Assembly (NCBI RefSeq): GCF_004117075.1
Contig: NZ_CP026721.1
Span: 1,860,001-1,924,000 of the forward strand
DNA: 64,000 bases
Direction: 5' to 3'
Source of the DNA: Fervidobacterium changbaicum
Lineage (GTDB): Bacteria; Thermotogota; Thermotogae; Thermotogales; Fervidobacteriaceae
In this document: piece by piece, positions 1 through 64,000 of the stretch
How the letters are laid out: every line of letters starts with the position of its first letter
How positions within the stretch are numbered: the stretch's first letter is position 1
Notes under the pieces: model-generated
What the model was told of the DNA's origin: nothing
The model's database searches: none
The model's input: only the letters and a program-made list of their open reading frames with translations
Made by a program: the position numbers and the translations under genes

Positions 1-722
1 TCACGCTTTTGTTGTCTTCCGTTGTAGGCCTTGCCATACCAAAGATAGAATCCCTACCAACTTACCTCAGCCTGTTCCTCTTCCCTTCGATTCTTTCAAG
101 TTCTTCCGCTTCCCTATCTTCATCGTCCTTAAGGCTTTCGTCTTGTACTTCAAAGGCAATATATCTTTACGCTCGCTCAGAGACTCACTCAATATCAAAG
201 TATCCCACGTCGCTATTTACAAACGGATCCTTAAGCTATCTTCTTTCTTTTCCATCCTCATTCCTGAGAACGTCTCCAAAGTTCATGGTGAAAATTGTTT
301 TGTTTAAATCCAAAAAGTACTACGTTTGGTTCTTAGTTGAACACAATTCCAATCTTATTGTTGCTTGGCATGTATCCAAGTATCGTGATATGGGTCAGGT
401 GAAGATATTGTTAGAGAAGTTCTTTGGTAACAACGAAGGAGAAATCGAACTAATCACTGATGGACTTGGTGCGTATGGTGCAGTGAAGATACTATACAAG
501 AATATCAATCATATTTTTGTGAGACTTGGGCAAAACAATCAATGTGAATCTAAATTTTCCTTATTCCAAGACTTTGTACGAGCCAAGCGTGGATTCAAGA
601 ATATTGAGAATCTTCCAATGTACGTAAATAGCTTTTGTGTAGTGAGAAATCTCTTGAAACTGAACGGGAATGATATTGCGCGTGTTATGAGTGTTCTATT
701 GTCTTCCATCACTACAAGTTAA
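1..722 (+). pseudogene. DDE transposase fragment, frameshifted
   Basis: From about position 285 the reading frame encodes the C-terminal half of the transposase seen at 37786-38799, including the TDGLGAY and NNQCESKF motifs. Upstream of that the open frame is not the transposase frame. Aligned with the intact copy, about five bases are missing near 283-297, exactly where the first catalytic acid (HGDET in the intact copy) is encoded, so both the frame and the first Asp are lost. The protein cannot be an active DDE transposase. Confidence 0.85.
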
Positions 723-729
723 CAGCATC
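1..729 (+). mobile_element. 3'-end remnant of an IS6/IS240-like element
   Basis: This is a decayed copy of the complete element at 37779-38819, cut off by the window start. It ends in the same 13-bp terminal sequence AGTTAACAGCATC at 717-729. The sequence follows the complete copy at DNA level over its whole length with many substitutions. No target duplication can be checked because the other end lies outside the window. Confidence 0.85.
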
Positions 730-946
730 CGCGTTTTGAACGGTTTAGGTGTTACAAGATTAAAAAGTTCAAAAAAACTCGCAGTTAATTAAAAGTGAAA
801 ACAGCTCTTGTGGTAATTTTGCCATGGCGTTTATTTCAGAGTTATGGTACAGCAAATGTCAAGCTATACATAGGCCAAATGATATGTCTTTACTAAAGCG
901 ATATTAAACTTACATTAGTTTATCAGAGCTCTACTTATTTTTGTTA

Positions 947-2725
947 TTAAGAGTTGAGGGCTTTTATTAGAAATTCTTTTATATCTTCCAGTTTTTTCAA
1001 CATCTCCGTACGTTTTTTGAGTTTTTCTGGATCCTCCTCATCTTTCCAAATGCTGTAAAGTGCGTATAGCACGTTAAGAGGCTTTCTGTGACTATCTTTT
1101 GGTTTTTCGATTCCTAAGAAGTTTTCTAAGTCTATCTCAAAGTAGTAGATGCCTTTAGTAAGCTCAGTGAGGTTGTGAGATATAAATTCGTTAACAACTC
1201 TGTGACGGTTTTTGTTTGAGTCTTTGTCGATAATTACCGAATGTGGGATTCCAAGTTTGGTTAATAGGTTGACATACTTGTTGATGTTGTATTTTCCGAG
1301 GCAGTCAAGAAAGTATATACCTTTGTCCTTCAAGTCACTCCATTCATTATTTAACAAGAAGCTGAACAGTGCCTTTTCGGAAGCCCCTTCGCACAGTACG
1401 ACGTGGTTTGAGAAAAAAATCGTTGCCCTTTCTTTGTCGATCCATAGGAAGTACTTAATGGATTCTTGTTCAATTTTCTCTTCTTCAGGAGGTTCATCTT
1501 TGAGTATCTTATTTATTTCGTCGCGTGTGCTTTTATCGCACTCTTGACTATTTGCAAAATCTTTCAGATAGTTAATTAGCTCTGTATTTTCTTGGAGGAG
1601 TGCTTTAATATCTTCCGAGTTAAGCTGATAAACCTTAGTAGTGCCATTCACCCGGTTTACCCTGCACAATCCTTCTAAATCAAGCAGATTTGGCGAGACA
1701 AAAGCTGGCGAATGGGTAGTAACTACCACTTGTATATTGTCCTGTTTTGCCAGTTCTCTGAGTTTCCCATTTAAAAACTCCTGTTGAGTTGGGTGGAGGT
1801 ACACTTCGGGTTCTTCAAACAGCAAAAGGGTGAAGTCTGGATTGAATTCCTTTCGAGCAGATTTCTTTTTGGTGCTTTGCTTCTTTCTAAAGTCAGCGGC
1901 GAGTTTAATTAGCGTAAAGATTAGGTATCTTTGAACTCCCTGACCGCAATTGTTAATGTCGATGGTATCAGCGAGATTTTCATCTTTGATGTACGACTTC
2001 GTCAAGTTCTTTATTATTAGCTCCTCGGAAAGTGGCAGTATCTCAAGCCCAAACTCAAGATTCCAAGGTTTTAAAGCTTCGTTTACGTTTTTCATGAGAG
2101 CATTGATTGATAGTTCGGAATCTATATCACTTGACTGTAGGTCATTGGAGAGTTTTTCAAGTGCCTCCTTTGCTTTCTGATACGCTTTGCTACTTTCGAA
2201 GGTGCTAGCTGCAACAAGTTCAAGAAGGTCCCTAAAAGGGGATCGACCCGAGAGCTTTAGTGTTTCATTACTTGTGCTGACATCTGGTATGTAAACTAAC
2301 TTGCCTATTTTTTGTTGCCCAACGTTTTTGGCACCGTAGAAAGGTGTTTCTGACAGTTCTCCATTTGATTTATAAGCATATATACCACCGAGTTTATCTT
2401 TGTCTTCTGTATAAAACCACTTTCTAATTTTCAACGTGTTATTGGGTCCCTGATATTCTTTTGGTAACGATTTAAATTCTTCGTCCGTCAAATGATAGAG
2501 CACTTCAATCCAGCTTTCTTGAAAGTTTGTATTCTCCGATTTGTGGAGCTTTGGTAGGTCCCGTTCTTTTTCAAAAGCAAGATCCCCATACAAAACTCGA
2601 AGGGCAGACATAATGTTTGTCTTCCCAGTGTTGTTTGGACCCATCAGTACGCTGTAATCCTTCATATGAAGGGTAACATCCGTGATTGAACGGAAGTTGT
2701 GAATAGTAACTTCTTTGATTTTCAT
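947..2725 (-). CDS. OLD-family ATP-dependent nuclease (ABC-ATPase plus TOPRIM)
   Basis: A 592-residue OLD-family protein. The N-terminal ABC/RecF-like ATPase has Walker A GPNNTGKT at residues 29-36, a signature-like NNCGQGVQRY near 255, Walker B LLLFEEPEVYLHP near 300 and the switch-like TTHSP near 335. The C-terminal TOPRIM part shows VVLCEGASEK near 443 (metal-binding Glu) and IIDKDSNKN near 497. OLD proteins are DNA nucleases, several of which act in phage defence; class 2 members pair with a UvrD-like helicase (GajA/GajB), but no helicase is beside this gene, which fits a stand-alone class 1 protein. The ATG follows a purine-rich GGGGGAAGGGG site. It is transcribed alone, away from the IS remnant on its 3' side. 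Target and activity are inferred. Confidence 0.88.
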   Translation of the reverse strand: MKIKEVTIHNFRSITDVTLHMKDYSVLMGPNNTGKTNIMSALRVLYGDLAFEKERDLPKLHKSENTNFQESWIEVLYHLTDEEFKSLPKEYQGPNNTLKIRKWFYTEDKDKLGGIYAYKSNGELSETPFYGAKNVGQQKIGKLVYIPDVSTSNETLKLSGRSPFRDLLELVAASTFESSKAYQKAKEALEKLSNDLQSSDIDSELSINALMKNVNEALKPWNLEFGLEILPLSEELIIKNLTKSYIKDENLADTIDINNCGQGVQRYLIFTLIKLAADFRKKQSTKKKSARKEFNPDFTLLLFEEPEVYLHPTQQEFLNGKLRELAKQDNIQVVVTTHSPAFVSPNLLDLEGLCRVNRVNGTTKVYQLNSEDIKALLQENTELINYLKDFANSQECDKSTRDEINKILKDEPPEEEKIEQESIKYFLWIDKERATIFFSNHVVLCEGASEKALFSFLLNNEWSDLKDKGIYFLDCLGKYNINKYVNLLTKLGIPHSVIIDKDSNKNRHRVVNEFISHNLTELTKGIYYFEIDLENFLGIEKPKDSHRKPLNVLYALYSIWKDEEDPEKLKKRTEMLKKLEDIKEFLIKALNS

Positions 2726-3178
2726 ACCCCTTCCCCCCTTCTAAAGAGTGAATTTTTTTCGCCAGAAATAAACAACAGTCAACAACATAAATTTTTCATG
2801 CTTAGCGCAAGCTAAAATGATGCCGTTATGTTGTCTTTTGACCGGGTAGTGGTGTGAATCACTTTATTATTATTGTATCACAACATTAACAAAAAACATT
2901 GTGAAATTTTCTGCCAATCCTTAAGCTAAATGAAGTAAAGGCACGCAAGATTATATCTTTATTAACTAACTATTGCACATAAGCCAGAAGCAATTCATTA
3001 TGACGTTTATTTCTCTTGGACTACAAAATTGCATACACAAACTTAAACTTATGTCAGTTAAAATCGCTACCTGTGTTATTTTATATATGGTAAGCTTAAA
3101 AGAATTTCAGAGACACCTGCAATAATCTTGAAGAGTTTGGGGATGAGAACGGTATACACAGGAAGGAGGTGAGTTAGT
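2726..3178. other. Intergenic stretch, no gene recognised
   Basis: About 450 AT-rich bases between the OLD gene and a decayed small gene. It must hold the promoter of the leftward OLD gene, but no convincing -35/-10 pair stands out. Nothing else was recognised. Confidence 0.4.
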
Positions 3179-3442
3179 ATGAAAGGATATTCAAAAGACA
3201 TCTTCTGGTAGATTGCTTTGTTAGCACTTCTTTTTGGTAGCATACTTATCGATGCCATTTTATCGGATGATTAGAACGACGGTACGTCGGACCTTCGAGT
3301 TAAATTATTCAAAGAACTTGTTCGCTCTTTGATTAAACTATGCCTCAAGAAGTTGTACAATGTGCTTAAGGAACGAGTAGGTGAACCAGACTCGAAAGTC
3401 TTGAGAAAAATGGCTGAACTAGTTGAAAAAGTTATTTTCTGA
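3179..3442 (+). pseudogene. Small membrane-protein-like frame with two in-frame TAG codons
   Basis: A very strong ribosome site (AAGGAGGTGAG) stands in front of ATG at 3179. The frame encodes MKGYSKDIFW, then TAG at 3209-3211, then a hydrophobic segment IALLALLFGSILIDAILSDD, then TAG at 3272-3274, then 55 charged helical-looking residues rich in Lys, Leu and Glu, ending at TGA 3440-3442. Apart from the two amber codons the frame is open for 87 codons and protein-like throughout: one membrane helix and an amphipathic tail. Most simply it is a gene killed by nonsense changes (for example CAG to TAG). I do not recognise the family. Confidence 0.5.
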
Positions 3443-3771
3443 AAGAATGAACAGGCAACAGCGTCACAGGTACACCGAATATTATTTTTCGCGAAGGTTG
3501 AACTACGTACAAAGCAGTCTCATCGTTGAATTTTGACAGTAGGCGCCCTACGACCTTCTGAAATGCTGTTGTTGTATCGAGAAGGCACCTTTTTACCGCA
3601 TCGGGTTGGAAGGTACCGTGCAGCAACCTCTTCCAATGCTGGTAGTTCTACCACGAAAGGAAATATGCTCGAAGCGCAGATTTTGACCTTTTTAACTATG
3701 ACCTTGTCAGGGATTTGAACTACCATCCGGAACCAAGAATCCAAGACCGACTGTTGAATATTTTGCACGAG
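3443..3771. other. Probable decayed coding DNA
   Basis: Short protein-like runs appear in different + strand frames: an ATG at 3447 opens 29 codons ending at TGA 3534, and another frame near 3684-3772 reads NYDLVRDLNYHPEPRIQDRL. They are broken by stops and frame changes, so this looks like a gene relic. I could not assign a family. Confidence 0.3.
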
Positions 3772-3795
3772 GCCAGGCACCCGCCTGGCTTTTTG
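3772..3795. terminator. Bidirectional terminator, GCCAGGC hairpin
   Basis: GCCAGGC (3772-3778), loop ACCC, GCCTGGC (3783-3789), then a T run. The same hairpin precedes the 3' end of the other two sigma-like gene copies, at 8464 and 16901. Confidence 0.75.
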
Positions 3796-3801
3796 AATTA
3801 T

Positions 3802-4092
3802 TCAATCAACATCACTATCGGAGTAGAATAGTTCGTTGACTTCCGCAAGTTCGTCTGGAGAAACGTAGTCGAAGCGAATGGGTGTAAATGGCAAATGTGT
3901 GCATTTTGGTGGTTTTTTGCCGTTTATCGTGATTGATACTACTTTGTTCCTTGTGTACCAATTCAAGAACTGTTCTTCATCTCCCTTCCATCGAATTCTT
4001 GCAAGCCCACCATTAGGATATACCAAATAGTCTGCTTGAAATCTTCGTATAAACAAAGGAATGCTTTGTTGATACACCTAAAGTATGATCTT
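3802..4092 (-). pseudogene. Decayed copy of the sigma-region-2-like gene
   Basis: A truncated relative of the gene at 16931-17359. The C-terminal part (GDEEQFLNWY through the acidic tail) is in frame, but just upstream one G is missing (GGAAGGGAG where the intact copy has GGAAGGGGAG), shifting the frame. In the restored frame it reads INKAFLCLYEDFKQTIWYILMVGL-like sequence. Homology stops near 4092, so the first third is gone. Non-functional. Confidence 0.75.
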
Positions 4093-4888
4093 CTTATGAA
4101 ATCTCTTCTGTGGCGGATAACATTTGCAGGCAACCTCGACAGGAAACATTACGGCGATTCTAAAGCCCCACCTTTAGGTTTATCGTCCAGCTTATTGCAG
4201 TAAAAATTTACAAAACTGCTATTTTTTATTAACATCACACATGGTAAAATAAAAGTAACTTTCTTTTTTCATGAGACTAAAAAGCATTTATCTAATTCAC
4301 TTAACACACAAACATTCATTTGGTTAGACCAGACATTTAAACCAACGTGAGTTTGGAAGAAAGATTGTAAAAGTAACTCTGCTGTGAAGGAACGGGAAAA
4401 ATCTCAAAAAGACACGTGTAATGGTTACGAACTCCTGAACGAAAACAACGCACCCAATGTTATTACCGCTTTGCTAGAGTACCATCCCCAGTATTGATAA
4501 GCTGCATGCGTGATTTAGCAGGTTCTTGATCATCTCAGCGCCTATTTGAGTTTCTGTAATTCTCTTAGTAATCAAGAGTTTTAGCAATATGAAAACCAAG
4601 CATTCGTAATGGGAAGAAAAAATCCTTAGGCTTTTGGAATCTAGAAACGAAGGAATGTACTTATAGGCTTGGAGAAGCTACCGGCGATTACTAAGCCCCG
4701 CCAATCACCTTCACAAACTTGATAATAAAGTTATATTCAGTGGATGGCTTTTTCTCTTGCAAATTCTGTAACTCATCTACGGTCGGGTTGCGTTATAAAT
4801 GGCCTCTCCTAGGGAATGCCCCTTTAAAAATTCTGCAATGCTTTTAATTGACAGAAACAAAAGTTTGATGGAAAAGGGTACGTTTCTT
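4093..4888. other. Long non-coding stretch with small repeats
   Basis: No credible gene. Two related motifs occur: GGCGATTCTAAAGCCCCACC near 4152, where CTAAAG and CTTTAG can form a hairpin, and GGCGATTACTAAGCCCCGCC near 4682. They may be relics of mobile-element ends. The rest shows stops in all frames. Confidence 0.35.
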
Positions 4889-4889
4889 A

Positions 4890-4939
4890 GGAAATAATAT
4901 GGACTTCGGAAATTTTTAATACTTTTAGTTAACAGCATC
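4890..4939. mobile_element. Solo right end of the IS6/IS240-like element
   Basis: About 50 bases closely match the right end of the complete IS (38769-38819), including ACTTTTAGTTAACAGCATC at its tip (4921-4939). No transposase or left end accompanies it. It lies 24 bases upstream of the next gene's ATG and may contribute to its promoter. Confidence 0.75.
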
Positions 4940-4963
4940 AATCACTTAAAAGGGGTATCAAGG

Positions 4964-6622
4964 ATGATTAGACTAAAAAGTATTTTTATCAAAAACTATA
5001 GGTCTATAGGTTCCGAAGGAATTACTATTGAATTTCCAGAAAACCAACCCGTTGTAATAATTGGGGAAAACAACTCTGGGAAAACGAATATATTACGTGC
5101 CGTAGATGTTCTATTCGGAGAGTGGAATCCGAAATATAAAGAGTTTGAGGCTTGGGATTTTTTTAACAGAAGTGAAGAGAACATAATTGAGCTTAAGGCA
5201 GAAATAGAGCAATTCGATGGTATGTTACGTGAATCTTCATCAACTCTCAAGCGCTTGGAACTAAAAGTTGAGAAGGGGAAACAAAATGTCTTAACTATCA
5301 TCAACGAAGACGGAAGTAACGATGAGCGTCAAGCGAATTACGTTCGAGAACAAATCGCTTCGATTTTTATTATGTCTGAGCGCAACTTAGCGTATCAATT
5401 GAGTTACGCAAACAAGTATACATTACTATCCAGAGTTACTAAAAGATTTCACGAGAGCCTTGTTGAAAATAAAGAAAGAGTTGAAGCGCTAAAACATTAT
5501 TACGAGAGCATTATAGATGTGTTTAATGAAGTAGAGGAATTCAAAGAATTTAAGAAAATGATAAGTGGAAGTATGAATAATTTTCTTTCAAACATGTCTT
5601 ACGCACTTGGGATAGATTTTTCTGCGTACGACCCTAGCAATTATTATAAGAATTTACGGCTAGTTCCCGTTGAGAACAATGTTGTTCGTGAACTTGAGGA
5701 ACTTGGTACGGGGCAACAGCAAATACTGGCTATTTCTTTGGCATATGCATATGCAAAAGCTTTCAAAAGCGATTCAAGCCTGATTCTAATTATAGACGAA
5801 CCCGAGAGTCATTTACATCCTATGGCTCAGAAATATGTGGCGAAGGTTCTTTACGAAATGGCAAAAAATGGCTTGCAGGTTATTATTTCAACACATAGCC
5901 CATATTTTGTTGACTTAGAATATTTAGAGGGAATTAACGTTGTTAGAAGAGAAAATGGTTCTACCAGAGTGAAACAGATAAGGCGTGAAGGATTAGCTAG
6001 ATATTGCCAAGAACATGGAGCTACTAAAGCGAGTCCTGACAAGATAGTACCATTCTATGCAAAAAGCGCTACTCCAAGCATTCTTCGGGGGTTATTTTCC
6101 AAGAAAGTGGTCTTGGTGGAAGGACCTTCGGAAGAACTTGCATTGCCAATTTATCTAGAAAAGGTTGGGCTAGATTTGGTCAAGGAAGGAATCGATGTGA
6201 TCAGTGTTGGAGGCAAGGGTGAAATACCAAAGTGGTGGCGTTTCTTTACTGTATTTGATATTCCCTGCTATGTTTGTTTCGATAATGATTCTAGTAAAGA
6301 CAACGGTAGGAAGAAAACAACCGACATTTTGAATACAATAGGAATGGCTGAGAAAAACTTCTACAACGATTTTATTGAAGATAACTGGGTTATAACTGCA
6401 TCTTGTTGTGTGTTTGAGAAAGATTTTGAGGACTCTCTTAGGAAGCATTTTAAAGAATATACTATGTTGGAGGAGAATGTAAGGAACCAACTTGGAGACT
6501 CGAAACCGCTTGTTGCAAGAGAGGTTGCATTGGCGCTTTGCACAAGCCACTTCAGGGAAGATGATGAAGGTTGGCAAAAATTTAGAAAACTTAAGGATGT
6601 TCTACTGAAATTACGAAGATAG
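4964..6622 (+). CDS. OLD-family ATP-dependent nuclease, second type
   Basis: A 552-residue OLD-family protein, clearly different in sequence from the one at 947-2725. Walker A is GENNSGKT at residues 34-41; LGTGQQQILAISLAYAYAKA is the signature region; ILIIDEPESHLHP is Walker B and ISTHSPYF follows. The C-terminal TOPRIM part has VVLVEGPSEELALP, VISVGGKGEIPKWW and YVCFDNDSSKDN, giving the expected Glu and Asp metal ligands. Known relatives are nucleases in anti-phage systems or of unknown role. No UvrD-like partner is adjacent; the next gene on the same strand, 350 bases on, is a Fic-fold protein. The region before the ATG carries the solo IS end. Function beyond ATPase/nuclease is inference. 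Confidence 0.88.
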   Translation: MIRLKSIFIKNYRSIGSEGITIEFPENQPVVIIGENNSGKTNILRAVDVLFGEWNPKYKEFEAWDFFNRSEENIIELKAEIEQFDGMLRESSSTLKRLELKVEKGKQNVLTIINEDGSNDERQANYVREQIASIFIMSERNLAYQLSYANKYTLLSRVTKRFHESLVENKERVEALKHYYESIIDVFNEVEEFKEFKKMISGSMNNFLSNMSYALGIDFSAYDPSNYYKNLRLVPVENNVVRELEELGTGQQQILAISLAYAYAKAFKSDSSLILIIDEPESHLHPMAQKYVAKVLYEMAKNGLQVIISTHSPYFVDLEYLEGINVVRRENGSTRVKQIRREGLARYCQEHGATKASPDKIVPFYAKSATPSILRGLFSKKVVLVEGPSEELALPIYLEKVGLDLVKEGIDVISVGGKGEIPKWWRFFTVFDIPCYVCFDNDSSKDNGRKKTTDILNTIGMAEKNFYNDFIEDNWVITASCCVFEKDFEDSLRKHFKEYTMLEENVRNQLGDSKPLVAREVALALCTSHFREDDEGWQKFRKLKDVLLKLRR

Positions 6623-6816
6623 TAGAAGGATTAAATAACAGCGTTAACCTTCCCTTAGTTCTGCCAGTGAAGTTCTATGAACCACAGTTTAAGCCTGTAA
6701 TAGGGTGAAGCTTAAGCGTTTTCATGAAAAGTCCTTATGCCTATTGAGAGATTTTACATTAAAATCAACGCAAACTTCCCGAATCCCTTCCACAAAAATT
6801 CACGGTTTAACATACA

Positions 6817-6897
6817 CACACCACCCACGGTCTATTGTTGTTTGGATCTTATTGAAAATCCTTTTAGATTTGGCCGTGAACGGTTCTTTTGTTTTTT
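6817..6897 (+). ncRNA. Decayed copy of the hairpin RNA element upstream of fic
   Basis: It aligns over about 75 bases with the element at 15380-15458, best across TTGTTTGGAT...GAAAATCCTTTT...GATTTGG and the T-rich end CTTTTGTTTTTT. The inner GGAT/ATCC pairing is kept; the outer stem is reduced to CACGG/CCGTG, and the -10-like box is a poor TTTAAC. It lies 78 bases upstream of the fic start. Read as a degenerate sRNA or leader. Confidence 0.45.
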
Positions 6898-6974
6898 GAT
6901 TTTGAATTAGCTTTGCAGTAAAATAGAAGTTAAAAGTTGGTTGTTAATTTTTGGTAGGTAAGGGTGATGGTTGT

Positions 6975-8141
6975 ATGGCGTATTATTCTGGAAATTTGAA
7001 ATTGATTGTTGACTGGCGTGATGACGTTTTGATGGATTTTGTTGATGATTTAACCTTAGAGCATATCGAAGGTCAATTGCTTTGGGAAGAGGCTTGGCAT
7101 TCGTGTGCGCTTGATGGTGTTGTAGTGCCATTTGAAGAAATGGATGCAGTTAAAGAAATCGCTGCTAAGAGGTTGGAGTATTCAGAAGAGATAATCGAGA
7201 AGATGTTGAAAGGCAAGATTAGTGAGAAAAAATTGTCTAATGTTTTGAGCTACTCGTTTGATGATATAAAACCAAGCTGGGCGGAAGTGATAAGGTACTA
7301 CGAAGTTGCCATGGCGATGTATGGTATGGCACTGGAGATGCGCGAAAATGTGTTGTTTTTACTTCCAAAACTGCCAAGGTTGATTCACAGAAGTCTGTTC
7401 TATGGTATCCCTGGGAAGGAGAAGAGTGGGGAGTACAGAAAGACATCAAGTATCGAAGATGCCGGTGTGCCATCTTTGCTGAAAGAACTCGCCCCAAAGG
7501 ATAATATCGAAGAGTTTATGAAAATTTGGTCTGAGTTTACGAGGCTTTTGTTTGTGCAAAGGTGGAATTACACATTGGATAATGTTGAGTACTCTCACGC
7601 ATTGTTCATGAGCATCCTACCTTTCGAGTACGGAAATGGTCGAGTTGGTCGGATTATCATGAACATGCTTCTTTTGATGGCTAAGTACGGGAATGCAATT
7701 ATTTCATCAGAAGAAGAGGAAAAGAAGATGTACTTCAGAGGACTTGAGAGAGGAGCAAAGGTATTCCACGAACAGTTTGTATCAGGCCAGACACTTCCAA
7801 TGCAATTGGCAATTCTATACCAAATGCGAAGAAGTAGCGATTTGATAAAAAGCATTGTGTACGGTTTGGCTGATTCGTATGATATTTTGCTAAATTATTA
7901 TCTGAAGGATAAGCTTGTTCCATTGAGCGAGTTTGTTAAGCAGAGTGGGAAGAAGCTTTCTGAAGTTCAGCGGTTGGTGCGAAGTAGAAAGCTGATTCGC
8001 AAAAAGATAGACGGAGAATGGTATGTATATCCTGAAATTGCACCAAAATCACTCGAGGAATTTCTTGGTTCTGGTAGGATGAATACCGTTGAGAAAGAAT
8101 CCAAGCAAAATGATGGGGCAAAAAAGAAGAACAAGAAATAG
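6975..8141 (+). CDS. Fic-fold protein with a degenerate active site
   Basis: A 388-residue Fic/DOC-fold protein; Fic enzymes move AMP or a related group from a nucleotide to a target side chain. An N-terminal helix carries SCALDG, a variant of the (S/T)xxxE(G/N) autoinhibitory motif. The catalytic loop reads ILPFEYGNGRVGR (from 7614): the catalytic His of HPFx(D/E)GNGR is Leu215 and the acidic position is Tyr, while the nucleotide-binding GNGR is kept. The C terminus (LVPLSEFVKQSGKKLSEVQ) looks like a small helix-turn-helix, shared by all three Fic paralogues here. The start at 6975 was chosen over 6951 because it lines up with the paralogue at 10735 (MAYY/MSYN). Classical AMP transfer is unlikely; a scaffold or regulator role is inference. 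Confidence 0.85.
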   Translation: MAYYSGNLKLIVDWRDDVLMDFVDDLTLEHIEGQLLWEEAWHSCALDGVVVPFEEMDAVKEIAAKRLEYSEEIIEKMLKGKISEKKLSNVLSYSFDDIKPSWAEVIRYYEVAMAMYGMALEMRENVLFLLPKLPRLIHRSLFYGIPGKEKSGEYRKTSSIEDAGVPSLLKELAPKDNIEEFMKIWSEFTRLLFVQRWNYTLDNVEYSHALFMSILPFEYGNGRVGRIIMNMLLLMAKYGNAIISSEEEEKKMYFRGLERGAKVFHEQFVSGQTLPMQLAILYQMRRSSDLIKSIVYGLADSYDILLNYYLKDKLVPLSEFVKQSGKKLSEVQRLVRSRKLIRKKIDGEWYVYPEIAPKSLEEFLGSGRMNTVEKESKQNDGAKKKNKK

Positions 8142-8239
8142 TTTTTAATTCATTTGCAGGTTCACGATTATACCATTCAAAGCTGTACGAAAGAAGAAGT
8201 GATTAAAATTGGGCCGGCAAGAATACTTTGATGCAAAAC

Positions 8240-8272
8240 ATGACCTGTTGAAAGGTCAATTTTTATTTTTTT
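8240..8272 (+). terminator. Terminator downstream of fic
   Basis: TGACCT, loop GTTGAA, AGGTCA, then a run of T with one A (ATTTTTATTTTTTT). It ends the fic transcript about 100 bases after its stop. Confidence 0.65.
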
Positions 8273-8298
8273 GATCTATAGGTAGGTCAAGATTTGGC

Positions 8299-8392
8299 TG
8301 TTGCATCAACTTGCCAAAATGATGCGTCATGATGCGTTGCTGATGCGTCAACATATCTCTGTGATGCATCAATTTTATACCATGATGCATCA
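8299..8392. repeat. Helically phased array of TGATGCRTCA palindromes
   Basis: Six 10-bp units close to the palindrome TGATGCATCA start at 8299, 8320, 8330, 8341, 8362 and 8383. Steps are 21, 10, 11, 21 and 21 bases, multiples of one DNA turn, so all units face the same side of the helix. Two are perfect palindromes, two are TGATGCGTCA, and two have one to three mismatches. The array is non-coding, between the fic terminator and the next terminator. This is the layout of a multimeric protein-binding site (operator, centromere-like or replication site); its protein is unknown. Confidence 0.75.
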
Positions 8393-8463
8393 GTTCTGAA
8401 GTAATGCCAAGCTGTAAGTATCTAAAACTTGTGGATTTCTAAAACAGAGCTAAAATGAAAAAC

Positions 8464-8488
8464 AGCCAGGCACCTGCCTGGCTTTTTT
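8464..8488. terminator. Bidirectional terminator, GCCAGGC hairpin
   Basis: AGCCAGGC (8464-8471), ACCT, GCCTGGCT (8476-8483), then T6. The A-rich stretch on the left gives a U tract in the other direction too. Same hairpin as at 3772 and 16901. Confidence 0.8.
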
Positions 8489-8495
8489 CAATCAT

Positions 8496-8763
8496 TTACT
8501 CATCCTCACCATCTGAATAGAATAGTTCATTTAATTCTGCCATTTCATCCGGTGAAACATAGTCGAATCGAATGGGTGTAAACGGTAAGTGCGTGCATTT
8601 GGGTGGCTTTTTGCCGTACATCATTATAGATACTACTTTGTTTCTTATGTACCAGTTCAAAAACTGCTCTTCATCTCCCCTTCCGTCGAATTCTTGCGAG
8701 GCTGCTATAGGGATGTATCAAGTGGTTTGTTCATTTGATTGTTAATGCCCAAAAAATGCCATC
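8496..8763 (-). pseudogene. Decayed copy of the sigma-region-2-like gene
   Basis: Related to 16931-17359. The C-terminal 65 codons (EFDGRGDEEQFLNWYIRNKV through the acidic end) are in frame and end at TAA 8496-8498. Beyond about 8695 the match becomes patchy, with an internal deletion, and ends near 8763; the N-terminal half is lost. It sits convergent to the upstream fic gene, as the intact copy does at 15880-17359. Confidence 0.75.
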
Positions 8764-8936
8764 CTTTCGGTAAGCTGTGCCTTTATTATTAATTGGTGTA
8801 TTAGGATTTAAGTACGCAGAGATTTTGCGCCGTAAAAGGTAACTGATACTTGGGAGGAATAAACAGCACGAAATGAATAAAGTGATAAAATATTAAATAG
8901 GATGCTATCAACGTATCTTCAAAGGAAGTGATATAG

Positions 8937-10277
8937 ATGTCACAAGAGTGGCTACTTCCTGAGGAATTTACAGATAATGACTTTGAGGACTATGTTTCAG
9001 CATTATTACAAGTATCAGGAATGTTTGTAGAACGAAATGTTAAAATGGACAACACTCTCGAACTCGACGTAATAGTAACCGAGCTTTCTCAAAATGAGTC
9101 GCCAAGTACAACTATTGTCGAAGTTAAATCCGGCGACTGGGGCTTGGAAGATGTGTTCAAGCTCAAAGGCTGGATGGACTTTATCGGGGTAAATAAAGGG
9201 CTTTTTATCTACAGCACACGAAGAAAAAAGGAAATAAGCGAGGAAGTCAAAAGAAGATTTATGGAACTTGGGGTCCAACTGAGGTGTTTACCGCAAACTT
9301 TGAGTGAATTCGAAAAAGCTATCCAAATCCTATGTAATGAAGAACATGTTACTGTAGACGAAAAGGATGTCAAAATCTGGATGATTACACAACGAATTGA
9401 AAGAAAGTTGATGAACTTCTTAAGTTCCTTAAGAAAACATCCAGGAAAGAAATCCTCTCTACTCGAAAACTTTAAGGCAATATCTTCCAATACTAATGAG
9501 CATGCTGAACTTCTACATGAATACTATCGTATGATAAAGGACAAAGTGTTTTTCCTAAACGAGAATTTTGAAAAGCTGAAGGAACTTTACAGGGAATGTC
9601 AGAAAGGGAAGTATAGAGTTTCTGAACAGTGCGTAAGCGATCATTCAAAAAATCAAAGTGAAAAGACAGGAGGGATTCCAGAGGAGCTTTTTGAACGCAC
9701 TTTTTACGATTGCGAATTCAATATACTTCAGATTTCCACGTATATAGAACATATGGTAAGGTTATCTATACTGAAGACTGCTGTCGGGCTAATGTTATGT
9801 AAAAACTGGAAAGACTCATATGAGGATGATGAATCGATACCAAAATCATTCTACGGTGGCTTGTGTACGCTTGAGAACGAAAGTTATTCTTTCCTCTATC
9901 CTGTTTTTTGGCAATGGTTCTTGCTAGTTTTTGGTGGTTTTATCTTGCGAGACCGTGAGAATGAGGAGTTTGAGATATTATCCAGAAAAACAAAGGTGCC
10001 AGTTGAGGGGATACGAAAAGCTTTAGAAGTGTACGACAGGTTTTTTCCAAAGTTTTACGGTTCAGAACCAAAACCGTGGTTTGTGGACTTGTCAAATGAA
10101 CTAAAATTGGTCTCTTTGTTTTCATGTGTGTTTCAAGGTGTTGGAGTTTATTATCGAACTCTTTTGTATGGAAAGCCTGGTGATGTTAAGAGTCTTGGGA
10201 TTTCTGATCGGCGCACGTTGGACTACTTAGAGAAGTGTTATCATCTTGCTGAGACTGTATTTAACTCAAAAGATTGA
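8937..10277 (+). CDS. PD-(D/E)XK nuclease-like protein
   Basis: A 446-residue protein whose first 90 residues have a restriction-endonuclease-like fold pattern: a helix with Glu17, then Asp44 (LELDVIV) and the pair Glu62-x-Lys64 (TTIVEVKSG), spaced as in Mrr/VRR-type PD-(D/E)XK nucleases. The rest is mainly helical (for example IERKLMNFLSSLRKH) and was not recognised. AAAGGAAGTGATATAG gives a good ribosome site for ATG 8937. It is a single-gene unit in the island; no methylase or helicase is adjacent, so it is not an ordinary restriction system. Whether it cuts DNA or RNA is unknown. Confidence 0.65.
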   Translation: MSQEWLLPEEFTDNDFEDYVSALLQVSGMFVERNVKMDNTLELDVIVTELSQNESPSTTIVEVKSGDWGLEDVFKLKGWMDFIGVNKGLFIYSTRRKKEISEEVKRRFMELGVQLRCLPQTLSEFEKAIQILCNEEHVTVDEKDVKIWMITQRIERKLMNFLSSLRKHPGKKSSLLENFKAISSNTNEHAELLHEYYRMIKDKVFFLNENFEKLKELYRECQKGKYRVSEQCVSDHSKNQSEKTGGIPEELFERTFYDCEFNILQISTYIEHMVRLSILKTAVGLMLCKNWKDSYEDDESIPKSFYGGLCTLENESYSFLYPVFWQWFLLVFGGFILRDRENEEFEILSRKTKVPVEGIRKALEVYDRFFPKFYGSEPKPWFVDLSNELKLVSLFSCVFQGVGVYYRTLLYGKPGDVKSLGISDRRTLDYLEKCYHLAETVFNSKD

Positions 10278-10734
10278 ATCATGCACTAACGAGATACAGC
10301 TCTAGAAAGAACCATCTTTTGTTTCTTTCCACCAAAAAGTCACCTGGAAGTCAAGATTGGTAGGACGGAGCGTGGACAAGCTAATCAGTGATTAAGGCTT
10401 ATATGTTAACTAAGTGAGTTAAAATGGAAACTGAAAAAGTTTTCCTCGTAAATGCCGTTGTTTATGTTTTGTACGCAAGCAAATCCTACCTTGATTCGTC
10501 CAAGAAGATAGAATCCCAGATAGCTATGATACTTAAGTCGTTCAGTGTAAACGTCTTCTCCTTCATCTAATTTGCCTTTTTTCGAAATGTACGATACATT
10601 GTACAAACCGAACCTGTTTGTCCGATTGGAAGCGAAGTTTATTTTATTTTTTCCTACCTGGTAGCATACTTTTTTGCACACTGCTCTCAGCTTTGGTTAA
10701 CTGTTCCCGCTTCTTTCAGGCAGGTGTGATGAGG
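10278..10734. other. Intergenic stretch with a possible gene fragment
   Basis: A leftward frame (10681 to 10406, 91 codons) reads like beta-strands (LGFYLLGRIKVGFACVQ) but has only a GTG start with no ribosome site, so it may be a C-terminal relic of a lost gene. Nothing else was recognised. Confidence 0.3.
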
Positions 10735-11832
10735 TTAAACGGGAGCAATCTCGGGATATACGTACCATTTTCCATCTATCTTTTTGCGAATTAGTTTTCT
10801 GGTGTTGAGCAAGTAGTTTACTTCGGACGGTTTTTTTCCGATTTGTTTTGCGAATTCGCTTAGTGGAATGAGTTTGGCGCTCAAATATTTTGTGAGCAAG
10901 ATATCGTACGAATCCATCAAGCCGTATGCGATTGCTTTTGTAAGATGCCCGGTACGTTGTGCTTTGTATACGATTTCAAGTATCTTCAGTTCCGGTGGAC
11001 CAAATTCCAAATTCGGTGTTAGTATGAGTGTAGCTATTTCAATTCCTTTTAGGTATGTTTCTTTGTCCTTCCCTTGGGATGGGATGATTGCGTTTAGGTA
11101 GGATGCAAGCATTAGTAGAATGTTCAGAATGATTCGACTGACTCGACCATTCCCATATTCAAAAGGTAGGATACTCATGAACAATGCGTGGGAATGTTCC
11201 GCAGCGTTAAACATGACCTCGTCAGTTAATCTTCTTTTTTTCAGCAAGAACAATGTGTATTCGGCCCAGAGCTCCATGAGTTTTTCGATGTTGTCTTCGG
11301 GAGCATATTTTACGAGCAGAGGTGTAATACCAAGGTCTTTGCTGAGTACTTTCTTGTTGTTTGGTTTTCTGTACTCTCCGGCTCTGTTCTTTTCCGGAAT
11401 GCCGTAGAACAAGCTTGCGTGGATTATTTTTGGTAACAAATGAATTTGTTGGAGTATATTCATGTCTTCTTGCAATGCCAAGGCATACATTGAGGAAGCC
11501 ACTTCAAAATATCTGATTAGCTCAGCCCAGCTCGGCTTTATTCTGTCAAATGAATAGCTGAGAACTTTTGAGAGTTCTTTTTGACTGAGCCTCCCTTGCA
11601 AGAATTCTTCAATAACTTTATCAGAAAGCACGGCTCGTTGTTCAGCTATTTGTTTGATTTGTTCTATTTCCTCTCGTGGTACGATAACACCATCGAGTGC
11701 ACAAGAGTGCCAAGCTTCTTCCCAGAGCAATTGGTCGGTAATATCGTCTAATGGTAAGTCTCCGACAACGTCATCGAGCATAAATTCACGCCAGTTGGTT
11801 CTTGAAAGCAGGTTTCGAGGATTGTAGGACAT
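10735..11832 (-). CDS. Fic-fold protein with a degenerate active site, second copy
   Basis: A 365-residue paralogue of the protein at 6975-8141, matching from MSYNPRN to the C-terminal VYPEIAP. The loop reads ILPFEYGNGRVSR, with Leu222 in place of the catalytic His and Tyr in place of Asp/Glu, while GNGR is kept. LLWEEAWHSCALDGV is nearly identical in both copies. The C-terminal LIPLSEFAKQIGKKPSEVN resembles a helix-turn-helix. AAAGGAGATGAAATGGC precedes the ATG. Upstream on the same strand lies the TnpB element and, beyond it, the AAA/DUF4143 ATPase; without the insertion the two genes would be about 100 bases apart, so they were probably one operon. Both copies keep the fold without the catalytic base, which suggests a binding or regulatory role (inference). 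Confidence 0.85.
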   Translation of the reverse strand: MSYNPRNLLSRTNWREFMLDDVVGDLPLDDITDQLLWEEAWHSCALDGVIVPREEIEQIKQIAEQRAVLSDKVIEEFLQGRLSQKELSKVLSYSFDRIKPSWAELIRYFEVASSMYALALQEDMNILQQIHLLPKIIHASLFYGIPEKNRAGEYRKPNNKKVLSKDLGITPLLVKYAPEDNIEKLMELWAEYTLFLLKKRRLTDEVMFNAAEHSHALFMSILPFEYGNGRVSRIILNILLMLASYLNAIIPSQGKDKETYLKGIEIATLILTPNLEFGPPELKILEIVYKAQRTGHLTKAIAYGLMDSYDILLTKYLSAKLIPLSEFAKQIGKKPSEVNYLLNTRKLIRKKIDGKWYVYPEIAPV

Positions 11833-11873
11833 GCCATTTCATCTCCTTTCCAGAGAGTTAATTGACACTCCCA

Positions 11874-11942
11874 ATCCCCTAAAGGGGATCGGATTCTTAG
11901 TAGCTCAAGGCTACCTTCCATGGAGAAGTGCTTACTCCATGG
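11874..11942 (-). ncRNA. Probable omega RNA 3' region of the TnpB element
   Basis: Three hairpins in a row at the tnpB 3' end and right end: CCATGGAG/CTCCATGG (11918-11942), GTAGC/GCTAC (11900-11914) and ATCCCCT/AGGGGAT (11874-11889). TnpB guide RNAs are made from this position in studied elements. Only structure is seen; expression is inferred. Confidence 0.5.
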
Positions 11943-13095
11943 CTACAAAGGTGTGGCTTAAATCTCACACCTTTGACGGGTGCCAATCCCGCTACTACTT
12001 GGTTGCTGCCAAGATACCTTTTATATATGTTTACTGCTCCTACTCCATCCCTGTGATACTCAAACCCACATTTTGCACACTTGTACCTGCGACCTTCTGA
12101 GTGATTTTGTTGTCCACACACCGGACACATTCTGCTTGTATAACTTTCTGAAATTTGCTCAACTTTTATCCCGTGCACCTGCGCTTTGTACATTATTAGG
12201 TTTGTTATTCGTCTAAAGCACCACTGATGCACTTTTTGCATTGCGTTGTCGTTGCCTTCTACTCTTTCTCGAATGTTTGTGACATCCCCTATCACGATGG
12301 TGTCTATTGCTTTTTGATAACACATCCCCACAAATTGGCTCGTGATTTTGTGCAGTATATCGTTCAGCTGGTTGCTTAGTTTTCTCAACAGTTTGTTTTT
12401 TGCTCTTAGAACCTTTCTGTACCTTCTTGAGTCTTTTTTGCATTTACTGACTGCAGTTTTGCCAGTTCTTTGTTCCTTAATGCACCACCATGATATGAAA
12501 CGACTTCTTGACCATCAAAGAAGGCGATGGGACGGAGTATGCCCAAATCTACCGCTACAAGCTTTGTGTCTTTTTCTTTGCGCTCTTCAATCTTCACCTC
12601 TATTCCAAGGTGAAGATAGTATCTGCCTGCTTCATACACCAACTTAGCTTGTCTAATCTTTGCAGCAGATGGCAGACTTGTTTGAATCTCAAAAGGCTCT
12701 CTGTCTTTGCCTAAGGATAGCCTCAATCTACCATCGGGCAGAAGTTTGATTGCACTATCTTTCCAAATGAAGGGCATGAACTTTTTTGTTTTGTACGGTG
12801 GTTTTGCATCAGGATTGGACTTAAGGGCTTTAAAATAACCATCGAGGGCTTGGAAGTAGAGTTGGACAAACGCTTGCTTTGAGTGAGTGTGAATATTGAT
12901 GCTGGAAGCCCAACGAAGGATAAACTTTTGTGCGCTATTTTCAGAAAGCCAGAAGTCTTTCTTTTGTTTGATTTTCCTGACAAGAGAAAGAGTTTTGTTG
13001 TAGATTCTTGCTGCAGTTTGGTTAAGTTCGTTGCACATAGTATACAATTCAGCTGGAACAGGAACTTTGTAGGTTCGGATTATATATTTTGGCAT
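11897..13095 (-). pseudogene. tnpB: TnpB RNA-guided nuclease, single-base frameshift
   Basis: TnpB split into two frames. The first part (from ATG 13095, after AAGAAAGGAGGTGAG) has the wedge/recognition region and RuvC-I motif VAVDLG. The second part (to 11897) has QISESYTSRMCPVCG and RYKCAKCGFEYHRD, giving a zinc ribbon and RuvC-III. The frame breaks near 12445-12452, where one base is missing; restoring it gives SKCKKDSRRYRKVLRAKNKL, a continuous TnpB sequence. RuvC-II reads IVIGDV, with Gly where many TnpBs have Glu; the Glu of SESYTS may stand in, as in the lineage with a rearranged active site. Otherwise full length, so it was inactivated recently or carries a read error. Confidence 0.88.
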
Positions 13096-13212
13096 GTGCG
13101 CTGGCTCACCTCCTTTCTTAACAATTATACTAGATTTCTTGAACAAAACTTGCAAGCCCTTACTACTCCCCTAAAGGAGAGTAGCTTGCGGGCTTGTTAA
13201 TGTACTGTCAAT

Positions 13213-13236
13213 CTCAAAACAAGTGAAGGTTTTGAG
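13213..13236. other. Hairpin downstream of the ATPase gene
   Basis: CTCAAAAC and GTTTTGAG pair with an 8-base loop. It lies between the ATPase stop codon and the TnpB element. No clear T run follows, so terminator function is uncertain. Confidence 0.4.
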
Positions 13237-13281
13237 TACGTGGGATCAGTAGATTTTAAAAGCACTGGAAATTATACATTT

Positions 13282-14451
13282 TCACCACCCCATTCCGAGT
13301 GTCCACATGGGAATGGCATTTCTCACCGGCAGGTCTATATCGTCCCTTATCGCATAATGTGCCTGCTTTCTTTTCTTGTTAGCCCCTCCTATTTCTATGG
13401 TTATGTTGTTGTATACGTAGTCACCTTTTGTTTCATCTTTTTGAGCCAATAGTGTCCCTCTATCTTTTAGTGCAAAGACGACAAATGCTTCACGGAAGTT
13501 GCCGATTTCTCCATCCAATGCGCTGTAGATAACTGGGTCTGAGAAGAATATTTTCGCACCTTTTGAGTATGGGCTTTCGATGAGAGATTTTTGAACGATG
13601 GTTACGAGCCCGACTTGGCCCATGGCATTTAGAAGTTGATAGAGCTTTTCTTTGCTCAGTCTCCATTCTTTGCACATGCTTTCTACGTTTATTGTCGGTA
13701 TTTTCGAGTATGCCAAATAGCTAACGATGGCGTTCATGACTCCGAAATGGTTCTCACTTAGTGTACCAACGATGTGAGGGATATCGTAGTAGATGGATTT
13801 TTGGATGATGTTCATGATGCGGTCTTTGAAGTTTGGTTCAGTGTAGAATGGTCTTGTGCCGTGGTCTTTATAGGATTTGAAGTATTTCATCACGTCGACC
13901 TCTCGGAGTATTTTCATCGATATATCCGATAGTTCGCTACTGAACGGGTCGGTAATAACAGGCAGTATTTTTCCTGTCTCAAAGTGTATGAACTCTCGTA
14001 AAGACATGAGGGGAAGTGAGATGATAACGAATCTTCGCGAGAGTTCCGCGATGCTTTTGTGCAGCATTATCGAACTACTATCACTAATCCATATTTTTTT
14101 GTTCGGAAATGAATCGTAAAGACTTTTGAGTTGGATTCCCCAATCTTTTAGAAAATGTATTTCATCGATGATTATTCCATCGTAGGATGAAAGGATATGT
14201 TGGCTCAGCTCGTAGAACGGGACAACACCAACAAGCGGGTCGTCTGCGGATATGTAGAACATGTTTTCTTCCTGCGCGATTGAGAGCAGGAATGTCGTTT
14301 TTCCACTACCACGAGGTCCACATAATAATATTCCTCTGCTTACGAAGCGCTTTTTCAATTCCTCAAAGTACAATCTTCGCTTTGCTGGAAGAAAAGATAT
14401 AGACCTTTTCATTCTCAATTCAAGTAGTTCCAGCACATTCTCGATGTTCAT
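13282..14451 (-). CDS. AAA ATPase with DUF4143-type C terminus
   Basis: A 389-residue P-loop ATPase of the AAA_14/DUF4143 type. Walker A is GPRGSGKT at residues 45-52 and Walker B is DGIIIDEIHF (Asp96, Glu97), followed by KKIWISDSSS as sensor 1. The middle part (LSLREF-like LMSLREFIHFETG) and the winged-helix-like region (SKEKLYQLLNAMGQVGLVTIV) match the usual plan, ending in a nuclease-like DUF4143 fold with VVFALKDRG and NNITIEIGG. Members are common in thermophiles and archaea, mostly without known function. Upstream is an array of CGTTCT-N5-AGAACG palindromes, which may be bound by the winged helix for autoregulation (inference). A dead paralogue at 57120-58058 has a similar array. Confidence 0.85.
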   Translation of the reverse strand: MNIENVLELLELRMKRSISFLPAKRRLYFEELKKRFVSRGILLCGPRGSGKTTFLLSIAQEENMFYISADDPLVGVVPFYELSQHILSSYDGIIIDEIHFLKDWGIQLKSLYDSFPNKKIWISDSSSIMLHKSIAELSRRFVIISLPLMSLREFIHFETGKILPVITDPFSSELSDISMKILREVDVMKYFKSYKDHGTRPFYTEPNFKDRIMNIIQKSIYYDIPHIVGTLSENHFGVMNAIVSYLAYSKIPTINVESMCKEWRLSKEKLYQLLNAMGQVGLVTIVQKSLIESPYSKGAKIFFSDPVIYSALDGEIGNFREAFVVFALKDRGTLLAQKDETKGDYVYNNITIEIGGANKKRKQAHYAIRDDIDLPVRNAIPMWTLGMGW

Positions 14452-14503
14452 GACCTACACCTCCAAGTGTTGTGCAAGTTTCAGAACTATTATACATCAT
14501 TTT

Positions 14504-14605
14504 CGTTCTTTTTCAAAACGAAAAATGCAAAAAATTTAGAAACCGTTCTCTAACAGAACGATTTTGTTTGAAATTCGTTCTCTATGGAAACGAATCGGTA
14601 GAACG
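14504..14605. promoter_or_regulatory. Operator array of CGTTCT-N5-AGAACG palindromes
   Basis: Three 17-bp sites upstream of the ATPase: 14504-14520 (CGTTCT TTTTC AAAACG), 14544-14560 (CGTTCT CTAAC AGAACG) and 14576-14592 (CGTTCT CTATG GAAACG), plus a half site AGAACG at 14600. All have a 5-base centre. Starts are 40 and 32 bases apart, near four and three DNA turns. The same motif with 32/41/32 spacing lies upstream of the paralogue at 58083-58204. Confidence 0.8.
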
Positions 14606-14655
14606 ATTTGGAGCTTATGCTTACAAGATTAAGGATAGATAGTGTCTGAGCGTGT

Positions 14656-15299
14656 TCACTCTTCAGGTTCTTCTTCCAGCTCTTCTTCGTATCAGGATAC
14701 TGCTTTGGTGGCTTGCCGAAGATTTCAAGGATTGCAGGGGATTTCTTGTTCGGTTCTGGTTCGGTGATTTTCTTTAGTTCCACAATGAACTGCCACTCAT
14801 CGCCGTAGTCAAATAGGAATAGCATTTTTTGGCGGGGTCATGTGAAAACTTGGCAGACTTTGACTTTTTTTACACCTTTCTTTGTCGGTAGGTTCTTGAT
14901 TATACGCTCCACTAATTTGTACTTCTCGGGTGGCAGGTCTGAGAATAATTTTTTAAGGTCCACTATGCCTTCATCACCTTCCAAGTCTGTTTTGAGTTCG
15001 TATCGTACTTTTGAGTTGATCCAGTTTTTTGTGTTGTCAAAAAAGTCGAAGAGATGGTCGAAATCAAATTCGAAAGCGTCGATGATCGTTAATCCCGGTC
15101 GATAGGGTGTGGTTTTGCCCAGAACTGCGATGACTGGGTACGGTGGCTCATCAACTTCTTCCAAGAATGGCGCACGTATCCAAGATTTTGCGAGGGTGAC
15201 TCTGAAGATGTAGAGATTGTTGTTTAATTGAGAGCTGCTGAGAGTTTTTTCGTTTTTGCCTTTCGTGCGTTCAAACTTTCTTTTTTCTTGCTTGTACAC
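14656..15299 (-). pseudogene. Plasmid pRiA4b ORF-3-like protein, nonsense and frameshift
   Basis: The first part (15299 to 14841) has the family's start pattern (LYIFRVTLAKSWIRAPFLEE, FDHLFDFFD). It stops at TGA 14838-14840, but the same frame continues as PRQKMLFLFDYGDEWQFIVE, the hallmark FDFGDxW block. Further on, after GKPPKQYPD, one base is missing; restoring it gives YEEELEEEPEE and a stop at 14656, the acidic end usual for the family. So there are two lesions in one otherwise complete gene. The family's function is not established; members occur on plasmids and islands. In-frame TGA as selenocysteine is not supported. Confidence 0.8.
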
Positions 15300-15344
15300 T
15301 CATTATTTTAACAAATTTTGGCTTTAGAATTTTTGAATCAAAGC

Positions 15345-15373
15345 TGTTGAAAGCGGAAGATTTGTGGTATAAT
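15345..15373 (+). promoter_or_regulatory. Promoter of the hairpin RNA
   Basis: TGTTGA (15345-15350), 17-base spacer, TATAAT (15368-15373). The G-rich start of the hairpin at 15380 is 7 bases after the -10 box, the expected transcription start. Confidence 0.7.
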
Positions 15374-15379
15374 ATTTTT

Positions 15380-15458
15380 GGGACCACCCTTGACCTCTCG
15401 TTTGTTTGGATTATTTGAAAATCCTTTTGAATTGGGGCGTGGGTGGTCCCTTTGTTTT
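15380..15458 (+). ncRNA. Small hairpin RNA or fic leader with its own promoter
   Basis: GGGACCACCC (15380-15389) pairs perfectly with GGGTGGTCCC (15441-15450) and is followed by TTTGTTTTAT, so the transcript would begin and end in the same 10-bp stem with a terminator tail: a compact RNA of about 75 nucleotides. Inside the 51-base loop, GGATT and AATCC can pair. A decayed homologue lies upstream of the fic gene at 6975. This unit lies 420 bases upstream of the fic start at 15880. It could be a free small RNA or a transcription attenuator; no known family was recognised. Confidence 0.6.
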
Positions 15459-15879
15459 ATATTTAAAAACAGTCTTGAGACATCACTAAGTTAGATGGGA
15501 GACTGGAAAAGTGAGAAGAAATAGTCAAAGCTGTAGTTGTGTGTGGTGAGATTAAAGCGACAGATGAGGCCAAGAACTTTGCAAAAAAACACATAAATTG
15601 TAAGCGACAGAAAATAAAGTACATTTTTAAAGGCTCTTGCTAATCGTGAGTACGACTTTGTGATAAAATAAAGATAGCTGTGATTGAACAATGTTCTGTC
15701 TTTTCGTATTACACTAAAGTTATTAACAAATTTCACAGGTGTAACTACTTGTCCAGATGTCGCTTTTTAACTTCAAACAGGACAAAGGGATGCTGTTCGA
15801 AAATTATTTAGATAAAGAAACTTTGGTTCAGATGTATACAGCCTCTCGAAAAAAGTGGACAAAATACGGAGGTTACAAT

Positions 15880-16845
15880 ATGAATAACATGTTAACAAGG
15901 CTAGTAGAGTGCAGAAGAAGTGTTTTTAAACCTATCTTTGTTGAAATAACAAATAAAGAATGGTTATATAGGCTTAAGGAAGAAACAAGGAATTCCCTGA
16001 TGATTGAGGGCATTTTTGTGGATGAGGATGAATTAGACAGAGCTTTGAATACAAACTACAAGTCGGCAAGTGAAGTGGTGAATTATTTTAAAACGGCAAG
16101 ATTTTTCTACAATCTAGCTTTTGAGTATTCCAAGACGCAGGAAAAGTTGTTGACTGTTGCTTTAGTGAGAACATGCCATAGAATGTTGTTTGATGGTTTA
16201 ATCCAGAATGAGAGCCGACTTGGAAATTTTAGATATGGACCAATAAAGATAACTGGTGCGAAAATTAAACCGTCAGAATACGATATTGCAGACTGGGTTA
16301 AGTTGTGGATCAGATATGTAGAATATGCCTATCAAAAACACCCAGTTCACGAAGCCACCGCAAGAACTCATGTGTTGTTTGAAAGCATCCATCCTTTCGA
16401 GGATGGTAACGGCAGGATAGGTAGAATTTTGACAAATACTATTTTGATCTACTATGGATATTTGAATATAGTAGTTAAAGGTATGGATGACAGTGAGCGT
16501 ATGGAATATATTAAGGCGTTGGAAAGTGCGGAAAAAGGGATTAGAAAGTTGTTCCGAGAGTCAGCAAACGATCAAACGCCAGAGAAGATAGATGCAATGT
16601 TCTCAACGGAGGATACAAAACCACTTGCAAGAATGATAGCGTACAGTTTAATCGAGGCTTTTGATAGGGAAATTTGTTCTGCTAATAGGGATAAATTGGT
16701 TAAAGTCGACGAATTTGCAAATCAGATTGGAAAGAGTGCGGATGCAGTGAGAAAGATGATAGAACGTAAGCAATTAATTGCGATAAAGCCAGAGGGTAGG
16801 TGGTTGGTGTATCCACAACTTTTGAGTGATTGTACAATAGAATGA
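15880..16845 (+). CDS. Fic domain protein with a canonical active site
   Basis: A 321-residue Fic protein with the full motif IHPFEDGNGRIGR (catalytic His171 at 16390), expected to transfer AMP or a similar group to a target. An upstream helix carries SLMIEG, a good match to the (S/T)xxxE(G/N) inhibitory motif, so activity is probably self-restrained. The C terminus (KVDEFANQIGKSADAVRKMI) is a helix-turn-helix-like domain shared with the other two Fic proteins. The frame is open from 15757, but ATG 15880 follows a perfect CGGAGG site and gives the same N-terminal length before the inhibitory motif as the paralogues. Convergent with the sigma-like gene 85 bases away. The target is unknown. Confidence 0.88.
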   Translation: MNNMLTRLVECRRSVFKPIFVEITNKEWLYRLKEETRNSLMIEGIFVDEDELDRALNTNYKSASEVVNYFKTARFFYNLAFEYSKTQEKLLTVALVRTCHRMLFDGLIQNESRLGNFRYGPIKITGAKIKPSEYDIADWVKLWIRYVEYAYQKHPVHEATARTHVLFESIHPFEDGNGRIGRILTNTILIYYGYLNIVVKGMDDSERMEYIKALESAEKGIRKLFRESANDQTPEKIDAMFSTEDTKPLARMIAYSLIEAFDREICSANRDKLVKVDEFANQIGKSADAVRKMIERKQLIAIKPEGRWLVYPQLLSDCTIE

Positions 16846-16900
16846 TAAGTATTTAACCTTGTGGATTTTAAAAACACCGAAGATTGGAAAAACGAAAAAC

Positions 16901-16923
16901 GCCAGGCGCCTGCCTGGCTTTTT
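16901..16923. terminator. Bidirectional terminator between fic and the sigma-like gene
   Basis: GCCAGGC (16901-16907), loop GCCT, GCCTGGC (16912-16918), then T5; the left flank AACGAAAAAC gives a U-rich tail leftward. Third copy of this hairpin in the window. Confidence 0.85.
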
Positions 16924-16930
16924 CAGTCGT

Positions 16931-17359
16931 TCAATCATCCTCACCATCTGAATAGAATAGTTCATTTAATTCTGCAAGCTCATCTGGGGAAACGTAGTCG
17001 AAGCGAATGGGTGTGAATGGCAAATGTGTGCACTTTGGTGGTTTTTTGCCGTACATCATTATAGATACTACTTTGTTTCTTATGTACCAATTCAAAAACT
17101 GCTCTTCATCTCCCCTTCCGTCGAATTCTTTAAGGCCTACCATTAGAATATACCAAATAGTCTGTTCGAGGTCTTCATACGAATAGAGGAATGCCTTGTT
17201 GATACCCCAAAAGTATGCCGTCCATCTGCGCACGAGGTGCTTGTAGCTTAGCACTTTTTCGTGCCATTTGCGGATGTCTTCTGATTTTGCGGCTGGTTGT
17301 TGGTCTTGCTCTTCTTGCCCGAATTGTTCTTCAAACGGATTTTGTTTACCTTGTTGCAT
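16931..17359 (-). CDS. Small protein resembling sigma-70 region 2
   Basis: A 142-residue protein, intact. The first 25 residues are Gln/Glu rich. Residues 40-100 (YSYEDLEQTIWYILMVGLKE, then FD, then QFLNWYIRNKVVSI) follow the pattern of sigma-70 region 2, where EDLxQ and a helix ending in NKV contact the RNA polymerase clamp and the -10 element. There is no region 4 or helix-turn-helix; the tail is short, with an acidic end (FYSDGEDD). AAGGAGGTTAATCC precedes the ATG. Its own promoter overlaps a palindrome. Two decayed copies lie at 3802 and 8496. It could be a truncated sigma, a polymerase-binding regulator, or a fold that only looks alike. Confidence 0.55.
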   Translation of the reverse strand: MQQGKQNPFEEQFGQEEQDQQPAAKSEDIRKWHEKVLSYKHLVRRWTAYFWGINKAFLYSYEDLEQTIWYILMVGLKEFDGRGDEEQFLNWYIRNKVVSIMMYGKKPPKCTHLPFTPIRFDYVSPDELAELNELFYSDGEDD

Positions 17360-17409
17360 TGGATTAACCTCCTTGCAGATGAGTTTTGAGGATGGTTACC
17401 AGTGGGGGG

Positions 17410-17458
17410 TGTATACATACGTATACATATAATACCAAAATTTTCTCCCCTATGTCAA
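17410..17458 (-). promoter_or_regulatory. Promoter and palindromic operator of the sigma-like gene
   Basis: On the minus strand TTGACA (17458-17453), 18-base spacer, TATTAT (17434-17429). Directly after the -10 box lies TGTATAC-ATAC-GTATACA (17410-17427), an 18-bp near-perfect palindrome at the expected start of transcription, a typical repressor position. Confidence 0.75.
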
Positions 17459-17580
17459 GGGGAGAGTGACAAGGGAAAGATACAAAACGCATGCCAATTA
17501 GATGTATCTACTGAGTTTTACACTTTCTTTGGATAAATTTTTTGTTCCACGAAGGGATACAACTAATTGGAGGTGGTTGT

Positions 17581-18699
17581 ATGGCGAGTGTGTCGAATCC
17601 GTTCAAGATTGGTAAGTTGTACAGTGCTAAAGATTTTATCGATAGATGGAAAGAGTACGAGAGTCTTTGCAGTGCAATCGAGAGCGGAAACAACGCTGTA
17701 GTTGTTGCTCCAAGAAGGTTTGGCAAGACTTGGCTGCTTCAAAAGTTTATGGCTGAAAGCGGTTATCCTGCGGTCTATGTTGATTTGTTCGGGTTATTTT
17801 CACTGCGCGGGTTTGTGCAAAAGGTTGTGAAGCAGGTATACGAGCTTTTGAAAGAAGAAAGTCCCATGGTGTTTGTTGGTAAGTATTTGAAGAATTTTGC
17901 AAGGTATGTAAAGTTTTCAGTTGATTTGGGAAGTGTTTCATTTGCGCTGGATGGTGATGTGAGTGATGATATACTCATTGAGCAGATGTATGAGCTTTTG
18001 GAAGGTGCACAGAAGGCCGTTGGCCGAAGGCTTGTTGTGATTCTTGATGAATTCCAAGCCTATGGAGCTATATCTGAAAGGTTGCCCGAGAGTTTGAGGA
18101 GTTTTTTCCAAACAAGAAGCGATGTGCTTTTTGTCTTTTCCGGCTCGATGAGGCATATGATAGAAGAGTTGTTCTTTGAAGCATCCGGTGTTTTATACCA
18201 TTCCTGTTTGCGAATCGATATGACGAGCATGTTGCCTGAAAATGAGTGTGTTGAATATATCCTCAGAAAGTTTGAGGAAACGGATAAGAATATAAGTTTA
18301 GAGAGTGCAAGGAAGGTATACGAGCTTACGAAAGGGCATCCGTATTTTCTTCAACTTTTGTGCTATGAACTGTGGAACAAAACGGAAAGTTCTTCGGGTA
18401 TCGAGCAGGTGGAAGAGGTATTTGATTATCTGTGCGATAGGGAGGCGTACGGGTACGATATGATAATCGAAACACTCGACTACAAGTATTTAAGAAATGT
18501 GCTAAAATTAATAAGTGAACAGGATGGGGATTATTTTAGTGCGGAGAATTTGGAAAAGTACAAACTCCCCAGTGCAGGTGCACTGAACAAACTTCTCAAA
18601 AGATTGACGCAGCACGGCATACTGGAAAAGCAAGGCAGAGGGAAGTATCAGATAATCGATCCGCTGTTTGAGAGGTATGTAGTGAGAAGGTTGGATTAA
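17581..18699 (+). CDS. P-loop ATPase of the archaeal ATPase_2 family
   Basis: A 372-residue ATPase of the family named for archaeal members (Pfam ATPase_2). Walker A-like APRRFGKT is at residues 43-50, where the RR-FGKT form is typical of the group; Walker B is LVVILDEFQAY; FVFSGSMRHMIEELF is a sensor region with the Arg-rich finger pattern; the C terminus is a winged helix (LPSAGALNKLLKRLTQHGILE) and ends IDPLFERYVVRRLD, a common family ending. The frame is open from 17542, but ATG 17581 follows AATTGGAGGTGGTTGT. Divergent from the sigma-like gene. Role unknown, often in mobile or defence regions. Confidence 0.85.
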   Translation: MASVSNPFKIGKLYSAKDFIDRWKEYESLCSAIESGNNAVVVAPRRFGKTWLLQKFMAESGYPAVYVDLFGLFSLRGFVQKVVKQVYELLKEESPMVFVGKYLKNFARYVKFSVDLGSVSFALDGDVSDDILIEQMYELLEGAQKAVGRRLVVILDEFQAYGAISERLPESLRSFFQTRSDVLFVFSGSMRHMIEELFFEASGVLYHSCLRIDMTSMLPENECVEYILRKFEETDKNISLESARKVYELTKGHPYFLQLLCYELWNKTESSSGIEQVEEVFDYLCDREAYGYDMIIETLDYKYLRNVLKLISEQDGDYFSAENLEKYKLPSAGALNKLLKRLTQHGILEKQGRGKYQIIDPLFERYVVRRLD

Positions 18700-19071
18700 A
18701 CATACGGGAGATGAATGGAGACGCAAGAAACTTAAGAGAGTATGTTAAAGTCTGAAGAATCATTTGCTTGCTGCGCGCTTTTAAGCTTCTTTAGAACAGT
18801 ACTCGAAAGGTAGTTAATGTTTCGATAATGACAAGAAGCGCAACCAGAAAATGAGGCTATTTGACTTAACAAAAAAGGTAGCGTTGTGCACCTGTGCGGA
18901 TACGAATTGGTTAAGATTAAGTCTAACTATGGGATGTTGATGGTTTATCTTTCATAGTTTATCAAGTTTTAAGGTAGGAAATTAATAAACATTGTATAGA
19001 AAGATTTCTGCAGTTTGTCTGCCATCACATATATCGGCAGTGATTGTAAGCTCCACAGACTTTACTTTGAA
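18700..19071. other. Intergenic stretch, no gene recognised
   Basis: No coding frame or clear repeat was found. The terminator that follows it, far from the ATPase stop, leaves room for a short untranslated transcript here, but no promoter was recognised. Confidence 0.35.
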
Positions 19072-19096
19072 CCACAACACTTGTGGATTTTTTTTT
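19072..19096 (+). terminator. Rho-independent terminator
   Basis: CCACAA, loop CAC, TTGTGG, then A and nine T. It closes the accessory island before the polysaccharide cluster. Confidence 0.75.
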
Positions 19097-19240
19097 GAGA
19101 TGTTCTTTTACTGAGTCTAGTTTTTTATTTTTGATTATAAGATTTCAAAATTCAAAATTTCGTAAGTAGCAAGTGATTTTCTTGCATCTGTTTGAATTTA
19201 TATTGTAGTAACTTTTGGATCTAATTCTTCTCAGTTTGGG

Positions 19241-20329
19241 GTGATTTGGGTGTTCACACACATTTTCCTTACCGACAGCATTTACACTCATAATTACGTG
19301 AAGTTTATCCTCAGGAATTTCCCTGCGGAAGACCATGTGTTTTGGACAGTTAAACCAGATATTTACCATGATCTTAGTAATGCTCAAATCAAGAAAATAG
19401 ATCCAGAGGATTTGATCGATACTTTTAGATTATATCGTTTTGCAAGAAATTCGAGAAAAGTAATCATACATTCGCTATTTTACACCAAATTCTATCCTGT
19501 TCTTTTTGTGCAACGGTCGCTATTAAGAAAAGCGGTTTGGATCATTTGGGGTGCAGATTTGTATTCTTATTTGAATTCACACATAATTAACAAGCCAAAG
19601 AAATTCAAGCTCAAAGTAAAAGCGTATATGTACAAAAAGATTGTGCAGAATTTGAGGTGGATAGGTAGTTTGGTCAAAGGAGATTACGACCGATTAGCTG
19701 AGCATATAGACACCAAAGCAGAGTGGAGGCATTTGTTCTATCCGAATCCCGTTGACTTTGATTTGCTTGATAAGATCCTTGAAAATAACTCTGGTAGAAG
19801 TGAATCCAAGATAGTACTGTTGAACCACAGTTCAAGAGCAGATGGATTTCATATTGAAGCACTTAACTTCTTAAGAAACTATGTGACTCACAACACAAAA
19901 ATAATCTGTCCTTTGTCGTACGGGAATAAGGATTATGCACAATACGTGATTGAGTGTGGACAAGAAATGTACGGTGAAAGATTCGTGCCATTAACGGAGT
20001 TTTTGAATCCTCAGGAGTACGGCAAGCTGCTTAATTCAGTAGATGTAGCAGTGTTTAACCACAGCTATCAAGCTGGACTGGGGAATATACTTGCCTTGCT
20101 CTATCTTGGAAAAAAAGTATACATCAGGTCAGAAACGAGTCCATGGAAAATGTTAATAGATCTTGGTGTCAAAGTATTTGACACCAACTGTTTAACTGGT
20201 GGTAGAGAAACCGATTTCTGGTACATGAGTGAAGAAGATAGAGAGAATAATCGCAGGATAATCAGAAGAGAGTTCTCAGAGGAAAAGTGTGCACAATTGT
20301 GGAGAAGTTTTTTTGAAGAAGGTGATTGA
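19241..20329 (+). CDS. WecF-like Fuc4NAc transferase (GT56)
   Basis: A 362-residue homologue of the GT56 family, whose known member WecF adds 4-acetamido-4,6-dideoxygalactose from its dTDP form to a lipid-linked sugar at the inner membrane face. Features of the family include [10 protein letters not shown] near residue 106, the [10 protein letters not shown] block and [20 protein letters not shown] near the C terminus. It starts at GTG with only a weak ribosome site. The next genes make a dTDP-amino-dideoxyhexose, which supports this donor. The first gene of a tightly packed operon; the next start lies 2 bases after its stop. Confidence 0.8.
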
Positions 20330-20330
20330 T

Positions 20331-21203
20331 GTGAAGGGGATAGTCTTGGCTGGGGGTTCGGGTACTCGCTTTTATCCTGCCACAATAGCGGTGAACAAAC
20401 AACTTCTACCATTGTACGACAAACCGCTGATATACTATCCGCTCTCTGTCCTAATGCTTGCAGGAATTCGAGAGATTCTCGTTATTTCAAGTGCCGAGTA
20501 TTTACCACTTTATCAAAAACTGCTTGGTGATGGTTCGCACATAGGTGTTCGTTTTGAGTACAAAGTTCAGCAAGAGCCAAGAGGCATTGCTGAAGCTTTT
20601 CTGATTGGGGAAGATTTTATTGAGGATGATCCAGTGTGCCTTGTGCTTGGGGATAATGTGTTCTTCGGTCAAGCGTTTTCACCAATACTTCAGCAAGCAG
20701 CAACCTTAAAAGAAGGTGCGATAATTTTTGCCTATCCTGTGCGAAATCCAAAAGACTTTGGCGTAGTTGAGTTCGATGAGAATTTCAACGCGATAAGTAT
20801 TGAAGAAAAACCGGAAAATCCAAAATCAAACTACGCGGTACCAGGTTTGTATTTCTACGATAACAATGTCGTGGAAATAGCAAAGACGATAAAACCAAGT
20901 TGGAGGAATGAACTTGAGATTACGGATGTGAATAAGGAGTATTTAAAGATGGGGAAGTTGAAGGTGATACCATTGGGCAGGGGCTTTGCATGGCTTGATA
21001 CGGGCACACCGGAAAGTTTTCTTGAGGCAGCGAATTTCGTTGCAACGATACAAAAACGCCAGGGATTTTACATCGCTTGCTTAGAAGAGATAGCATACCG
21101 CATGGGGTTCATATCGAGAGAGCAATTAGTTGAGCTTGGAAAAAGGATGGAGAAAACGGAGTATGGTAGGTATCTGTTAGAAATAGGGGGAGAAGAACGA
21201 TGA
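20331..21203 (+). CDS. rmlA: Glucose-1-phosphate thymidylyltransferase
   Basis: A 290-residue RmlA: makes dTDP-glucose from dTTP and glucose 1-phosphate, the entry step to dTDP-deoxysugars. The N terminus [17 protein letters not shown] is the nucleotide-binding signature, followed by [15 protein letters not shown]; the metal/substrate region includes VLGDNVFFG and later EITDVN. Length is normal. The frame is open from 20289, inside the previous gene, but GTG 20331 with GAAGGTGAT in front gives the standard N terminus. It overlaps the next gene by 4 bases. Confidence 0.93.
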
Positions 21204-22282
21204 TAAATGTGACGAGAAGTGTAATGCCGAGTTTGGAAAAATACGAGGAAAAGATAGAAAAGCTTTGGGAAACGCGGTGGCTGACGAACAATGGAAGCTA
21301 TCTACAAGAACTTGAGCAGAAATTGTCAGAGAGGTTTGGGACAAATTGTGTGGTGGTATCAAACGGAACGCTCGCACTTTTGATTGCAGTTGAGCTTTTT
21401 GAATTTCCGAAAGGCTCAGAGATTATTGTAACACCGTTCACATTCGCAGCGACAGTTGAAGCAATAATCTGGCAAGGATATGTTCCTGTGTTTGCTGACA
21501 TTGATCCAGAGACGTTCAATATTTCTCCATCCGAAATAGAAGAAAAGATAACAGAAAAGACAGTGGCGGTCATGCCGGTGCACGTGTTCGGAAATCCATG
21601 CGAAGTTGAACGAATCGAAGAAATAGCTAAGAAGCATAACTTAAAAGTAATATACGATGCCGCACACTGCTTTGATGTGTATTACAAGGGTAATTCGATA
21701 TACAAATACGGTGATGTTTCAATAGCGAGTTTTCATGCAACAAAGGTGTTCCACACAATAGAAGGTGGAGCGATAATGTCTGATAATAGTGAATTAATAA
21801 GAAAAGCAAAGAGATTAAGGAATTTTGGATTTGATGAGAATATAAACATAGTTGAAGCGGGAATAAATGCGAAGATGAATGAGTTTCAAGCTGTGATGGG
21901 GCTTTTGAACCTTGAAATTGTTGACGAAGAGATAGCAAAAAGAAAGATGGTTTTTGAAAAATACAAACATTTGCTCTCAGAAGCTAGGGTAGAGTTTCAA
22001 AAAATAAATCCATTCACCACAAAGTACAACTATATATACATGCCCGTTTTGTTTGAGACCGAGCAGGTAAGGGACTTGGTCTTTGAGGAGCTTAAAGTGG
22101 CAGGGTACAACACGCGAAAGTACTTTTATCCTTCGCTGAATAAGGTATTTTCAAACCAGTCGTGCCCCAATTCTGAGAACATAGCTTCACGGATACTACA
22201 CTTGCCTTTGTACGGTGATTTGGAAGGTGAACATGTTGAGAACGTATGCAACATCATCATGAAAATAGCGGGGGTGAAGTGA
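21200..22282 (+). CDS. DegT/DnrJ/EryC1-type dTDP-sugar aminotransferase
   Basis: A 360-residue PLP enzyme. The Schiff-base lysine is in [10 protein letters not shown] (about residue 181), with [10 protein letters not shown] holding the Asp that contacts the PLP ring. It should aminate the 4-keto or 3-keto carbon of the RmlB product. With a WecF-like transferase and an acetyltransferase nearby, the 4-amino product (WecE-like) is most likely, but FdtB-like 3-amination cannot be excluded from sequence alone. ATG overlaps the rmlA stop. Confidence 0.85.
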
Positions 22283-22866
22283 TGATGGCTGTCAGAACGT
22301 CATTCTATACAAGGGAAGAACTGGAAGAAATAGGATTTGCAAAGCTTGGGCAGAATGTTCTGATAAGCAGAAAGGCTTCTATATATTCACCTGAGTTGAT
22401 GGAAATCGGGGATAACGTAAGGATAGATGATTTCTGTATAATTTCTGGAAAGATAAGATTGGGCAATTATATCCATATTGCATCTGGATGCTATCTTTTT
22501 GCTGGAGAGTATGGTATAGAAATGGAAAACTTTTCTGGTCTGTCAAGTAGGGTTACAATATATGCTGTGACCGATGACTACAGCGGTAAATATTTGACAA
22601 ATCCTACTGTACCTGAAGAATACAGAAATGTGATTGGGGGTAAGGTTCACATTGGAAAACATGTAATTATAGGTACTGGGTCAACCGTGCTCCCAGGTGT
22701 GGAGATTGGAGAAGGTGCGGCCATAGGTGCTATGAGCTTGGTTACGAAATCTATACAACCATGGAAAATAGCAGTCGGTATACCTGCAAAGGAAATTCGT
22801 GAAAGAAGTAGGGATTTGCTTGAACTAGAACAACAGTTTTTAAAAGGCAGGTCGGACGCAAAATGA
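22282..22866 (+). CDS. Hexapeptide-repeat acetyltransferase
   Basis: A 194-residue left-handed beta-helix acyltransferase with repeats such as IGDNVRIDDFCIIS and VHIGKHVIIGTGSTVLPGVEIG, then IGAMSLVTKSIQPWKIAVGIPAKEI, the usual end of NodL/LacA-like and VioB-like enzymes. It probably N-acetylates the amino sugar made by the preceding aminotransferase, using acetyl-CoA. The frame is open from 22246, but ATG 22282 overlaps the preceding stop (TGATG) with GGGGGTGAAG before it. It overlaps rmlB by 4 bases. Confidence 0.85.
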   Translation: MMAVRTSFYTREELEEIGFAKLGQNVLISRKASIYSPELMEIGDNVRIDDFCIISGKIRLGNYIHIASGCYLFAGEYGIEMENFSGLSSRVTIYAVTDDYSGKYLTNPTVPEEYRNVIGGKVHIGKHVIIGTGSTVLPGVEIGEGAAIGAMSLVTKSIQPWKIAVGIPAKEIRERSRDLLELEQQFLKGRSDAK

Positions 22867-23882
22867 AATACTTAATTACCGGTGGAGCAGGTTTCATTGG
22901 AACGAATTTTATCTATTACATGCTTGAGAAACATCCCGAGAATGAGTATGTGTGTTTGGACAAACTGACGTACGCAGGTAATTTGGCTAATTTGAAGAAA
23001 GCAATGGAATACAAGAACTTTCGGTTCGTTAAAGGTGATATAGGGGATAGGGAGTTTGTGTTTAGTTTGTTCGAGCAAGAAAAGTTCGATATTGTTGTGA
23101 ACTTTGCAGCAGAATCGCACGTTGATAGATCCATCGAAAATCCTGGCCCTTTTCTTACTACAAACGTGCTTGGAACACAAGTGTTGCTTGATGCGTGCAG
23201 AAAGTACGGAATAGTAAGATTTCATCAGATTTCAACGGATGAAGTTTATGGGGATTTGCCACTTGACAGGCCTGAGTTGAAATTCAAAGAAAGTGATCCT
23301 TTGAAACCATCTTCACCGTACTCAGCTTCAAAAGCGTCAGCTGATTTGCTCGTGCTTGCATATCACAGAACGTACGGTTTGCCTGTTACCATCTCAAGGT
23401 GTTCAAACAACTACGGACCGTACCAGTTTCCAGAAAAACTGATACCACTGATGATAATAAATGCGATGAACGAAAAAGAGCTACCGGTTTATGGAGCAGG
23501 GCAGAACGTAAGGGATTGGATATACGTAACAGACCACTGCGAAGCGATAGAATTGATACTTGAGAAAGGCAGGGTGGGGGAAGTGTATAACATAGGTGGA
23601 AATTGCGAGAAGAGGAATATAGATGTTGTGAAGATGATAGTTCAAAAGTTAGGAAAGCCGGAAGAATTGATAAGGTATGTGAAAGACAGGCCGGGGCATG
23701 ATTTGAGATATGCGATGGATATTAGTAAGATGAGAGAAGAATTCGGATGGGAGCCGAAGGTTGGATTTGAGGAAGGGATCGAAAAGACGATAGAGTGGTA
23801 CAGAAGTAATAAAGAATGGTGGATGGAAATTATTAACGGGGAGTACATGGAGTATTATGATAGAATGTACAGTAAGAGGTAG
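22863..23882 (+). CDS. rmlB: dTDP-glucose 4,6-dehydratase
   Basis: A 339-residue short-chain dehydrogenase-type enzyme that turns dTDP-glucose into dTDP-4-keto-6-deoxyglucose. It has the NAD-binding GGAGFIG at residues 7-13, AAESHVDRSI, the active-site STDEVYGDL and SPYSASKASAD (catalytic Tyr and Lys), and the substrate-binding NNYGPYQFPEKLIP. Full length. With rmlA it supplies the keto sugar for the aminotransferase. It ends the first tight block of the cluster; a 120-base gap follows. Confidence 0.95.
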   Translation: MKYLITGGAGFIGTNFIYYMLEKHPENEYVCLDKLTYAGNLANLKKAMEYKNFRFVKGDIGDREFVFSLFEQEKFDIVVNFAAESHVDRSIENPGPFLTTNVLGTQVLLDACRKYGIVRFHQISTDEVYGDLPLDRPELKFKESDPLKPSSPYSASKASADLLVLAYHRTYGLPVTISRCSNNYGPYQFPEKLIPLMIINAMNEKELPVYGAGQNVRDWIYVTDHCEAIELILEKGRVGEVYNIGGNCEKRNIDVVKMIVQKLGKPEELIRYVKDRPGHDLRYAMDISKMREEFGWEPKVGFEEGIEKTIEWYRSNKEWWMEIINGEYMEYYDRMYSKR

Positions 23883-24005
23883 TAAAAATCGATTTGATGA
23901 CAGCAAATTTTAGCACAATAGTGGTTACAACTTTGACCTTGAAGTAGTTTTTCTATATTTTTTATAAACTGAGCATTTAGAATACATTGGAGGCTACGAT
24001 TTGAA

Positions 24006-25436
24006 ATGAAGAAATACATAAAATCTTACTTTTCATTTTCTCTTGGAATCTGGTTAAAAGCCTTTATATCTGTGGTTACAGCTCCAATTATTTCATATTT
24101 GATATCACCTGAAGAGTTTGGCAAGGCTTCCATGTTCTTGGTTGCTTTTTCGGTGCTAAATATAATTGCTTTGTTAGGAACCGACCAAGCTTATGTTAGG
24201 TTTTTCAACGAGTACGAGAAAGAAAAAAGGGCCTTTCTTTTTTCAAATAGTCTTTACACGTCCTTGATTAGTGCCACTTTTATTTCTATGATAATTTTGA
24301 TAGCTGATAAGAAAGTAAGTTTACTATTATACGGTTCGGAGCACAGATTCGTTAATTTATTACTAGTTATTACAGTTTATATATCGATATTCCAAACTTT
24401 TAACCAGTTCACGGTCATGATGGAAGGTAATGGATTTCTTTATTCTTTGATAAATGTTGCAAATACTTTGGTCACTATTCTATCTACAATATTTTTTGCT
24501 TTGATGCTGAACAGGAGTTTTTATGCTATTGTTTTAGGCAATCTATTCGGATATTTGGCTGCGATAGTAGTCGGTGCAACAAAAACCCCGAGTTATTGGA
24601 AATTACGTCGAATGAATTGGACTGAGGTCAAGAAGATCCTGGCTTTTGGAGTTCCACTGGTTCCAACATTCTTGGTTTCTTGGGTCTACACATCAATTGA
24701 TAGGATAAGTTTAAGGCAGTACGGCACACTTGAAGAGATTGGACTGTACAGCGCAGCGTATAGAATCGTTACTGCGATCAATATTATTCAAGGCGGGTTC
24801 TCGTCTTTTTGGATTTCGACAGCGTACAAGGAGTATGAGAAAGATAAGAACAACACTCAGTTCTTTAAAAAGGCTCACGATATGGTTGGGCTCGTTTTGT
24901 TTATAGTTGCGTTTTTGGTCCTTGGATTCAAAGACGTTATATTCTTGATTTTTTCTAAAAGCTACAGAGTGAGTGCTAATATAGCTCCTTTCCTTATTCT
25001 CATGCCAATTTTGTATTCTCTTTCAGAAACAACGGTTGGTGGTATAAATTTTACTAAAAAGACATATTGGCATTTTGTCATCCTAATTGTTTGTGCTGCG
25101 ACAAATTTCTTAGGGAACTCGATGCTTGTGCCTTTGTATGGTGCCAAAGGAGCTGCTGTTTCAACTGGTCTTTCTTATGTTATGTTTTATTTCATGAGAA
25201 CGCTGATTTCAGAAAAAGTCTTTCGTGTTGGTTATGATTTAAGGAAGTCGACTATAGGTATCGTGCTCCTCATTATCGCAGCAGGTATTGGAACTCTTAC
25301 AAGCAAGATTAGTGTGAACCTGTTAGTCATGCTTACTAGTATGGGCTTGGTTGTTCTGGTTTATAAGGAAGAAGCAAGTTTCTTGCTTGGAAGTGTGAAG
25401 CAGCTTCTCAAATCGAAATCGGATAATTCTTGGTAG
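24006..25436 (+). CDS. Wzx-like polysaccharide flippase
   Basis: A 476-residue membrane protein with about 12-14 hydrophobic helices, of the MOP exporter superfamily. The N terminus KSYFSFSLGIWLKAFISVVT and the block GVPLVPTFLVSWVYTSIDRI are typical of O-unit or repeat-unit flippases, which move lipid-linked sugar units across the inner membrane. No polymerase (Wzy) was recognised in the window. Preceded by TGGAGGCTACG; it overlaps the open frame of the next gene, not its chosen start. Confidence 0.85.
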   Translation: MKKYIKSYFSFSLGIWLKAFISVVTAPIISYLISPEEFGKASMFLVAFSVLNIIALLGTDQAYVRFFNEYEKEKRAFLFSNSLYTSLISATFISMIILIADKKVSLLLYGSEHRFVNLLLVITVYISIFQTFNQFTVMMEGNGFLYSLINVANTLVTILSTIFFALMLNRSFYAIVLGNLFGYLAAIVVGATKTPSYWKLRRMNWTEVKKILAFGVPLVPTFLVSWVYTSIDRISLRQYGTLEEIGLYSAAYRIVTAINIIQGGFSSFWISTAYKEYEKDKNNTQFFKKAHDMVGLVLFIVAFLVLGFKDVIFLIFSKSYRVSANIAPFLILMPILYSLSETTVGGINFTKKTYWHFVILIVCAATNFLGNSMLVPLYGAKGAAVSTGLSYVMFYFMRTLISEKVFRVGYDLRKSTIGIVLLIIAAGIGTLTSKISVNLLVMLTSMGLVVLVYKEEASFLLGSVKQLLKSKSDNSW

Positions 25437-25453
25437 TATTTGGGGGTGCAACG

Positions 25454-27295
25454 ATGTGCGGCATTGCTGGGATAATAAAAACCGATGATGTTCCAGTTCG
25501 ACAAGATGAGATCAAGAAGATGACAGATGTGGTAGCCCATCGAGGTCCCGATGGGGAGGGGTTCTATTTTGGAAAAAACTTCGCATTCGGACACAGAAGG
25601 TTGGCGATAATTGATTTAACCGATGCGGGAAAACAGCCGATGAGGTATGAAGGTAAAAATGGTACATATGTTATTACTTACAATGGTGAGGTGTACAATT
25701 ACATAGAATTGAAAGAGGAACTTATTAAAGACGGGTATGTATTCAATACGCACACAGATACAGAAGTAATTCTTGCTGCGTACGATAAGTGGGGAAGGGA
25801 TTGTGTTAAGAGATTCAACGGGATGTGGGCGTTTGCAATATACGATGAGAAGCGGAATGAGATATTCCTCTCAAGGGACAGGTTTGGAATAAAGCCGCTT
25901 TATTATACAAAACTCGGTAATTATTTTGCGTTTGGTTCTGAGATAAAGCAGTTCACAGTGCTTGATGGTTGGAAGGCTAAATTAAACAGAGCAAGGGCGT
26001 ATGATTTTCTTGCGTTGTCAATTTCAGATCACACCGAAGAAACGCTTTTTGATGGTGTATACCAGTTATTTCCAGGGTTCAATCTTGTGTACGACCTTTC
26101 AACGCACAAATACGCACTTTTTAAATGGTATGACCTAAATGATATCAAAGAAAATAAAGATATCTCCTTTGATGAAGCCTGCCGAATGTTTAGAGAACTT
26201 TTGTTCGACTCGGTGCGGATACATCTAAGAAGCGATGTGAAGGTCGGTTCGTGTCTTTCCGGGGGACTTGACAGTTCAACACTTGTTTGCGTTATGAACA
26301 GGTTAATAGATAACAAAGAAAATCAGGAAACAGTATCGGCAACGACGGAAGTCAAAAGACACAGGGAAATTGAATACGCACAAGAGGTGGCGAAATACAC
26401 AGGTGTTAAGTTGCACGTCATTTATCCTACTTTCGATGAGCTAAGTGAAAAACTCCAAGAGATAGTGTGGTATCATGATATGCCGTTTGGTTCAACGTTT
26501 ATATTTGCACAGTGGAAGGTTTTTGAGACCGCTCGAAAGAACGGACTGATAGTTATGCTCGATGGACAAGGTGCTGATGAGATTCTGGCAGGGTACCACC
26601 ATGTGTATGGACCTTTCCTGGCTTCTCTTCTTAGGAAATTGGATATAGGTAGATTTTTCAAAGAGTTTAATGCAATTTCAAAGCTTGGATATTCAAAAGG
26701 GTTAATTTTCAAGCTTGTGATGGCTAATTTAATCCCACAGATGCTTGCTGGAAAGCTCAGGAAGTTAAGGCGTAAAGAGTCCTTTTTTAGAAGTGTTGAA
26801 GGTGCATCTGATTTCTCATTTACATACAAAAACATGCGTGATTACAGGATAGATATGTTTTACAAAACAAGTTTGCTACCACTGTTGAGATACGAGGATA
26901 GAGATTCTATGAGATTTTCCGTCGAGGGAAGAGTGCCATATCTTGATTACCGCCTTGTTGAGTTTATGCTTTCGCTTCCTGAGAAGTATCTTGTTCAAAA
27001 CGGAGTTACGAAAGTAATTTTAAGAAATGCGATGCGCGGTATAGTACCTGACAAGGTGCTTGATAGAAAAGATAAGCTGGGATTTGAAACACCGGAGAAT
27101 GTCTGGATGAGAGAGCACGGGGATTTTGTTCTGCAAAAAGTAAAAGAAGCCATAGAGCTGTCTGGAGGACTTGTAAGCGAAAAGTTCATAGATTACGTAA
27201 GAGACTTTCTTGAGTCGAAAATACAGTACGATCGAGTAATATGGAGAGTACTCATCTTTGGAGAATGGATTAAGAAGTTCGATGTTCGAGTCTAA
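25454..27295 (+). CDS. asnB: Asparagine synthase-type glutamine amidotransferase
   Basis: A 613-residue AsnB-type enzyme. After the initiator Met comes Cys2 (MCGIAGI), the glutaminase nucleophile; AHRGPDGEG and YNGEVYN follow. The synthase half has the PP-loop SCLSGGLDSSTLV, which binds ATP. In polysaccharide clusters such enzymes often amidate a sugar acid or peptide group rather than make free asparagine, so the role is uncertain. GGGGGTGCAACG precedes the ATG; the open frame begins earlier at 25430. Confidence 0.88.
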   Translation: MCGIAGIIKTDDVPVRQDEIKKMTDVVAHRGPDGEGFYFGKNFAFGHRRLAIIDLTDAGKQPMRYEGKNGTYVITYNGEVYNYIELKEELIKDGYVFNTHTDTEVILAAYDKWGRDCVKRFNGMWAFAIYDEKRNEIFLSRDRFGIKPLYYTKLGNYFAFGSEIKQFTVLDGWKAKLNRARAYDFLALSISDHTEETLFDGVYQLFPGFNLVYDLSTHKYALFKWYDLNDIKENKDISFDEACRMFRELLFDSVRIHLRSDVKVGSCLSGGLDSSTLVCVMNRLIDNKENQETVSATTEVKRHREIEYAQEVAKYTGVKLHVIYPTFDELSEKLQEIVWYHDMPFGSTFIFAQWKVFETARKNGLIVMLDGQGADEILAGYHHVYGPFLASLLRKLDIGRFFKEFNAISKLGYSKGLIFKLVMANLIPQMLAGKLRKLRRKESFFRSVEGASDFSFTYKNMRDYRIDMFYKTSLLPLLRYEDRDSMRFSVEGRVPYLDYRLVEFMLSLPEKYLVQNGVTKVILRNAMRGIVPDKVLDRKDKLGFETPENVWMREHGDFVLQKVKEAIELSGGLVSEKFIDYVRDFLESKIQYDRVIWRVLIFGEWIKKFDVRV

Positions 27296-27308
27296 TGGAG
27301 TGATAGTA

Positions 27309-28397
27309 GTGAATGTACTCATAATCGGATATCTCCATGACAAGTACGATAAGCGTGTTTTTAGGACAGTGAATGCGCTTTCAAAGAGAGCAAAAGTGAT
27401 GTATCAGTACTTCTCAAAACAACCAGCAAAGCCATACTATGAAGGTAATGTTCATTATTATCCTCTGACTAAGTCAAGCGAAAGAAATCCTTTAAAAAAG
27501 ATTAAGAGCAGGGTTGATTTCGATAGAAGTATCGTGAAACTTATAAAAACTGCAGAATACGACATCCTTTACATGCACGCTTTTCCTTTTAGTATGCCGC
27601 TGGCTGCTTTTAAGTGGGCAAAGAAAAGGAATAAAGTGGTTGTCTATGACCTTCACGAACTTCATCCAGAAGACATGTTCGAGAACTTGCCTGCTCCGTT
27701 GAGATATTTGAAAAGGTTTATCTTTTGGAATGTTTTTCGCAAGCAAATAGAACTGTGTGACAAGATAATCTGCGTTTCACAAGATACAGAAACTACAATA
27801 TTTGAAAAGATAGGCCTGAGAAAGCCGAGTCTTGTTGTTCCGAATTATGCTTCCCTTAAGTTGAGCAGTCCATCGAAAAACAAGGAAATATGCATAGTTG
27901 GGAAGACACCGAGAGGTTTATCGCAAGCACATATAAAGTTGCTGAGTAGATTAAATGAGGCAGGTTTTTTGATAAAGGTTATAGGTTATACACCTAACTT
28001 TCCAGACGATTTGAAATACATCAGTTTGGAAGCTCTTCCGTATGAGAGAATGATGGAGGAGATTTCAAAATCGGCTTTTAGTTTTATTTCGTATGACCCA
28101 CCTTCGGGTAAATCAAGTAAGAACTATATGTTTGCTTTACCAAATAAGTTTTTTGATTCAATATCAGCAGGAACACCAGTGATTGTCAGGGACAGTTTTG
28201 TGACGATGAGCAAGCTTGTGAAGGAGTTGGGAATAGGAGTGGTTATAGAGCCAGAGGATGTTGATAAATCGGTGGAAGATATACTTAGAGCATATGAGAA
28301 TTACGAAATACTTTTTGAAAACGTGGTGAAATACCAAGACATGTTCGTTTGGGACGAGGTCAAGGAAAAGGAGTTTGTTGAGTTTGTGATTGGATAA
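27309..28397 (+). CDS. Glycosyltransferase, GT4-like
   Basis: A 362-residue GT-B-type glycosyltransferase. The N-terminal VNVLIIGYLHDKYDKRVFRT and VVYDLHELHPEDMF match family 4-like sugar transferases; the C terminus has SAGTPVIVRDSFVTMSKLV and GVVIEPEDVDKSVEDIL, the donor-binding region. It is a clear paralogue of the gene at 29682-30770, and the GTG 27309 start with GGAGTGATA matches the paralogue's N terminus. The two flank a wecB, so the gene pairs look like products of local duplication. Sugar specificity unknown. Confidence 0.75.
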   Translation: MNVLIIGYLHDKYDKRVFRTVNALSKRAKVMYQYFSKQPAKPYYEGNVHYYPLTKSSERNPLKKIKSRVDFDRSIVKLIKTAEYDILYMHAFPFSMPLAAFKWAKKRNKVVVYDLHELHPEDMFENLPAPLRYLKRFIFWNVFRKQIELCDKIICVSQDTETTIFEKIGLRKPSLVVPNYASLKLSSPSKNKEICIVGKTPRGLSQAHIKLLSRLNEAGFLIKVIGYTPNFPDDLKYISLEALPYERMMEEISKSAFSFISYDPPSGKSSKNYMFALPNKFFDSISAGTPVIVRDSFVTMSKLVKELGIGVVIEPEDVDKSVEDILRAYENYEILFENVVKYQDMFVWDEVKEKEFVEFVIG

Positions 28398-28433
28398 ATA
28401 GAGCTATGCATCATATCAACACAAGCCAGGCAT

Positions 28434-28460
28434 GCGGTCTGGCTTTTTTTGTTTGTTTGG
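28434..28460 (+). terminator. Terminator after the first glycosyltransferase
   Basis: AGCCAG (28434-28439), loop GCATGCGGT, CTGGCT (28449-28454), then T6. It separates the first part of the cluster from wecB. Confidence 0.75.
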
Positions 28461-28599
28461 TTAGGTTCAAACGTTGCAATTTTTCTTTGGCGCTTCGATT
28501 TCTTAGTAGAAGGCACTTAAATGGTATGATAAAATTAGTTAGCGAAGAATTAATTGTGTTTTGGCTCTCAAAAGGAGATAATGTCAAAAGGAGAGTGGA

Positions 28600-29685
28600 T
28601 TGAGAATGCGCATTGGCATTGTCTTTGGCACAAGACCTGAAATTATCAAGGTTGCGCCTGTGTATTTAAAAGCCAAAGAGATGAGTTTGGACGCAGATTT
28701 TATCTGCACAGGTCAGCATCGGGAAATGGTTGATATGATGAAAGGGATATTCGGAGTTGATTCAGATATCGACATGAACATCATGACGGCAAACCAGACT
28801 TTGAACGATGTGATGTACAAGGTGGTCCAAGGTTTTGAGGAGCTTTTGAAGAAGCGAGAATACGATTGGATTTTGGTTCAGGGCGATACGACAACAGCGA
28901 TGGCAGCCGCACTTGCTTCGTTCAACAGGGGTGTTAAGGTTGGGCATATAGAAGCTGGTTTGAGAAGTGGGGATTTGTACGACCCGTTCCCTGAAGAGAT
29001 GAACAGAAGAGTCATTGACCAAGTTTCTGAGAAGATGTTTGCACCAACGCAAAAGTCAAAGGAAACACTTCTGAGGGAAGGATTCGACGAAAGTAGAATT
29101 GTTGTTACTGGAAATACGGTGATAGATGCACAGATGTACGTAATGAATCACTTCGACCTTGATGGCATCAGGAAGAAGATAATTGACCATGAGAATTACT
29201 TTCTTGTCACGTTACACAGAAGGGAGAACATAGGGCAAAGGATGAGGAATATTCTCAGCGCACTGAGAAAGTTTTCAGAAAGAGAAGGAATTGAGATAGT
29301 TTTTCCTGTGCACAAAAATCCAAAGGTGAGAGAGGTTGTTTACGATGTGCTCGAAGGATGCAAAACGGCACATTTATTGGAGCCTGTAGATTACGTCGAA
29401 CTCACTGCTCTTTTAAAGGGCGCAAGGTTTGTTGCTACAGACAGCGGTGGGATACAGGAAGAAGCACCAACGTTTGGAAAATTCGTTGCTGTGTGCAGAG
29501 AAACAACGGAGCGGCCTGAGTTGATAGAAAGCGGATTTGGTGTTCTGGCTGGCACGCAGGAAGAGAGCGTGTTGGATGCACTCTACAAAGCGGTTGATTT
29601 TGAGCCACACGATTTGAGAAATCCGTTTGGTGATGGGAAAGCATCCGAGAGGATACTCAAATCGCTCATGGAGGAAAATAGATGA
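28600..29685 (+). CDS. wecB: UDP-GlcNAc 2-epimerase (non-hydrolysing)
   Basis: A 361-residue WecB-type enzyme interconverting UDP-GlcNAc and UDP-ManNAc. It has IVFGTRPEIIKVAPV at the N terminus, GDTTTAMAAALASF, HIEAGLRSGD and the C-terminal DSGGIQEEAPTFGKF, all family blocks with the catalytic acidic and His residues. Start is either TTG 28600, 6 bases after AAAAGGAG, or ATG 28606. It overlaps the next glycosyltransferase gene by 4 bases. Confidence 0.92.
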   Translation: MRMRIGIVFGTRPEIIKVAPVYLKAKEMSLDADFICTGQHREMVDMMKGIFGVDSDIDMNIMTANQTLNDVMYKVVQGFEELLKKREYDWILVQGDTTTAMAAALASFNRGVKVGHIEAGLRSGDLYDPFPEEMNRRVIDQVSEKMFAPTQKSKETLLREGFDESRIVVTGNTVIDAQMYVMNHFDLDGIRKKIIDHENYFLVTLHRRENIGQRMRNILSALRKFSEREGIEIVFPVHKNPKVREVVYDVLEGCKTAHLLEPVDYVELTALLKGARFVATDSGGIQEEAPTFGKFVAVCRETTERPELIESGFGVLAGTQEESVLDALYKAVDFEPHDLRNPFGDGKASERILKSLMEENR

Positions 29686-30770
29686 AGAAGGTACTTGTAA
29701 TAGGCTACATGCATCCAAAAGATGATAAGCGTGTGCACAGAACGGTGAAAGCACTCTCAAAAGTTGCACACGTGTTCTATCAGTACTTGACCGATATGCC
29801 TGAGAAAGAATACAGAGATGGGAACATACATTATCTTCCCATCGAATGGCACGAGAATGTGAATGCAAACGCTTTCGTTAAGCTTTGGAAGAGGCGAAAG
29901 CTCGATAAAAAGATAGTGGACTTAATAGAGAATTCGGACTATGATATTCTTTACATGCACCACTTTTTGCCTTCAAAACCAATTGAACCTTTTGTGTATG
30001 CAAAAAAGAAGGGGAAAAGAATAGTTTACGATGTGCATGAGTACCATCCAGAGAATTTTCTATCGAATTTTTCTGGAATAATTGGAAAATTGAAGACTGC
30101 GATTATGAGAAGTATATTTGAACGGCAAATTGAGTTGTCTGATAAGCTTGTGTTTGTGTCTTACGAACAGATGGAGTATTCGTTGAGAGGAAGAAAAAAA
30201 GAATGCTTGGTTGTTCCAAATTATGCGAGTATCGTGTTATCGAGTACCGAAAAGGAAAAGTCAATTGTCTATGTTGGGAAGATAACAAGAGCCCTTGGTG
30301 AAGAGGAACAGGTTGTAAAAGAACTTATCAGACAAGGTTTTATTTTCAAAATAGTAGGTATGGATTCAAAAGCTTTCTCGAACATTAATCATATTTGTAC
30401 TGGCTTTCTTCCGTATGAGGAAATGATGAAAGAGATATCGAAGGCTTCATTTTCGCTCGTGTCCTTTAAAACTACTGGGAGAGAAGATTACAAGAATGAT
30501 TTATGGTCGTTGCCGCATAAATTTTTCGACTCGCTTGCCGCAAGCACTCCGGTGATTGTGAGCGATAGATTTGTTTCCTTGAGACGAGTTGTTGAGGAAC
30601 TTGGCGTAGGTGTGGTGATTAATCCAAAAGATGTTGATGGCTCAGTGAGGAAGATACTGGAAGCGTATAAAGAATACGATAAGCTTTTAGCGGATGTTGA
30701 GAGGTACAAAGATAGATTCGTTTGGGATGAAAGAAAAGAGAAAGAGTTCATTGAGTTCGTTCTTGGATAA
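29682..30770 (+). CDS. Glycosyltransferase, GT4-like, paralogue
   Basis: A 362-residue paralogue of 27309-28397 (KVLVIGYMHPKDDKRVHRT, IVYDVHEYHPENFL). The C-terminal donor-binding region has AASTPVIVSDRFVSLRRVV. It shares the ending VWDERKEKEFIEFVLG with its paralogue. ATG overlaps the wecB stop. Probably adds one sugar of the repeat unit at the inner membrane face. Confidence 0.75.
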   Translation: MKKVLVIGYMHPKDDKRVHRTVKALSKVAHVFYQYLTDMPEKEYRDGNIHYLPIEWHENVNANAFVKLWKRRKLDKKIVDLIENSDYDILYMHHFLPSKPIEPFVYAKKKGKRIVYDVHEYHPENFLSNFSGIIGKLKTAIMRSIFERQIELSDKLVFVSYEQMEYSLRGRKKECLVVPNYASIVLSSTEKEKSIVYVGKITRALGEEEQVVKELIRQGFIFKIVGMDSKAFSNINHICTGFLPYEEMMKEISKASFSLVSFKTTGREDYKNDLWSLPHKFFDSLAASTPVIVSDRFVSLRRVVEELGVGVVINPKDVDGSVRKILEAYKEYDKLLADVERYKDRFVWDERKEKEFIEFVLG

Positions 30771-30798
30771 GAATATAGAATTCAGGGGAGGTTGTCCG

Positions 30799-31851
30799 AT
30801 GAAAGTCCTATCCTTGGTCGGTGCAAGGCCGCAGTTTATTAAGGAAGCTGTTTTACACAAAGAGTTTGAAAAAGCAGGCATTCAAGAAATTCTCGTCCAC
30901 TCTGGTCAGCACTATGATTTCAACATGAGCGATGTGTTTTTCCAAGTGCTCGAAATTAGAAAGCCCGATTATTACCTCAGCGTGGGTTCTGGACTGCACG
31001 GTGAGATGACCGGCAAGATTATGATCGAGTTTGAGAAGATCGTGCTTGAAGAGAAACCTGATGTGATACTTGTCTACGGCGATACAAACACAACACTTGC
31101 AGGGGCGATTGTGGGAGCAAAGCTCAAGATACCCGTTGCACACGTTGAAGCTGGCTTAAGGCAAGAGCCGAAAGATATGCCTGAAGAGATAAACCGAGTG
31201 CTCACAGATAGAGTTTCTAAGTACCTGTTCTGTCCGACTAAACTGGCTGTTGAGAATTTGAAAAAAGAAGGTATAGAGCAAGGAGTTTATTTTGTCGGTG
31301 ATGTGATGTACGATTTGTTTTTGATGATGAAACCGTTGTTTAAGTACGACGTATATGAGGCGGCAGGGCTTGAGGAAGGAAAGTACATAGTTATGACCCT
31401 TCACAGGGATTTTAATGTGGACAACAAGGAGAAGTTCGAAAAGATTTTGAAGGAAGTTGCCAAGGTTGCCGAAAAAGTTAAAGTTGTGTTTCCGGTTCAT
31501 CCAAGGACAAGGAAGAGAATCTCAGAATTTGGACTCGATGAATATTTGAAGGACATCTTGGTTATAGAACCTATCGATTATCTGAATTTGATGGGCTTAG
31601 TTGAAAAGTCGTGGAAAGTGATAACTGACAGCGGTGGGTTGCAAAAGGAGGCGTATTTTGCTGGTAAGCGTGCAGTAGTTGTGATGCCAGACTCTGGATG
31701 GCGTGAACTGGTGGAAACAGGATGGAACATATTAGCTGATGGTGAAGGGATATACGATGCGGTGTTTAGCACGGAAGAAAAGCCATATCCAACAGGACTA
31801 TATGGAAATGGCGATGCAGGCAACAGGATAGTGGAGATTTTGAAGCAGTAG
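30799..31851 (+). CDS. wecB: UDP-GlcNAc 2-epimerase, second copy
   Basis: A 350-residue WecB-type epimerase, only distantly like the first one: LVGARPQFIKEAVLHKEF, YGDTNTTLAGAIVGAKL, HVEAGLRQ and DSGGLQKEAYFAGK. The start ATG 30799 follows GGGGAGGTTGTCCG; the frame is open from 30694, inside the preceding gene. Its last 650 bases are duplicated at 44255-44900, identical between 31300 and 31795. It may epimerise a modified UDP-HexNAc rather than UDP-GlcNAc itself. Confidence 0.88.
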   Translation: MKVLSLVGARPQFIKEAVLHKEFEKAGIQEILVHSGQHYDFNMSDVFFQVLEIRKPDYYLSVGSGLHGEMTGKIMIEFEKIVLEEKPDVILVYGDTNTTLAGAIVGAKLKIPVAHVEAGLRQEPKDMPEEINRVLTDRVSKYLFCPTKLAVENLKKEGIEQGVYFVGDVMYDLFLMMKPLFKYDVYEAAGLEEGKYIVMTLHRDFNVDNKEKFEKILKEVAKVAEKVKVVFPVHPRTRKRISEFGLDEYLKDILVIEPIDYLNLMGLVEKSWKVITDSGGLQKEAYFAGKRAVVVMPDSGWRELVETGWNILADGEGIYDAVFSTEEKPYPTGLYGNGDAGNRIVEILKQ

Positions 31852-31934
31852 TGACCTGCGTGTTTGAAGATATTCCCTTGACTCTAAGACTAAACAGAAT
31901 ATCTCCGTTGTGCAAGAAGCACGACGCAATTACA

Positions 31935-31966
31935 AGCCCTCATCATGATTTGGTGGGGGCTTTTGT
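31935..31966 (+). terminator. Terminator of the polysaccharide cluster
   Basis: AGCCCTCATCA pairs with TGGTGGGGGCT (31951-31961, with G-U pairs), then TTTTGTT. Confidence 0.75.
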
Positions 31967-32222
31967 TATCTTGGTTCATTTCCAAAGTTCAACATACGAT
32001 TGCCACTCCTACTATACCTGAAAAATTCCATGTCAACACACGTGCAGAATTTTACTAAGAAATTTGATAGTTTTGTGGAATCCTAAGCTAAATGTAAACT
32101 TTACCTATGATAGAAATTTTGTTAGCTTTGCGAAATTTCAAGAGAATTTCCATAAATGAAAGGAAGCAAAAGAAATGTTTAGATTGACGAAGATAACCGT
32201 CGCTATTTGTAACTCATGACTC
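31967..32222. other. Intergenic stretch before the sugar-acid operon
   Basis: AT-rich, with no open frame of note, leading into the operon promoter at 32223. Nothing else was recognised. Confidence 0.4.
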
Positions 32223-32275
32223 TTGGAAAATGGAACGTATGAGTGATATGATACGTAACGAAACTGGTAAGACCA
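32223..32275 (+). promoter_or_regulatory. Operon promoter with FadR/GntR-type operator
   Basis: TTGGAA (32223-32228), 18-base spacer, TATGAT (32247-32252). TGGTAAGACCA lies at 32265-32275, about 13 bases after the -10 box, matching TGGT-N3-ACCA, the form bound by FadR-subfamily GntR regulators such as the one encoded at 34793. Position fits repression relieved by a sugar-acid ligand. Confidence 0.75.
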
Positions 32276-32324
32276 CTATACCATCATACCTTGTATATCT
32301 AGTCAATCTATGGAGGTGTCTCGT

Positions 32325-33344
32325 GTGAAGAGCAAAGTTGCAATTGTCAATTCAAGCAGTTTCGGAAAGTATTTCCCTGAGCATGTTGAAATACTTCAAC
32401 AAAAGTTTGACGTTCAGAGGTTCGATTTACCACCGAAATTGAGTGGTAGAGAGTTGGCAGATGTTCTTAAAGGTTTTAAATACATAATTGCAAGTACAAC
32501 ACCTTTCTTTGATAGCGTGTTTTTTGATAATGTCGAAGGTTTGGTACTGATATCAAGACACGGCCTTGGGTATGACAACATCGATGTAGGTAAAGCGACG
32601 GAGAAGGGAGTTATAGTAACCAAGGTTCGTGGAGGTGCTGAACGCGAGGCGGTTGCAGAACATGCGATAGCCCTTTGTATGTCAGTTTTGAGGAAAGTTC
32701 CTCAGTCGTATAGCAAGGTGTTGCAATCAAAGTGGTCGGAACGACAAAAGTTCTTCGGAATTGAGTTGAAAGGTAAGACAGTGGGAATAATTGGATTTGG
32801 GAATATTGGAAGCCGTGTTGCAGAAATCGTGCACTTTGGTTTCAATGCAGATGTTGTTGTATATGACCCATTTGTGGCTGAAGAAAATATGAGTTACGTT
32901 AATGCAAGAAAGGTAGAACTTAACGAGCTCGTTAAATTGTCCGATGTAATATTCATCTGCGCGAAGTACACAAAGGAAAATTACCATATTCTGTCTACAA
33001 ACGAATTCGAGATGATGAAAGAAGGCGTGTACATAGTAAATACTTCGAGAGGGGAACTAATTGATCAAGAAGCGCTTATTCAAGCGTTAGAATCCGGCAA
33101 GGTTGCTGGTGTAGGGCTCGACGTTGTTGAGGGTGAGCCGATAAACGGGGAGCATCCTCTTTTGAGATTTGATAATGTCGTGGTCACACCTCATATTGCG
33201 GCGTACACTTTTGAAAGTATAAAGGCTATGGGTGACAAAGTGGTCAGTGACGTTCTTCGAGCTGAAGAAAGAATAATACCGGAGGAAGTAGTGAATGTTG
33301 CAGTAATAAAGAAACTGGAGGAAGAAGGATGGAAAAAGATTTGA
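32325..33344 (+). CDS. D-2-hydroxyacid dehydrogenase
   Basis: A 339-residue NAD(P)-dependent D-2-hydroxyacid dehydrogenase. The Rossmann motif is GFGNIG (IIGFGNIGSRVAE); catalytic residues are in NTSRGELID (Arg), VGLDVVEGEP (Glu) and VVTPHIAAYT (His). As the first gene of the operon with gluconate-type kinases and 6-phosphogluconate dehydrogenase, it may act as a 2-keto-acid reductase, for example on 2-ketogluconate (inference). GTG 32325 follows ATGGAGGTG; the earlier in-frame ATG 32310 overlaps that ribosome site. It overlaps the next gene by 16 bases. Confidence 0.85.
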   Translation: MKSKVAIVNSSSFGKYFPEHVEILQQKFDVQRFDLPPKLSGRELADVLKGFKYIIASTTPFFDSVFFDNVEGLVLISRHGLGYDNIDVGKATEKGVIVTKVRGGAEREAVAEHAIALCMSVLRKVPQSYSKVLQSKWSERQKFFGIELKGKTVGIIGFGNIGSRVAEIVHFGFNADVVVYDPFVAEENMSYVNARKVELNELVKLSDVIFICAKYTKENYHILSTNEFEMMKEGVYIVNTSRGELIDQEALIQALESGKVAGVGLDVVEGEPINGEHPLLRFDNVVVTPHIAAYTFESIKAMGDKVVSDVLRAEERIIPEEVVNVAVIKKLEEEGWKKI

Positions 33345-34789
33345 TTCTTGCTGTGGACGTTGGAACGACTTACTTGAAAGCGGGATTGGTTGATGCAGAA
33401 GGTAATATCCTGAGGTCTTGTAGAAACAAGATTAGGATGGATGTTGACCCGTCCGGAAAAGCTGAGCATAATGTTAAAGACCTCTCAAGACTTTTGCAGA
33501 AAACGATGAAGAAAGTAGTTGATGGATTTGAAAAGCGTGTAGCCGCTATTGTTCCATCCACATATATCTTTGGTTTGATGTTGCTTGATTCGAATAATGT
33601 TCCGCATTCGAATATGATTACCTTAGCAGATACACGAATCAGAGAAGTTATGTGCGACTTTAAGGGCTATTTCGATAGAGACTTCATTTACTCAAGAACA
33701 GGTATGCCTCCAACGTTTCATACCGCGCTTGCAAAGGTTTTTTGGAGCCTAAGGAGGCTTCAAATTGAGGATCTAAGGAAAGTGAAGTTCGTGTCGTGTA
33801 AGGATTACATCGTTCTTCTTTTGACCTCCAAGCTTGCGACTGAACCAAGTACGGCTTCGTCAACAGGGTACTTCAATACGTTTACCTTGGACTGGGATGA
33901 TGATATTTTAAGCTTTTTGGGAATAAGTAGAAATAACCTGCCTGAGATACTTTCACCTTACACGGTGATTCCGTTGAAAAAGGAAATTTCTGACTATCTC
34001 GGGTTGCCAAGAGATGTTGGAGTGGTAATGGGTTTGTACGACGGTGGAGCTGTAGCTCTTGCTAGTGGTGTTTTTGGGAATAAAAGAAGAGCTGTAGTAA
34101 ACCTCGGAACCACAGGGATGGTTCGAGTTATCTCAGAGCGGCCTTTCATATCTTCCACCCCCATGCTTAAGACTCAGACTTTGTATCTGTGCAACGGTAG
34201 GTGGTTCCCTGGAGGTTCCGTGAATAACGCAGGTTCTGTAATTGAATGGCTGAGGAAAGTTTTAAGGATAAACCTTGATAAATTTCGTTCACATGAAGTT
34301 AAACCGGTCAAAGGATTGCTATTCCATCCTTATATAACTGGTGAGAGGGGACTGGAGTTCGGTAGCGAAGCAAAAGGGATGATTCAAGGGCTTGAATATA
34401 AGATTTCTGCTGAAGATATACTCACAGCAGCTTTGGAAGGTATTTCATTCACGTTGCGAATGATGGTAGAACCCCTTATAGAAAAAGGCATTGGTTTTGA
34501 GAGAGTGACTGTGTCTGGTGGAGGAACAAAGTTGAAGCAATGGCTTTACATACTTGCGAATGTTCTTAAGAAGGAAGTTGAGGTCTCACGGTTTGAAGAA
34601 CCCGCTCTCGTTGGATCTACGATGTTGGGAGGTGTTTCATTAGGCTGGTTTGATTCGTTGAATGACGCTACAAATCATATTGTTAAGGAAGGAATGATCG
34701 TGACACCGGACCAAGAGTTAGTTGAAACGTACGATGAGAAGTTTGATGCTTTTTTGGGTTCTCTTAAACGTATGTACATTGAAAAGTGA
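33329..34789 (+). CDS. FGGY-family carbohydrate kinase
   Basis: A 486-residue FGGY kinase. The phosphate loop is AVDVGTTYLKAG, the sugar-binding middle has CKDYIVLLLTS, and the second ATP-binding half has GGAVALASGVFG, VNLGTTGMV and the C-terminal VSGGGTKLKQW. Gluconate, xylulose and related sugars are typical substrates; gluconate is favoured by the operon content, but sequence alone does not fix it. Related to the second kinase at 36225. Confidence 0.85.
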   Translation: MEKDLILAVDVGTTYLKAGLVDAEGNILRSCRNKIRMDVDPSGKAEHNVKDLSRLLQKTMKKVVDGFEKRVAAIVPSTYIFGLMLLDSNNVPHSNMITLADTRIREVMCDFKGYFDRDFIYSRTGMPPTFHTALAKVFWSLRRLQIEDLRKVKFVSCKDYIVLLLTSKLATEPSTASSTGYFNTFTLDWDDDILSFLGISRNNLPEILSPYTVIPLKKEISDYLGLPRDVGVVMGLYDGGAVALASGVFGNKRRAVVNLGTTGMVRVISERPFISSTPMLKTQTLYLCNGRWFPGGSVNNAGSVIEWLRKVLRINLDKFRSHEVKPVKGLLFHPYITGERGLEFGSEAKGMIQGLEYKISAEDILTAALEGISFTLRMMVEPLIEKGIGFERVTVSGGGTKLKQWLYILANVLKKEVEVSRFEEPALVGSTMLGGVSLGWFDSLNDATNHIVKEGMIVTPDQELVETYDEKFDAFLGSLKRMYIEK

Positions 34790-34792
34790 GGG

Positions 34793-35557
34793 GTGAACTC
34801 CTTGTTTGAGGAGATTGATAAGACCCAAACCTCCGAAAAGATTGTTGAGGAAATCGTTAAATTAATATCGAGTGGCAAACTTAAACCGGGACAGGCGTTA
34901 CCACCGGAGCGAGAGTTGGCTTCACGACTGGGTGTCAGTCGAGTGGCCTTAAGAGAAGCGATAACGTCTCTTGCAATGCTGGGAATTGTTGAGAAGCGCT
35001 GGGGGAAGGGTAATTTTATCTCGGAACAGCTGAATTTGTCAATTGTTCAGAGGTTTACGAAACATTTAATAATTTCAAAGCAACTGGAAATATTTGAGGT
35101 TATGGAGGCAAGACTTGCAATTGAAAGTGAGTTGGCTGCTTTCGCTGCCCTTAGACGAACTGAAGAAGATATCGAAAGGATTCAAAAGGCGCTTGACAAA
35201 TACTTGAACACAAGTCGAAAGAGCATCAAGAGAGTTGAGTATGACAAGGAGCTTCATTTTGCAATTGCGAAGGCCGCTAAAAACAGTATTCTGGAAAGCC
35301 TCCAGAATGCCGTGATGAATAAGGCTTTTGAGGTTATTAAGATCACGACGAAGGTAGGTATTGCGTACAAAAATACGGAAGAAGAACACAAGAGAATTGT
35401 TACCGCGATCATCAGTGGGAATCCCGAATTGTCGAGAATAGAAATGACCAAACATTTATTGATGGCAACGGAAAGGGTTTTCTCCTCAGAGAAAGTTTTG
35501 GATAAAGCGGTTTCTGAAAGATTACAGTGCTTAATAAAAGGTTTACTAACGAAGTAG
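34793..35557 (+). CDS. GntR/FadR-family transcription regulator
   Basis: A 254-residue regulator. The N-terminal winged helix (KLKPGQALPPERELASRLGV, then SRVALREAITSLAMLGIV) is the classic GntR DNA-binding domain; the C-terminal helical FCD domain (ARLAIESELAAFAALRRTEE, then FAIAKAAKNSILES) binds a metal and an organic acid. It most likely controls its own operon through the TGGTAAGACCA site at 32265. Start is GTG 34793 or TTG 34802, the latter having GAGGGGTG at better spacing. Confidence 0.88.
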   Translation: MNSLFEEIDKTQTSEKIVEEIVKLISSGKLKPGQALPPERELASRLGVSRVALREAITSLAMLGIVEKRWGKGNFISEQLNLSIVQRFTKHLIISKQLEIFEVMEARLAIESELAAFAALRRTEEDIERIQKALDKYLNTSRKSIKRVEYDKELHFAIAKAAKNSILESLQNAVMNKAFEVIKITTKVGIAYKNTEEEHKRIVTAIISGNPELSRIEMTKHLLMATERVFSSEKVLDKAVSERLQCLIKGLLTK

Positions 35558-35570
35558 GAGGGATTTTAGG

Positions 35571-36191
35571 ATGCACAAAGACGAAGTAGCTGCTTTGATC
35601 GAAAAGGAACGGTTTATAGCAATTTTGCGTACCAGCAGTACGGAAGATGCAGTAGAAAAAGGTGTTACCCTGAGCGAAGAAGGTGTCAAGTTGATTGAAG
35701 TAACCTTTACAGTTCCAAACGCAACGGAGGTCATAAAAGAACTTAAAGAAAGGTGTCCGGATGCTGTTATAGGCGCTGGTACCGTCATTAATTTGGACAT
35801 GTGTGTTGAAGCGCTGGAAGCCGGTGCTGAATACATAATCTCACCAAACTTTGATCCGGAAGTTTCAAAGTTTTGTGCAGAGAGAGATATTTGCTACATT
35901 CCCGGAGTTATGACACCAACTGAAATTGTGAATGCCTATCTGGCTGGTAACACTATTCTCAAGCTTTTTCCTGGAGATATTCTAGGACCAGCGTTCATCA
36001 AGGCTATGAAGGGGCCATTCCCGAACGTGAATTTTATTGTCACAGGCGGAGTTTCACCAGACAACGTTTTAGAGTGGCTCAAAACAGGTGCCTTTGGTGT
36101 TGGTATGGGTGGTTCTCTGGTAAGTGGATCAAAAGAAGAGGTCAGGGAAAGAATTAGGAATGTATTGAAGAAGATAAGGGAACTTTCTTAA
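35571..36191 (+). CDS. eda: KDPG aldolase-type enzyme
   Basis: A 206-residue class I aldolase: cleaves 2-keto-3-deoxy-6-phosphogluconate (or the galactonate form) to pyruvate and glyceraldehyde 3-phosphate. IEVTFTVP holds the catalytic Glu, VIGAGTVI the phosphate/pyruvate region, and ILKLFPGD the Schiff-base Lys; GGVSPDNV and GVGMGGSLV bind phosphate. TAGGAGGGATTTTAGG precedes the ATG. No 6-phosphogluconate dehydratase is nearby, so its substrate would come from a kinase acting on a keto-deoxy acid. Confidence 0.9.
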   Translation: MHKDEVAALIEKERFIAILRTSSTEDAVEKGVTLSEEGVKLIEVTFTVPNATEVIKELKERCPDAVIGAGTVINLDMCVEALEAGAEYIISPNFDPEVSKFCAERDICYIPGVMTPTEIVNAYLAGNTILKLFPGDILGPAFIKAMKGPFPNVNFIVTGGVSPDNVLEWLKTGAFGVGMGGSLVSGSKEEVRERIRNVLKKIRELS

Positions 36192-36224
36192 TGTACTTCA
36201 ATTTATGGACGGTGGTGTTGTGGG

Positions 36225-37775
36225 GTGAAGCGTTACTATATTGGAGTAGACGTTGGAACTTCGAGTACTAAGGCTGTTGTCTTCGATGAAGAGGCACTTG
36301 AAGTTAGGTACAAAGCTGTTGAGAACTACGCGTATAGTTTCGATGAAAAGATCGGCATTACTATAAGACCGAAAGATATTGAAGCGGCTCTGGAAAGATG
36401 TCTAAGAGATGCAGCGAATTTCTTGAGAGAGCTTTCTTCGGATAGGAAAGAAATATATTTGGTCGTAGATACTATGTTGCACTCGTTACTTTTCTTAGAC
36501 AGCGATATGAAACCTGTTGCCAACATCATCCCATGGACCAATGATTTGGGAACAACAGAAGCGATCAAAATCCTCAAGAACGAATCGGTAGCAACTCTCT
36601 TACATAGCAGAACAGGTTGTCCTGTTGCGCCAACGTATCCATTCTACAAGTTAATATGGTTTTCAAAAAATGAGCAAGATTTTCTGAAACAAGTGACTAA
36701 GATTGCGTCTGTGAAGGACTATATAATCCATCTCCTTACGGATTCACATTTCGTTGATAAATCAATCGCAAGTGGTTCGGGCTGCTACGATATTAGAGCT
36801 GATAGATGGGCAGATGACTTGCTGAGAGATTTTGCTAAGGTTGATTCATCAAAATTTCCAAGTGCAGTTTCAGGAAATACGGTGCTAAAACCCAGTAAAT
36901 TCTTGACGAGCTTATTCGATGAAAAAAATTTCGATTTAAGGGTCATTGTTGGAACCTCTGATGGAGCTGCATCGAGTATGGGGACAACGTTCGGCGATAG
37001 TAGTTTGATTACGATATCGATGGGAACAAGTGCTGCGATCAGAAGAATCACCAGTAAGATCCCTGATGTTGAAGATATGCCTGGGTTTGGCCCGTGGTGC
37101 TATATATTCGATGATAACAACTATATAGTCGGAAGCGCTACAAATAACTGCGGCAATGTTTTGAACTGGTGGAAAGATAACTATCTGAAGTCAAGTGATT
37201 ACACTCCATACGAACAGACTCTTAACCGGATTTTGAACGATGAAGCGAGGATTCAAAAACCTAATAACTATAGGGTACTTTTTAAGCCAACTGTTTTTGG
37301 AATGCGCTCGATCAGGTGGATACCGTATCAGAAAGGAGAGTTTTATAATTTATCACCACATACAAGTGTTGATGACTTAACAGCCGCAGTTATCGAAGGG
37401 TTGGTGTTTAAGTTTAGAAGAGCCGTCAATGTGGTCGAGGAAGTCACACGCAAACTATTAGGAGACGTTACTGGGTTTGTGGCTTCAGGAGGGTTGTTGG
37501 AAATACCGGGGTTCGGGAACTTGCTCTCAACCGTATTGAACCGAGGCATTTTTTACAGGAGTAATAGGTACGACGCTGTGCTTGGAACCGTTCTTTTTGC
37601 TCTAAGATTAGTCAACAAAGCCCAGTTCGAAAAGTTTGTGAATACCAACAAGGAAACGAAAATCATATCGCCGACATTGAAATTTGTGGGCTTTTACGAA
37701 GGTCTGTATCAGGCATGGACTGAAAAAATAGAGGAAAGTGAAAAGCGCATTCTTGATGAAATTCTAAAGAGCTAA
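36225..37775 (+). CDS. FGGY-family carbohydrate kinase, second
   Basis: A 516-residue FGGY kinase with GVDVGTSSTKAVVFD at the N terminus, IIPWTNDLGTTEAI in the sugar-binding part, LITISMGTSAAIRR and the C-terminal FVASGGLLEIPGF. GntK-like in general plan. GTG start, with GGTGGTGTTG as a modest ribosome site. Its TAA stop lies inside the 8-base target site duplicated by the IS that follows, so the protein end is intact. Two FGGY kinases in one operon suggest two related substrates. Confidence 0.85.
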   Translation: MKRYYIGVDVGTSSTKAVVFDEEALEVRYKAVENYAYSFDEKIGITIRPKDIEAALERCLRDAANFLRELSSDRKEIYLVVDTMLHSLLFLDSDMKPVANIIPWTNDLGTTEAIKILKNESVATLLHSRTGCPVAPTYPFYKLIWFSKNEQDFLKQVTKIASVKDYIIHLLTDSHFVDKSIASGSGCYDIRADRWADDLLRDFAKVDSSKFPSAVSGNTVLKPSKFLTSLFDEKNFDLRVIVGTSDGAASSMGTTFGDSSLITISMGTSAAIRRITSKIPDVEDMPGFGPWCYIFDDNNYIVGSATNNCGNVLNWWKDNYLKSSDYTPYEQTLNRILNDEARIQKPNNYRVLFKPTVFGMRSIRWIPYQKGEFYNLSPHTSVDDLTAAVIEGLVFKFRRAVNVVEEVTRKLLGDVTGFVASGGLLEIPGFGNLLSTVLNRGIFYRSNRYDAVLGTVLFALRLVNKAQFEKFVNTNKETKIISPTLKFVGFYEGLYQAWTEKIEESEKRILDEILKS

Positions 37776-38827
37776 ACCGATGCTGTTAACTTGTAGTGAT
37801 GGAAGACAATAGAACACTCATAACACGCGCAATATCATTGCCATTCAGTTTCAAGAGATTTCTCACTACACAAAAACTGTTTACGTACATTGGAAGATTG
37901 TCAATATTCTTAAATCCACGCTTGGCTCGTACAAAGTCTTGGAATAACGAAAACTTCGATTCACATTGATTGTTTTGCCCAAGTCTCACAACAATATGAT
38001 TGATATTCTTGTATAGTATCTTCACTGCACCATATGCACCAAGTCCATCTGTAATTAGTTCGATTGTTCTTTCGTTGTTACCAAAGAACTTCTCTAACAA
38101 TATCTTCACTTGACCCATATCGCGATATTTGGATACATGCCAAGCAACAATGAGATTCGTCTCATGGTCAACTAAGAACCAAACATAGTACTTTTTGGAT
38201 TTAAACAAAACGACAGTTTCATCACCATGGACTTTGAAAGCATCTACAGGAACGAGGATGGAAAAGAAACAAGACAACTTAAGGATCCACTTGTAGATAG
38301 CGACATGAGAGACTTTGATATTAAGTGAGTCTCTGATGGAACGCAAGGACACAGCTTTGAAATAAAGGACGAAGGCTTTAAGAACAATAAAGATAGGGAA
38401 ACGGAAGAACTTGAAAGAGTCGAAAGGAAGAGGGACAAATTGAGGTAAGTTAGTTGGGATTTCGTCTCTGGTATGGCAAGAACGGCAACGGAACTTAACG
38501 AAGGCTTTTTTGATTTTGTGGATTTGCATAGTTTTTCCACAGACAGGGCATTTAGGATAAGGGAAAGAGAAGAGCTTGTGTTTTTTTGAATGAACAAGTC
38601 TGAAAGTGCGCTTACAGTCTTTGCAAAAGTATTGTTGGTTACCGTACTTATCATGACCGTTTTTGTAGATGTTGGTAGAGCCGCATTTGGGGCAAGAGAC
38701 TACAGAATTTTGCATAGTGGAGTACCTCCTTTTTGTGAGAATTGATGGTGGGGGGTGTTCCACTAATAAGAAGATAATACGGTTTTTGGAAATTTTCAAT
38801 ACTTTTAGTTAACAGCATCGCTAAACC
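37771..38827 (-). mobile_element. Complete IS6/IS240-like insertion sequence
   Basis: The element spans 37779-38819 (1041 bp). Its ends are inverted repeats of 13 perfect bases, GATGCTGTTAACT at the left and AGTTAACAGCATC at the right, flanked by the 8-bp target duplication GCTAAACC (37771-37778 and 38820-38827). It sits between the second kinase and the tctA-like gene, antisense to the operon. Removing it and one target copy restores TAAACCTTTGGGGGTG before the tctA start, so the ribosome site is kept but the message may be interrupted. Related remnants lie at 1-729 and 4890-4939. Confidence 0.93.
37786..38799 (-). CDS. DDE transposase with N-terminal zinc ribbons
   Basis: A 337-residue transposase. 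The N terminus has two Cys4 zinc ribbons (CPKCGSTNIYKNG with YFCKDCKRTF, and CPVCGKT with CRSC), then a helical DNA-binding part, then the IS240/IS6-type DDE core: KVHGDETVV (first Asp), ITDGLGAY (second Asp), and QCESKFSLFQDF (Glu). An 8-bp duplication also fits the IS6 group. The IS1 family has a similar zinc ribbon and 8-9 bp duplications, so family placement is probable rather than certain. The open frame begins upstream of MQNSVVSCPKC; that Met (38715) follows AAAAAGGAGGTACTCCACT and is the likelier start. Confidence 0.88.
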   Translation of the reverse strand: MKISKNRIIFLLVEHPPPSILTKRRYSTMQNSVVSCPKCGSTNIYKNGHDKYGNQQYFCKDCKRTFRLVHSKKHKLFSFPYPKCPVCGKTMQIHKIKKAFVKFRCRSCHTRDEIPTNLPQFVPLPFDSFKFFRFPIFIVLKAFVLYFKAVSLRSIRDSLNIKVSHVAIYKWILKLSCFFSILVPVDAFKVHGDETVVLFKSKKYYVWFLVDHETNLIVAWHVSKYRDMGQVKILLEKFFGNNERTIELITDGLGAYGAVKILYKNINHIVVRLGQNNQCESKFSLFQDFVRAKRGFKNIDNLPMYVNSFCVVRNLLKLNGNDIARVMSVLLSSITTS

Positions 38828-38842
38828 TTTGGGGGTGTTATT

Positions 38843-40357
38843 ATGGAGGCTTTCTTGAAAACGTTCCAGGTAGGTATACCCATAGTGCTAAACCCGCAAA
38901 ATCTTTTAATAATAGTTATTGGTACAGTCTGGGGGCTGATATTTGGTGCGGTCCCAGGGCTCACAGCAACGATGGGTGTCGCTCTGGCGTTGCCCCTAAC
39001 GTATGGTCTAAATCCATATAGCGCGTTGGCTCTGTTAAGTGCAATTTACGTTGGCGCTATATCGGGTGGATTTATCTCAGCGGGGTTGATAAATATTCCG
39101 GGAACTCCTTCATCTATTGCAACAACATTTGATGCTCATCCCATGGTGAAAAAAGGACAGGCACCACTTGCGATGGGAATTTCTCTTATGAGTTCGTTCT
39201 TCGGTGGGCTCATAGCGGTATTCGCGATGATAATAGCTACCTATTCATTGGCCCAAGTGGCCTTGAAGTTCGGCCCGTTTGAGTATTTTGCACTTGGTAT
39301 CCTCGCATTTGCTGGTTGTATTGGAATGTTTGAAGGGGGAATAGTGAAGAATACCCTCTCAATACTTCTCGGACTTCTTATTGCTGCAGTCGGAGCAGAC
39401 CCACTAACAGGCGTTAAGAGGTTAACATTTGGAATTGAGGACCTTATTGCAGGAATAGATATTCTGCCACTTCTAATAGGATTGTTTGGTTTGAGTGAGG
39501 TATTTGTAGCCATAGAGCAGCGTTCGAAGTTTGTTGTTCCGCCAGAAACTAAAAAGATGAGGATGGGTTTCAAGCTGGTCCTTGAGTCGACGAAAGTGAT
39601 ATTCAGCCAGCCGATTAATTTCATCAGGTCGTTGATTATCGGTTTTATTATAGGGGTGTTTCCAGGCGTTGGTGGGGCAACCTCCAGCGTTGTAGCTTAT
39701 GGACTTGCCAAATCGTATTCCAAACATCCGGAAAAGTTCGGAACTGGAATCCCAGATGGAGTAATAGCTTCAGAAACCGCTAACAATGCTACTATCGCCG
39801 GAGCACTGGTTCCTCTGTTGTCGCTTGGAATACCTGGTGATTCAGTCACTGCGATGATGATTGGTGGGTTTATGATACACGGAATGATCCCGGGACCGAT
39901 GCTGTTTGCGGAGCATGCTGACACTGTTTATACAGTGTTCGCATCTCAGATCCTTGCTAACATAACGATGGTTATACTTGGGCTCGTACTGATGCGGTTT
40001 ATTATATCTGCCTTAAGCGTCAAGTCATATTTCCTCTACCCGGTTATAACCATCGCGATGGTTGTTGGTGCTTATGGACTCTACAACAGGGTCTTTGACA
40101 TCTGGGTGGCACTCTTCTTCGGGTTTGTTGGGTACGTCTTAAGGAAAGCAAACTTTCCTCTTGTACCTCTTATAACTGCTTTCATACTCGGTCCTATTGT
40201 TGAAAAAGGGCTCAGACAAGCTCTCGCATTGTCAGATGGTAGTTTAATGCCATTATTCACAAGACCTATTTCGCTAACTCTAATAATACTTGCGGTATTT
40301 CTCTTTGTTCTTGGGCTATACATCAACGCGCGCGTTGCAAAGAAACAAAGTGCTTAA
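38843..40357 (+). CDS. tctA: Tripartite tricarboxylate transporter, large permease
   Basis: A 504-residue membrane protein of the TctA family, with about 12 helices. The repeated glycine-rich signature is present (VWGLIFGAVPGLTATMGVAL and FIIGVFPGVGGATSSVVAY), as are IPGTPSSIATTFDAHPM and LLSLGIPGDSVTAMMIG. It moves a carboxylate substrate with the binding protein and small subunit encoded next, driven by an ion gradient. TTTGGGGGTGTTATT precedes the ATG. The IS lies directly upstream. Confidence 0.92.
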   Translation: MEAFLKTFQVGIPIVLNPQNLLIIVIGTVWGLIFGAVPGLTATMGVALALPLTYGLNPYSALALLSAIYVGAISGGFISAGLINIPGTPSSIATTFDAHPMVKKGQAPLAMGISLMSSFFGGLIAVFAMIIATYSLAQVALKFGPFEYFALGILAFAGCIGMFEGGIVKNTLSILLGLLIAAVGADPLTGVKRLTFGIEDLIAGIDILPLLIGLFGLSEVFVAIEQRSKFVVPPETKKMRMGFKLVLESTKVIFSQPINFIRSLIIGFIIGVFPGVGGATSSVVAYGLAKSYSKHPEKFGTGIPDGVIASETANNATIAGALVPLLSLGIPGDSVTAMMIGGFMIHGMIPGPMLFAEHADTVYTVFASQILANITMVILGLVLMRFIISALSVKSYFLYPVITIAMVVGAYGLYNRVFDIWVALFFGFVGYVLRKANFPLVPLITAFILGPIVEKGLRQALALSDGSLMPLFTRPISLTLIILAVFLFVLGLYINARVAKKQSA

Positions 40358-40389
40358 ACTTATCCTTATACCAGGAGGTGTGGTGTGTT

Positions 40390-41343
40390 ATGACAAGAAG
40401 GTTAGTGTTTTTGGTTCTTAGCGTTTTGCTGACATTACTTTTGGTCACACTTAGCTTCGCCGCTTATCCGGAAAGACCGGTAACTGTTGTTGTTCCGTAT
40501 TCAGCAGGTGGTGCAAGTGATATAACAGCAAGGCTCATAGCAGATTTTTGGAAGAAGTACACTGGCAAAGAAATGATAGTAACCAATGTTGTCGGAGCAG
40601 AAGGAGCGGTTGCAGCCAGACAAGTGCTTCAGACAAAACCAGATGGTTATACCGTACTTTGGTACCACCAGGCCGTACTGGGAAACTACTACCTTGGCGT
40701 AGCGGATATAAAGTGGTCGAGCTTTACACCGGCGTGTATCGTAACAAAGACCTCGAGAATAACTGCGGCACGGGCAGATGCTCCATGGAATAATTTGAAA
40801 GAAGCTATTGAAGATGCAAAGAAAAATCCGAAGAAGTATGTGTACGGAGCCGGTGCAGGTGGAATAGCCTATTTGGAATACTCTCCGATCGAGATGGCAG
40901 CTCCAGGTGCATTCAGAGTGGTTCCTAACGAGGGTGGAGATGCGCAAAGAATTGCTGCCTTACTTGGTGGCCACGTCGATATTGTTCCATTAGCTCTTGT
41001 CTCAGCCGTTCAGTATATCAAGAACGGGCAAATCAAGGTTTTGGCTGTGCACGATGATCAACCAGATCCGTTCATACCCAATGCGCCAACGGCAGCTTCT
41101 CAGGGACTTAGGAGTCTGAAGTTCCCGATGACAAACACGTTCTTCTTCCCTCCAAGAACTCCGGCTAACATAGTGAACGAGTTCAACAAGATTATTGAAA
41201 AGATAGTAGCCGACTCAGAATTTCAAAAGAAGTTGGCCGAAGTTGCATACGCAGTCCCGTTCTTTAAGACTGGAAACGATCTGTTGAATTTCTGGAGAGA
41301 ACAGGAAGCAGTTTACATGAAAGCAGCTCAAGCAGTTAAATGA
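40390..41343 (+). CDS. tctC: Tripartite tricarboxylate transporter, binding protein
   Basis: A 317-residue periplasmic binding protein of the Bug/TctC family. A signal peptide (RRLVFLVLSVLLTLLLVTLS) ends near AYPERPVTVVVPYSAGGASD, the family start. VVGAEGAVAARQ and VPLALVSAVQYIKNGQI are other family blocks; the Asp-rich loop that contacts a carboxylate is conserved. ATG 40390 follows CCAGGAGGTGTGG. A strong hairpin after the gene may protect its message so that it is made in excess. Confidence 0.88.
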   Translation: MTRRLVFLVLSVLLTLLLVTLSFAAYPERPVTVVVPYSAGGASDITARLIADFWKKYTGKEMIVTNVVGAEGAVAARQVLQTKPDGYTVLWYHQAVLGNYYLGVADIKWSSFTPACIVTKTSRITAARADAPWNNLKEAIEDAKKNPKKYVYGAGAGGIAYLEYSPIEMAAPGAFRVVPNEGGDAQRIAALLGGHVDIVPLALVSAVQYIKNGQIKVLAVHDDQPDPFIPNAPTAASQGLRSLKFPMTNTFFFPPRTPANIVNEFNKIIEKIVADSEFQKKLAEVAYAVPFFKTGNDLLNFWREQEAVYMKAAQAVK

Positions 41344-41354
41344 GAAATACAACA

Positions 41355-41377
41355 GTGGGGGGCAACGTGCCCCTCAC
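41355..41377 (+). other. Intercistronic hairpin
   Basis: GTGGGGGGCA, loop ACG, TGCCCCTCAC: ten pairs with one G-U. No T run follows, so it looks like an mRNA-stabilising stem after the binding-protein gene rather than a terminator. Confidence 0.6.
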
Positions 41378-41411
41378 ATATTAAAACTAAAAGCTGGGGA
41401 GGAATCATCAT

Positions 41412-41909
41412 ATGAAAAAACTGACTAACATACTAAAGAACCTAATATTCCCAATAATATTTATTGTCGTATCGATAGTAAGCTATATACAAGCTGTATT
41501 AATTCGAACCCTTCGATTTGGCGGCTCACTTGGTGGAGATTTCTTTCCAAAACTGATTTCTCTACTTACATTACTGTTCTCCATTTTGTGGCTGGTAATG
41601 GAAATCCGAAGTCTGAAGAAGAAGTCTCAGGTTGCAGAATCTTCAAATGATGCAGGTCATAATGTTGGATTTCGCAATTCTCTACTGTTTTTGATAATCT
41701 TCGCTGCTGCGGTATGGCTCATGAAATACGTGGGTTTCCTGCTTTCCGCGTTCTTGATAGTTTTCTTTAACTACATTTTCTTGAAAGATGAGATGAAATT
41801 GAAAGATCTGCCGTTAGCTATCGCATATACGGCGGTTGTTTCTTTTGGAATCTGGTATCTCTTTGAGAAAGTCTTTGAATTGGTTTTTCCGAGAGGCATT
41901 TTCTGGTAA
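41412..41909 (+). CDS. tctB: Tripartite tricarboxylate transporter, small permease
   Basis: A 165-residue membrane protein with four hydrophobic segments, in the size and place of TctB. It has the usual N-terminal helix, a charged cytoplasmic stretch (MEIRSLKKKSQVAE) and VWLMKYVGFLLSAFLIVFFN. The gene order A-C-B is unusual but all three parts are present. GGGGAGGAATCATCAT precedes the ATG. Confidence 0.82.
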   Translation: MKKLTNILKNLIFPIIFIVVSIVSYIQAVLIRTLRFGGSLGGDFFPKLISLLTLLFSILWLVMEIRSLKKKSQVAESSNDAGHNVGFRNSLLFLIIFAAAVWLMKYVGFLLSAFLIVFFNYIFLKDEMKLKDLPLAIAYTAVVSFGIWYLFEKVFELVFPRGIFW

Positions 41910-41955
41910 GTTGGGTTGTTCTAAATTCTTTAAAATGATTTAGAGGGTGATAGAT

Positions 41956-43380
41956 GTGGACGGAAAGAGTGACGTTGGAATAATTGGGCTTGGTACCATG
42001 GGTAAGAATTTATCACTCAATTTTGCACAGAAAGGTTTACGTGTTAGTGTTTACGACAAAGAATACGGAGTAACTAAGCAGTTCTTATCAAGCATTCCTT
42101 TCTCCTATAGCATTCGAGGCTTCCAAGGTATCGATGCTCTTGTTGAATCTCTCAGTAGACCAAGGGTGATTATCTTACTCATCACGGCTGGGAATCCGGT
42201 AGATGAGGTCATTAATTCGCTTCTTCCATTTCTGGAAGTAGGAGATATAGTAATAGACTCCGGAAATTCGCACTTTAAAGACACCGAAAGACGCTATAGG
42301 TTCCTCACTGAAAAAGGCTTCCGCTTTTTAGGGATGGGCCTTTCCGGTGGTTCTGAAGGAGCTTTAAAAGGGCCCTCTCTGATGCCCGGTGGGGATTATC
42401 AAGCGTATAAACAGGTCGAAGAAATGCTGAAGAAAATCGCAGCTAAGAGTAGATATGGTGAGTGTGTGAATTACATGGGTGAGCGCTCAGCAGGGCACTT
42501 TGTTAAAATGGTGCACAATGGCATTGAATATGGGATAATAGCTGGCATCTCTGAAGTTTATCAAGTAATGCGTGAAGTCTTATTGCTACGAACAGATGAA
42601 ATCGCAACTATTTTTGAAGAATGGAACGAGTTGCTGTTTGATTCATTTCTGCTCAGGGTTGCAAGTATCGTCTTGAGGCAGGTCGACGAACTTACAGGTG
42701 CTCCTTATATAGATGTGATCCTTGACGTTGCAGAGCAGAAGGGGACAGGTCTGTGGTTTACTCAAACTGCGTTAGAGTTAGGAATTCCTGCAATCACGAT
42801 AGCAGCTTCAGTGAACAGCAGAATGATTTCAGTGTTCAAAGAACTTAGAATGAGGATTTCTAAGAACTCTCAAATAAAGAGGCGTTCACTGGAACAGGAA
42901 AGTTTAGGTTTAGACTTGATAAGTTTACTCAAGGATGCCCTTATGTTTGTCAACTACATTGCTTTTAGTGAGGGACTGTGGTTGTTAACGCGAGCCTCGA
43001 ATGAATTTGGCTACAACGTCCAGTTAGATAATGTGTTAAAAGTTTGGAGAAAAGGAAGTATCCTCGAGTCAAATTTCATAGATTACTTACTGTTGGAAGA
43101 TCTTGGAGGTTTGGGATGCTTAATTGAGAAAGAGAATATCATAAAGAATTTGAACCTTTTGTACGAAAATGTTATCCAGGTTAGCAGTATAGCCAAAAGA
43201 TACAATATCCCAATTCCTGTTATTGATTCCGCTATTAATTTCTATCTCTCTATTGTTTCTGAAAAGCTGCCTGCAAATCTTGTTCAGGCGATAAGGGATT
43301 GGTTTGGTTATCATGGGTTTTACAAGGTCGATAAGCCGAATCAAGTATTCCACTTTGAAAAAGGAGAAGCTGATAGCTAA
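41956..43380 (+). CDS. gnd: 6-phosphogluconate dehydrogenase
   Basis: A 474-residue enzyme converting 6-phosphogluconate to ribulose 5-phosphate and CO2 with NAD(P). IIGLGTMGKNLSLNFAQKG is the nucleotide-binding loop; GLSGGSEGALKGPSLMPGG is the substrate signature; GHFVKMVHNGIEYG holds the catalytic Lys and Asn. The C terminus (PANLVQAIRDWFGYHGF) corresponds to the family's RDYFGAHT block. GTG 41956 follows TAGAGGGTGATAGAT. It would finish the route from gluconate made by the operon's reductase and kinase. Confidence 0.92.
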   Translation: MDGKSDVGIIGLGTMGKNLSLNFAQKGLRVSVYDKEYGVTKQFLSSIPFSYSIRGFQGIDALVESLSRPRVIILLITAGNPVDEVINSLLPFLEVGDIVIDSGNSHFKDTERRYRFLTEKGFRFLGMGLSGGSEGALKGPSLMPGGDYQAYKQVEEMLKKIAAKSRYGECVNYMGERSAGHFVKMVHNGIEYGIIAGISEVYQVMREVLLLRTDEIATIFEEWNELLFDSFLLRVASIVLRQVDELTGAPYIDVILDVAEQKGTGLWFTQTALELGIPAITIAASVNSRMISVFKELRMRISKNSQIKRRSLEQESLGLDLISLLKDALMFVNYIAFSEGLWLLTRASNEFGYNVQLDNVLKVWRKGSILESNFIDYLLLEDLGGLGCLIEKENIIKNLNLLYENVIQVSSIAKRYNIPIPVIDSAINFYLSIVSEKLPANLVQAIRDWFGYHGFYKVDKPNQVFHFEKGEADS

Positions 43381-43450
43381 ACACATAACTTCAAGAAATT
43401 CACGGCTGCCCTTCCTTAAGGATAAAATAGTTTCTTACGTCTCGTATCTG

Positions 43451-43488
43451 GTCTTTCACTCTTAAATCAGGGAGTGGAAGACTTTTTG
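43451..43488 (+). terminator. Terminator of the sugar-acid operon
   Basis: GTCTTTCACTC (43451-43461) pairs with GAGTGGAAGAC (43472-43482), then TTTTTGTTTT. Confidence 0.85.
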
Positions 43489-43665
43489 TTTTCGTTTAAA
43501 AAGAGTCAAAAGTCAAATTTGTGAAACCGTTGCTATGGATTTGGATTTAATGATTGTTTTCATCAAATTGATTTTGATTCGGACAGATAAGAACTCTGCT
43601 AACACAACTACTATTGGAACTTTTTTATAATAACTAAGATATATGGATAGAAAACATTTTTAGAT

Positions 43666-44254
43666 TATGCCTTTTTGACAAGTCCAACAAGTGAACCTGT
43701 CCCGTACGATATGTGCAAAATCAAGAATGAAGTTAACGTATAGAAAAATATGCTATTGTCGTTGTGTTTGGTGCTTACAGATGCTGAGAATATGGTAACC
43801 ATTGCTAAGTAAAGTGAAAAAGGAACCAAGCCAAGTAGTTTAAAGAAAGTTGGGATGACCGGAATTGAGAGGGTTACAGCCAAAATGAGTAGATAAATGA
43901 CAAAAAACAAAGGAATTAAGTGCCTTAGCTTGTATGCTTTTTTCACGTACTTTCGGCTGTAGGTAACCCAAAATCCGTTTGAAAAGTTGTTTTGCCAAAG
44001 TCCTTTGAATGTATCTCTGGCAAAGTAGTACACTTTTGCTTGCGGAACAAGCATGATTTTATATCCCGCATCTTTGAGCCTTATGTTGAATTCTATATCC
44101 TGATTTCTTATTAGTCTTTCATCGAACAGTCCGACCTTTTCAAAGATTTCTTTTTTGTAAATTCCATAAGCTACCGTGTCGACGTATTCATTCTTCTGAG
44201 CGCCTGTTCTGTACTTTGCGCCACCAACTCCGAATGGATGTTTCAATACCTCAG
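43666..44254 (-). pseudogene. 3' half of a GT2 glycosyltransferase gene
   Basis: A near-identical copy of 50197-50785, the C-terminal half of the GT2 gene (from EVLKHPFGVGGAKYRTGAQK to the end with its membrane helices). The nucleotide-sugar-binding N-terminal half is missing. At 44254/44255 it is fused to a wecB fragment in the opposite direction. No start codon or donor site remains, so it is non-functional. Confidence 0.9.
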
Positions 44255-44909
44255 AGTGCTCACAGATAGAGTTTCTAAGTACCTGTTCTGTCCAAGCCAA
44301 CTGGCTGTTGAGAATTTGAAAAAGGAAGGCATTGAGCAAGGTGTTTATTTTGTTGGTGATGTGATGTACGATTTGTTTTTGATGATGAAACCGTTGTTTA
44401 AGTACGACGTATATGAGGCGGCAGGGCTTGAGGAAGGAAAGTACATAGTTATGACCCTTCACAGGGATTTTAATGTGGACAACAAGGAGAAGTTCGAAAA
44501 GATTTTGAAGGAAGTTGCCAAGGTTGCCGAAAAAGTTAAAGTTGTGTTTCCGGTTCATCCAAGGACAAGGAAGAGAATCTCAGAATTTGGACTCGATGAA
44601 TATTTGAAGGACATCTTGGTTATAGAACCTATCGATTATCTGAATTTGATGGGCTTAGTTGAAAAGTCGTGGAAAGTGATAACTGACAGCGGTGGGTTGC
44701 AAAAGGAGGCGTATTTTGCTGGTAAGCGTGCAGTAGTTGTGATGCCAGACTCTGGATGGCGTGAACTGGTGGAAACAGGATGGAACATATTAGCTGATGG
44801 TGAAGGGATATACGATGCGGTGTTTAGCACGGAAGAAAAGCCATATCCAACAGAAGTATATGGAAATGGCGATGCAGGCAAGAGGATAGTGGAGATTTTG
44901 GCGAGGTAA
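44255..44909 (+). pseudogene. 3' part of a wecB gene
   Basis: A copy of 31197-31845 (VLTDRVSKYLFCPSQLAVEN to the end). The middle (44358-44853) is base-for-base identical to 31300-31795, while the edges differ at several positions. The N-terminal third with the substrate site is gone. The open frame starts inside the fused GT2 fragment and makes no sensible protein start. Confidence 0.9.
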
Positions 44910-45167
44910 GTAATATGTGATTTCGAAATGTTTGGCTGGAATGTCAACACCAAGAATTGGAAGACACCTAAAAAAGCAATCTAATTGAAGTTTAACACTT
45001 TAACACCTCCCACCCCTGAGTAGTAGGGGGTGTTTCACCTCACCATAAGTTTATTTAGTACCCTCCGACACTTTTGTTACTAATGAAAACGAGAGTTTTG
45101 ATTTACCGTGCTCGAACATCAAAGCGACAAGAAACTTGTCGATAAGACTGCTTTCAAGAGTCCATAT

Positions 45168-46265
45168 TTAATTAGCTTCAGGAATGACCCAAAGACTCTT
45201 GTTGGAGAAATATAACTTTAGTTCAGAACCTGGTTGCGGTATACCACTCTCAACTGGGTTAGAAATTGTCGTCTTAAAAACTGTTCCATCCGATGCTACC
45301 ATCTCGCATTCAACAGCAGCTCCAACAAAGATTGAAGAAATAATTTTCCCTCGTATGAGATTTATCCTCTCTTCATCTTGGAAAGGTACGAGTTTGAAAG
45401 CTTCAGGTCTCAGGACAATTTTAACTTTTTGCCCCGGAGTGAGTGAAAAAATGTTCGGTACCGAGATACGCTTATTTTCAAATACACTGCAGAAAATATC
45501 GGCAATTTCATTGTTTGCGTTATCGACAGAACCGTCAAACAAATTTACCTTACCGATAAAGTCTGCAACGAACTCATTTTTTGGTTTTGAGTATATCTCA
45601 AACGGATTGCCGATTTGCATTATTCTTCCGCCATTCATGACTACAACTAGGTCTGACATGCTCATTGCTTCGATTTGATCATGTGTAACATACACAGTGG
45701 TTATATCAAGCTCTTTCTGGATTCTCTTTATCTCGATTCTCATCTGTTCTCTGAGCTTAGCATCAAGATTTGAAAGAGGTTCGTCCAAAAGTAATACGCT
45801 CGGTTCTACAACTAGGCTTCTTGCCAATGCAACCCGCTGCTGCTGTCCACCTGAGAGTTGTTCAGGCCTCCGCTTTTCAAGACCAATTAATCCTACTATT
45901 TCCATTATCCATTTGACTTTCTGCTTTACTTCAAAGTTTGGCAATTTTTTTATCCTGAGTCCAAAGGCTATATTCTCTTCGACCGTCATATGAGGAAAAA
46001 GGGCGTAACTTTGAAACACCATGGAGATATTTCGCTTATTAGGTGGTTCATTTGTGACGTCAGCACCGTCGAGTATGATTTTTCCAGAAGTGGGTATCTC
46101 GAAACCCGCAATCATCCTCAAAGTTGTAGTTTTACCACAGCCTGATGGACCCAGCAGAGTAACAAATTGTCCCTTTTCAACTCTTAAATCAAACGCTTCA
46201 ACCGCTACAGTTTCAGTTCCATAATTTCTGAATACCTTTGTTAATCCTTTTAATTCAAGACTCAT
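45168..46265 (-). CDS. ABC transporter ATP-binding protein, ferric-iron/spermidine type
   Basis: A 365-residue ATPase subunit: Walker A GPSGCGKTT, Q-loop MVFQSYALFPHM, signature LSGGQQQRVALARS, Walker B VLLLDEPLSNLDAKLR, His-switch VTHDQ, and a C-terminal TOBE domain (PEAFKLVP, then FVGAAVECEMV). FbpC/AfuC/PotA-like. It lies 4 bases downstream of the permease gene and is the last gene of a leftward three-gene transport operon. Confidence 0.9.
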   Translation of the reverse strand: MSLELKGLTKVFRNYGTETVAVEAFDLRVEKGQFVTLLGPSGCGKTTTLRMIAGFEIPTSGKIILDGADVTNEPPNKRNISMVFQSYALFPHMTVEENIAFGLRIKKLPNFEVKQKVKWIMEIVGLIGLEKRRPEQLSGGQQQRVALARSLVVEPSVLLLDEPLSNLDAKLREQMRIEIKRIQKELDITTVYVTHDQIEAMSMSDLVVVMNGGRIMQIGNPFEIYSKPKNEFVADFIGKVNLFDGSVDNANNEIADIFCSVFENKRISVPNIFSLTPGQKVKIVLRPEAFKLVPFQDEERINLIRGKIISSIFVGAAVECEMVASDGTVFKTTISNPVESGIPQPGSELKLYFSNKSLWVIPEAN

Positions 46266-46269
46266 TTTC

Positions 46270-47961
46270 TCAACCCCTTACCGAAGTATAGTTACTTATG
46301 CTAACTTTATTCTTCAAGAATATTTTCAAAACGCCGATAAAAACCATTATAATTAAGGTAAGCAAGGTGGAGAAGGCACAAGCCTCTGAAAGTCTGCCCG
46401 ATTCGGTTTGACTTAGAATTTGGACGGTGATAAGATTCCACCGACTCGAAACCAAAAATATTGCAGCACTTATCGCAGTCATTGCTCTCACAAATGCAAA
46501 GACAAGAGCTGAGAAGAAAGCAGGGGTTATCAATGGCAAGGTAATCTTCGCAAATACTTGCCTGTTGTTTGCCCGCAATGTAAATGCTGCTTCCTCAATT
46601 GAAGGATCAACTTGGTTGAGCAAGGCGATACCTGATTGAATTCCAACAGGCATATAACGAAATACGAAATTCAGAACCAAGATAGTCAACGTGCCTGTTA
46701 GAAGTAAAGGTGGCTTATTGAAAGCCAAAATGTACCCAATTCCAATGACTGTACCCGGTACTGCAAAACTAAGAAGTGATATGAACTCCATAACTCTCTT
46801 GCCTGGAAAGATTTTTCGGACAACTAAGAATGCTATTACCATACCAAAAACAGCTGAAATGGGTGTCGAAATCGATGCAATGGTAAGAGTTCCCCTAATC
46901 GCACTTCGCCCGACATCGAAGATGTATTTGAAATTGTCAAGTGTGAATTGATTGTTTGCACCCCAGGCTTTTGTAAACGCCCCCCAAAATATGATTCCGT
47001 AAACCAAAAGTATAAACAGTACGATAAACAAACATATGCTGAAAAGTATCCATTTTACAGGTTCGCTCACACTCTTGAGTACAGAGATAGTCGGCTTTCC
47101 AGTTACTGTGTAGTACTTTTTCTTCTCAAGAAAGTACTTTTGAATTATAAAAGCCAGCAGCGATGGAATTAATAACCAAACGGATAATGTTGCACCACTT
47201 CTTAGGTCGTACATCCCTGTTATTTGAAGATAGGCCTGGACAGAAAGTATTGGGAACTTGCTTCCTGCAAGTATCAACGGATTACCAAAATCCGCAAGAG
47301 ACTCAATGAAGAGCACAAGCATAGTGCTTGCGATACCAGGAACAGATAGAGGCAAAACGACTTTGTAGAAAACTTGCCATCGGCTAGCTCCTAGGTTGAA
47401 AGCTGCATCTTCTAAAGTCGGGCTTATTGTTGAAAGTACACCATCAAGGGTTATAAAAGCAACAGGGAAAAAACAAAGTACTTGCGCTAACATCAGACCG
47501 GGTAGGCCATAAATGTAGATGTTTGAGAATCCAAGCAATTTTGATGTTATGAGGCCATTTGCACCAAAGAGCATAATGAGTGAGAGTGCACCCACAAATG
47601 GAGGAAAAATGACTGGCATTATGGCAATTGTTCTAAAGAATGATTTGAACGGAATGTCTGTTCTGTTAATCGTGTATGCAAACAAATAACCAACAGCTGT
47701 GCCGAGTAAAGCAGTGAGAAACGCTACTAAGAGACTATTTACAAAACCGCGTCTGAAGTAGTTGTTTTGTAAAGCGTTTTTGTAGACTTCCAACGTGAAG
47801 TTACCATTGCTATCGGTCAGGCTTATCTGGAAGATTTTATACAGTGGGAATATTATGAAAATTACCAAAAGTGCAAAAACGACAAATATTGTTGTAAGCA
47901 ATGCAGGTTCTTTCAAAAGTTTAAGCAGGTACGATTTTAATTCACCCTTAGAGTAGTTCAT
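46270..47961 (-). CDS. ABC transporter permease, fused two-domain FbpB type
   Basis: A 563-residue permease with about 12 helices in two MetI-like halves. Each half has an EAA loop: EDAAFNLGASRWQVFYKVVLPL in shortened form EDAAFNLGAS, and EEAAFTLRANNRQVF with PLITPAFF. Such fused proteins are typical of ferric-iron (FbpB, AfuB) importers. The frame is open from 48015, but ATG 47961 follows TGAGGTGATCGTA. A terminator hairpin separates it from the binding-protein gene. Confidence 0.88.
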   Translation of the reverse strand: MNYSKGELKSYLLKLLKEPALLTTIFVVFALLVIFIIFPLYKIFQISLTDSNGNFTLEVYKNALQNNYFRRGFVNSLLVAFLTALLGTAVGYLFAYTINRTDIPFKSFFRTIAIMPVIFPPFVGALSLIMLFGANGLITSKLLGFSNIYIYGLPGLMLAQVLCFFPVAFITLDGVLSTISPTLEDAAFNLGASRWQVFYKVVLPLSVPGIASTMLVLFIESLADFGNPLILAGSKFPILSVQAYLQITGMYDLRSGATLSVWLLIPSLLAFIIQKYFLEKKKYYTVTGKPTISVLKSVSEPVKWILFSICLFIVLFILLVYGIIFWGAFTKAWGANNQFTLDNFKYIFDVGRSAIRGTLTIASISTPISAVFGMVIAFLVVRKIFPGKRVMEFISLLSFAVPGTVIGIGYILAFNKPPLLLTGTLTILVLNFVFRYMPVGIQSGIALLNQVDPSIEEAAFTLRANNRQVFAKITLPLITPAFFSALVFAFVRAMTAISAAIFLVSSRWNLITVQILSQTESGRLSEACAFSTLLTLIIMVFIGVLKIFLKNKVSISNYTSVRG

Positions 47962-48001
47962 TACGATCACCTCACAACAAGCTTTGTGCAAGTCAAGTAA
48001 C

Positions 48002-48030
48002 AGAAAAAGGGGCACATGGCCCCTTTTTCT
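48002..48030 (-). terminator. Partial terminator between binding protein and permease genes
   Basis: AGAAAAAGGGGC and GCCCCTTTTTCT form a 12-bp stem with loop ACATG; read leftward it ends in U5. Its place after the binding-protein gene fits attenuation that makes more binding protein than permease. Confidence 0.75.
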
Positions 48031-48046
48031 TCAATTGGGGAAGAGC

Positions 48047-49039
48047 TTAATAGGGTAAAACCTCGTTTATCCACCTGTTCACAATTCTTGTTTTATTGTC
48101 GGCAGCCCACTTCGGATCTACGTGAATGAGTTTTATCGATGAGAGTGAAGGGAGATTTCCAAAATCAACATCTGTTCGAATCGGATAGAAGTATGTTTTT
48201 TGGTTGATAATTTCCTGCTGTCCCTTTTTTGAAATGACCCACTCAACAAGTTTTTGAGCTTCTTCAATATTTTTCGCACCCTTTATAATCGACATACACG
48301 CAACTTCGTACGGTACTCCTTCTTTCGGGAAAACAATCTTCACATTGTAACCTTGATCCATGAATTGGAAGAACGCAGGTGTGAACTGGATTCCAAAGAC
48401 TGCTTCGCCAATTGCTACTGCCTTGGAAGGAGCTGTACCGCTCTGTGTATACGTTTGGACGTTTGGAGCCATTAATTTCAGAAATTTCATAGCAGCATCC
48501 TCACCCAAGATTTTTATTAGGCCAGTTACGAAAGTATACCCGGTACCGGAAGACTGTGGGTTAGGATACTGTATTGTTTTTTTATACACACTCTTCAGCA
48601 GGTCGTTCCAGCTCTGAGGTAGTGGGAGCTTGAGCTTCTCCAGCATTGTCATATTTACACCTATACCGAGCGGGTTCATGTATATCGGATAGTAGTATCC
48701 TTCCTTGTCGTAAAATCTTGTCGATATCTCTTTGGGAACTGTTATCTTGAATGGTTGTGTTAATCCTCTTTCTTTGGCAATAATGTGGTTTTCCATTGGA
48801 GCACCAAACCAGACATCTGCTTGCGGATTTTGCTTCTCTGCCTCGATTCGAGCTAAAGCAGGACCTGAAGAAAGGAAGACAAAATCAACATCTATTCCAG
48901 TGTCTTTGGTAAATGCACTAAGTATTTTTCGTGCGTTTGCTTCATCAACACTTGAATAGACAATTAACTTCTTCGAAAATGCCACGTTGGTAACAAGGAG
49001 AGACAATACAAGTAATACAAACAGTAACTTTTTCAACAT
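48047..49039 (-). CDS. ABC transporter binding protein, ferric-iron type
   Basis: A 330-residue periplasmic binding protein of the FbpA/AfuA group. It has a signal peptide (KKLLFVLLVLSLLVTNVAFS), then LIVYSSVDEANARKILSAF, and ADVWFGAPMENHI, a typical block. Phosphonate-type and iron-type members share this plan; iron is the leading guess, the Tyr pair for metal binding not being certain. ATG 49039 follows AACTGGAGGTGAAAGA; the longer frame from 49123 lacks such a site. First gene of the leftward operon. Confidence 0.85.
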   Translation of the reverse strand: MLKKLLFVLLVLSLLVTNVAFSKKLIVYSSVDEANARKILSAFTKDTGIDVDFVFLSSGPALARIEAEKQNPQADVWFGAPMENHIIAKERGLTQPFKITVPKEISTRFYDKEGYYYPIYMNPLGIGVNMTMLEKLKLPLPQSWNDLLKSVYKKTIQYPNPQSSGTGYTFVTGLIKILGEDAAMKFLKLMAPNVQTYTQSGTAPSKAVAIGEAVFGIQFTPAFFQFMDQGYNVKIVFPKEGVPYEVACMSIIKGAKNIEEAQKLVEWVISKKGQQEIINQKTYFYPIRTDVDFGNLPSLSSIKLIHVDPKWAADNKTRIVNRWINEVLPY

Positions 49040-49203
49040 TCTTTCACCTCCAGTTATTTTGGTATGAAGGTATTTTAATATAAAGAACTTTGTGAACAAA
49101 ATTGAAAAATCACGCGAATACAAGCGTATAATAGGCTTAAGATTAAAAATCCAAGGTTATCTTAACGCTGCTCACAGAAGCACTGCCAGAGAGTATAACC
49201 TCT

Positions 49204-50175
49204 TCAGGGGTTTGAAGGCAGACCAGTCTCAAAGAACTCATGTAAGGCCTGGATGTTCTTTTCAATATCAGTGTCAAATATCCATTGCTTCACACCATCG
49301 ATAACAGTGTATCCTTCTCGGAAAGAACCGTTGATTGGTATTCTGATGCGTTCAAGTGTATATTTTGAGTAATTTTTTGTTGCAAGTGAAATTATTTCGC
49401 TTCGTGTTAAGTTTGTTTCGATATACGGCAACACCATGTCAATTATACGCAGCTTTGTGGAAATGGAAGCGTTCTTTAGCTTTTCGAATACTTGTTCGAG
49501 AACCCGCTGTTGTCGTTGGACTCTTTCATAGTCTCCATTGCCTACGTACCTTATTCTTACATAACCGAGAGCTTGTCTACCATTAAGTCGTTGTAACCCG
49601 GGGCGTTTTACTTCAGGTACATCACCGCCTATGAGGTTTTTAACTTCTCGCATGTTTATGTTTATATGCTCCAGTTCATAGTACTTAACGTCTATATCAA
49701 CCCCACCAACCGCATCGATTATCTTTTCAAATCCACGGAAATCGACGGTAGCATACTTTGTTAGCGAGAGCTTGAAGGTTCGGTTTAGTGTTGAAAGTGC
49801 CAATTTAGGTCCTCCAAGTTCGTACGCACTGTTGATTTTCCGCTTGCCGTAGGTTGGAACATATACATAAAGGTCACGCATTATCGAAGCAAGTTTGATT
49901 TTCTTCTTTGCGTGGTCAATTAGTAGTATCATGATCGTATCACTGCGGGCACGTTCTCCTTCTTGTCTTGCATCTAATCCGAAGAGTGCGATTGCGAATT
50001 TCGATGATGTTGACTTTTCAGTTTGGCCCTCAGTATGAGCATTAACCTCTTCAGGTTTGAATTCTGCCGTGAAAGTAATATGCGAGATTTTTGTCTCGAA
50101 ATATATCCACAGGATGAATCCGGTGATTGATATTGTGAGTAGAATCGCCAAGAGAGTTTTTAAAAACGAGCCCAA
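49204..50175 (-). CDS. LCP (LytR-CpsA-Psr) family cell-envelope ligase
   Basis: A 323-residue LCP protein. One N-terminal membrane helix (LKTLLAILLTISITGFILWI) is followed by an extracytoplasmic catalytic domain with FGLDARQEGERARSDTIMIL (the pyrophosphate-binding Asp and Arg), IMRDLYVYVP and GRQALGYVRIRY. Known members join lipid-carried glycans to the cell wall. Start is TTG, with AGGGAGGCATCACCG before it. Next to a GT2 transferase, so it probably attaches the surface polysaccharide. Confidence 0.9.
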   Translation of the reverse strand: MGSFLKTLLAILLTISITGFILWIYFETKISHITFTAEFKPEEVNAHTEGQTEKSTSSKFAIALFGLDARQEGERARSDTIMILLIDHAKKKIKLASIMRDLYVYVPTYGKRKINSAYELGGPKLALSTLNRTFKLSLTKYATVDFRGFEKIIDAVGGVDIDVKYYELEHININMREVKNLIGGDVPEVKRPGLQRLNGRQALGYVRIRYVGNGDYERVQRQQRVLEQVFEKLKNASISTKLRIIDMVLPYIETNLTRSEIISLATKNYSKYTLERIRIPINGSFREGYTVIDGVKQWIFDTDIEKNIQALHEFFETGLPSNP

Positions 50176-50192
50176 CGGTGATGCCTCCCTTT

Positions 50193-51197
50193 CTATTCTG
50201 CCTTTTTGACAAGTCCAACAAGTGAACCTGTTCCGTACGATATGTGCAAAATCAAGAATGAAGTTAACGTATAGAAAAATATGCTATTGTCGTTGTGTTT
50301 GGTGCTTACAGATGCCGAGAATATGGTAACCATTGCTAAGTAAAGTGAAAGAGGAACCAAGCCAAGTAGTTTAAAGAAAGTTGGGATGACCAGAATTGAG
50401 AGGGTTACAGCCAAAATGAGTAGATAAATGACAAAAAACAAAGGAATTAAGTGCCTTAGCTTGTATGCTTTTTTCACGTGCTTTCGGCTGTGGGTAACCC
50501 AAAATCCGTTTGAAAAGTTGTTTTGCCAAAGTCCTTTGAATGTATCTCTGGCAAAGTAGTACACTTTTGCTTGTGGAACGAGCATGATTCTATATCCCGC
50601 ATCTTTGAGCCTTATGTTGAATTCTATATCCTGATTTCTTGTCAATCTTTCATCGAACAGTCCGACCTTTTCAAAGATTTCTTTTTTGTAAATTCCATAA
50701 GCTACCGTGTCGACGTATTCATTCTTCTGAGCGCCTGTTCTGTACTTTGCCCCACCAACTCCGAATGGATGTTTCAATACCTCAGCTATTGCAATAGCTT
50801 TTGGAGTGTTGCTTCTTGGAAGTGTCTCCATAAGTCCGCCAGCTACATCGCACATGTTCTGCTCAAGCACATTCACGCAAGTAGATATGTAATTACTTGA
50901 GTACGTGGCATGTCCGCTTGCTATCATGATGTATTCACCAGATGCGTTCTGAATACCGATGTTTAGCCCAGCTGGTGTGTGGCGTTTAGGGTTTTCAAGG
51001 AGTTTTATTTTTCCTGGATGTTTTTCGATGTATCGTTCAACTATCTGCCTTGTTTTGTCTGTGCTCATTCCATCAACGACAATTATTTCGATATTTTCGT
51101 ATTCGTTTTCAAGAAGGCTTTCGATGGTTTTAGAAACGGTCTTTTCTTCGTTTCGAACGGGGAGAACTACTGAAACGAGTGGTTCATTTTGGCTCAT
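50193..51197 (-). CDS. GT2 glycosyltransferase with C-terminal membrane helices
   Basis: A 334-residue family 2 transferase, ExoA-like. The GT-A fold is seen in SVVLPVRNEEKTVSKTIESL, IIVVDGMSTDKTRQI and RNQDIEFNIRLKDAGYRI (in place of the usual ED acid motif). Three helices near the C terminus (PLFFVIYLLILAVTLSILVI and others) anchor it in the inner membrane. ATG 51197 follows CATGTGGAGGTAGTCTA. Its 3' half is copied at 43666-44254. Likely builds a surface glycan with the LCP ligase gene, 17 bases downstream. Confidence 0.88.
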   Translation of the reverse strand: MSQNEPLVSVVLPVRNEEKTVSKTIESLLENEYENIEIIVVDGMSTDKTRQIVERYIEKHPGKIKLLENPKRHTPAGLNIGIQNASGEYIMIASGHATYSSNYISTCVNVLEQNMCDVAGGLMETLPRSNTPKAIAIAEVLKHPFGVGGAKYRTGAQKNEYVDTVAYGIYKKEIFEKVGLFDERLTRNQDIEFNIRLKDAGYRIMLVPQAKVYYFARDTFKGLWQNNFSNGFWVTHSRKHVKKAYKLRHLIPLFFVIYLLILAVTLSILVIPTFFKLLGLVPLSLYLAMVTIFSASVSTKHNDNSIFFYTLTSFLILHISYGTGSLVGLVKKAE

Positions 51198-51364
51198 TAG
51201 ACTACCTCCACATGGATTTGTTTTCTTATCTTGCACTGATAGTATAACTCAAAGTTTTGTGTTTTTGAATACGTTCAGCCATCACTTATTAACAATTTAA
51301 AACTGTGGTGGTAAAATCTTGGTGGAGTGCTGAACTGAGAAAACTTTTGAAAGGGAGTGATTAC

Positions 51365-51994
51365 ATGCAAGGAAGTGCTCAAAGAGAAATAGACACCGTG
51401 GTCTTCGATTTGGGGAGAGTGCTCATACACTGGGACCCATATGGGTATATGGTTGAGAAGTTTGGCGAGGATGTAGCAAAACGGTTGATGGAAAGGGTTT
51501 TCAATGTCCCGGAATGGAATTTGATGGATAAGGGTGAGATTTCTGAAGCACAGCTTTGGAGGATCATGGAGGAAAGGTATCCTGAAGATGCTCAGTACAT
51601 CAGGCACATGAAAAATGCAGTGTTGAGCTTGCTAAAACCGATTGAAGAGAATGTGAGCCTGTTGCCTTCTTTGAAAGTGCACGGATACAGGTTGTGCGTG
51701 CTTTCGAATTTCAGTTATAAATCTTTTGAATACGTGTATAACACGTTTGAGTTTTTCAAATACTTCGACTGCATGGTGATTTCAAGCCATGTGAAGAAGA
51801 TTAAGCCAAACGAGGACATCTTCTACGAGCTGATGGAACGATGCGGTGTGAAACCCTCGACTTCATTGTTCATCGATGATAGGGCGGATAACATTGAAAC
51901 AGCCATCAGGCTCGGGTTCAATGTGATTCATTTGACGGAATATGGTAAGCTCAAGGAAAAACTGGAAGAGGTTTTGAAGATGGAACTTTACTGA
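51365..51994 (+). CDS. HAD-superfamily hydrolase, YihX-like
   Basis: A 209-residue HAD hydrolase. Motif I reads VVFDLGRVLIHWD, with Gly where phosphatases usually have the second Asp, a form common in the YihX/haloacid-dehalogenase-like group. Motif II is CVLSNFSYKS, motif III HVKKIKPNEDIF (Lys) and motif IV FIDDRADNI. A sugar-phosphate or similar small phosphate is the probable substrate. ATG 51365 follows GAAAGGGAGTGATTAC. Confidence 0.85.
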   Translation: MQGSAQREIDTVVFDLGRVLIHWDPYGYMVEKFGEDVAKRLMERVFNVPEWNLMDKGEISEAQLWRIMEERYPEDAQYIRHMKNAVLSLLKPIEENVSLLPSLKVHGYRLCVLSNFSYKSFEYVYNTFEFFKYFDCMVISSHVKKIKPNEDIFYELMERCGVKPSTSLFIDDRADNIETAIRLGFNVIHLTEYGKLKEKLEEVLKMELY

Positions 51995-52032
51995 AATGCT
52001 GAAAATCTTACGATAGTGTTGGGGGGATGGGC

Positions 52033-52941
52033 ATGGGGAATGCGAGACATCGTATATCGGCTGAACACAGGATTTATGCGTTTTGCTCAGATGTTAAGCC
52101 TGCTTTGTTTGTAGAGAGCGGTGATGAGGTAGAGTTCGAAACACTGGATTGTTTTTCCAACCAGATTAGAAGCTGCGAAGATAAGCTGGAAAATTTGAAT
52201 TGGTCTGAAGTTAATCCGGCAACGGGACCTGTTTTTGTCAATGGCTCAATGCCTGGGGATGTCTTGGAAATTGAAATAATCGACATTGAAGTGGCTGAAA
52301 GAGGGGTAATGGTCACTGGCAAGGGCTTGGGCCCACTAGGAGAGAGGTTTGAAGAGTATTTCACTAAGATTGTGGAAATAAAAGATGGAAAGGCGATTTT
52401 TAACGGATTAAAGTTACCCATAGAACCTATGATCGGCGTCATTGGTGTTGCACCAAAAGAGGGCTGTGTCAACTGCGGAACGCCGGGATACCACGGTGGT
52501 AACCTCGACACAAAGTACATTAAGAAAGGTGCGAAAGTGCTGTTGCCTGTTTCTGTCGAAGGTGCGCTGCTTGCACTTGGAGATTTGCACGCACTGATGG
52601 GTGATGGGGAAATCTGCGGGACTGGCATTGAAGTGCCCGGAAAGGTAGTTGCTAAGGTGAGAGTGAGAAAGGGTTTAAAGTTGAAAAATCCAATGGTGAT
52701 TTGTGAAGAAGGTGTGTTTGCACTCGCATCAGCTCAGAGTTTGGACGAGGCGGTCAAGTGTGCAGTGGAAAATATGGCGGAGGTTATAACAAGCTATTCT
52801 GAGATCCCGCTAGAAGAACTCGTGATGCTGATGAGCATCGTTGGAGATACTCAAATTTCACAAATCGTTGATCCACTTGTGACAGCAAGGTTCAGAATGC
52901 CAGTGAATGTGCTTAGACAGTTGGGGATTGATGTTTTTTAG
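52033..52941 (+). CDS. Acetamidase/formamidase family protein
   Basis: A 302-residue FmdA/AmdA-type amidase, which hydrolyses short amides to acid and ammonia. Family blocks are ATGPVFVNGSMPGDVLEIEI, GVIGVAPKEG, TPGYHGGNLDTKYI and LGDLHALMGDGEICGTGIE, containing the conserved acidic, His and Gly residues near the zinc site. Length is typical for this bacterial type. ATG 52033 is preferred to 52027 because GGGGGG lies directly before the latter. Unlinked in function to its neighbours as far as can be seen. Confidence 0.88.
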   Translation: MGNARHRISAEHRIYAFCSDVKPALFVESGDEVEFETLDCFSNQIRSCEDKLENLNWSEVNPATGPVFVNGSMPGDVLEIEIIDIEVAERGVMVTGKGLGPLGERFEEYFTKIVEIKDGKAIFNGLKLPIEPMIGVIGVAPKEGCVNCGTPGYHGGNLDTKYIKKGAKVLLPVSVEGALLALGDLHALMGDGEICGTGIEVPGKVVAKVRVRKGLKLKNPMVICEEGVFALASAQSLDEAVKCAVENMAEVITSYSEIPLEELVMLMSIVGDTQISQIVDPLVTARFRMPVNVLRQLGIDVF

Positions 52942-52997
52942 ATCTGCTTGGTTAGGAATATCAAAACGTGTGTTAAATGATTTCGAGGAGGGGTTCT

Positions 52998-53747
52998 ATG
53001 ATTTCACCAAGCGCTAAGATTGGTAAAAACGTAATGTTCGGTGAGAATGTTGTGATTGAGGGGAACGTTGTGATAGGTGATAATGTTGTTATCGGGCACA
53101 ACGTAGTGATACGAAAAGATACTGTAATCGGTGAAGGGAGCGTTATTGGGGATAATACCGTTCTGGGGAAAAAACCGTTCAAGGCATCGGCATCGGCAAC
53201 CACCGATGAGAAAGAACTTGAGCCTCTTGTAATTGGTAAATACGTTACCATCGGTGCTGGGTGTGTGGTGTACAGAGGAGCTGTGTTGCACGATTTCGTA
53301 TTCGTCGGGGATTTGGCGAGCATTAGGGAAGATGTAGAGATTGGGGAGTATACGATAATCGGTAGAGGGGTGGCTGTTGAGAATAAGACGAAGATAGGCA
53401 AGTATGTGAAGATAGAGACGAATGCGTACATAACTGCGATTTCGACGATAGAAGATTACTGTTTCGTCGCACCGAACGTGACTTTCACAAATGATAACTT
53501 CTTGGGAAGAACGGAAGAAAGAAAGAAGTACTTCAAAGGACCTACACTGAAGAAAGGTGCAAGGATTGGTGCGAATTCGACAATACTGCCGGGTGTAGTC
53601 ATAGCTGAAGATACTCTGGTTGCCGCTGGTTCTGTTGTGACTAAAGACACGATGCCAAGGAAAATATACCTCGGCGTGCCAGCAAAGGAATTCAAAGATG
53701 TCCCATCTGAGCAATTGTTGGAGAATCAGGTGTATTACAAAGGGTGA
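52998..53747 (+). CDS. Hexapeptide-repeat acyltransferase
   Basis: A 249-residue left-handed beta-helix protein with a long run of hexapeptide turns (IGKNVMFGENVVIEGNVVIG and onward), a central loop and a second run ending KKGARIGANSTILPGVVIAE and LGVPAKEFKDVP. It resembles WbpD/WlbB-type sugar N-acetyltransferases. Near the polysaccharide genes, so a role in modifying an amino sugar is plausible. ATG 52998 follows GAGGAGGGGTTCT. It ends 5 bases before the next gene. Confidence 0.82.
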   Translation: MISPSAKIGKNVMFGENVVIEGNVVIGDNVVIGHNVVIRKDTVIGEGSVIGDNTVLGKKPFKASASATTDEKELEPLVIGKYVTIGAGCVVYRGAVLHDFVFVGDLASIREDVEIGEYTIIGRGVAVENKTKIGKYVKIETNAYITAISTIEDYCFVAPNVTFTNDNFLGRTEERKKYFKGPTLKKGARIGANSTILPGVVIAEDTLVAAGSVVTKDTMPRKIYLGVPAKEFKDVPSEQLLENQVYYKG

Positions 53748-53752
53748 GCTGA

Positions 53753-54658
53753 TTGACAGCTTCGTATATCTCGGCTTTCAAGAATGGTATACTTGAGAGT
53801 AGGGCAAAAGAACTCATGAGCCATCTTGAAGAGTGTGATTTGTGTCCTCATATGTGCAAGGTGAATAGATTTGAGGGCAAACTGGGGTTTTGCAGAGCGA
53901 GTGCGGATGTTGAAATTGCAAGTTTTGGTCCTCACTTTGGGGAAGAGTCCGTGCTCGTTGGTAGGAACGGTTCTGGGACCATCTTCTTCACGCACTGCAA
54001 TATGCGGTGTGTGTTTTGCCAAAACTACCACATAAGCCAGCTTGGAGAGGGAAGAAGGGTTAGCGTTGAAGAACTTGCAGAAATTATGTTAACACTTCAA
54101 AAAATGGGTTGCCACAACATCAACCTCGTCACTCCTACGCATTACATCCCGCAGATTGTGTCTGCTTTGGTGATTGCTGCTGAGAATGGATTGAATATCC
54201 CTTTGGTCTACAACTGCGGTGGGTATGAAAGGAGAGAGATTATAGCCCTGCTTGATGGTATAGTGGATATATACATGCCCGATTTTAAGTACGGTGATAA
54301 TGAGAGAGCAAAGTGCTATTCTATGGTTGTAAATTACGCAAAACATGCCAAAGAATCGCTTATCGAAATGCAAAGGCAGGTTGGAGATTTGGTTGTCGAT
54401 GAGCGTGGGATAGCCATGAGAGGTTTGATAATCAGGCATTTGGTGATGCCCAACAACGTCGCAGAAAGCAAAAAGGTGCTGGAGTTCGTAGCAAAGGAAG
54501 TATCACCAAAAGCGTATTTGAATATCATGGCTCAGTATTATCCAACGTTCAAAGCACACATATATCCAGAAATCGCAAGGAGAATAACTTACAAAGAATA
54601 CGAAGAAGTCCTTGAGATTGCCAAGTCGATAAGTTCTGAGTTTAGGTTCGCTGATTAG
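53753..54658 (+). CDS. Radical-SAM protein, PflX-like
   Basis: A 301-residue radical-SAM protein. The cluster-binding motif is HCNMRCVFCQNYHIS (CxxxCxxC). An N-terminal Cys group (CDLCPHMCKVNR, then GFCRA) precedes it, as in proteins annotated as pyruvate formate-lyase activating enzyme homologues (PflX). YMPDFKYGD and IRHLVMPNNV are other family blocks. The substrate of PflX proteins is not established. Start is TTG 53753 with AAAGGGTGAGC. Confidence 0.87.
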   Translation: MTASYISAFKNGILESRAKELMSHLEECDLCPHMCKVNRFEGKLGFCRASADVEIASFGPHFGEESVLVGRNGSGTIFFTHCNMRCVFCQNYHISQLGEGRRVSVEELAEIMLTLQKMGCHNINLVTPTHYIPQIVSALVIAAENGLNIPLVYNCGGYERREIIALLDGIVDIYMPDFKYGDNERAKCYSMVVNYAKHAKESLIEMQRQVGDLVVDERGIAMRGLIIRHLVMPNNVAESKKVLEFVAKEVSPKAYLNIMAQYYPTFKAHIYPEIARRITYKEYEEVLEIAKSISSEFRFAD

Positions 54659-54679
54659 TTGGTTCGTTAGTTTGTGCAT

Positions 54680-54727
54680 CTGTCGAGCCTGTCCGAAATT
54701 TGTCGAGCTTGTCGACGGTGTCGAGCG
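54680..54727. repeat. 48-bp direct repeat, left copy
   Basis: A perfect match to 55960-56007. It is made of variants of TGTCGAGC (TGTCGAGCCTGTCC, TGTCGAGCTTGTCG, TGTCGAGCG) around GAAATT. The two copies flank the ATPase gene. Confidence 0.95.
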
Positions 54728-54746
54728 AAACAAGTTTAGTGTATGG

Positions 54747-54752
54747 TATAAT
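54747..54752 (+). promoter_or_regulatory. Probable -10 box of the ATPase gene
   Basis: TATAAT, 50 bases before GTG 54802. A -35 box, if present, would fall at the end of the 48-bp repeat and is weak. It argues for a start downstream of this point. Confidence 0.5.
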
Positions 54753-54801
54753 TGAGCTGGGAGAACTTGGAAATGGATTTTCTAAGAATTGGGGTGAAAT
54801 A

Positions 54802-55956
54802 GTGCGAGAGAACGTTTCTGTTCTTATTCCACTTTTGGTTGATAGACCTTTGGATGAGACAGGCTCCATTTGGTTGGTGAACAGGGAAAGGGAGATCGGG
54901 TACCTCAGCAACGTTGCATTGCACTTTCCTTTTGGTGTGTTCGGGGTAGCTGGCGAGACTGGTATTGGGAAGACAACAGTGCTCAACTTTGTGAAACCGA
55001 AAGGTGTCTACGCTGAGATGGTCAACATTTCGCTCAGGGATACGATGGAAAGTATACTGTACGATTTGCTCTATTCGTTGGCTTCGAAGTTGGAGAATGA
55101 CGACGACGTCAGCGATGTTGCAAGGGAGTGCAAAGAATGGATTACAAAAGAAGTATCCACATTGAAGGGATTTTCACTCGCAATTACGTTGCTTGGAACT
55201 GCTGAAGCAAAGTTCGAAAAAGCGAAAGCCCCACGCTTTAATTTTTTCGGTGCACGTGAACGGCTCGGGATGCTTCTGGAGAAAACTATCAAAGCGAAAG
55301 GTAAGTTCTTGCTGATAATCGATGAATTGGACAAGGAAAGAAAGGAAGACGTACTGAAGGTCATTGATGCCCTGAAAAATCAGATGCTTCTTGATAACTT
55401 GGTGGTCATATTCTCTTTGCCGTTTGCTATATACAGAGAGTACCTAACCGATAGGATGCGTTGGAACGAAGCGGGCAATTTGGAGAATGTTTTTAAAGAT
55501 ATTGTCTTCTTGGAGCCCCTAAAGGCTTTGGATATCAAAGAAATGGTCGCTAAGAGGTTGAAAGAGCATTTGGACCTTCTTGAACCAGAGGTGTTAGATG
55601 TCGTTGCCGACTTTACGGATGGAAATCCAAGGGACGGGTTGTGGATATTGTCCAAAAGTATCTACGATAACATTGGCGAATCTAAACTTAAGAAAGAGCA
55701 CGTGGTGAGAACGATAAATAGGTTCGTTAAAGAATATGTTTCAATTGCAGGCTTAACGGAGAACCAGAGGAGAGCAATTAGTTTATTGAAAGATTATTTC
55801 GGCCCCAGAGATGGAATACTGGAAATACTCCAAAAGAGCGGTTTTAAACGAACAACCGCATATTCTGTTCTTGATCAGCTGATTGAGAAGAGATTTTTAA
55901 TAATCCGCGAAGGTAATTACAGGATCTCTGGAAAATTCAAGTTCGTTGACTTCTGA
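54802..55956 (+). CDS. P-loop ATPase flanked by direct repeats
   Basis: A 384-residue P-loop NTPase. Walker A is GETGIGKT at residues 51-58, Walker B is FLLIIDELDKE, and the region DIVFLEPLKALDIKEMVAKR with DGNPRDGLWIL matches Orc1/Cdc6-like and related AAA ATPases. The C-terminal part (NQRRAISLLKDYF, then LEILQKSGFKRTTAYSVLDQ) is a winged helix that may bind DNA. The frame is open from 54700, inside the repeat, but the TATAAT at 54747 and GGGGTGAAATA before GTG 54802 favour the later start. The gene is alone between two 48-bp direct repeats, suggesting entry as a cassette. Confidence 0.78.
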   Translation: MRENVSVLIPLLVDRPLDETGSIWLVNREREIGYLSNVALHFPFGVFGVAGETGIGKTTVLNFVKPKGVYAEMVNISLRDTMESILYDLLYSLASKLENDDDVSDVARECKEWITKEVSTLKGFSLAITLLGTAEAKFEKAKAPRFNFFGARERLGMLLEKTIKAKGKFLLIIDELDKERKEDVLKVIDALKNQMLLDNLVVIFSLPFAIYREYLTDRMRWNEAGNLENVFKDIVFLEPLKALDIKEMVAKRLKEHLDLLEPEVLDVVADFTDGNPRDGLWILSKSIYDNIGESKLKKEHVVRTINRFVKEYVSIAGLTENQRRAISLLKDYFGPRDGILEILQKSGFKRTTAYSVLDQLIEKRFLIIREGNYRISGKFKFVDF

Positions 55957-55959
55957 ATG

Positions 55960-56007
55960 CTGTCGAGCCTGTCCGAAATTTGTCGAGCTTGTCGACGGTG
56001 TCGAGCG
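55960..56007. repeat. 48-bp direct repeat, right copy
   Basis: Perfect copy of 54680-54727, starting 4 bases after the ATPase stop codon. Confidence 0.95.
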
Positions 56008-56046
56008 GGTGAGAGGTAATATCGGCTTTGAAAGGGGATAGTTGTT

Positions 56047-57117
56047 ATGAAAAGAACTTCAATCCTCACATTGATTGTTCTATCGCTACTTTGCACCATG
56101 GCCTTTGCCAAGGTGTACCAGGTCTATTCAGCTGATGATGTTGAGAGAGCAATCGTCAGTGATATTCACAGCTATGAACAAAAGACAGTTCTAAAAGCAA
56201 ATGGGACAAACAACGCGACGATGCTTAAGTTGGTGGGGACGATTATTGAAATTATCCCTGAGCAGTTGTTTATACAAAGATGGAGCGCTGATTCAATCGA
56301 GCAGGCAGGAAGTGTTGAAACAACGATAACGTACGTGTATTTAGAATCCGAGGCAGAGCGCAAGGCGGTTGATGAGTTCATATCAAAGAATTTGCCTTCG
56401 ATTCTTAAGAATGCACGTACGGATTTAGAAAAGGTCTACGCGCTTAACGAATGGATAAAGTCATACATTCAGTACGATGAGTCTTATTCACACAAGAATG
56501 CTTATTCGACTTTGAAAGACAGAAAAGGTGTATGCCAAGGGTATGCGCTCTTGTTTTATAGACTTGCGAAAGCAGCAGGGATAGATGTACTGCTTGTCAG
56601 TGGTGAGGCAAAGTCTCCATACGAATCAGCAGAAAAACTTGTCCCACATGCGTGGAACATTGTTAAGATAGAGGGAAACTGGTACTACATTGATACAACA
56701 TGGAACGACAGTTTAGGCATGAACACTTATTTTCTCTTCGGTAAAAATCAAGCAAGGTATTCGCACTATGCAAAGACGAAAATTCCAGTTACCGTATCGA
56801 CTAAAGGTTTTGCAGAAAAGTTGTATGAAGAAATACTCAGTGGAAGTAAACAGTCAGCGGGCCTTTTTAACTCGCTGTACGGTAATTTGGCAGATAAATA
56901 CGATGATTTGGTCGCTTATTTGACAAAGGGACTAAGAGATAGAAGCGATGTTGTTTTTGTCGGACATACTAATTTTGTTTCAAAGTATTTGTCAAAAGCA
57001 GTTGAAGAAGCGCTGTACAACGCGAATGTGAAAAGCGTAAGCTACGACTATTCGCATTTTTATCTTTTCACGTATGGCGATAAGGATTTCTACGTATGGC
57101 AGGTTAGGTTTAAGTGA
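56047..57117 (+). CDS. Secreted transglutaminase-like protein
   Basis: A 356-residue exported protein with a signal peptide (LTLIVLSLLCTMAFA). The middle has a transglutaminase/protease core: RKGVCQGYALLFYRLAKAAG (Cys), VPHAWNIVKIEGNWYYID (His) and IDTTWND (Asp), in the correct order. Such bacterial proteins act as proteases or cross-linkers outside the membrane; the substrate is unknown. The last 110 residues are not recognised. AAAGGGGATAGTTGTT precedes the ATG. Confidence 0.85.
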   Translation: MKRTSILTLIVLSLLCTMAFAKVYQVYSADDVERAIVSDIHSYEQKTVLKANGTNNATMLKLVGTIIEIIPEQLFIQRWSADSIEQAGSVETTITYVYLESEAERKAVDEFISKNLPSILKNARTDLEKVYALNEWIKSYIQYDESYSHKNAYSTLKDRKGVCQGYALLFYRLAKAAGIDVLLVSGEAKSPYESAEKLVPHAWNIVKIEGNWYYIDTTWNDSLGMNTYFLFGKNQARYSHYAKTKIPVTVSTKGFAEKLYEEILSGSKQSAGLFNSLYGNLADKYDDLVAYLTKGLRDRSDVVFVGHTNFVSKYLSKAVEEALYNANVKSVSYDYSHFYLFTYGDKDFYVWQVRFK

Positions 57118-57119
57118 CC

Positions 57120-58058
57120 TTACCAGCCCATCCCGAGCGTTCACATTGGGATGGCGTTTCTCACAGGTACGTCGATATCGTCTCTAACCAGGTATTGAGA
57201 GCCCTTCTTTTTCTTGTTCTCACCACCTATCTCCAAACTAATATCATCGAATAGAAAATCTCCTTTCGGTTCATCTTTTTGTACTAACAACCTTCCTCTG
57301 TCTTTGAGAGCAAAAACAACAAACGCCTCGCGAAAGTTTCCTATCTCCCCGTCCAACACACTGTAGAGCGTGGGATCGGAAAAGAATAGCTTTCCGCCTT
57401 TAGGATACGGCCTTTCGATAAGTGATTTTTGAACTATATTTACCAATCCCACTTCTTTCAATGCGTTGAGCAGTTCAAGGAGTTTCTCCTTGCCAATTCC
57501 ACAATCTCTACACATGGCCTCTACGTTTATCGTGAGAATTTTCGAGTAAGTCAAATGGCTAACGATGGCTTTCGTGACTGCGAGGTGATTTACGCTCAGC
57601 GAATTGACAGACATCAAAGTGGGTTGGATAATTACAAACCTGCGCGAAAGTTAGGCCCTACTTTTATGCAGCGCTATCGAGCCACTGCCGTTAATCCAAA
57701 TTTTTTTGTTTGGAAAGGAATCGTATAGTGATTTGATTTGTAGTCCCCCATCTTTGAGGAAATGTACTTCATCGACTATGAGTCCGTTGTATGATAAAAG
57801 GACAAGTTGGGCTAATTCTAAGAAAGGCTCGGCATTTATTAAAAGATCATCAGCTGAGACATAGAACATCTCCTCGCTTCCCGCTTTGGAAAGAAGGAAA
57901 GTCGTTTTCCCGCTTCCCCTCGGTCCGCACAGTAAAATTCCCCTACTCGTCTACCTCTCTTTTAGCTTCTCAAAGTACAGTCTCTGCTTTTCTGGTAAGA
58001 AAGAAATAGCCCTCTTTGTTCTTAATTCAAGTAATTCAAGAGCCCTATCGACCGTCAT
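57120..58058 (-). pseudogene. Dead paralogue of the AAA/DUF4143 ATPase
   Basis: The same gene as 13282-14451 in an inactive form. From ATG 58058 one frame runs to TAA at 57120, kept open apart from three stops: TAG after KLKER (near 57956), TAA at 57651-57653 after HKSRA, and TGA in place of the Trp codon after NAIPM. About 85 codons in the middle are deleted, between FVII and LSVNHLAV. Walker A (GPRGSGKT) and Walker B (GLIVDEVHF) can still be read. The upstream operator array is intact, so the loss is probably recent. Confidence 0.9.
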
Positions 58059-58082
58059 TCCGCACACATCCCTCTTCTAATA

Positions 58083-58204
58083 TATTCTGTTACAGAACGA
58101 TTATGAAACAGAAACGTTCTAATACAGAACGAAAAATAAGTCTTTTTTAAAAAATCGTTCTATTATAGAACGATTTATGGCTGAGATCGTTCTCACCCAG
58201 AACG
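58083..58204. promoter_or_regulatory. Operator array of CGTTCT-N5-AGAACG palindromes
   Basis: Four sites: 58083-58099 (TATTCT GTTAC AGAACG), 58115-58131 (CGTTCT AATAC AGAACG), 58156-58172 (CGTTCT ATTAT AGAACG) and 58188-58204 (CGTTCT CACCC AGAACG). The last three have perfect arms with unrelated 5-base centres. Starts are 32, 41 and 32 bases apart, close to whole DNA turns. Upstream of the ATPase pseudogene; the same motif precedes the live copy at 14504. Confidence 0.88.
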
Positions 58205-58589
58205 ATTTGACAGGTTATTGGGTGGAAATGTTGTGTAATTGTTCGAACTAGGGCTTGCTTATTTAAAGAAACTGAACATTAACTTCTGCATATGGTAGAA
58301 TATTTATGATTCGTTGTTGTTCCAGATTTGAAGTTGTTGTGGTTTCTAATTTAAACTAAACTGTACAGACAATTGTTAATATGTAACCATCTGTCCGGTT
58401 TCTGGTATTTGGCACGAAACAGGACAGAAAAGAAAAGATGCAAAATTTAGTGTTAATAATATTGTTCGAGCGCTATCGAGAAATGGAACTTGGAAAAGCA
58501 GGACAATTTTTCGAGGTGAGAATATGAATAATATTTTAATCACAAAAGAGTGGTTGTATATAATCATAAGGTAAAATCCAAATTCGATA
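58205..58589. other. Intergenic stretch, no gene recognised
   Basis: AT-rich, with no repeat seen. It must hold the promoter of the metallopeptidase gene. Nothing else can be supported. Confidence 0.4.
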
Positions 58590-58607
58590 ATGCGGGAGCA
58601 TGAATAT

Positions 58608-59318
58608 ATGGCACATTCAGATAGGAATACAAACATTTTCGGTTTTTCAGTAGCGGGTGTTAATTTCAAAGTTGAAAGGAGCAGGCGAAGAAAGAGAACG
58701 GTTCAGCTGCATTTTGAAGATGAAAACACGATTGTCTTAATCGCTCCGTGGCATTTTGATAAAGAGAGAGCACTGGAGTTTGCGATAAGAAATATCGATA
58801 AAATTCGCTTGCTTCTTGATAAACACCGCTCACGAAAACTGGAGAATGGGAAAGATGCGATTTTGTATTTTGGGAAACCTTTTAAAGTCGTGTTCAGCAG
58901 CGAAATTGTCGTTCCCATACTTTTCGACACCGAGCATTTTGTCGTTAATGAAAGATACGCCAAAGATATCGATATTTTGGCAAAGCACTGGCTCCGAAAA
59001 CGGGCAGAAGAGTACCTTCCAAAAAGGTTGAAGGAAATTTCCAATGTCATGGGGATAAGCTACAAGAAGGTGCAGATAAGGGATGTTAAAACGCGGTGGG
59101 GAAGCTGCTCGTCTAAGGGGACGATTTCTTTGAACTGGAGGTTGATAATGGCGCCGGCTGAAGTGATAGACTACGTTTTGATCCACGAGCTTGCGCATAT
59201 TGTTCATCCAAACCACAGTAAAGCGTTCTGGAGCTTTTTAGCAAGTTGTTTTCCTCAATATAAAACCTGTCGCATGTGGTTAAAAGATAATGGATGGACC
59301 TTACTCACGAGATACTGA
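58608..59318 (+). CDS. YgjP-type zinc metallopeptidase (DUF45)
   Basis: A 236-residue protein of the M48-like YgjP group. The zinc site is IHELAHIVHPNHSKAFW (HExxH with a third His), after the typical TRWGSCSSKGTISLNWRLI. The N-terminal half is beta-rich with many Arg and Lys. Family members often lie beside type I restriction genes, which are not seen here. ATG 58608 is preferred to 58590 because GCGGGAG lies 10 bases upstream. Confidence 0.88.
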   Translation: MAHSDRNTNIFGFSVAGVNFKVERSRRRKRTVQLHFEDENTIVLIAPWHFDKERALEFAIRNIDKIRLLLDKHRSRKLENGKDAILYFGKPFKVVFSSEIVVPILFDTEHFVVNERYAKDIDILAKHWLRKRAEEYLPKRLKEISNVMGISYKKVQIRDVKTRWGSCSSKGTISLNWRLIMAPAEVIDYVLIHELAHIVHPNHSKAFWSFLASCFPQYKTCRMWLKDNGWTLLTRY

Positions 59319-59674
59319 GCAAGAATTTCAATACCCCTTGCGTTCCTTCCTATGGTACACACCCTCTAACCGTCACCCATTATTTTATTTGAGACAGCCA
59401 TCACAGATTTTATTAGAAAATTTCAGATTTTGAAAGAAACTTAAAGATTTCATTAGTTAACTGTGGCTTATTCTGAAATAAGAAATTTTTGCGTATTTTG
59501 AAGAAAATTACAAATATGTTATAAGAAAATTGATTACACTCTGGAAATAATTAATTACTCCAATGAACTGACGTAACCAATTGGTTGTGACATAGAACAT
59601 TACATGATCGAGTCAAACTATAGTCCGTGAGAATTTTGTTTAGTATACTACAGTTTGGGAAAGGAGTGGGGTGG
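59319..59674. other. Intergenic stretch with a palindrome before the transport operon
   Basis: A perfect 12-bp palindrome AACCAATTGGTT lies at 59575-59586 and a -10-like TATACT at 59644-59649, just before the binding-protein gene. The palindrome may be an operator. The remainder is AT-rich without recognisable features. Confidence 0.45.
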
Positions 59675-61549
59675 ATGAAGAGGAGGCTTCTGGGTATTTT
59701 ACTGATAGTGTTAGCGGTTGTGGGATTTTCAGCGTTGCCTGCGGGAATTGAGAGAAGTGAAACATTCATAGCCAACGCACTTACTGGAAGAGCTGCTAAC
59801 CCGACAAATTTCAACGTTTGGGCAACTTGGGTGTGGCAAGACAGGGGTATTCAGAACTTACTCTTAGAACCTTTGTGGTGTGTTGAGTACGCAACTGGGA
59901 AAATTATCAACGCTCTCGCATCTGGAGACCCGGTTTATAGTAAAGATTTAACTGAAGTAACGTTTAAACTGCGCAAGGGTGTATATTGGAGCGATGGAGT
60001 TCCATTCACAGCTGACGATGTTATTTATACAGTTGAGGTGGTAAAAAACACACCTGGAATGAATTATTACGATCAGATGCAACAGGTTGTTCAGATGACA
60101 AAGATTGATGATTACACTGTGAAATTCAAGTTAAAGGAACCGAATGGAAGATTTCATACTTACTGGCTTGATAGATGGGGTGCACTAAGACCTCTCCCAA
60201 AACATGTTTTTGAAAAGGTGAAGAATCCACTAACTTTCAACTTTTATCCTCCGGTTGGTACCGGTCCTTATGTACTTAAGGATGTTGATCCGGGTGGATA
60301 CTGGACTTTGTGGGAAAGGAGAAGTGATTGGAACAGAACTCCAACAGGAATGCTTTTTGGTATGCCACAACCTAAATACGTCCTATTCATAGCAAGCGGA
60401 ACCGCAGAACAACAAATTATTTCTATGGTTCAACATGAGTTAGATGCAGCAGACCTTACGATCGAAGCAATGAAAGTAGTCTTGTCCCGCGATAGTTTCT
60501 CTAGAGCTTGGAGAAAGGAATTTCCGTGGACAGTGAATATCGATCCTGCTATTACTGGTTTGGGATTCAATACAATGGTGGCACCATTCAACAATAAAGA
60601 TGTACGCTGGGCTCTTACTTTGGCTATCGATATTGTGGAGTACGCTATAAATGCTTTTGACGGTGCTGTGACACTTAGTCCTATTCATCTTCCTCTGACT
60701 AAAGCATACTATGACTGGTATTATCTAAGGATGGATTCGTGGCTGCGGAATTTTGAGCTCGATCTTGGTGGTGGTAAGAAATTCAAACCCTACGATCCAA
60801 ATGCAGGACTACGATTGGCGGAATATGCGAAGAAGAGAGGTTATAAAATCCCAGAAGATAATGCGGAGATTCGAAGAATTTTCGGACCTGGCTGGTGGAA
60901 GTACGCACCTGATATAGCTGAGCAACTCTTGACAAAGAACGGATTCAAGAGGGACAAAAACGGCAAGTGGCTCCTACCTGATGGAAAACCTTGGAAGATA
61001 ACGATTATAACAAACACTAACCCAGCTCATCCATCTTACAGAAACGCTTTTGCAGCATCTCAGGCTTGGAAGAAATTTGGTATCGATGTTACAGTAATGA
61101 CAACAGATGCTCTGGCTACTTTGGGACAAAAAGGTCAGTTCGAAGTTACAACTGATTGGCCTGCTGCAGAGCCTTGGGGTGGACATCCAGATTTGTTCAG
61201 AGTTCTGGAACCGTTCCTCTCTGATTATAAAGCCAATATAGGAGAAAATGCACCTTGGGGAAATTACATGAGATGGTCCAATGAGAAAATGGATGATGTA
61301 ATAAGAAAGCTTAGGGTAACTCCGTGGAATGATTCAACAAACTTGATAAACATAGGCATAGAAGGTCTAAAGCTATTGGTAAGTGAGATGCCGGGGATCC
61401 CTACTTTCAACTATCCAGGTGTTATTGTTTGGAATGAGTATTACTGGACCAATTTCCCGGGTGCTGAAAATATGTATGCGCAACCTTACCATCACTGGCC
61501 AAACTTCAAATATATGCTGCCATTCCTGAAACCAACTGGTCGAAAATAG
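59675..61549 (+). CDS. Family 5 ABC transporter binding protein
   Basis: A 624-residue extracellular solute-binding protein of family 5. It has a signal peptide (LLGILLIVLAVVGFSALPA), then the family blocks VTFKLRKGVYWSDGVPFTAD, VGTGPYVLKDV, VRWALTLAIDI and the C-terminal PGIPTFNYPGVIVW. In Thermotogota these proteins bind oligosaccharides such as cello- or manno-oligomers more often than peptides, so a sugar ligand is likely here (inference). ATG 59675 follows GAAAGGAGTGGGGTGG; the frame is open from 59627. First gene of a rightward transport operon. Confidence 0.88.
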   Translation: MKRRLLGILLIVLAVVGFSALPAGIERSETFIANALTGRAANPTNFNVWATWVWQDRGIQNLLLEPLWCVEYATGKIINALASGDPVYSKDLTEVTFKLRKGVYWSDGVPFTADDVIYTVEVVKNTPGMNYYDQMQQVVQMTKIDDYTVKFKLKEPNGRFHTYWLDRWGALRPLPKHVFEKVKNPLTFNFYPPVGTGPYVLKDVDPGGYWTLWERRSDWNRTPTGMLFGMPQPKYVLFIASGTAEQQIISMVQHELDAADLTIEAMKVVLSRDSFSRAWRKEFPWTVNIDPAITGLGFNTMVAPFNNKDVRWALTLAIDIVEYAINAFDGAVTLSPIHLPLTKAYYDWYYLRMDSWLRNFELDLGGGKKFKPYDPNAGLRLAEYAKKRGYKIPEDNAEIRRIFGPGWWKYAPDIAEQLLTKNGFKRDKNGKWLLPDGKPWKITIITNTNPAHPSYRNAFAASQAWKKFGIDVTVMTTDALATLGQKGQFEVTTDWPAAEPWGGHPDLFRVLEPFLSDYKANIGENAPWGNYMRWSNEKMDDVIRKLRVTPWNDSTNLINIGIEGLKLLVSEMPGIPTFNYPGVIVWNEYYWTNFPGAENMYAQPYHHWPNFKYMLPFLKPTGRK

Positions 61550-61571
61550 CAAGAGGTGAGTACTTCGTTGT

Positions 61572-61603
61572 TTAGGGAGGGAACCCTTCCCTCCCTAATT
61601 TTT
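61572..61603 (+). terminator. Partial terminator after the binding-protein gene
   Basis: TTAGGGAGGGAA, loop CCC, TTCCCTCCCTAA: a perfect 12-bp stem, then TTTTT. As in the iron operon at 48002, it would make the binding protein more abundant than the permeases. Confidence 0.85.
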
Positions 61604-61669
61604 AAGTCGGCTATACTTTAAACCTGAAAAATAGAAATTCACGTCCCCAGGAGAAGGGAGGCCCAAGTC

Positions 61670-62677
61670 TTGAAGTTTGTAAAAAATTATTTAATCCCAC
61701 GACTGATAACCTATTTTCTTGTTATTTTCGTTGGTATTACAATGGTTTTCTTCATACCAAGATTTTTGCCAACTGATCCTGTTCAACAGTTTATTGCTCG
61801 ATTTACAACACAAGGTGTTTATATGGATCCCAAGTCTGTTGAGAATATGATTTCTACTTTGAAACAGCTGTATGGACTTGAAGGAAGTTTATGGGAACAG
61901 TATAGAGATTTTCTTGTAAGATTCTCAAAATTGGACTTTGGACCCTCTTATTATCAATTTCCAACACCAGTTAAGACGCTTATAGCTCAGTCACTTCCTT
62001 GGACCGTTGGGTTATTGCTGTCTACAACCCTTTTGTCATGGGTAATAGGAAGTATTTTAGGAGGATTTGCTGGATATTATCCCGACAAAAAGTGGGTCAA
62101 GATAGTGGATTTGATTGCGATGGTGATTAGGCCTATGCCTTACTATATATTGGCGCTTTCCTTACTCATCCTTTTTGGTTTTATATTTCCTATATTTCCT
62201 GTTAGAGGTGGGTTTTCAATAGGAGGTAAGATTCGGTTTGATTTGTACAGTATAGTAACAATACTTAAGCACGCATTTTTACCCGCATTGTCGTTGTTAT
62301 TAATAGGAACGTTCGTCTGGTTTCAGGGTATGAAATTAATCGTTCAAACGGTCAAGTCAGAAGATTATGTCAGGTACGCAAAATATGCAGGAGTTCCTGA
62401 GAAAAAAATTGTATATCAATACGTGATTAGAAATGCAATGTTACCTCAAATAACAGGATTGGCGCTCTCGCTAGGTCAAATTTTCAGCGGAGCTCTTATA
62501 ACTGAGATGACTTTCTCCTATCCGGGAATGGGAACTCTTCTTTATAACGCCGTATTTACAGGAGATTATAACTTGTTGATGGGTATAACGAGTATTTCTA
62601 TAATCGTCATTACAACAAGTGTTTTCTTAATAGATTTGTTATACCCATTACTAGATCCCCGTGTTAAATACAAGTGA
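61670..62677 (+). CDS. Family 5-type ABC permease, DppB-like
   Basis: A 335-residue permease. It has the DppB-type N-terminal helix (RLITYFLVIFVGITMVFFIP) then PTDPVQQFIA, six helices, and the EAA loop region KYAGVPEKKIVYQYVIRNAM with LPQITGLALSLG. It forms the channel with the next gene's product. Start is TTG or the nearby codon at 61670, with GGGAGGCCCAAGTC before it. Confidence 0.9.
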   Translation: MKFVKNYLIPRLITYFLVIFVGITMVFFIPRFLPTDPVQQFIARFTTQGVYMDPKSVENMISTLKQLYGLEGSLWEQYRDFLVRFSKLDFGPSYYQFPTPVKTLIAQSLPWTVGLLLSTTLLSWVIGSILGGFAGYYPDKKWVKIVDLIAMVIRPMPYYILALSLLILFGFIFPIFPVRGGFSIGGKIRFDLYSIVTILKHAFLPALSLLLIGTFVWFQGMKLIVQTVKSEDYVRYAKYAGVPEKKIVYQYVIRNAMLPQITGLALSLGQIFSGALITEMTFSYPGMGTLLYNAVFTGDYNLLMGITSISIIVITTSVFLIDLLYPLLDPRVKYK

Positions 62678-62686
62678 GGTGGATTT

Positions 62687-63541
62687 ATGAAAGTGTTCAG
62701 AGAACTTCTTAAGGACAACAGGTTTAAGATTGCGTTTGTAATAGTGCTTCTGCTGTGTGTCCTCTCATTCTTGACTGCATTTTCACCCTACGATCCTTCC
62801 CAATGGAATGTGGTTGAGAGAAGTTCACCACCACGCTGGCCACACATCCTTGGTACAACTTCAATGGGTCAAGATGTCTTTTGGGTGCTTACTTATGCAG
62901 TGAGAAATTCTTTACTTACCTCACTGATTGCAGGAATCGTTTCGAGGATTATAGCATTATTGGTTGGTATTCTCGCAGGTTTTAAGGGTGGTTTGATCGA
63001 CAGAATTTTGATGTTTTTGACTGATTCTTTCTTGGTTATACCGCTTTTTGTGATTATAGTGCTTTTCGCAATGATAGCAAAAGCAAGAATGGATATTATA
63101 AATCTTGGGATATTGTTGGGTGCCTTTGGATGGGCGTGGGATGCACGCGTCGTGCGTTCGCAAGTCCTTAGTTTAAGAGAGCAGGATTTTACTTATACCT
63201 CAATTCTCTCAGGCTCAAACACAAGGTCGATAATTTTCAAAGATTACATTCCGTTCTTAATACCCTTAGTGTTTTCTACTTTAATCGGGAACATGTCTTG
63301 GGCTATTGGTATGGAAATCACGTTGTCTATACTCGGGGTATTCAATTTGGAAATACCAACGCTAGGTACAATGCTCCAGTGGTCAATTTCAAGTCAGGCG
63401 TTATTTTTAGGTTACTGGTGGTGGGTCCTTACGCCTGTTGTATTCTCGATTCTCATTTTCGTCGCACTTTACCTAATGTCAGTAAGTATCAGTGAGTACT
63501 TAGATCCACGGATGCGTTTGCAAAGAGTTGGAAAAGCTTGA
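62687..63541 (+). CDS. Family 5-type ABC permease, DppC-like
   Basis: A 284-residue permease with the DppC-type N terminus (FLTAFSPYDPSQWN, then PHILGTTSMGQDVFWVLTYA), GILAGFKGGLIDRILMFLTD and the EAA-like block TSILSGSNTRSIIFKDYIPF. It forms a pair with the DppB-like permease, 9 bases upstream. GTGAGGTGGATTT precedes the ATG. Confidence 0.9.
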   Translation: MKVFRELLKDNRFKIAFVIVLLLCVLSFLTAFSPYDPSQWNVVERSSPPRWPHILGTTSMGQDVFWVLTYAVRNSLLTSLIAGIVSRIIALLVGILAGFKGGLIDRILMFLTDSFLVIPLFVIIVLFAMIAKARMDIINLGILLGAFGWAWDARVVRSQVLSLREQDFTYTSILSGSNTRSIIFKDYIPFLIPLVFSTLIGNMSWAIGMEITLSILGVFNLEIPTLGTMLQWSISSQALFLGYWWWVLTPVVFSILIFVALYLMSVSISEYLDPRMRLQRVGKA

Positions 63542-63551
63542 GGTGAGAGAA

Positions 63552-64000
63552 ATGAATGTTATAGAAACGCGAAACCTGAGCGCGTACTACATGCTTGATA
63601 TATATGGCAGAAAGGTAGTTGTAAAGGCTGTTGATAATATCAGCATCTCTTTCAATCAAAATGAGATTTACGGCATAGCGGGTGAAAGCGGATGCGGAAA
63701 GAGCACTTTATTAAAAGTACTCTTCGATTTGGTAGAACCACCACTTAGAATTGTTAATGGCGAGGTTCTTTATATCGAAGATAACAAGAGCGTGTCAATA
63801 TACAAGACTCCATTAAACAATAGAAGGAAGTACAAATGGAGATTTATTTCTTACGTTCCACAGGGTTCCATGAATGTGCTGAATCCTGTTCGAAAAATAA
63901 GCCAAACTTTTGAAGACTTTTTGAAACCTAACATCAATAACTCTGATCCTACAGAGCTTAAAGAAAGAATAGTAAAACACATTTTGGAACTTGGCCTGAG
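63552..64000 (+). CDS. ABC transporter ATP-binding protein, DppD-like (truncated by window)
   Basis: The first 149 codons of an ATPase subunit running off the window. Walker A is GESGCGKST (residues 43-51) and the Q-loop is YVPQGSMNVLNP, as in DppD/OppD proteins. It starts 10 bases after the DppC-like stop with GAGGTGAGAGAA before ATG. It powers the preceding permeases; a second ATPase gene probably follows. Confidence 0.9.
   Translation, partial: MNVIETRNLSAYYMLDIYGRKVVVKAVDNISISFNQNEIYGIAGESGCGKSTLLKVLFDLVEPPLRIVNGEVLYIEDNKSVSIYKTPLNNRRKYKWRFISYVPQGSMNVLNPVRKISQTFEDFLKPNINNSDPTELKERIVKHILELGL

Follow-up and report, generated by a model that had tools for sequence, protein, structure and literature searches.

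What does a regular series of short palindromes do in the chromosome of Fervidobacterium changbaicum when no gene starts directly beneath it? The stretch of DNA analysed, here called the window, is 64,000 nucleotides long, and the series, array A, occupies positions 8299..8392, exactly where it had been predicted. Array A most likely serves as a docking strip for a candidate regulatory protein, the target gene being missing at the window locus. More specifically, we see an approximately even chance that it constitutes a multi-site operator (a silencer or upstream regulatory array) from the control region of a defence gene, orphaned here.

Architecture of array A

Array A comprises five TGATGCRTCA palindromes at constant 21-bp steps. 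The unit at 8299 (TGTTGCATCA) has one mismatch to this word; those at 8320 and 8341 (TGATGCGTCA) and at 8362 and 8383 (TGATGCATCA) match it exactly. The original prediction had placed six units on multiples of 10.5 bases; five of them do hold exact 21-bp steps, but the one at 8330 is degenerate and half-phase. Words similar to it occupy one spacer per array across the Fervidobacterium arrays, and the spacers of array A are mutually unrelated sequences. The elements in and around the array are as follows.

8299, 8320, 8341, 8362 and 8383, no strand assigned: units of array A, recognised from the sequence and from matching arrays in relatives
8330 to 8339, no strand assigned: degenerate half-phase unit TGATGCGTTG, two mismatches, half a step off the 21-bp register
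8272 to 8289, minus strand: motif B site 1, a TGACCTN6AGGTCA palindrome with one mismatch
8241 to 8258, minus strand: motif B site 2, a perfect TGACCTN6AGGTCA, 31 bp from site 1
8374 to 8382, minus strand: extended -10-like word TGGTATAAA in the last spacer, flanked by units 8362 and 8383, with TGGTATAAT as its counterpart in the relative G008
8167 to 8175, minus strand: second TGGTATAAT, extended -10-like and conserved in G008
8464 to 8483, no strand assigned: bidirectional terminator-like hairpin right of array A
6951 to 8141, plus strand: Fic-domain gene left of array A (Pfam Fic; weak PADLOC SoFic)

The array is unique in its own genome. A genome-wide cluster search, as originally proposed, has found no second 21-bp pair of TGATGCRTCA outside array A in the 2,266,349 bp of the host, leaving it as the sole cluster with that step, and single words are rare, with five copies elsewhere (four within TnpB genes and one within an aminotransferase-like ORF). 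Eight Markov-shuffled 64-kb windows contained no phased triples of 10-bp palindromes, and among the loci scanned for such triples the A arrays were the only ones.

A minus-strand ORF of 44 amino acids spans the array, and a stop interrupts its frame in G008, the syntenic relative. Judged by its reading frames, array A is outside any conserved ORF, in agreement with the non-coding location first assigned to it. This stop, together with a 20-bp step in two Thermosipho copies, indicates that the array is not a coding repeat; nor does it resemble a simple tandem repeat, its spacers being unrelated and no frame being conserved.

The location had also been taken to rule out a promoter of either neighbouring gene, a claim that is now doubtful, since an extended -10 lies on the minus strand inside the array. 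In G008 this word agrees with TGGTATAAT at 9/9 positions, a score equalled by 4 of 5000 spacer shuffles, and in the window at 8/9, equalled by 90 of 5000. In both genomes it is enclosed by the array, as TGGTATAA(T/A) between units 4 and 5. The enclosed pattern is inconsistent in the second array of G007 (G007b), in G014 and in G016, and in G007 and G004 the closest -10-like word faces away from motif B or is missing.

Occurrence of array A in related genomes

A survey of 61 relatives was followed by 20 more, and a search for two exact TGATGCRTCA words, allowing any gap from 8 to 38, took in 103 Thermotogota genomes. It yielded 13 distinct pairs in five genomes, and the gap was 11 nt in every one. 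The repetition of a palindrome at whole helical turns that characterises PDC-S01-type phased operator regions is present in 13/13 pairs, with a 10-bp palindrome and 21-bp steps. The array of the Thermosipho genome G016 is degenerate, its mismatches letting it escape the exact search, and represents a sixth array-bearing genome. In G008 the array is syntenic and has five units; three units make up each of the two arrays in G007 and the one in G004, and both Thermosipho genomes (G014 and G016) have three units each with steps of 21 and 20. Array A is missing from most genomes of the family. Where it occurs in relatives, it lies in variable anti-phage defence islands.

Between loci the spacers vary and the units hardly do so. 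When 20 units of five genomes are compared, no variation is seen at positions 1, 5, 6 and 8, and each remaining position deviates in at most three units; the units, like the motif B half-sites, are almost perfect in G007, G004 and G008. Between the window genome (G000) and G008, one of 50 unit bases has changed as against eight of 44 spacer bases (p 0.011). Measured against the third codon positions of the neighbouring Fic gene, of which 37 of 382 have changed, the conservation of the units is not significant (p 0.11). The palindromic core, the two-turn spacing, the contrast of near-invariant units with variable spacers and the recurrence of the array make a protein-loading array, as originally suggested, the best reading.

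G028 and G038 have two-mismatch matches whose spacer is TGGTATA-like; these were dropped on account of their position inside ABC-transporter coding sequence. Matches outside the family, in genome and viral contigs, were likewise rejected: they are isolated pairs, copied-spacer tandem repeats or repeats within coding sequence, and most 21-bp matches in other phyla are of these kinds. Array A matched no plasmid or phage, Rfam gave no match to it (one sub-threshold match fell elsewhere), and a literature search on the TGATGCRTCA word and on DUF4143 returned nothing bearing on it.

Motif B and the class B ATPases

In the window, two 18-bp palindromes, the motif B pair, lie ten bases left of array A. 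Such a pair, with sites 31 bp apart in the window and 32 bp apart in the relatives, adjoins every Fervidobacterium array (the window, G008, both in G007, and G004), five loci that amount to three independent arrangements (window/G008, G004/G007a and G007b). The polarity is constant, array A lying upstream by 10 to about 160 bp when one reads along the B pair. The Thermosipho arrays occur without motif B.

Motif B pairs without array A have been detected in six genomes from two sister families; none was found in viral contigs. In G021, G024, G037 and G007 the pair precedes the promoter and start of one orthologous, 65%-identical AAA_14/DUF4143 ATPase, 46-57 bp 5' of its start codon, the gene of G037 being on the other strand. 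This placement before the ATPase promoter is thus known from Thermotogaceae and one relative. The G007 ATPase has been assigned by PADLOC to PDC-S01 (8e-112), a widespread single-gene defence candidate (PMC12988326). G007 also provides the one locus where the gene downstream of A and B survives: array A comes first, then the B pair and a -10, and last the undamaged gene for a class B PDC-S01 ATPase, about 250 bp downstream of array A.

These observations bear on the two terminators between which the array had been said to lie. The right one stands, as the terminator-like hairpin at 8464-8483, but the left one (8241-8258) belongs to the conserved motif B pair and is better read as an operator than as a terminator. 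Since B pairs precede the starts of PDC-S01-type ATPases elsewhere, this supposed terminator would be part of a defence-gene operator. It had further been stated that nothing in the flanking genes explains the array. Locally this is so, but the array belongs with the adjacent B pair, a motif located before PDC-S01 ATPase promoters at other loci.

Class C operators

A second type of PDC-S01-like control region is present within the window itself.

13282 to 14451, minus strand: PDC-S01-like AAA_14 ATPase, class C
14504 to 14592, no strand assigned: class C operators, CGTTCTN5AGAACG-type palindromes at 14504, 14544 and 14576 (steps 40 and 32), 5' of the class C gene
58115 to 58204: second class C operator set (58115, 58156 and 58188), before a broken second copy of the gene
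13207 to 13273, no strand assigned: sequence that follows the array in G008, starting inside the last unit (GTCAATCTC...)

Four such sites, at steps of 32-41-32 bp, are found in G011, G012 and G017, where TGGTATAAT separates site three from site four in the reading direction. The operators span 8628-8749 (L140), 7697-7818 (L141) and 8812-8933 (L142), and this fixed helical geometry recurs in several genera. The class C operators apparently form an autoregulation-like code not described previously. Two more PDC-S01-like classes have other palindromes. A single-sequence AlphaFold model of the class C ATPase had a mean pLDDT of 33 and was unusable.

Like these control regions, whose sites lie before or around an extended -10, array A consists of short, helically phased palindromes in defence islands, although the dimensions differ: 10-bp palindromes at 21 bp in A, 18-bp ones at 31-32 bp in B and 17-bp ones at 32-41-32 bp in C. 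In the window and G008 a comparable extended -10 lies on the minus strand within array A, which thus appears to be built like the class B and C control regions. In contrast to them, it has no ATPase start directly beneath it.

A further connection concerns occurrence. Among 20 family genomes, array A is restricted to those that have the class C ATPase or, for G004, the operators of that gene (6/0 versus 3/11), an association with a p of 0.002, or 0.018 counting genes only, in a test that ignores phylogeny. The class C orthologue of G008 ends about 320 bp from its array; G014 has the gene on one contig and the array on another. This co-occurrence is suggestive of a relation between the two, and shared islands may be its sole cause.

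Proposed function and competing explanations

In the operator reading, PDC-S01-type ATPases in the Thermotogales would have a family of palindromic control regions, helically phased and specific to each class, with array A as a member; in Fervidobacterium A and B would form a composite control region of which A is the upstream half. A sequence-specific dimeric protein is expected to occupy the 10-bp palindromes in a row along one helix face, its contacts setting the 21-bp spacing; from this geometry we infer protein binding, cooperativity and repression at array A. ArgR boxes, which are AT-rich, 18 bp long and about 21 bp apart centre to centre, and the lambda operators are cooperative multi-dimer operators. 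As in array A, several dimer sites share one face of the helix, a likeness that suggests cooperative binding here too. The TGATGCRTCA core matches neither, and array A differs from both in its five consecutive units and the lack of an adjacent gene. No gene starts directly under the array in any of the six genomes, and after the window array and its B pair there is no PDC-S01-type ATPase gene, which makes the window array an orphan; a class B or C ATPase coding remnant was sought beside it and not found. The inherited control region could now act only on a short minus-strand transcript starting inside it, or it could be a recent remnant.

The main rival holds that A and B are the functionless, decaying remains of a deleted defence gene's control region, which we consider possible, with a clearly smaller probability than the operator. 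Such deletions are documented. In G033 and G027 (L111 4985-5200, L112 5075-5290) the B pair, promoter and start codon run straight into the codons for the final ~30 residues of the class B ATPase, the central part of the gene being deleted, and in G022 the pair precedes an internally deleted copy. A gene-free stretch of 0.8 kb in G004 (L092 14893-15716) brings together three A, two B and three C sites plus a TTTATAAA-type palindrome, and the surroundings of the window array are heavily rearranged. Decay, however, is not what the units and B half-sites of G004, G007 and G008 display, nor would it leave units less changed than spacers between G000 and G008. Moreover, no native gene of array A was found in the 103 genomes, so that the array would have to be a scar at every known locus. 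A nucleoprotein site acting outside transcription (partition, recombination, decoy or recruitment of a defence nuclease) would need no adjacent gene, and it would suit an array that is an orphan at all loci, often between convergent genes, that is exactly phased and present in one or two copies per genome, and that is confined to genomes where a class C PDC-S01 ATPase gene or its operators occur, with gene and array on separate contigs in G014. We regard it as unlikely: absence from most relatives implies that the array has no essential chromosome role, and the neighbours scanned include no Par, Rep or recombinase families. Plasmid iterons and parC/parS-type centromeres likewise consist of short phased repeats onto which many copies of a protein load, a likeness that lay behind the original suggestion of a partition site or iteron. 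That suggestion is not supported, given the patchy occurrence in variable islands, the lack of Par and Rep in the scanned neighbours and of a plasmid or phage match, and the fact that only the palindromic core is conserved. Slightly less probable still is that the orphan arrays are working parts of the islands. As fixed chromosomal docking strips they would retain or titrate either a defence regulator or the PDC-S01 ATPase-nuclease itself, which would stay switched off until competed for by invading DNA. If true, orphan arrays would be functional in Thermotogales defence islands and not leftovers.

Action at the RNA level, with the repeats pairing in a transcript as hairpins with 10-bp stems and 11-nt loops, seems very improbable. 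Pairing between units is feasible, and the variable base, both in the window and in G008, is consistently a G at position 7 of one strand, which would allow G-U pairs; yet the Thermosipho copies carry the change on either strand, Rfam offers no match, and RNA pairing needs no exact 21-bp phase. Chance or ordinary tandem duplication, to which most 21-bp matches in other phyla can be ascribed, retains a negligible probability here. It is refuted by the recurrence of the array at several unrelated loci, and in addition the spacers differ while the units match and shuffles gave no comparable array.

At least two classes of PDC-S01-type genes in the Thermotogales have their own phased palindromic operator code, and under the operator reading array A would be a third such code. 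The codes can serve directly as DNA baits for finding the regulators, and array A would offer a concrete handle on the silencing of candidate defence ATPases.

Neighbourhood of the array

Selected neighbours scanned include Fic, OLD, AAA_14, ATPase_2, Mrr_cat, TnpB, RloB and PIN families. The C-terminal domain of the Fic protein had been put forward as a candidate binder of the array; adjacency is the one point in its favour, and the surroundings of the Thermosipho arrays showed no Fic ORF. In the window, about 4.8 kb including an IS605-type tnpB separate array A from the G008-type continuation at 13207. The end of this inserted block, at 13206/13207 beside the tnpB, abuts GTCAATCTC, that is, the inside of the last G008 array unit.

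Positions 947-20000 form a dense defence island with two OLD/Gabija-A-like ATPase-TOPRIM genes, three Fic genes, a Mrr-type endonuclease, PDC-S01 and ATPase_2/AbiEi-like genes. A small protein (16931-17359, minus strand) recurs next to Fic genes; it has remnants at 3802-4077 and 8498-8730, and its copies are often 5'-truncated. It has a weak, sub-threshold match to Sigma70 region 2 (E 0.0014), and region 4 was not seen. The ATPase_2 gene and the sigma-like one share a divergent promoter at 17417-17447, whose -10 is overlain by tandem GTATACATAC-type palindromes spaced 10 bp apart.

Follow-up and report, generated by a model that had tools for sequence, protein, structure and literature searches.

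We propose that the element c1 (15380–15458, plus strand) is most likely a self-terminating gene for a small RNA, restricted to its lineage and located in an island of defence and Fic genes within the 64-kb stretch of DNA analysed here (the window). In its fuller form, which we put forward tentatively, c1 is a self-contained gene whose product of ~71–79 nt is one long hairpin followed by a U-tract, the hairpin serving as both RNA body and terminator and a loop motif as the working part. These limits come from the fold and a covariance model; we infer transcription of c1, its start and end points, and any target. An earlier note on this DNA had described a compact RNA with its own promoter. Homologues, an invariant loop motif and tail, and paired stem changes support part of that description, but the two further sequences of the family, c2 and c3, have no recognisable promoter.

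Hairpin, tail and promoter-like region of c1

The stem described in the earlier note is borne out by the sequence. The 5′ arm GGGACCACCC (15380–15389, plus strand) begins six bases after a TATAAT (15368–15373) and pairs perfectly with the 3′ arm GGGTGGTCCC (15441–15450, plus strand), after which the T-rich tail TTTGTTTT (15451–15458, plus strand) follows. When perfect 10-bp inverted repeats with at least six G/C and arms 20–80 nt apart were sought, c1 proved to be the sole such GC-rich repeat in the window; 30 dinucleotide shuffles yielded 0.4 per window, both strands counted. None of the 30 shuffled windows held such a repeat with a T-rich tail or a -10-like box, and the combination of promoter, stem and tail, present at a single place in the window, was absent from all of them. 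Positions 15380–15452 fold at −35.2 kcal/mol (z = −5.5), with 0 of 200 shuffles as good, and the stem is still predicted at 65–75 °C. The perfect arms are 51 nt apart, and the innermost pair of the consensus encloses 36 columns.

The promoter-like region (15347–15373, plus strand), delineated by sequence, scan and motif count, comprises TTGAAA at 15347–15352 and the extended -10 TGGTATAAT at 15365–15373, in which TG stands one base ahead of TATAAT. The earlier reading of TGTTGA-N17-TATAAT stands in part: TATAAT lies at the right distance, but TGTTGA is a poor match to TTGACA. Judged by its sequence, the extended -10 with TTGAAA at 15347, which is 15 nt from TATAAT or 17 nt from TAATAT, appears to be the better reading. 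The extended -10 is also a stronger argument for a c1 promoter than the -35/-10 match. A -35/-10 scan alone performs at chance level (2 found, 2.3 expected); exact TGNTATAAT occurs five times in 64 kb, both strands included. In Thermotoga maritima, 63% of transcription units have the extended -10 as their most informative promoter mode (PMC3636130), which fits TGGTATAAT ahead of c1. The corresponding region of the sister species G008 reads TGGTATAAA, its -10 being TATAAA (last T to A). By scan, a recognisable promoter is confined to c1 and this near-identical G008 copy.

If c1 is a small RNA gene, RNA polymerase would start at G 15380 from the extended -10 promoter, make one long hairpin and stop in the U-tract that follows the 3′ arm; the 5′ and 3′ ends of the product would be locked together. 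Such an end-to-end stem would shield the RNA at the high temperatures at which the lineage is expected to grow, and would present a loop with AAAAUCCUU. The loop motif, its presumed working part, could pair with a Shine-Dalgarno-like AAGGAUUUU of a distant mRNA or serve as a recognition site for a protein. When the c1 loop was paired with the 46 gene starts of the window, the duplex energies were no better than those of shuffled loops.

The further claim that the element leaves no coding room is upheld: it has no ATG, and comparison of the three copies reveals no third-position bias, the differences by codon position across the three pairs being 10/8/9, 8/10/13 and 11/13/11. One frame that contains TTG codons remains open across the element and beyond its tail. 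A remnant of coding sequence, with frames reading LFENPFELGR, LIENPFRFGR and LFQNPSKIRS, would suit the ungapped alignment of the three copies and their common open frame, but it is the least probable of the explanations that we considered, given the even spread of differences over codon positions and the lack of any start, stop or ribosome site common to the three copies.

Homologous copies and their conservation

The earlier note had pointed to a resemblance between c1 and 6817–6897. This resemblance is real (53 of 80 positions identical, ungapped), but it lies mostly, not exclusively, in the loop and tail. On sequence comparison the copy there, c2 (6817–6895, plus strand), which has a weaker hairpin and no clear promoter of its own, is a true homologue of c1. 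The third distinct sequence, c3, lies in G008 (L065, 13660–13738, minus strand); this genome also carries c1, unchanged across the RNA. The three distinct sequences align ungapped over 80 nt with 53, 49 and 45 identities, compared with at most 40 in shuffled pairs (5000 shuffles per pair).

The family thus defined occupies four places, with three distinct sequences, in 2 of 101 genomes. A covariance model was built from four rows (c1, its G008 copy, c2 and c3), and in a search of the 101 genomes only these four places were convincing; c1 scores 100.5 bits, a match by construction since it is in the model. There were matches at E ≤ 1 in 54 of the 101 genomes, the best beyond the four true places reaching 27 bits; the 27-bit match, in G084, was rejected as a homologue, lying inside a protein ORF. 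A pattern applied to 103 genomes from the phylum likewise recovered only the same two species, G000 and G008. A DNA search of the element's own 2.27-Mb chromosome returned 28 matches at E ≤ 10. Those at c1 and c2 alone are convincing; the third (C1:1926559) is a chance match inside an ORF that reads as glycoside-hydrolase-3-like. DNA matches in G042 and G011 were also at chance level and had no such hairpin. Allowing one mismatch, AAAAGGATTTTCAAA is found at five places in its own genome, c1 and c2 among them. Two scans of viral contigs gave 14 and 1 pattern matches, and the hairpin was absent from the surroundings of the two of the 14 that were inspected. Across 80 Fic loci from genome contigs, no match to the covariance model was better than E 0.16.

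Conservation is concentrated in the loop and tail. Among the three distinct sequences, 18 of 35 loop columns and all 8 tail columns are invariant; in the arms the figure falls to 8 of 19 (5′) and 4 of 17 (3′). The longest loop piece common to all three is the motif AAAATCCTT (15418–15426, plus strand, in c1). Standard pairs form in 85.7% of stem cells, against 39–59% with the partner slid. The check for compensatory changes proposed in the earlier note has thereby been run, and 5 of 14 stem pairs are changed on both sides, a count that comes from three independent rows from which the structure itself was derived. We regard this covariation as encouraging, three distinct sequences being too few for firm covariation when the structure is derived from them. 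Other parts of the structure vary: the inner GGAU/AUCC helix is absent from c3, and the perfect terminal repeat of c1 is kept in neither c2 nor c3. The c2 fold (−16.2 kcal/mol, z −0.8) is no better than chance, and that of c3 is weak (−10.2 kcal/mol).

The main rival to the small RNA reading is a large-loop intrinsic terminator or insulator ahead of Fic promoters, with c1 a copy that happens to lie behind a chance promoter-like sequence. We consider it rather unlikely, though less so than any other alternative. The tail is invariant, as a terminator would have it. The c2 copy lies ~195 nt after a same-strand OLD-like gene and c3 ~110 nt after an Mrr-like gene, and both end where the -35 of the Fic2 promoter-like sequence begins; between an upstream same-strand gene and such a site, a terminator is expected. 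It was claimed in the earlier note that the loop is functional and the element not a mere terminator, and the invariant AAAATCCTT favours this, but the siting of c2 and c3 does not. A terminator, on the other hand, needs neither a 36-nt loop nor a conserved loop motif; c2 and c3 fold weakly; and the gene upstream of c1 is divergent, so that c1 has no same-strand neighbour whose transcription would run into it or need stopping. A terminator accounts well for c2 and c3 but leaves the conserved loop, and the place of c1 after a divergent gene, unexplained. The leader, mobile-element and coding-remnant readings are less likely than either the small RNA or the terminator.

Fic genes and the surrounding island

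The island contains OLD-like ATPase genes, an Mrr-like nuclease, AAA ATPases, TnpB-like remains and three Fic-family genes, and the next same-strand gene is a Fic gene at all four places of the family. After c1 this is Fic1 (15880–16845, plus strand; PF02661, E 1.6e-13), 430 nt away and carrying HPFEDGNGR. Its ORF is open from 15757; the start is probably ATG 15880, because GGAGG precedes it and 4 of the 6 best homologues align from about residue 40–46. After c2 it is Fic2 (6975–8141, plus strand; PF02661, E 5e-8), in whose alignment LPFEYGNGR replaces HPFxxGNGR. We take HPFxxGNGR to be the catalytic Fic motif, in which case Fic2 would have lost the catalytic histidine. A second Fic-family gene with LPFEYGNGR lies at 10735–11832 on the minus strand, in the same island as Fic1.

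The c2 and c3 copies are tightly linked to Fic2. Both precede orthologous Fic2 genes. The flanks and first Fic2 codons have diverged or recombined, while the hairpin can still be made out, as can the promoter-like sequence that follows it. The tails of both copies run into promoter-like sequence ahead of Fic2: directly after c2 a scan finds TTGATT-N17-TAAAAT (6896–6924, plus strand), the presumed Fic2 promoter, and at the same place after c3 G008 has TTGACT-N16-TAGAAT. The Fic2 genes of the two species are near-identical from about codon 10, while their first codons and upstream DNA differ strongly; from the sequences, we read the 5′ end of Fic2 (6925–7010; L065, ~13530–13650) as a recombination boundary.

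The link of c1 to Fic1 is weak, because the 430 nt between them hold gene debris and Fic1 has a conserved upstream element of its own. The debris, between the RNA and Fic1 at 15500–15640, includes a peptide-like remnant, VKAVVVCGEIKATDEAKNFAKKHINCKRQKIKYIFKGSC, which is perhaps the end of a lost gene. The upstream element is an inverted repeat, TTGTCC-N25-GGACAA, at 15749–15785. Repeats of this type with 25-nt spacing stand ahead of Fic1 relatives in G008, G007, G004, G028, G014 and G012, and one with 24-nt spacing is present in the Fic locus of G076, the half-sites being slightly changed among relatives. The repeat is possibly an operator for the C-terminal DNA-binding-like part of the Fic protein, or another hairpin. 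On the other side of c1, two adjoining ORFs on the minus strand (14550–15299) resemble one frameshifted gene. The divergent gene at 14838–15299 is present in the same two species only (2 of 61 genomes) and is thus uninformative about a link to c1.

These surroundings bear on a further alternative, in which c1 is the 5′ leader or attenuator of a lost gene, with remains at ~15500–15640, and c2 and c3 are leaders controlling Fic2. The peptide-like remnant after c1 would agree with this, as would the end of c2 ~80 nt ahead of the Fic2 start codon, and in c1 and c2 part of the 3′ arm can fold into a small alternative hairpin. This alternative hairpin was not found in c3, however, and in both species promoter-like sequence lies at the corresponding position between the main hairpin and Fic2, which would allow Fic2 to be transcribed without the main hairpin. 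We judge a leader improbable.

The remaining alternative, a relic of a short MITE-like mobile element with 10-bp terminal inverted repeats, draws on the perfect terminal repeat of c1 and on transposon remains in the same island, where ORFs at 11897–13155 read as TnpB-like from their translations. Copies are few and old, however, with no others convincing in the genome; neither c2 nor c3 retains the terminal repeat, and the c1 flanks show no evident target-site duplication. A mobile origin accordingly seems very improbable, if a shade less so than a coding remnant. Local sequence identity is of little help in weighing selection on the small RNA candidate: between G000 and G008 there are 0 changes in 73 positions of the RNA, 29 in 802 of the upstream gene and 3 in 256 downstream, too few to show selection. 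Between the two species an 88-nt stretch around c1 is unchanged, which is nothing exceptional in this mosaic island, as longer runs occur nearby.

A functional link of the RNA family to Fic is possible. A more specific version, in which the hairpin RNA acts together with the Fic genes that it precedes and, for example, restrains or licenses a Fic-family toxin including Fic2, thereby forming an RNA-controlled Fic module, is a long shot in our estimation. Antisense action on the Fic genes was considered and is unsupported, as Fic1 and Fic2 rank near the bottom of the 46 window gene starts by loop duplex energy. Searches of open-access literature turned up no account of such an RNA or of any RNA that partners with Fic. 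The defence and Fic island around the element is fast-changing, a setting in which RNAs that partner with proteins merit search.

Comparison with known RNAs and repeats

The c1 family is probably a new, narrow, lineage-specific small RNA candidate. The earlier note knew of no described family that matched, and the Rfam 15 results agree: no family reaches its gathering score anywhere in the window, and permissive scans gave chance-level matches for c1 (mir-136, 21.2 bits against a cut-off of 64; BsrG, 8.4 against 55) and no match for c2. If transcribed, c1 would extend the few small RNAs known from the phylum by one that is compact, closed at its ends and stable to heat; 12 putative ncRNAs have been reported in Thermotoga maritima (PMC3636130). 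If not transcribed, it would be an ordinary terminator with an unusually large, conserved loop.

Among known systems, c1 resembles the intergenic small RNAs of bacteria, which have a sigma-70 promoter and an intrinsic terminator and likewise a compact structured body with no coding room; its stem and T-rich tail form a 3′ terminator that is accompanied by no ORF, no ATG and no codon bias. Unlike such RNAs in general, its family is confined to two sister species and has no Rfam match. With intrinsic (Rho-independent) terminators it shares a GC-rich stem and U-tract, the stems of c2 and c3 being weaker, but it lacks their short loop, having the 51-nt spacing between perfect arms and a conserved loop motif instead. 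In type III toxin-antitoxin systems of the ToxI type, a structured RNA lies directly before the toxin gene, with a terminator between. The family is alike in placing a structured RNA ahead of a toxin-like gene, but it is a single unit, not tandem repeats, and the downstream genes belong to the Fic/DOC family (PF02661) and are not ToxN-like nucleases, which sets it outside that class. It shares with REP- and MITE-type palindromic repeats an inverted repeat in intergenic DNA, but differs from them in having two diverged copies per genome, no dispersal and a terminal repeat that is not kept, and so does not qualify as a MITE.
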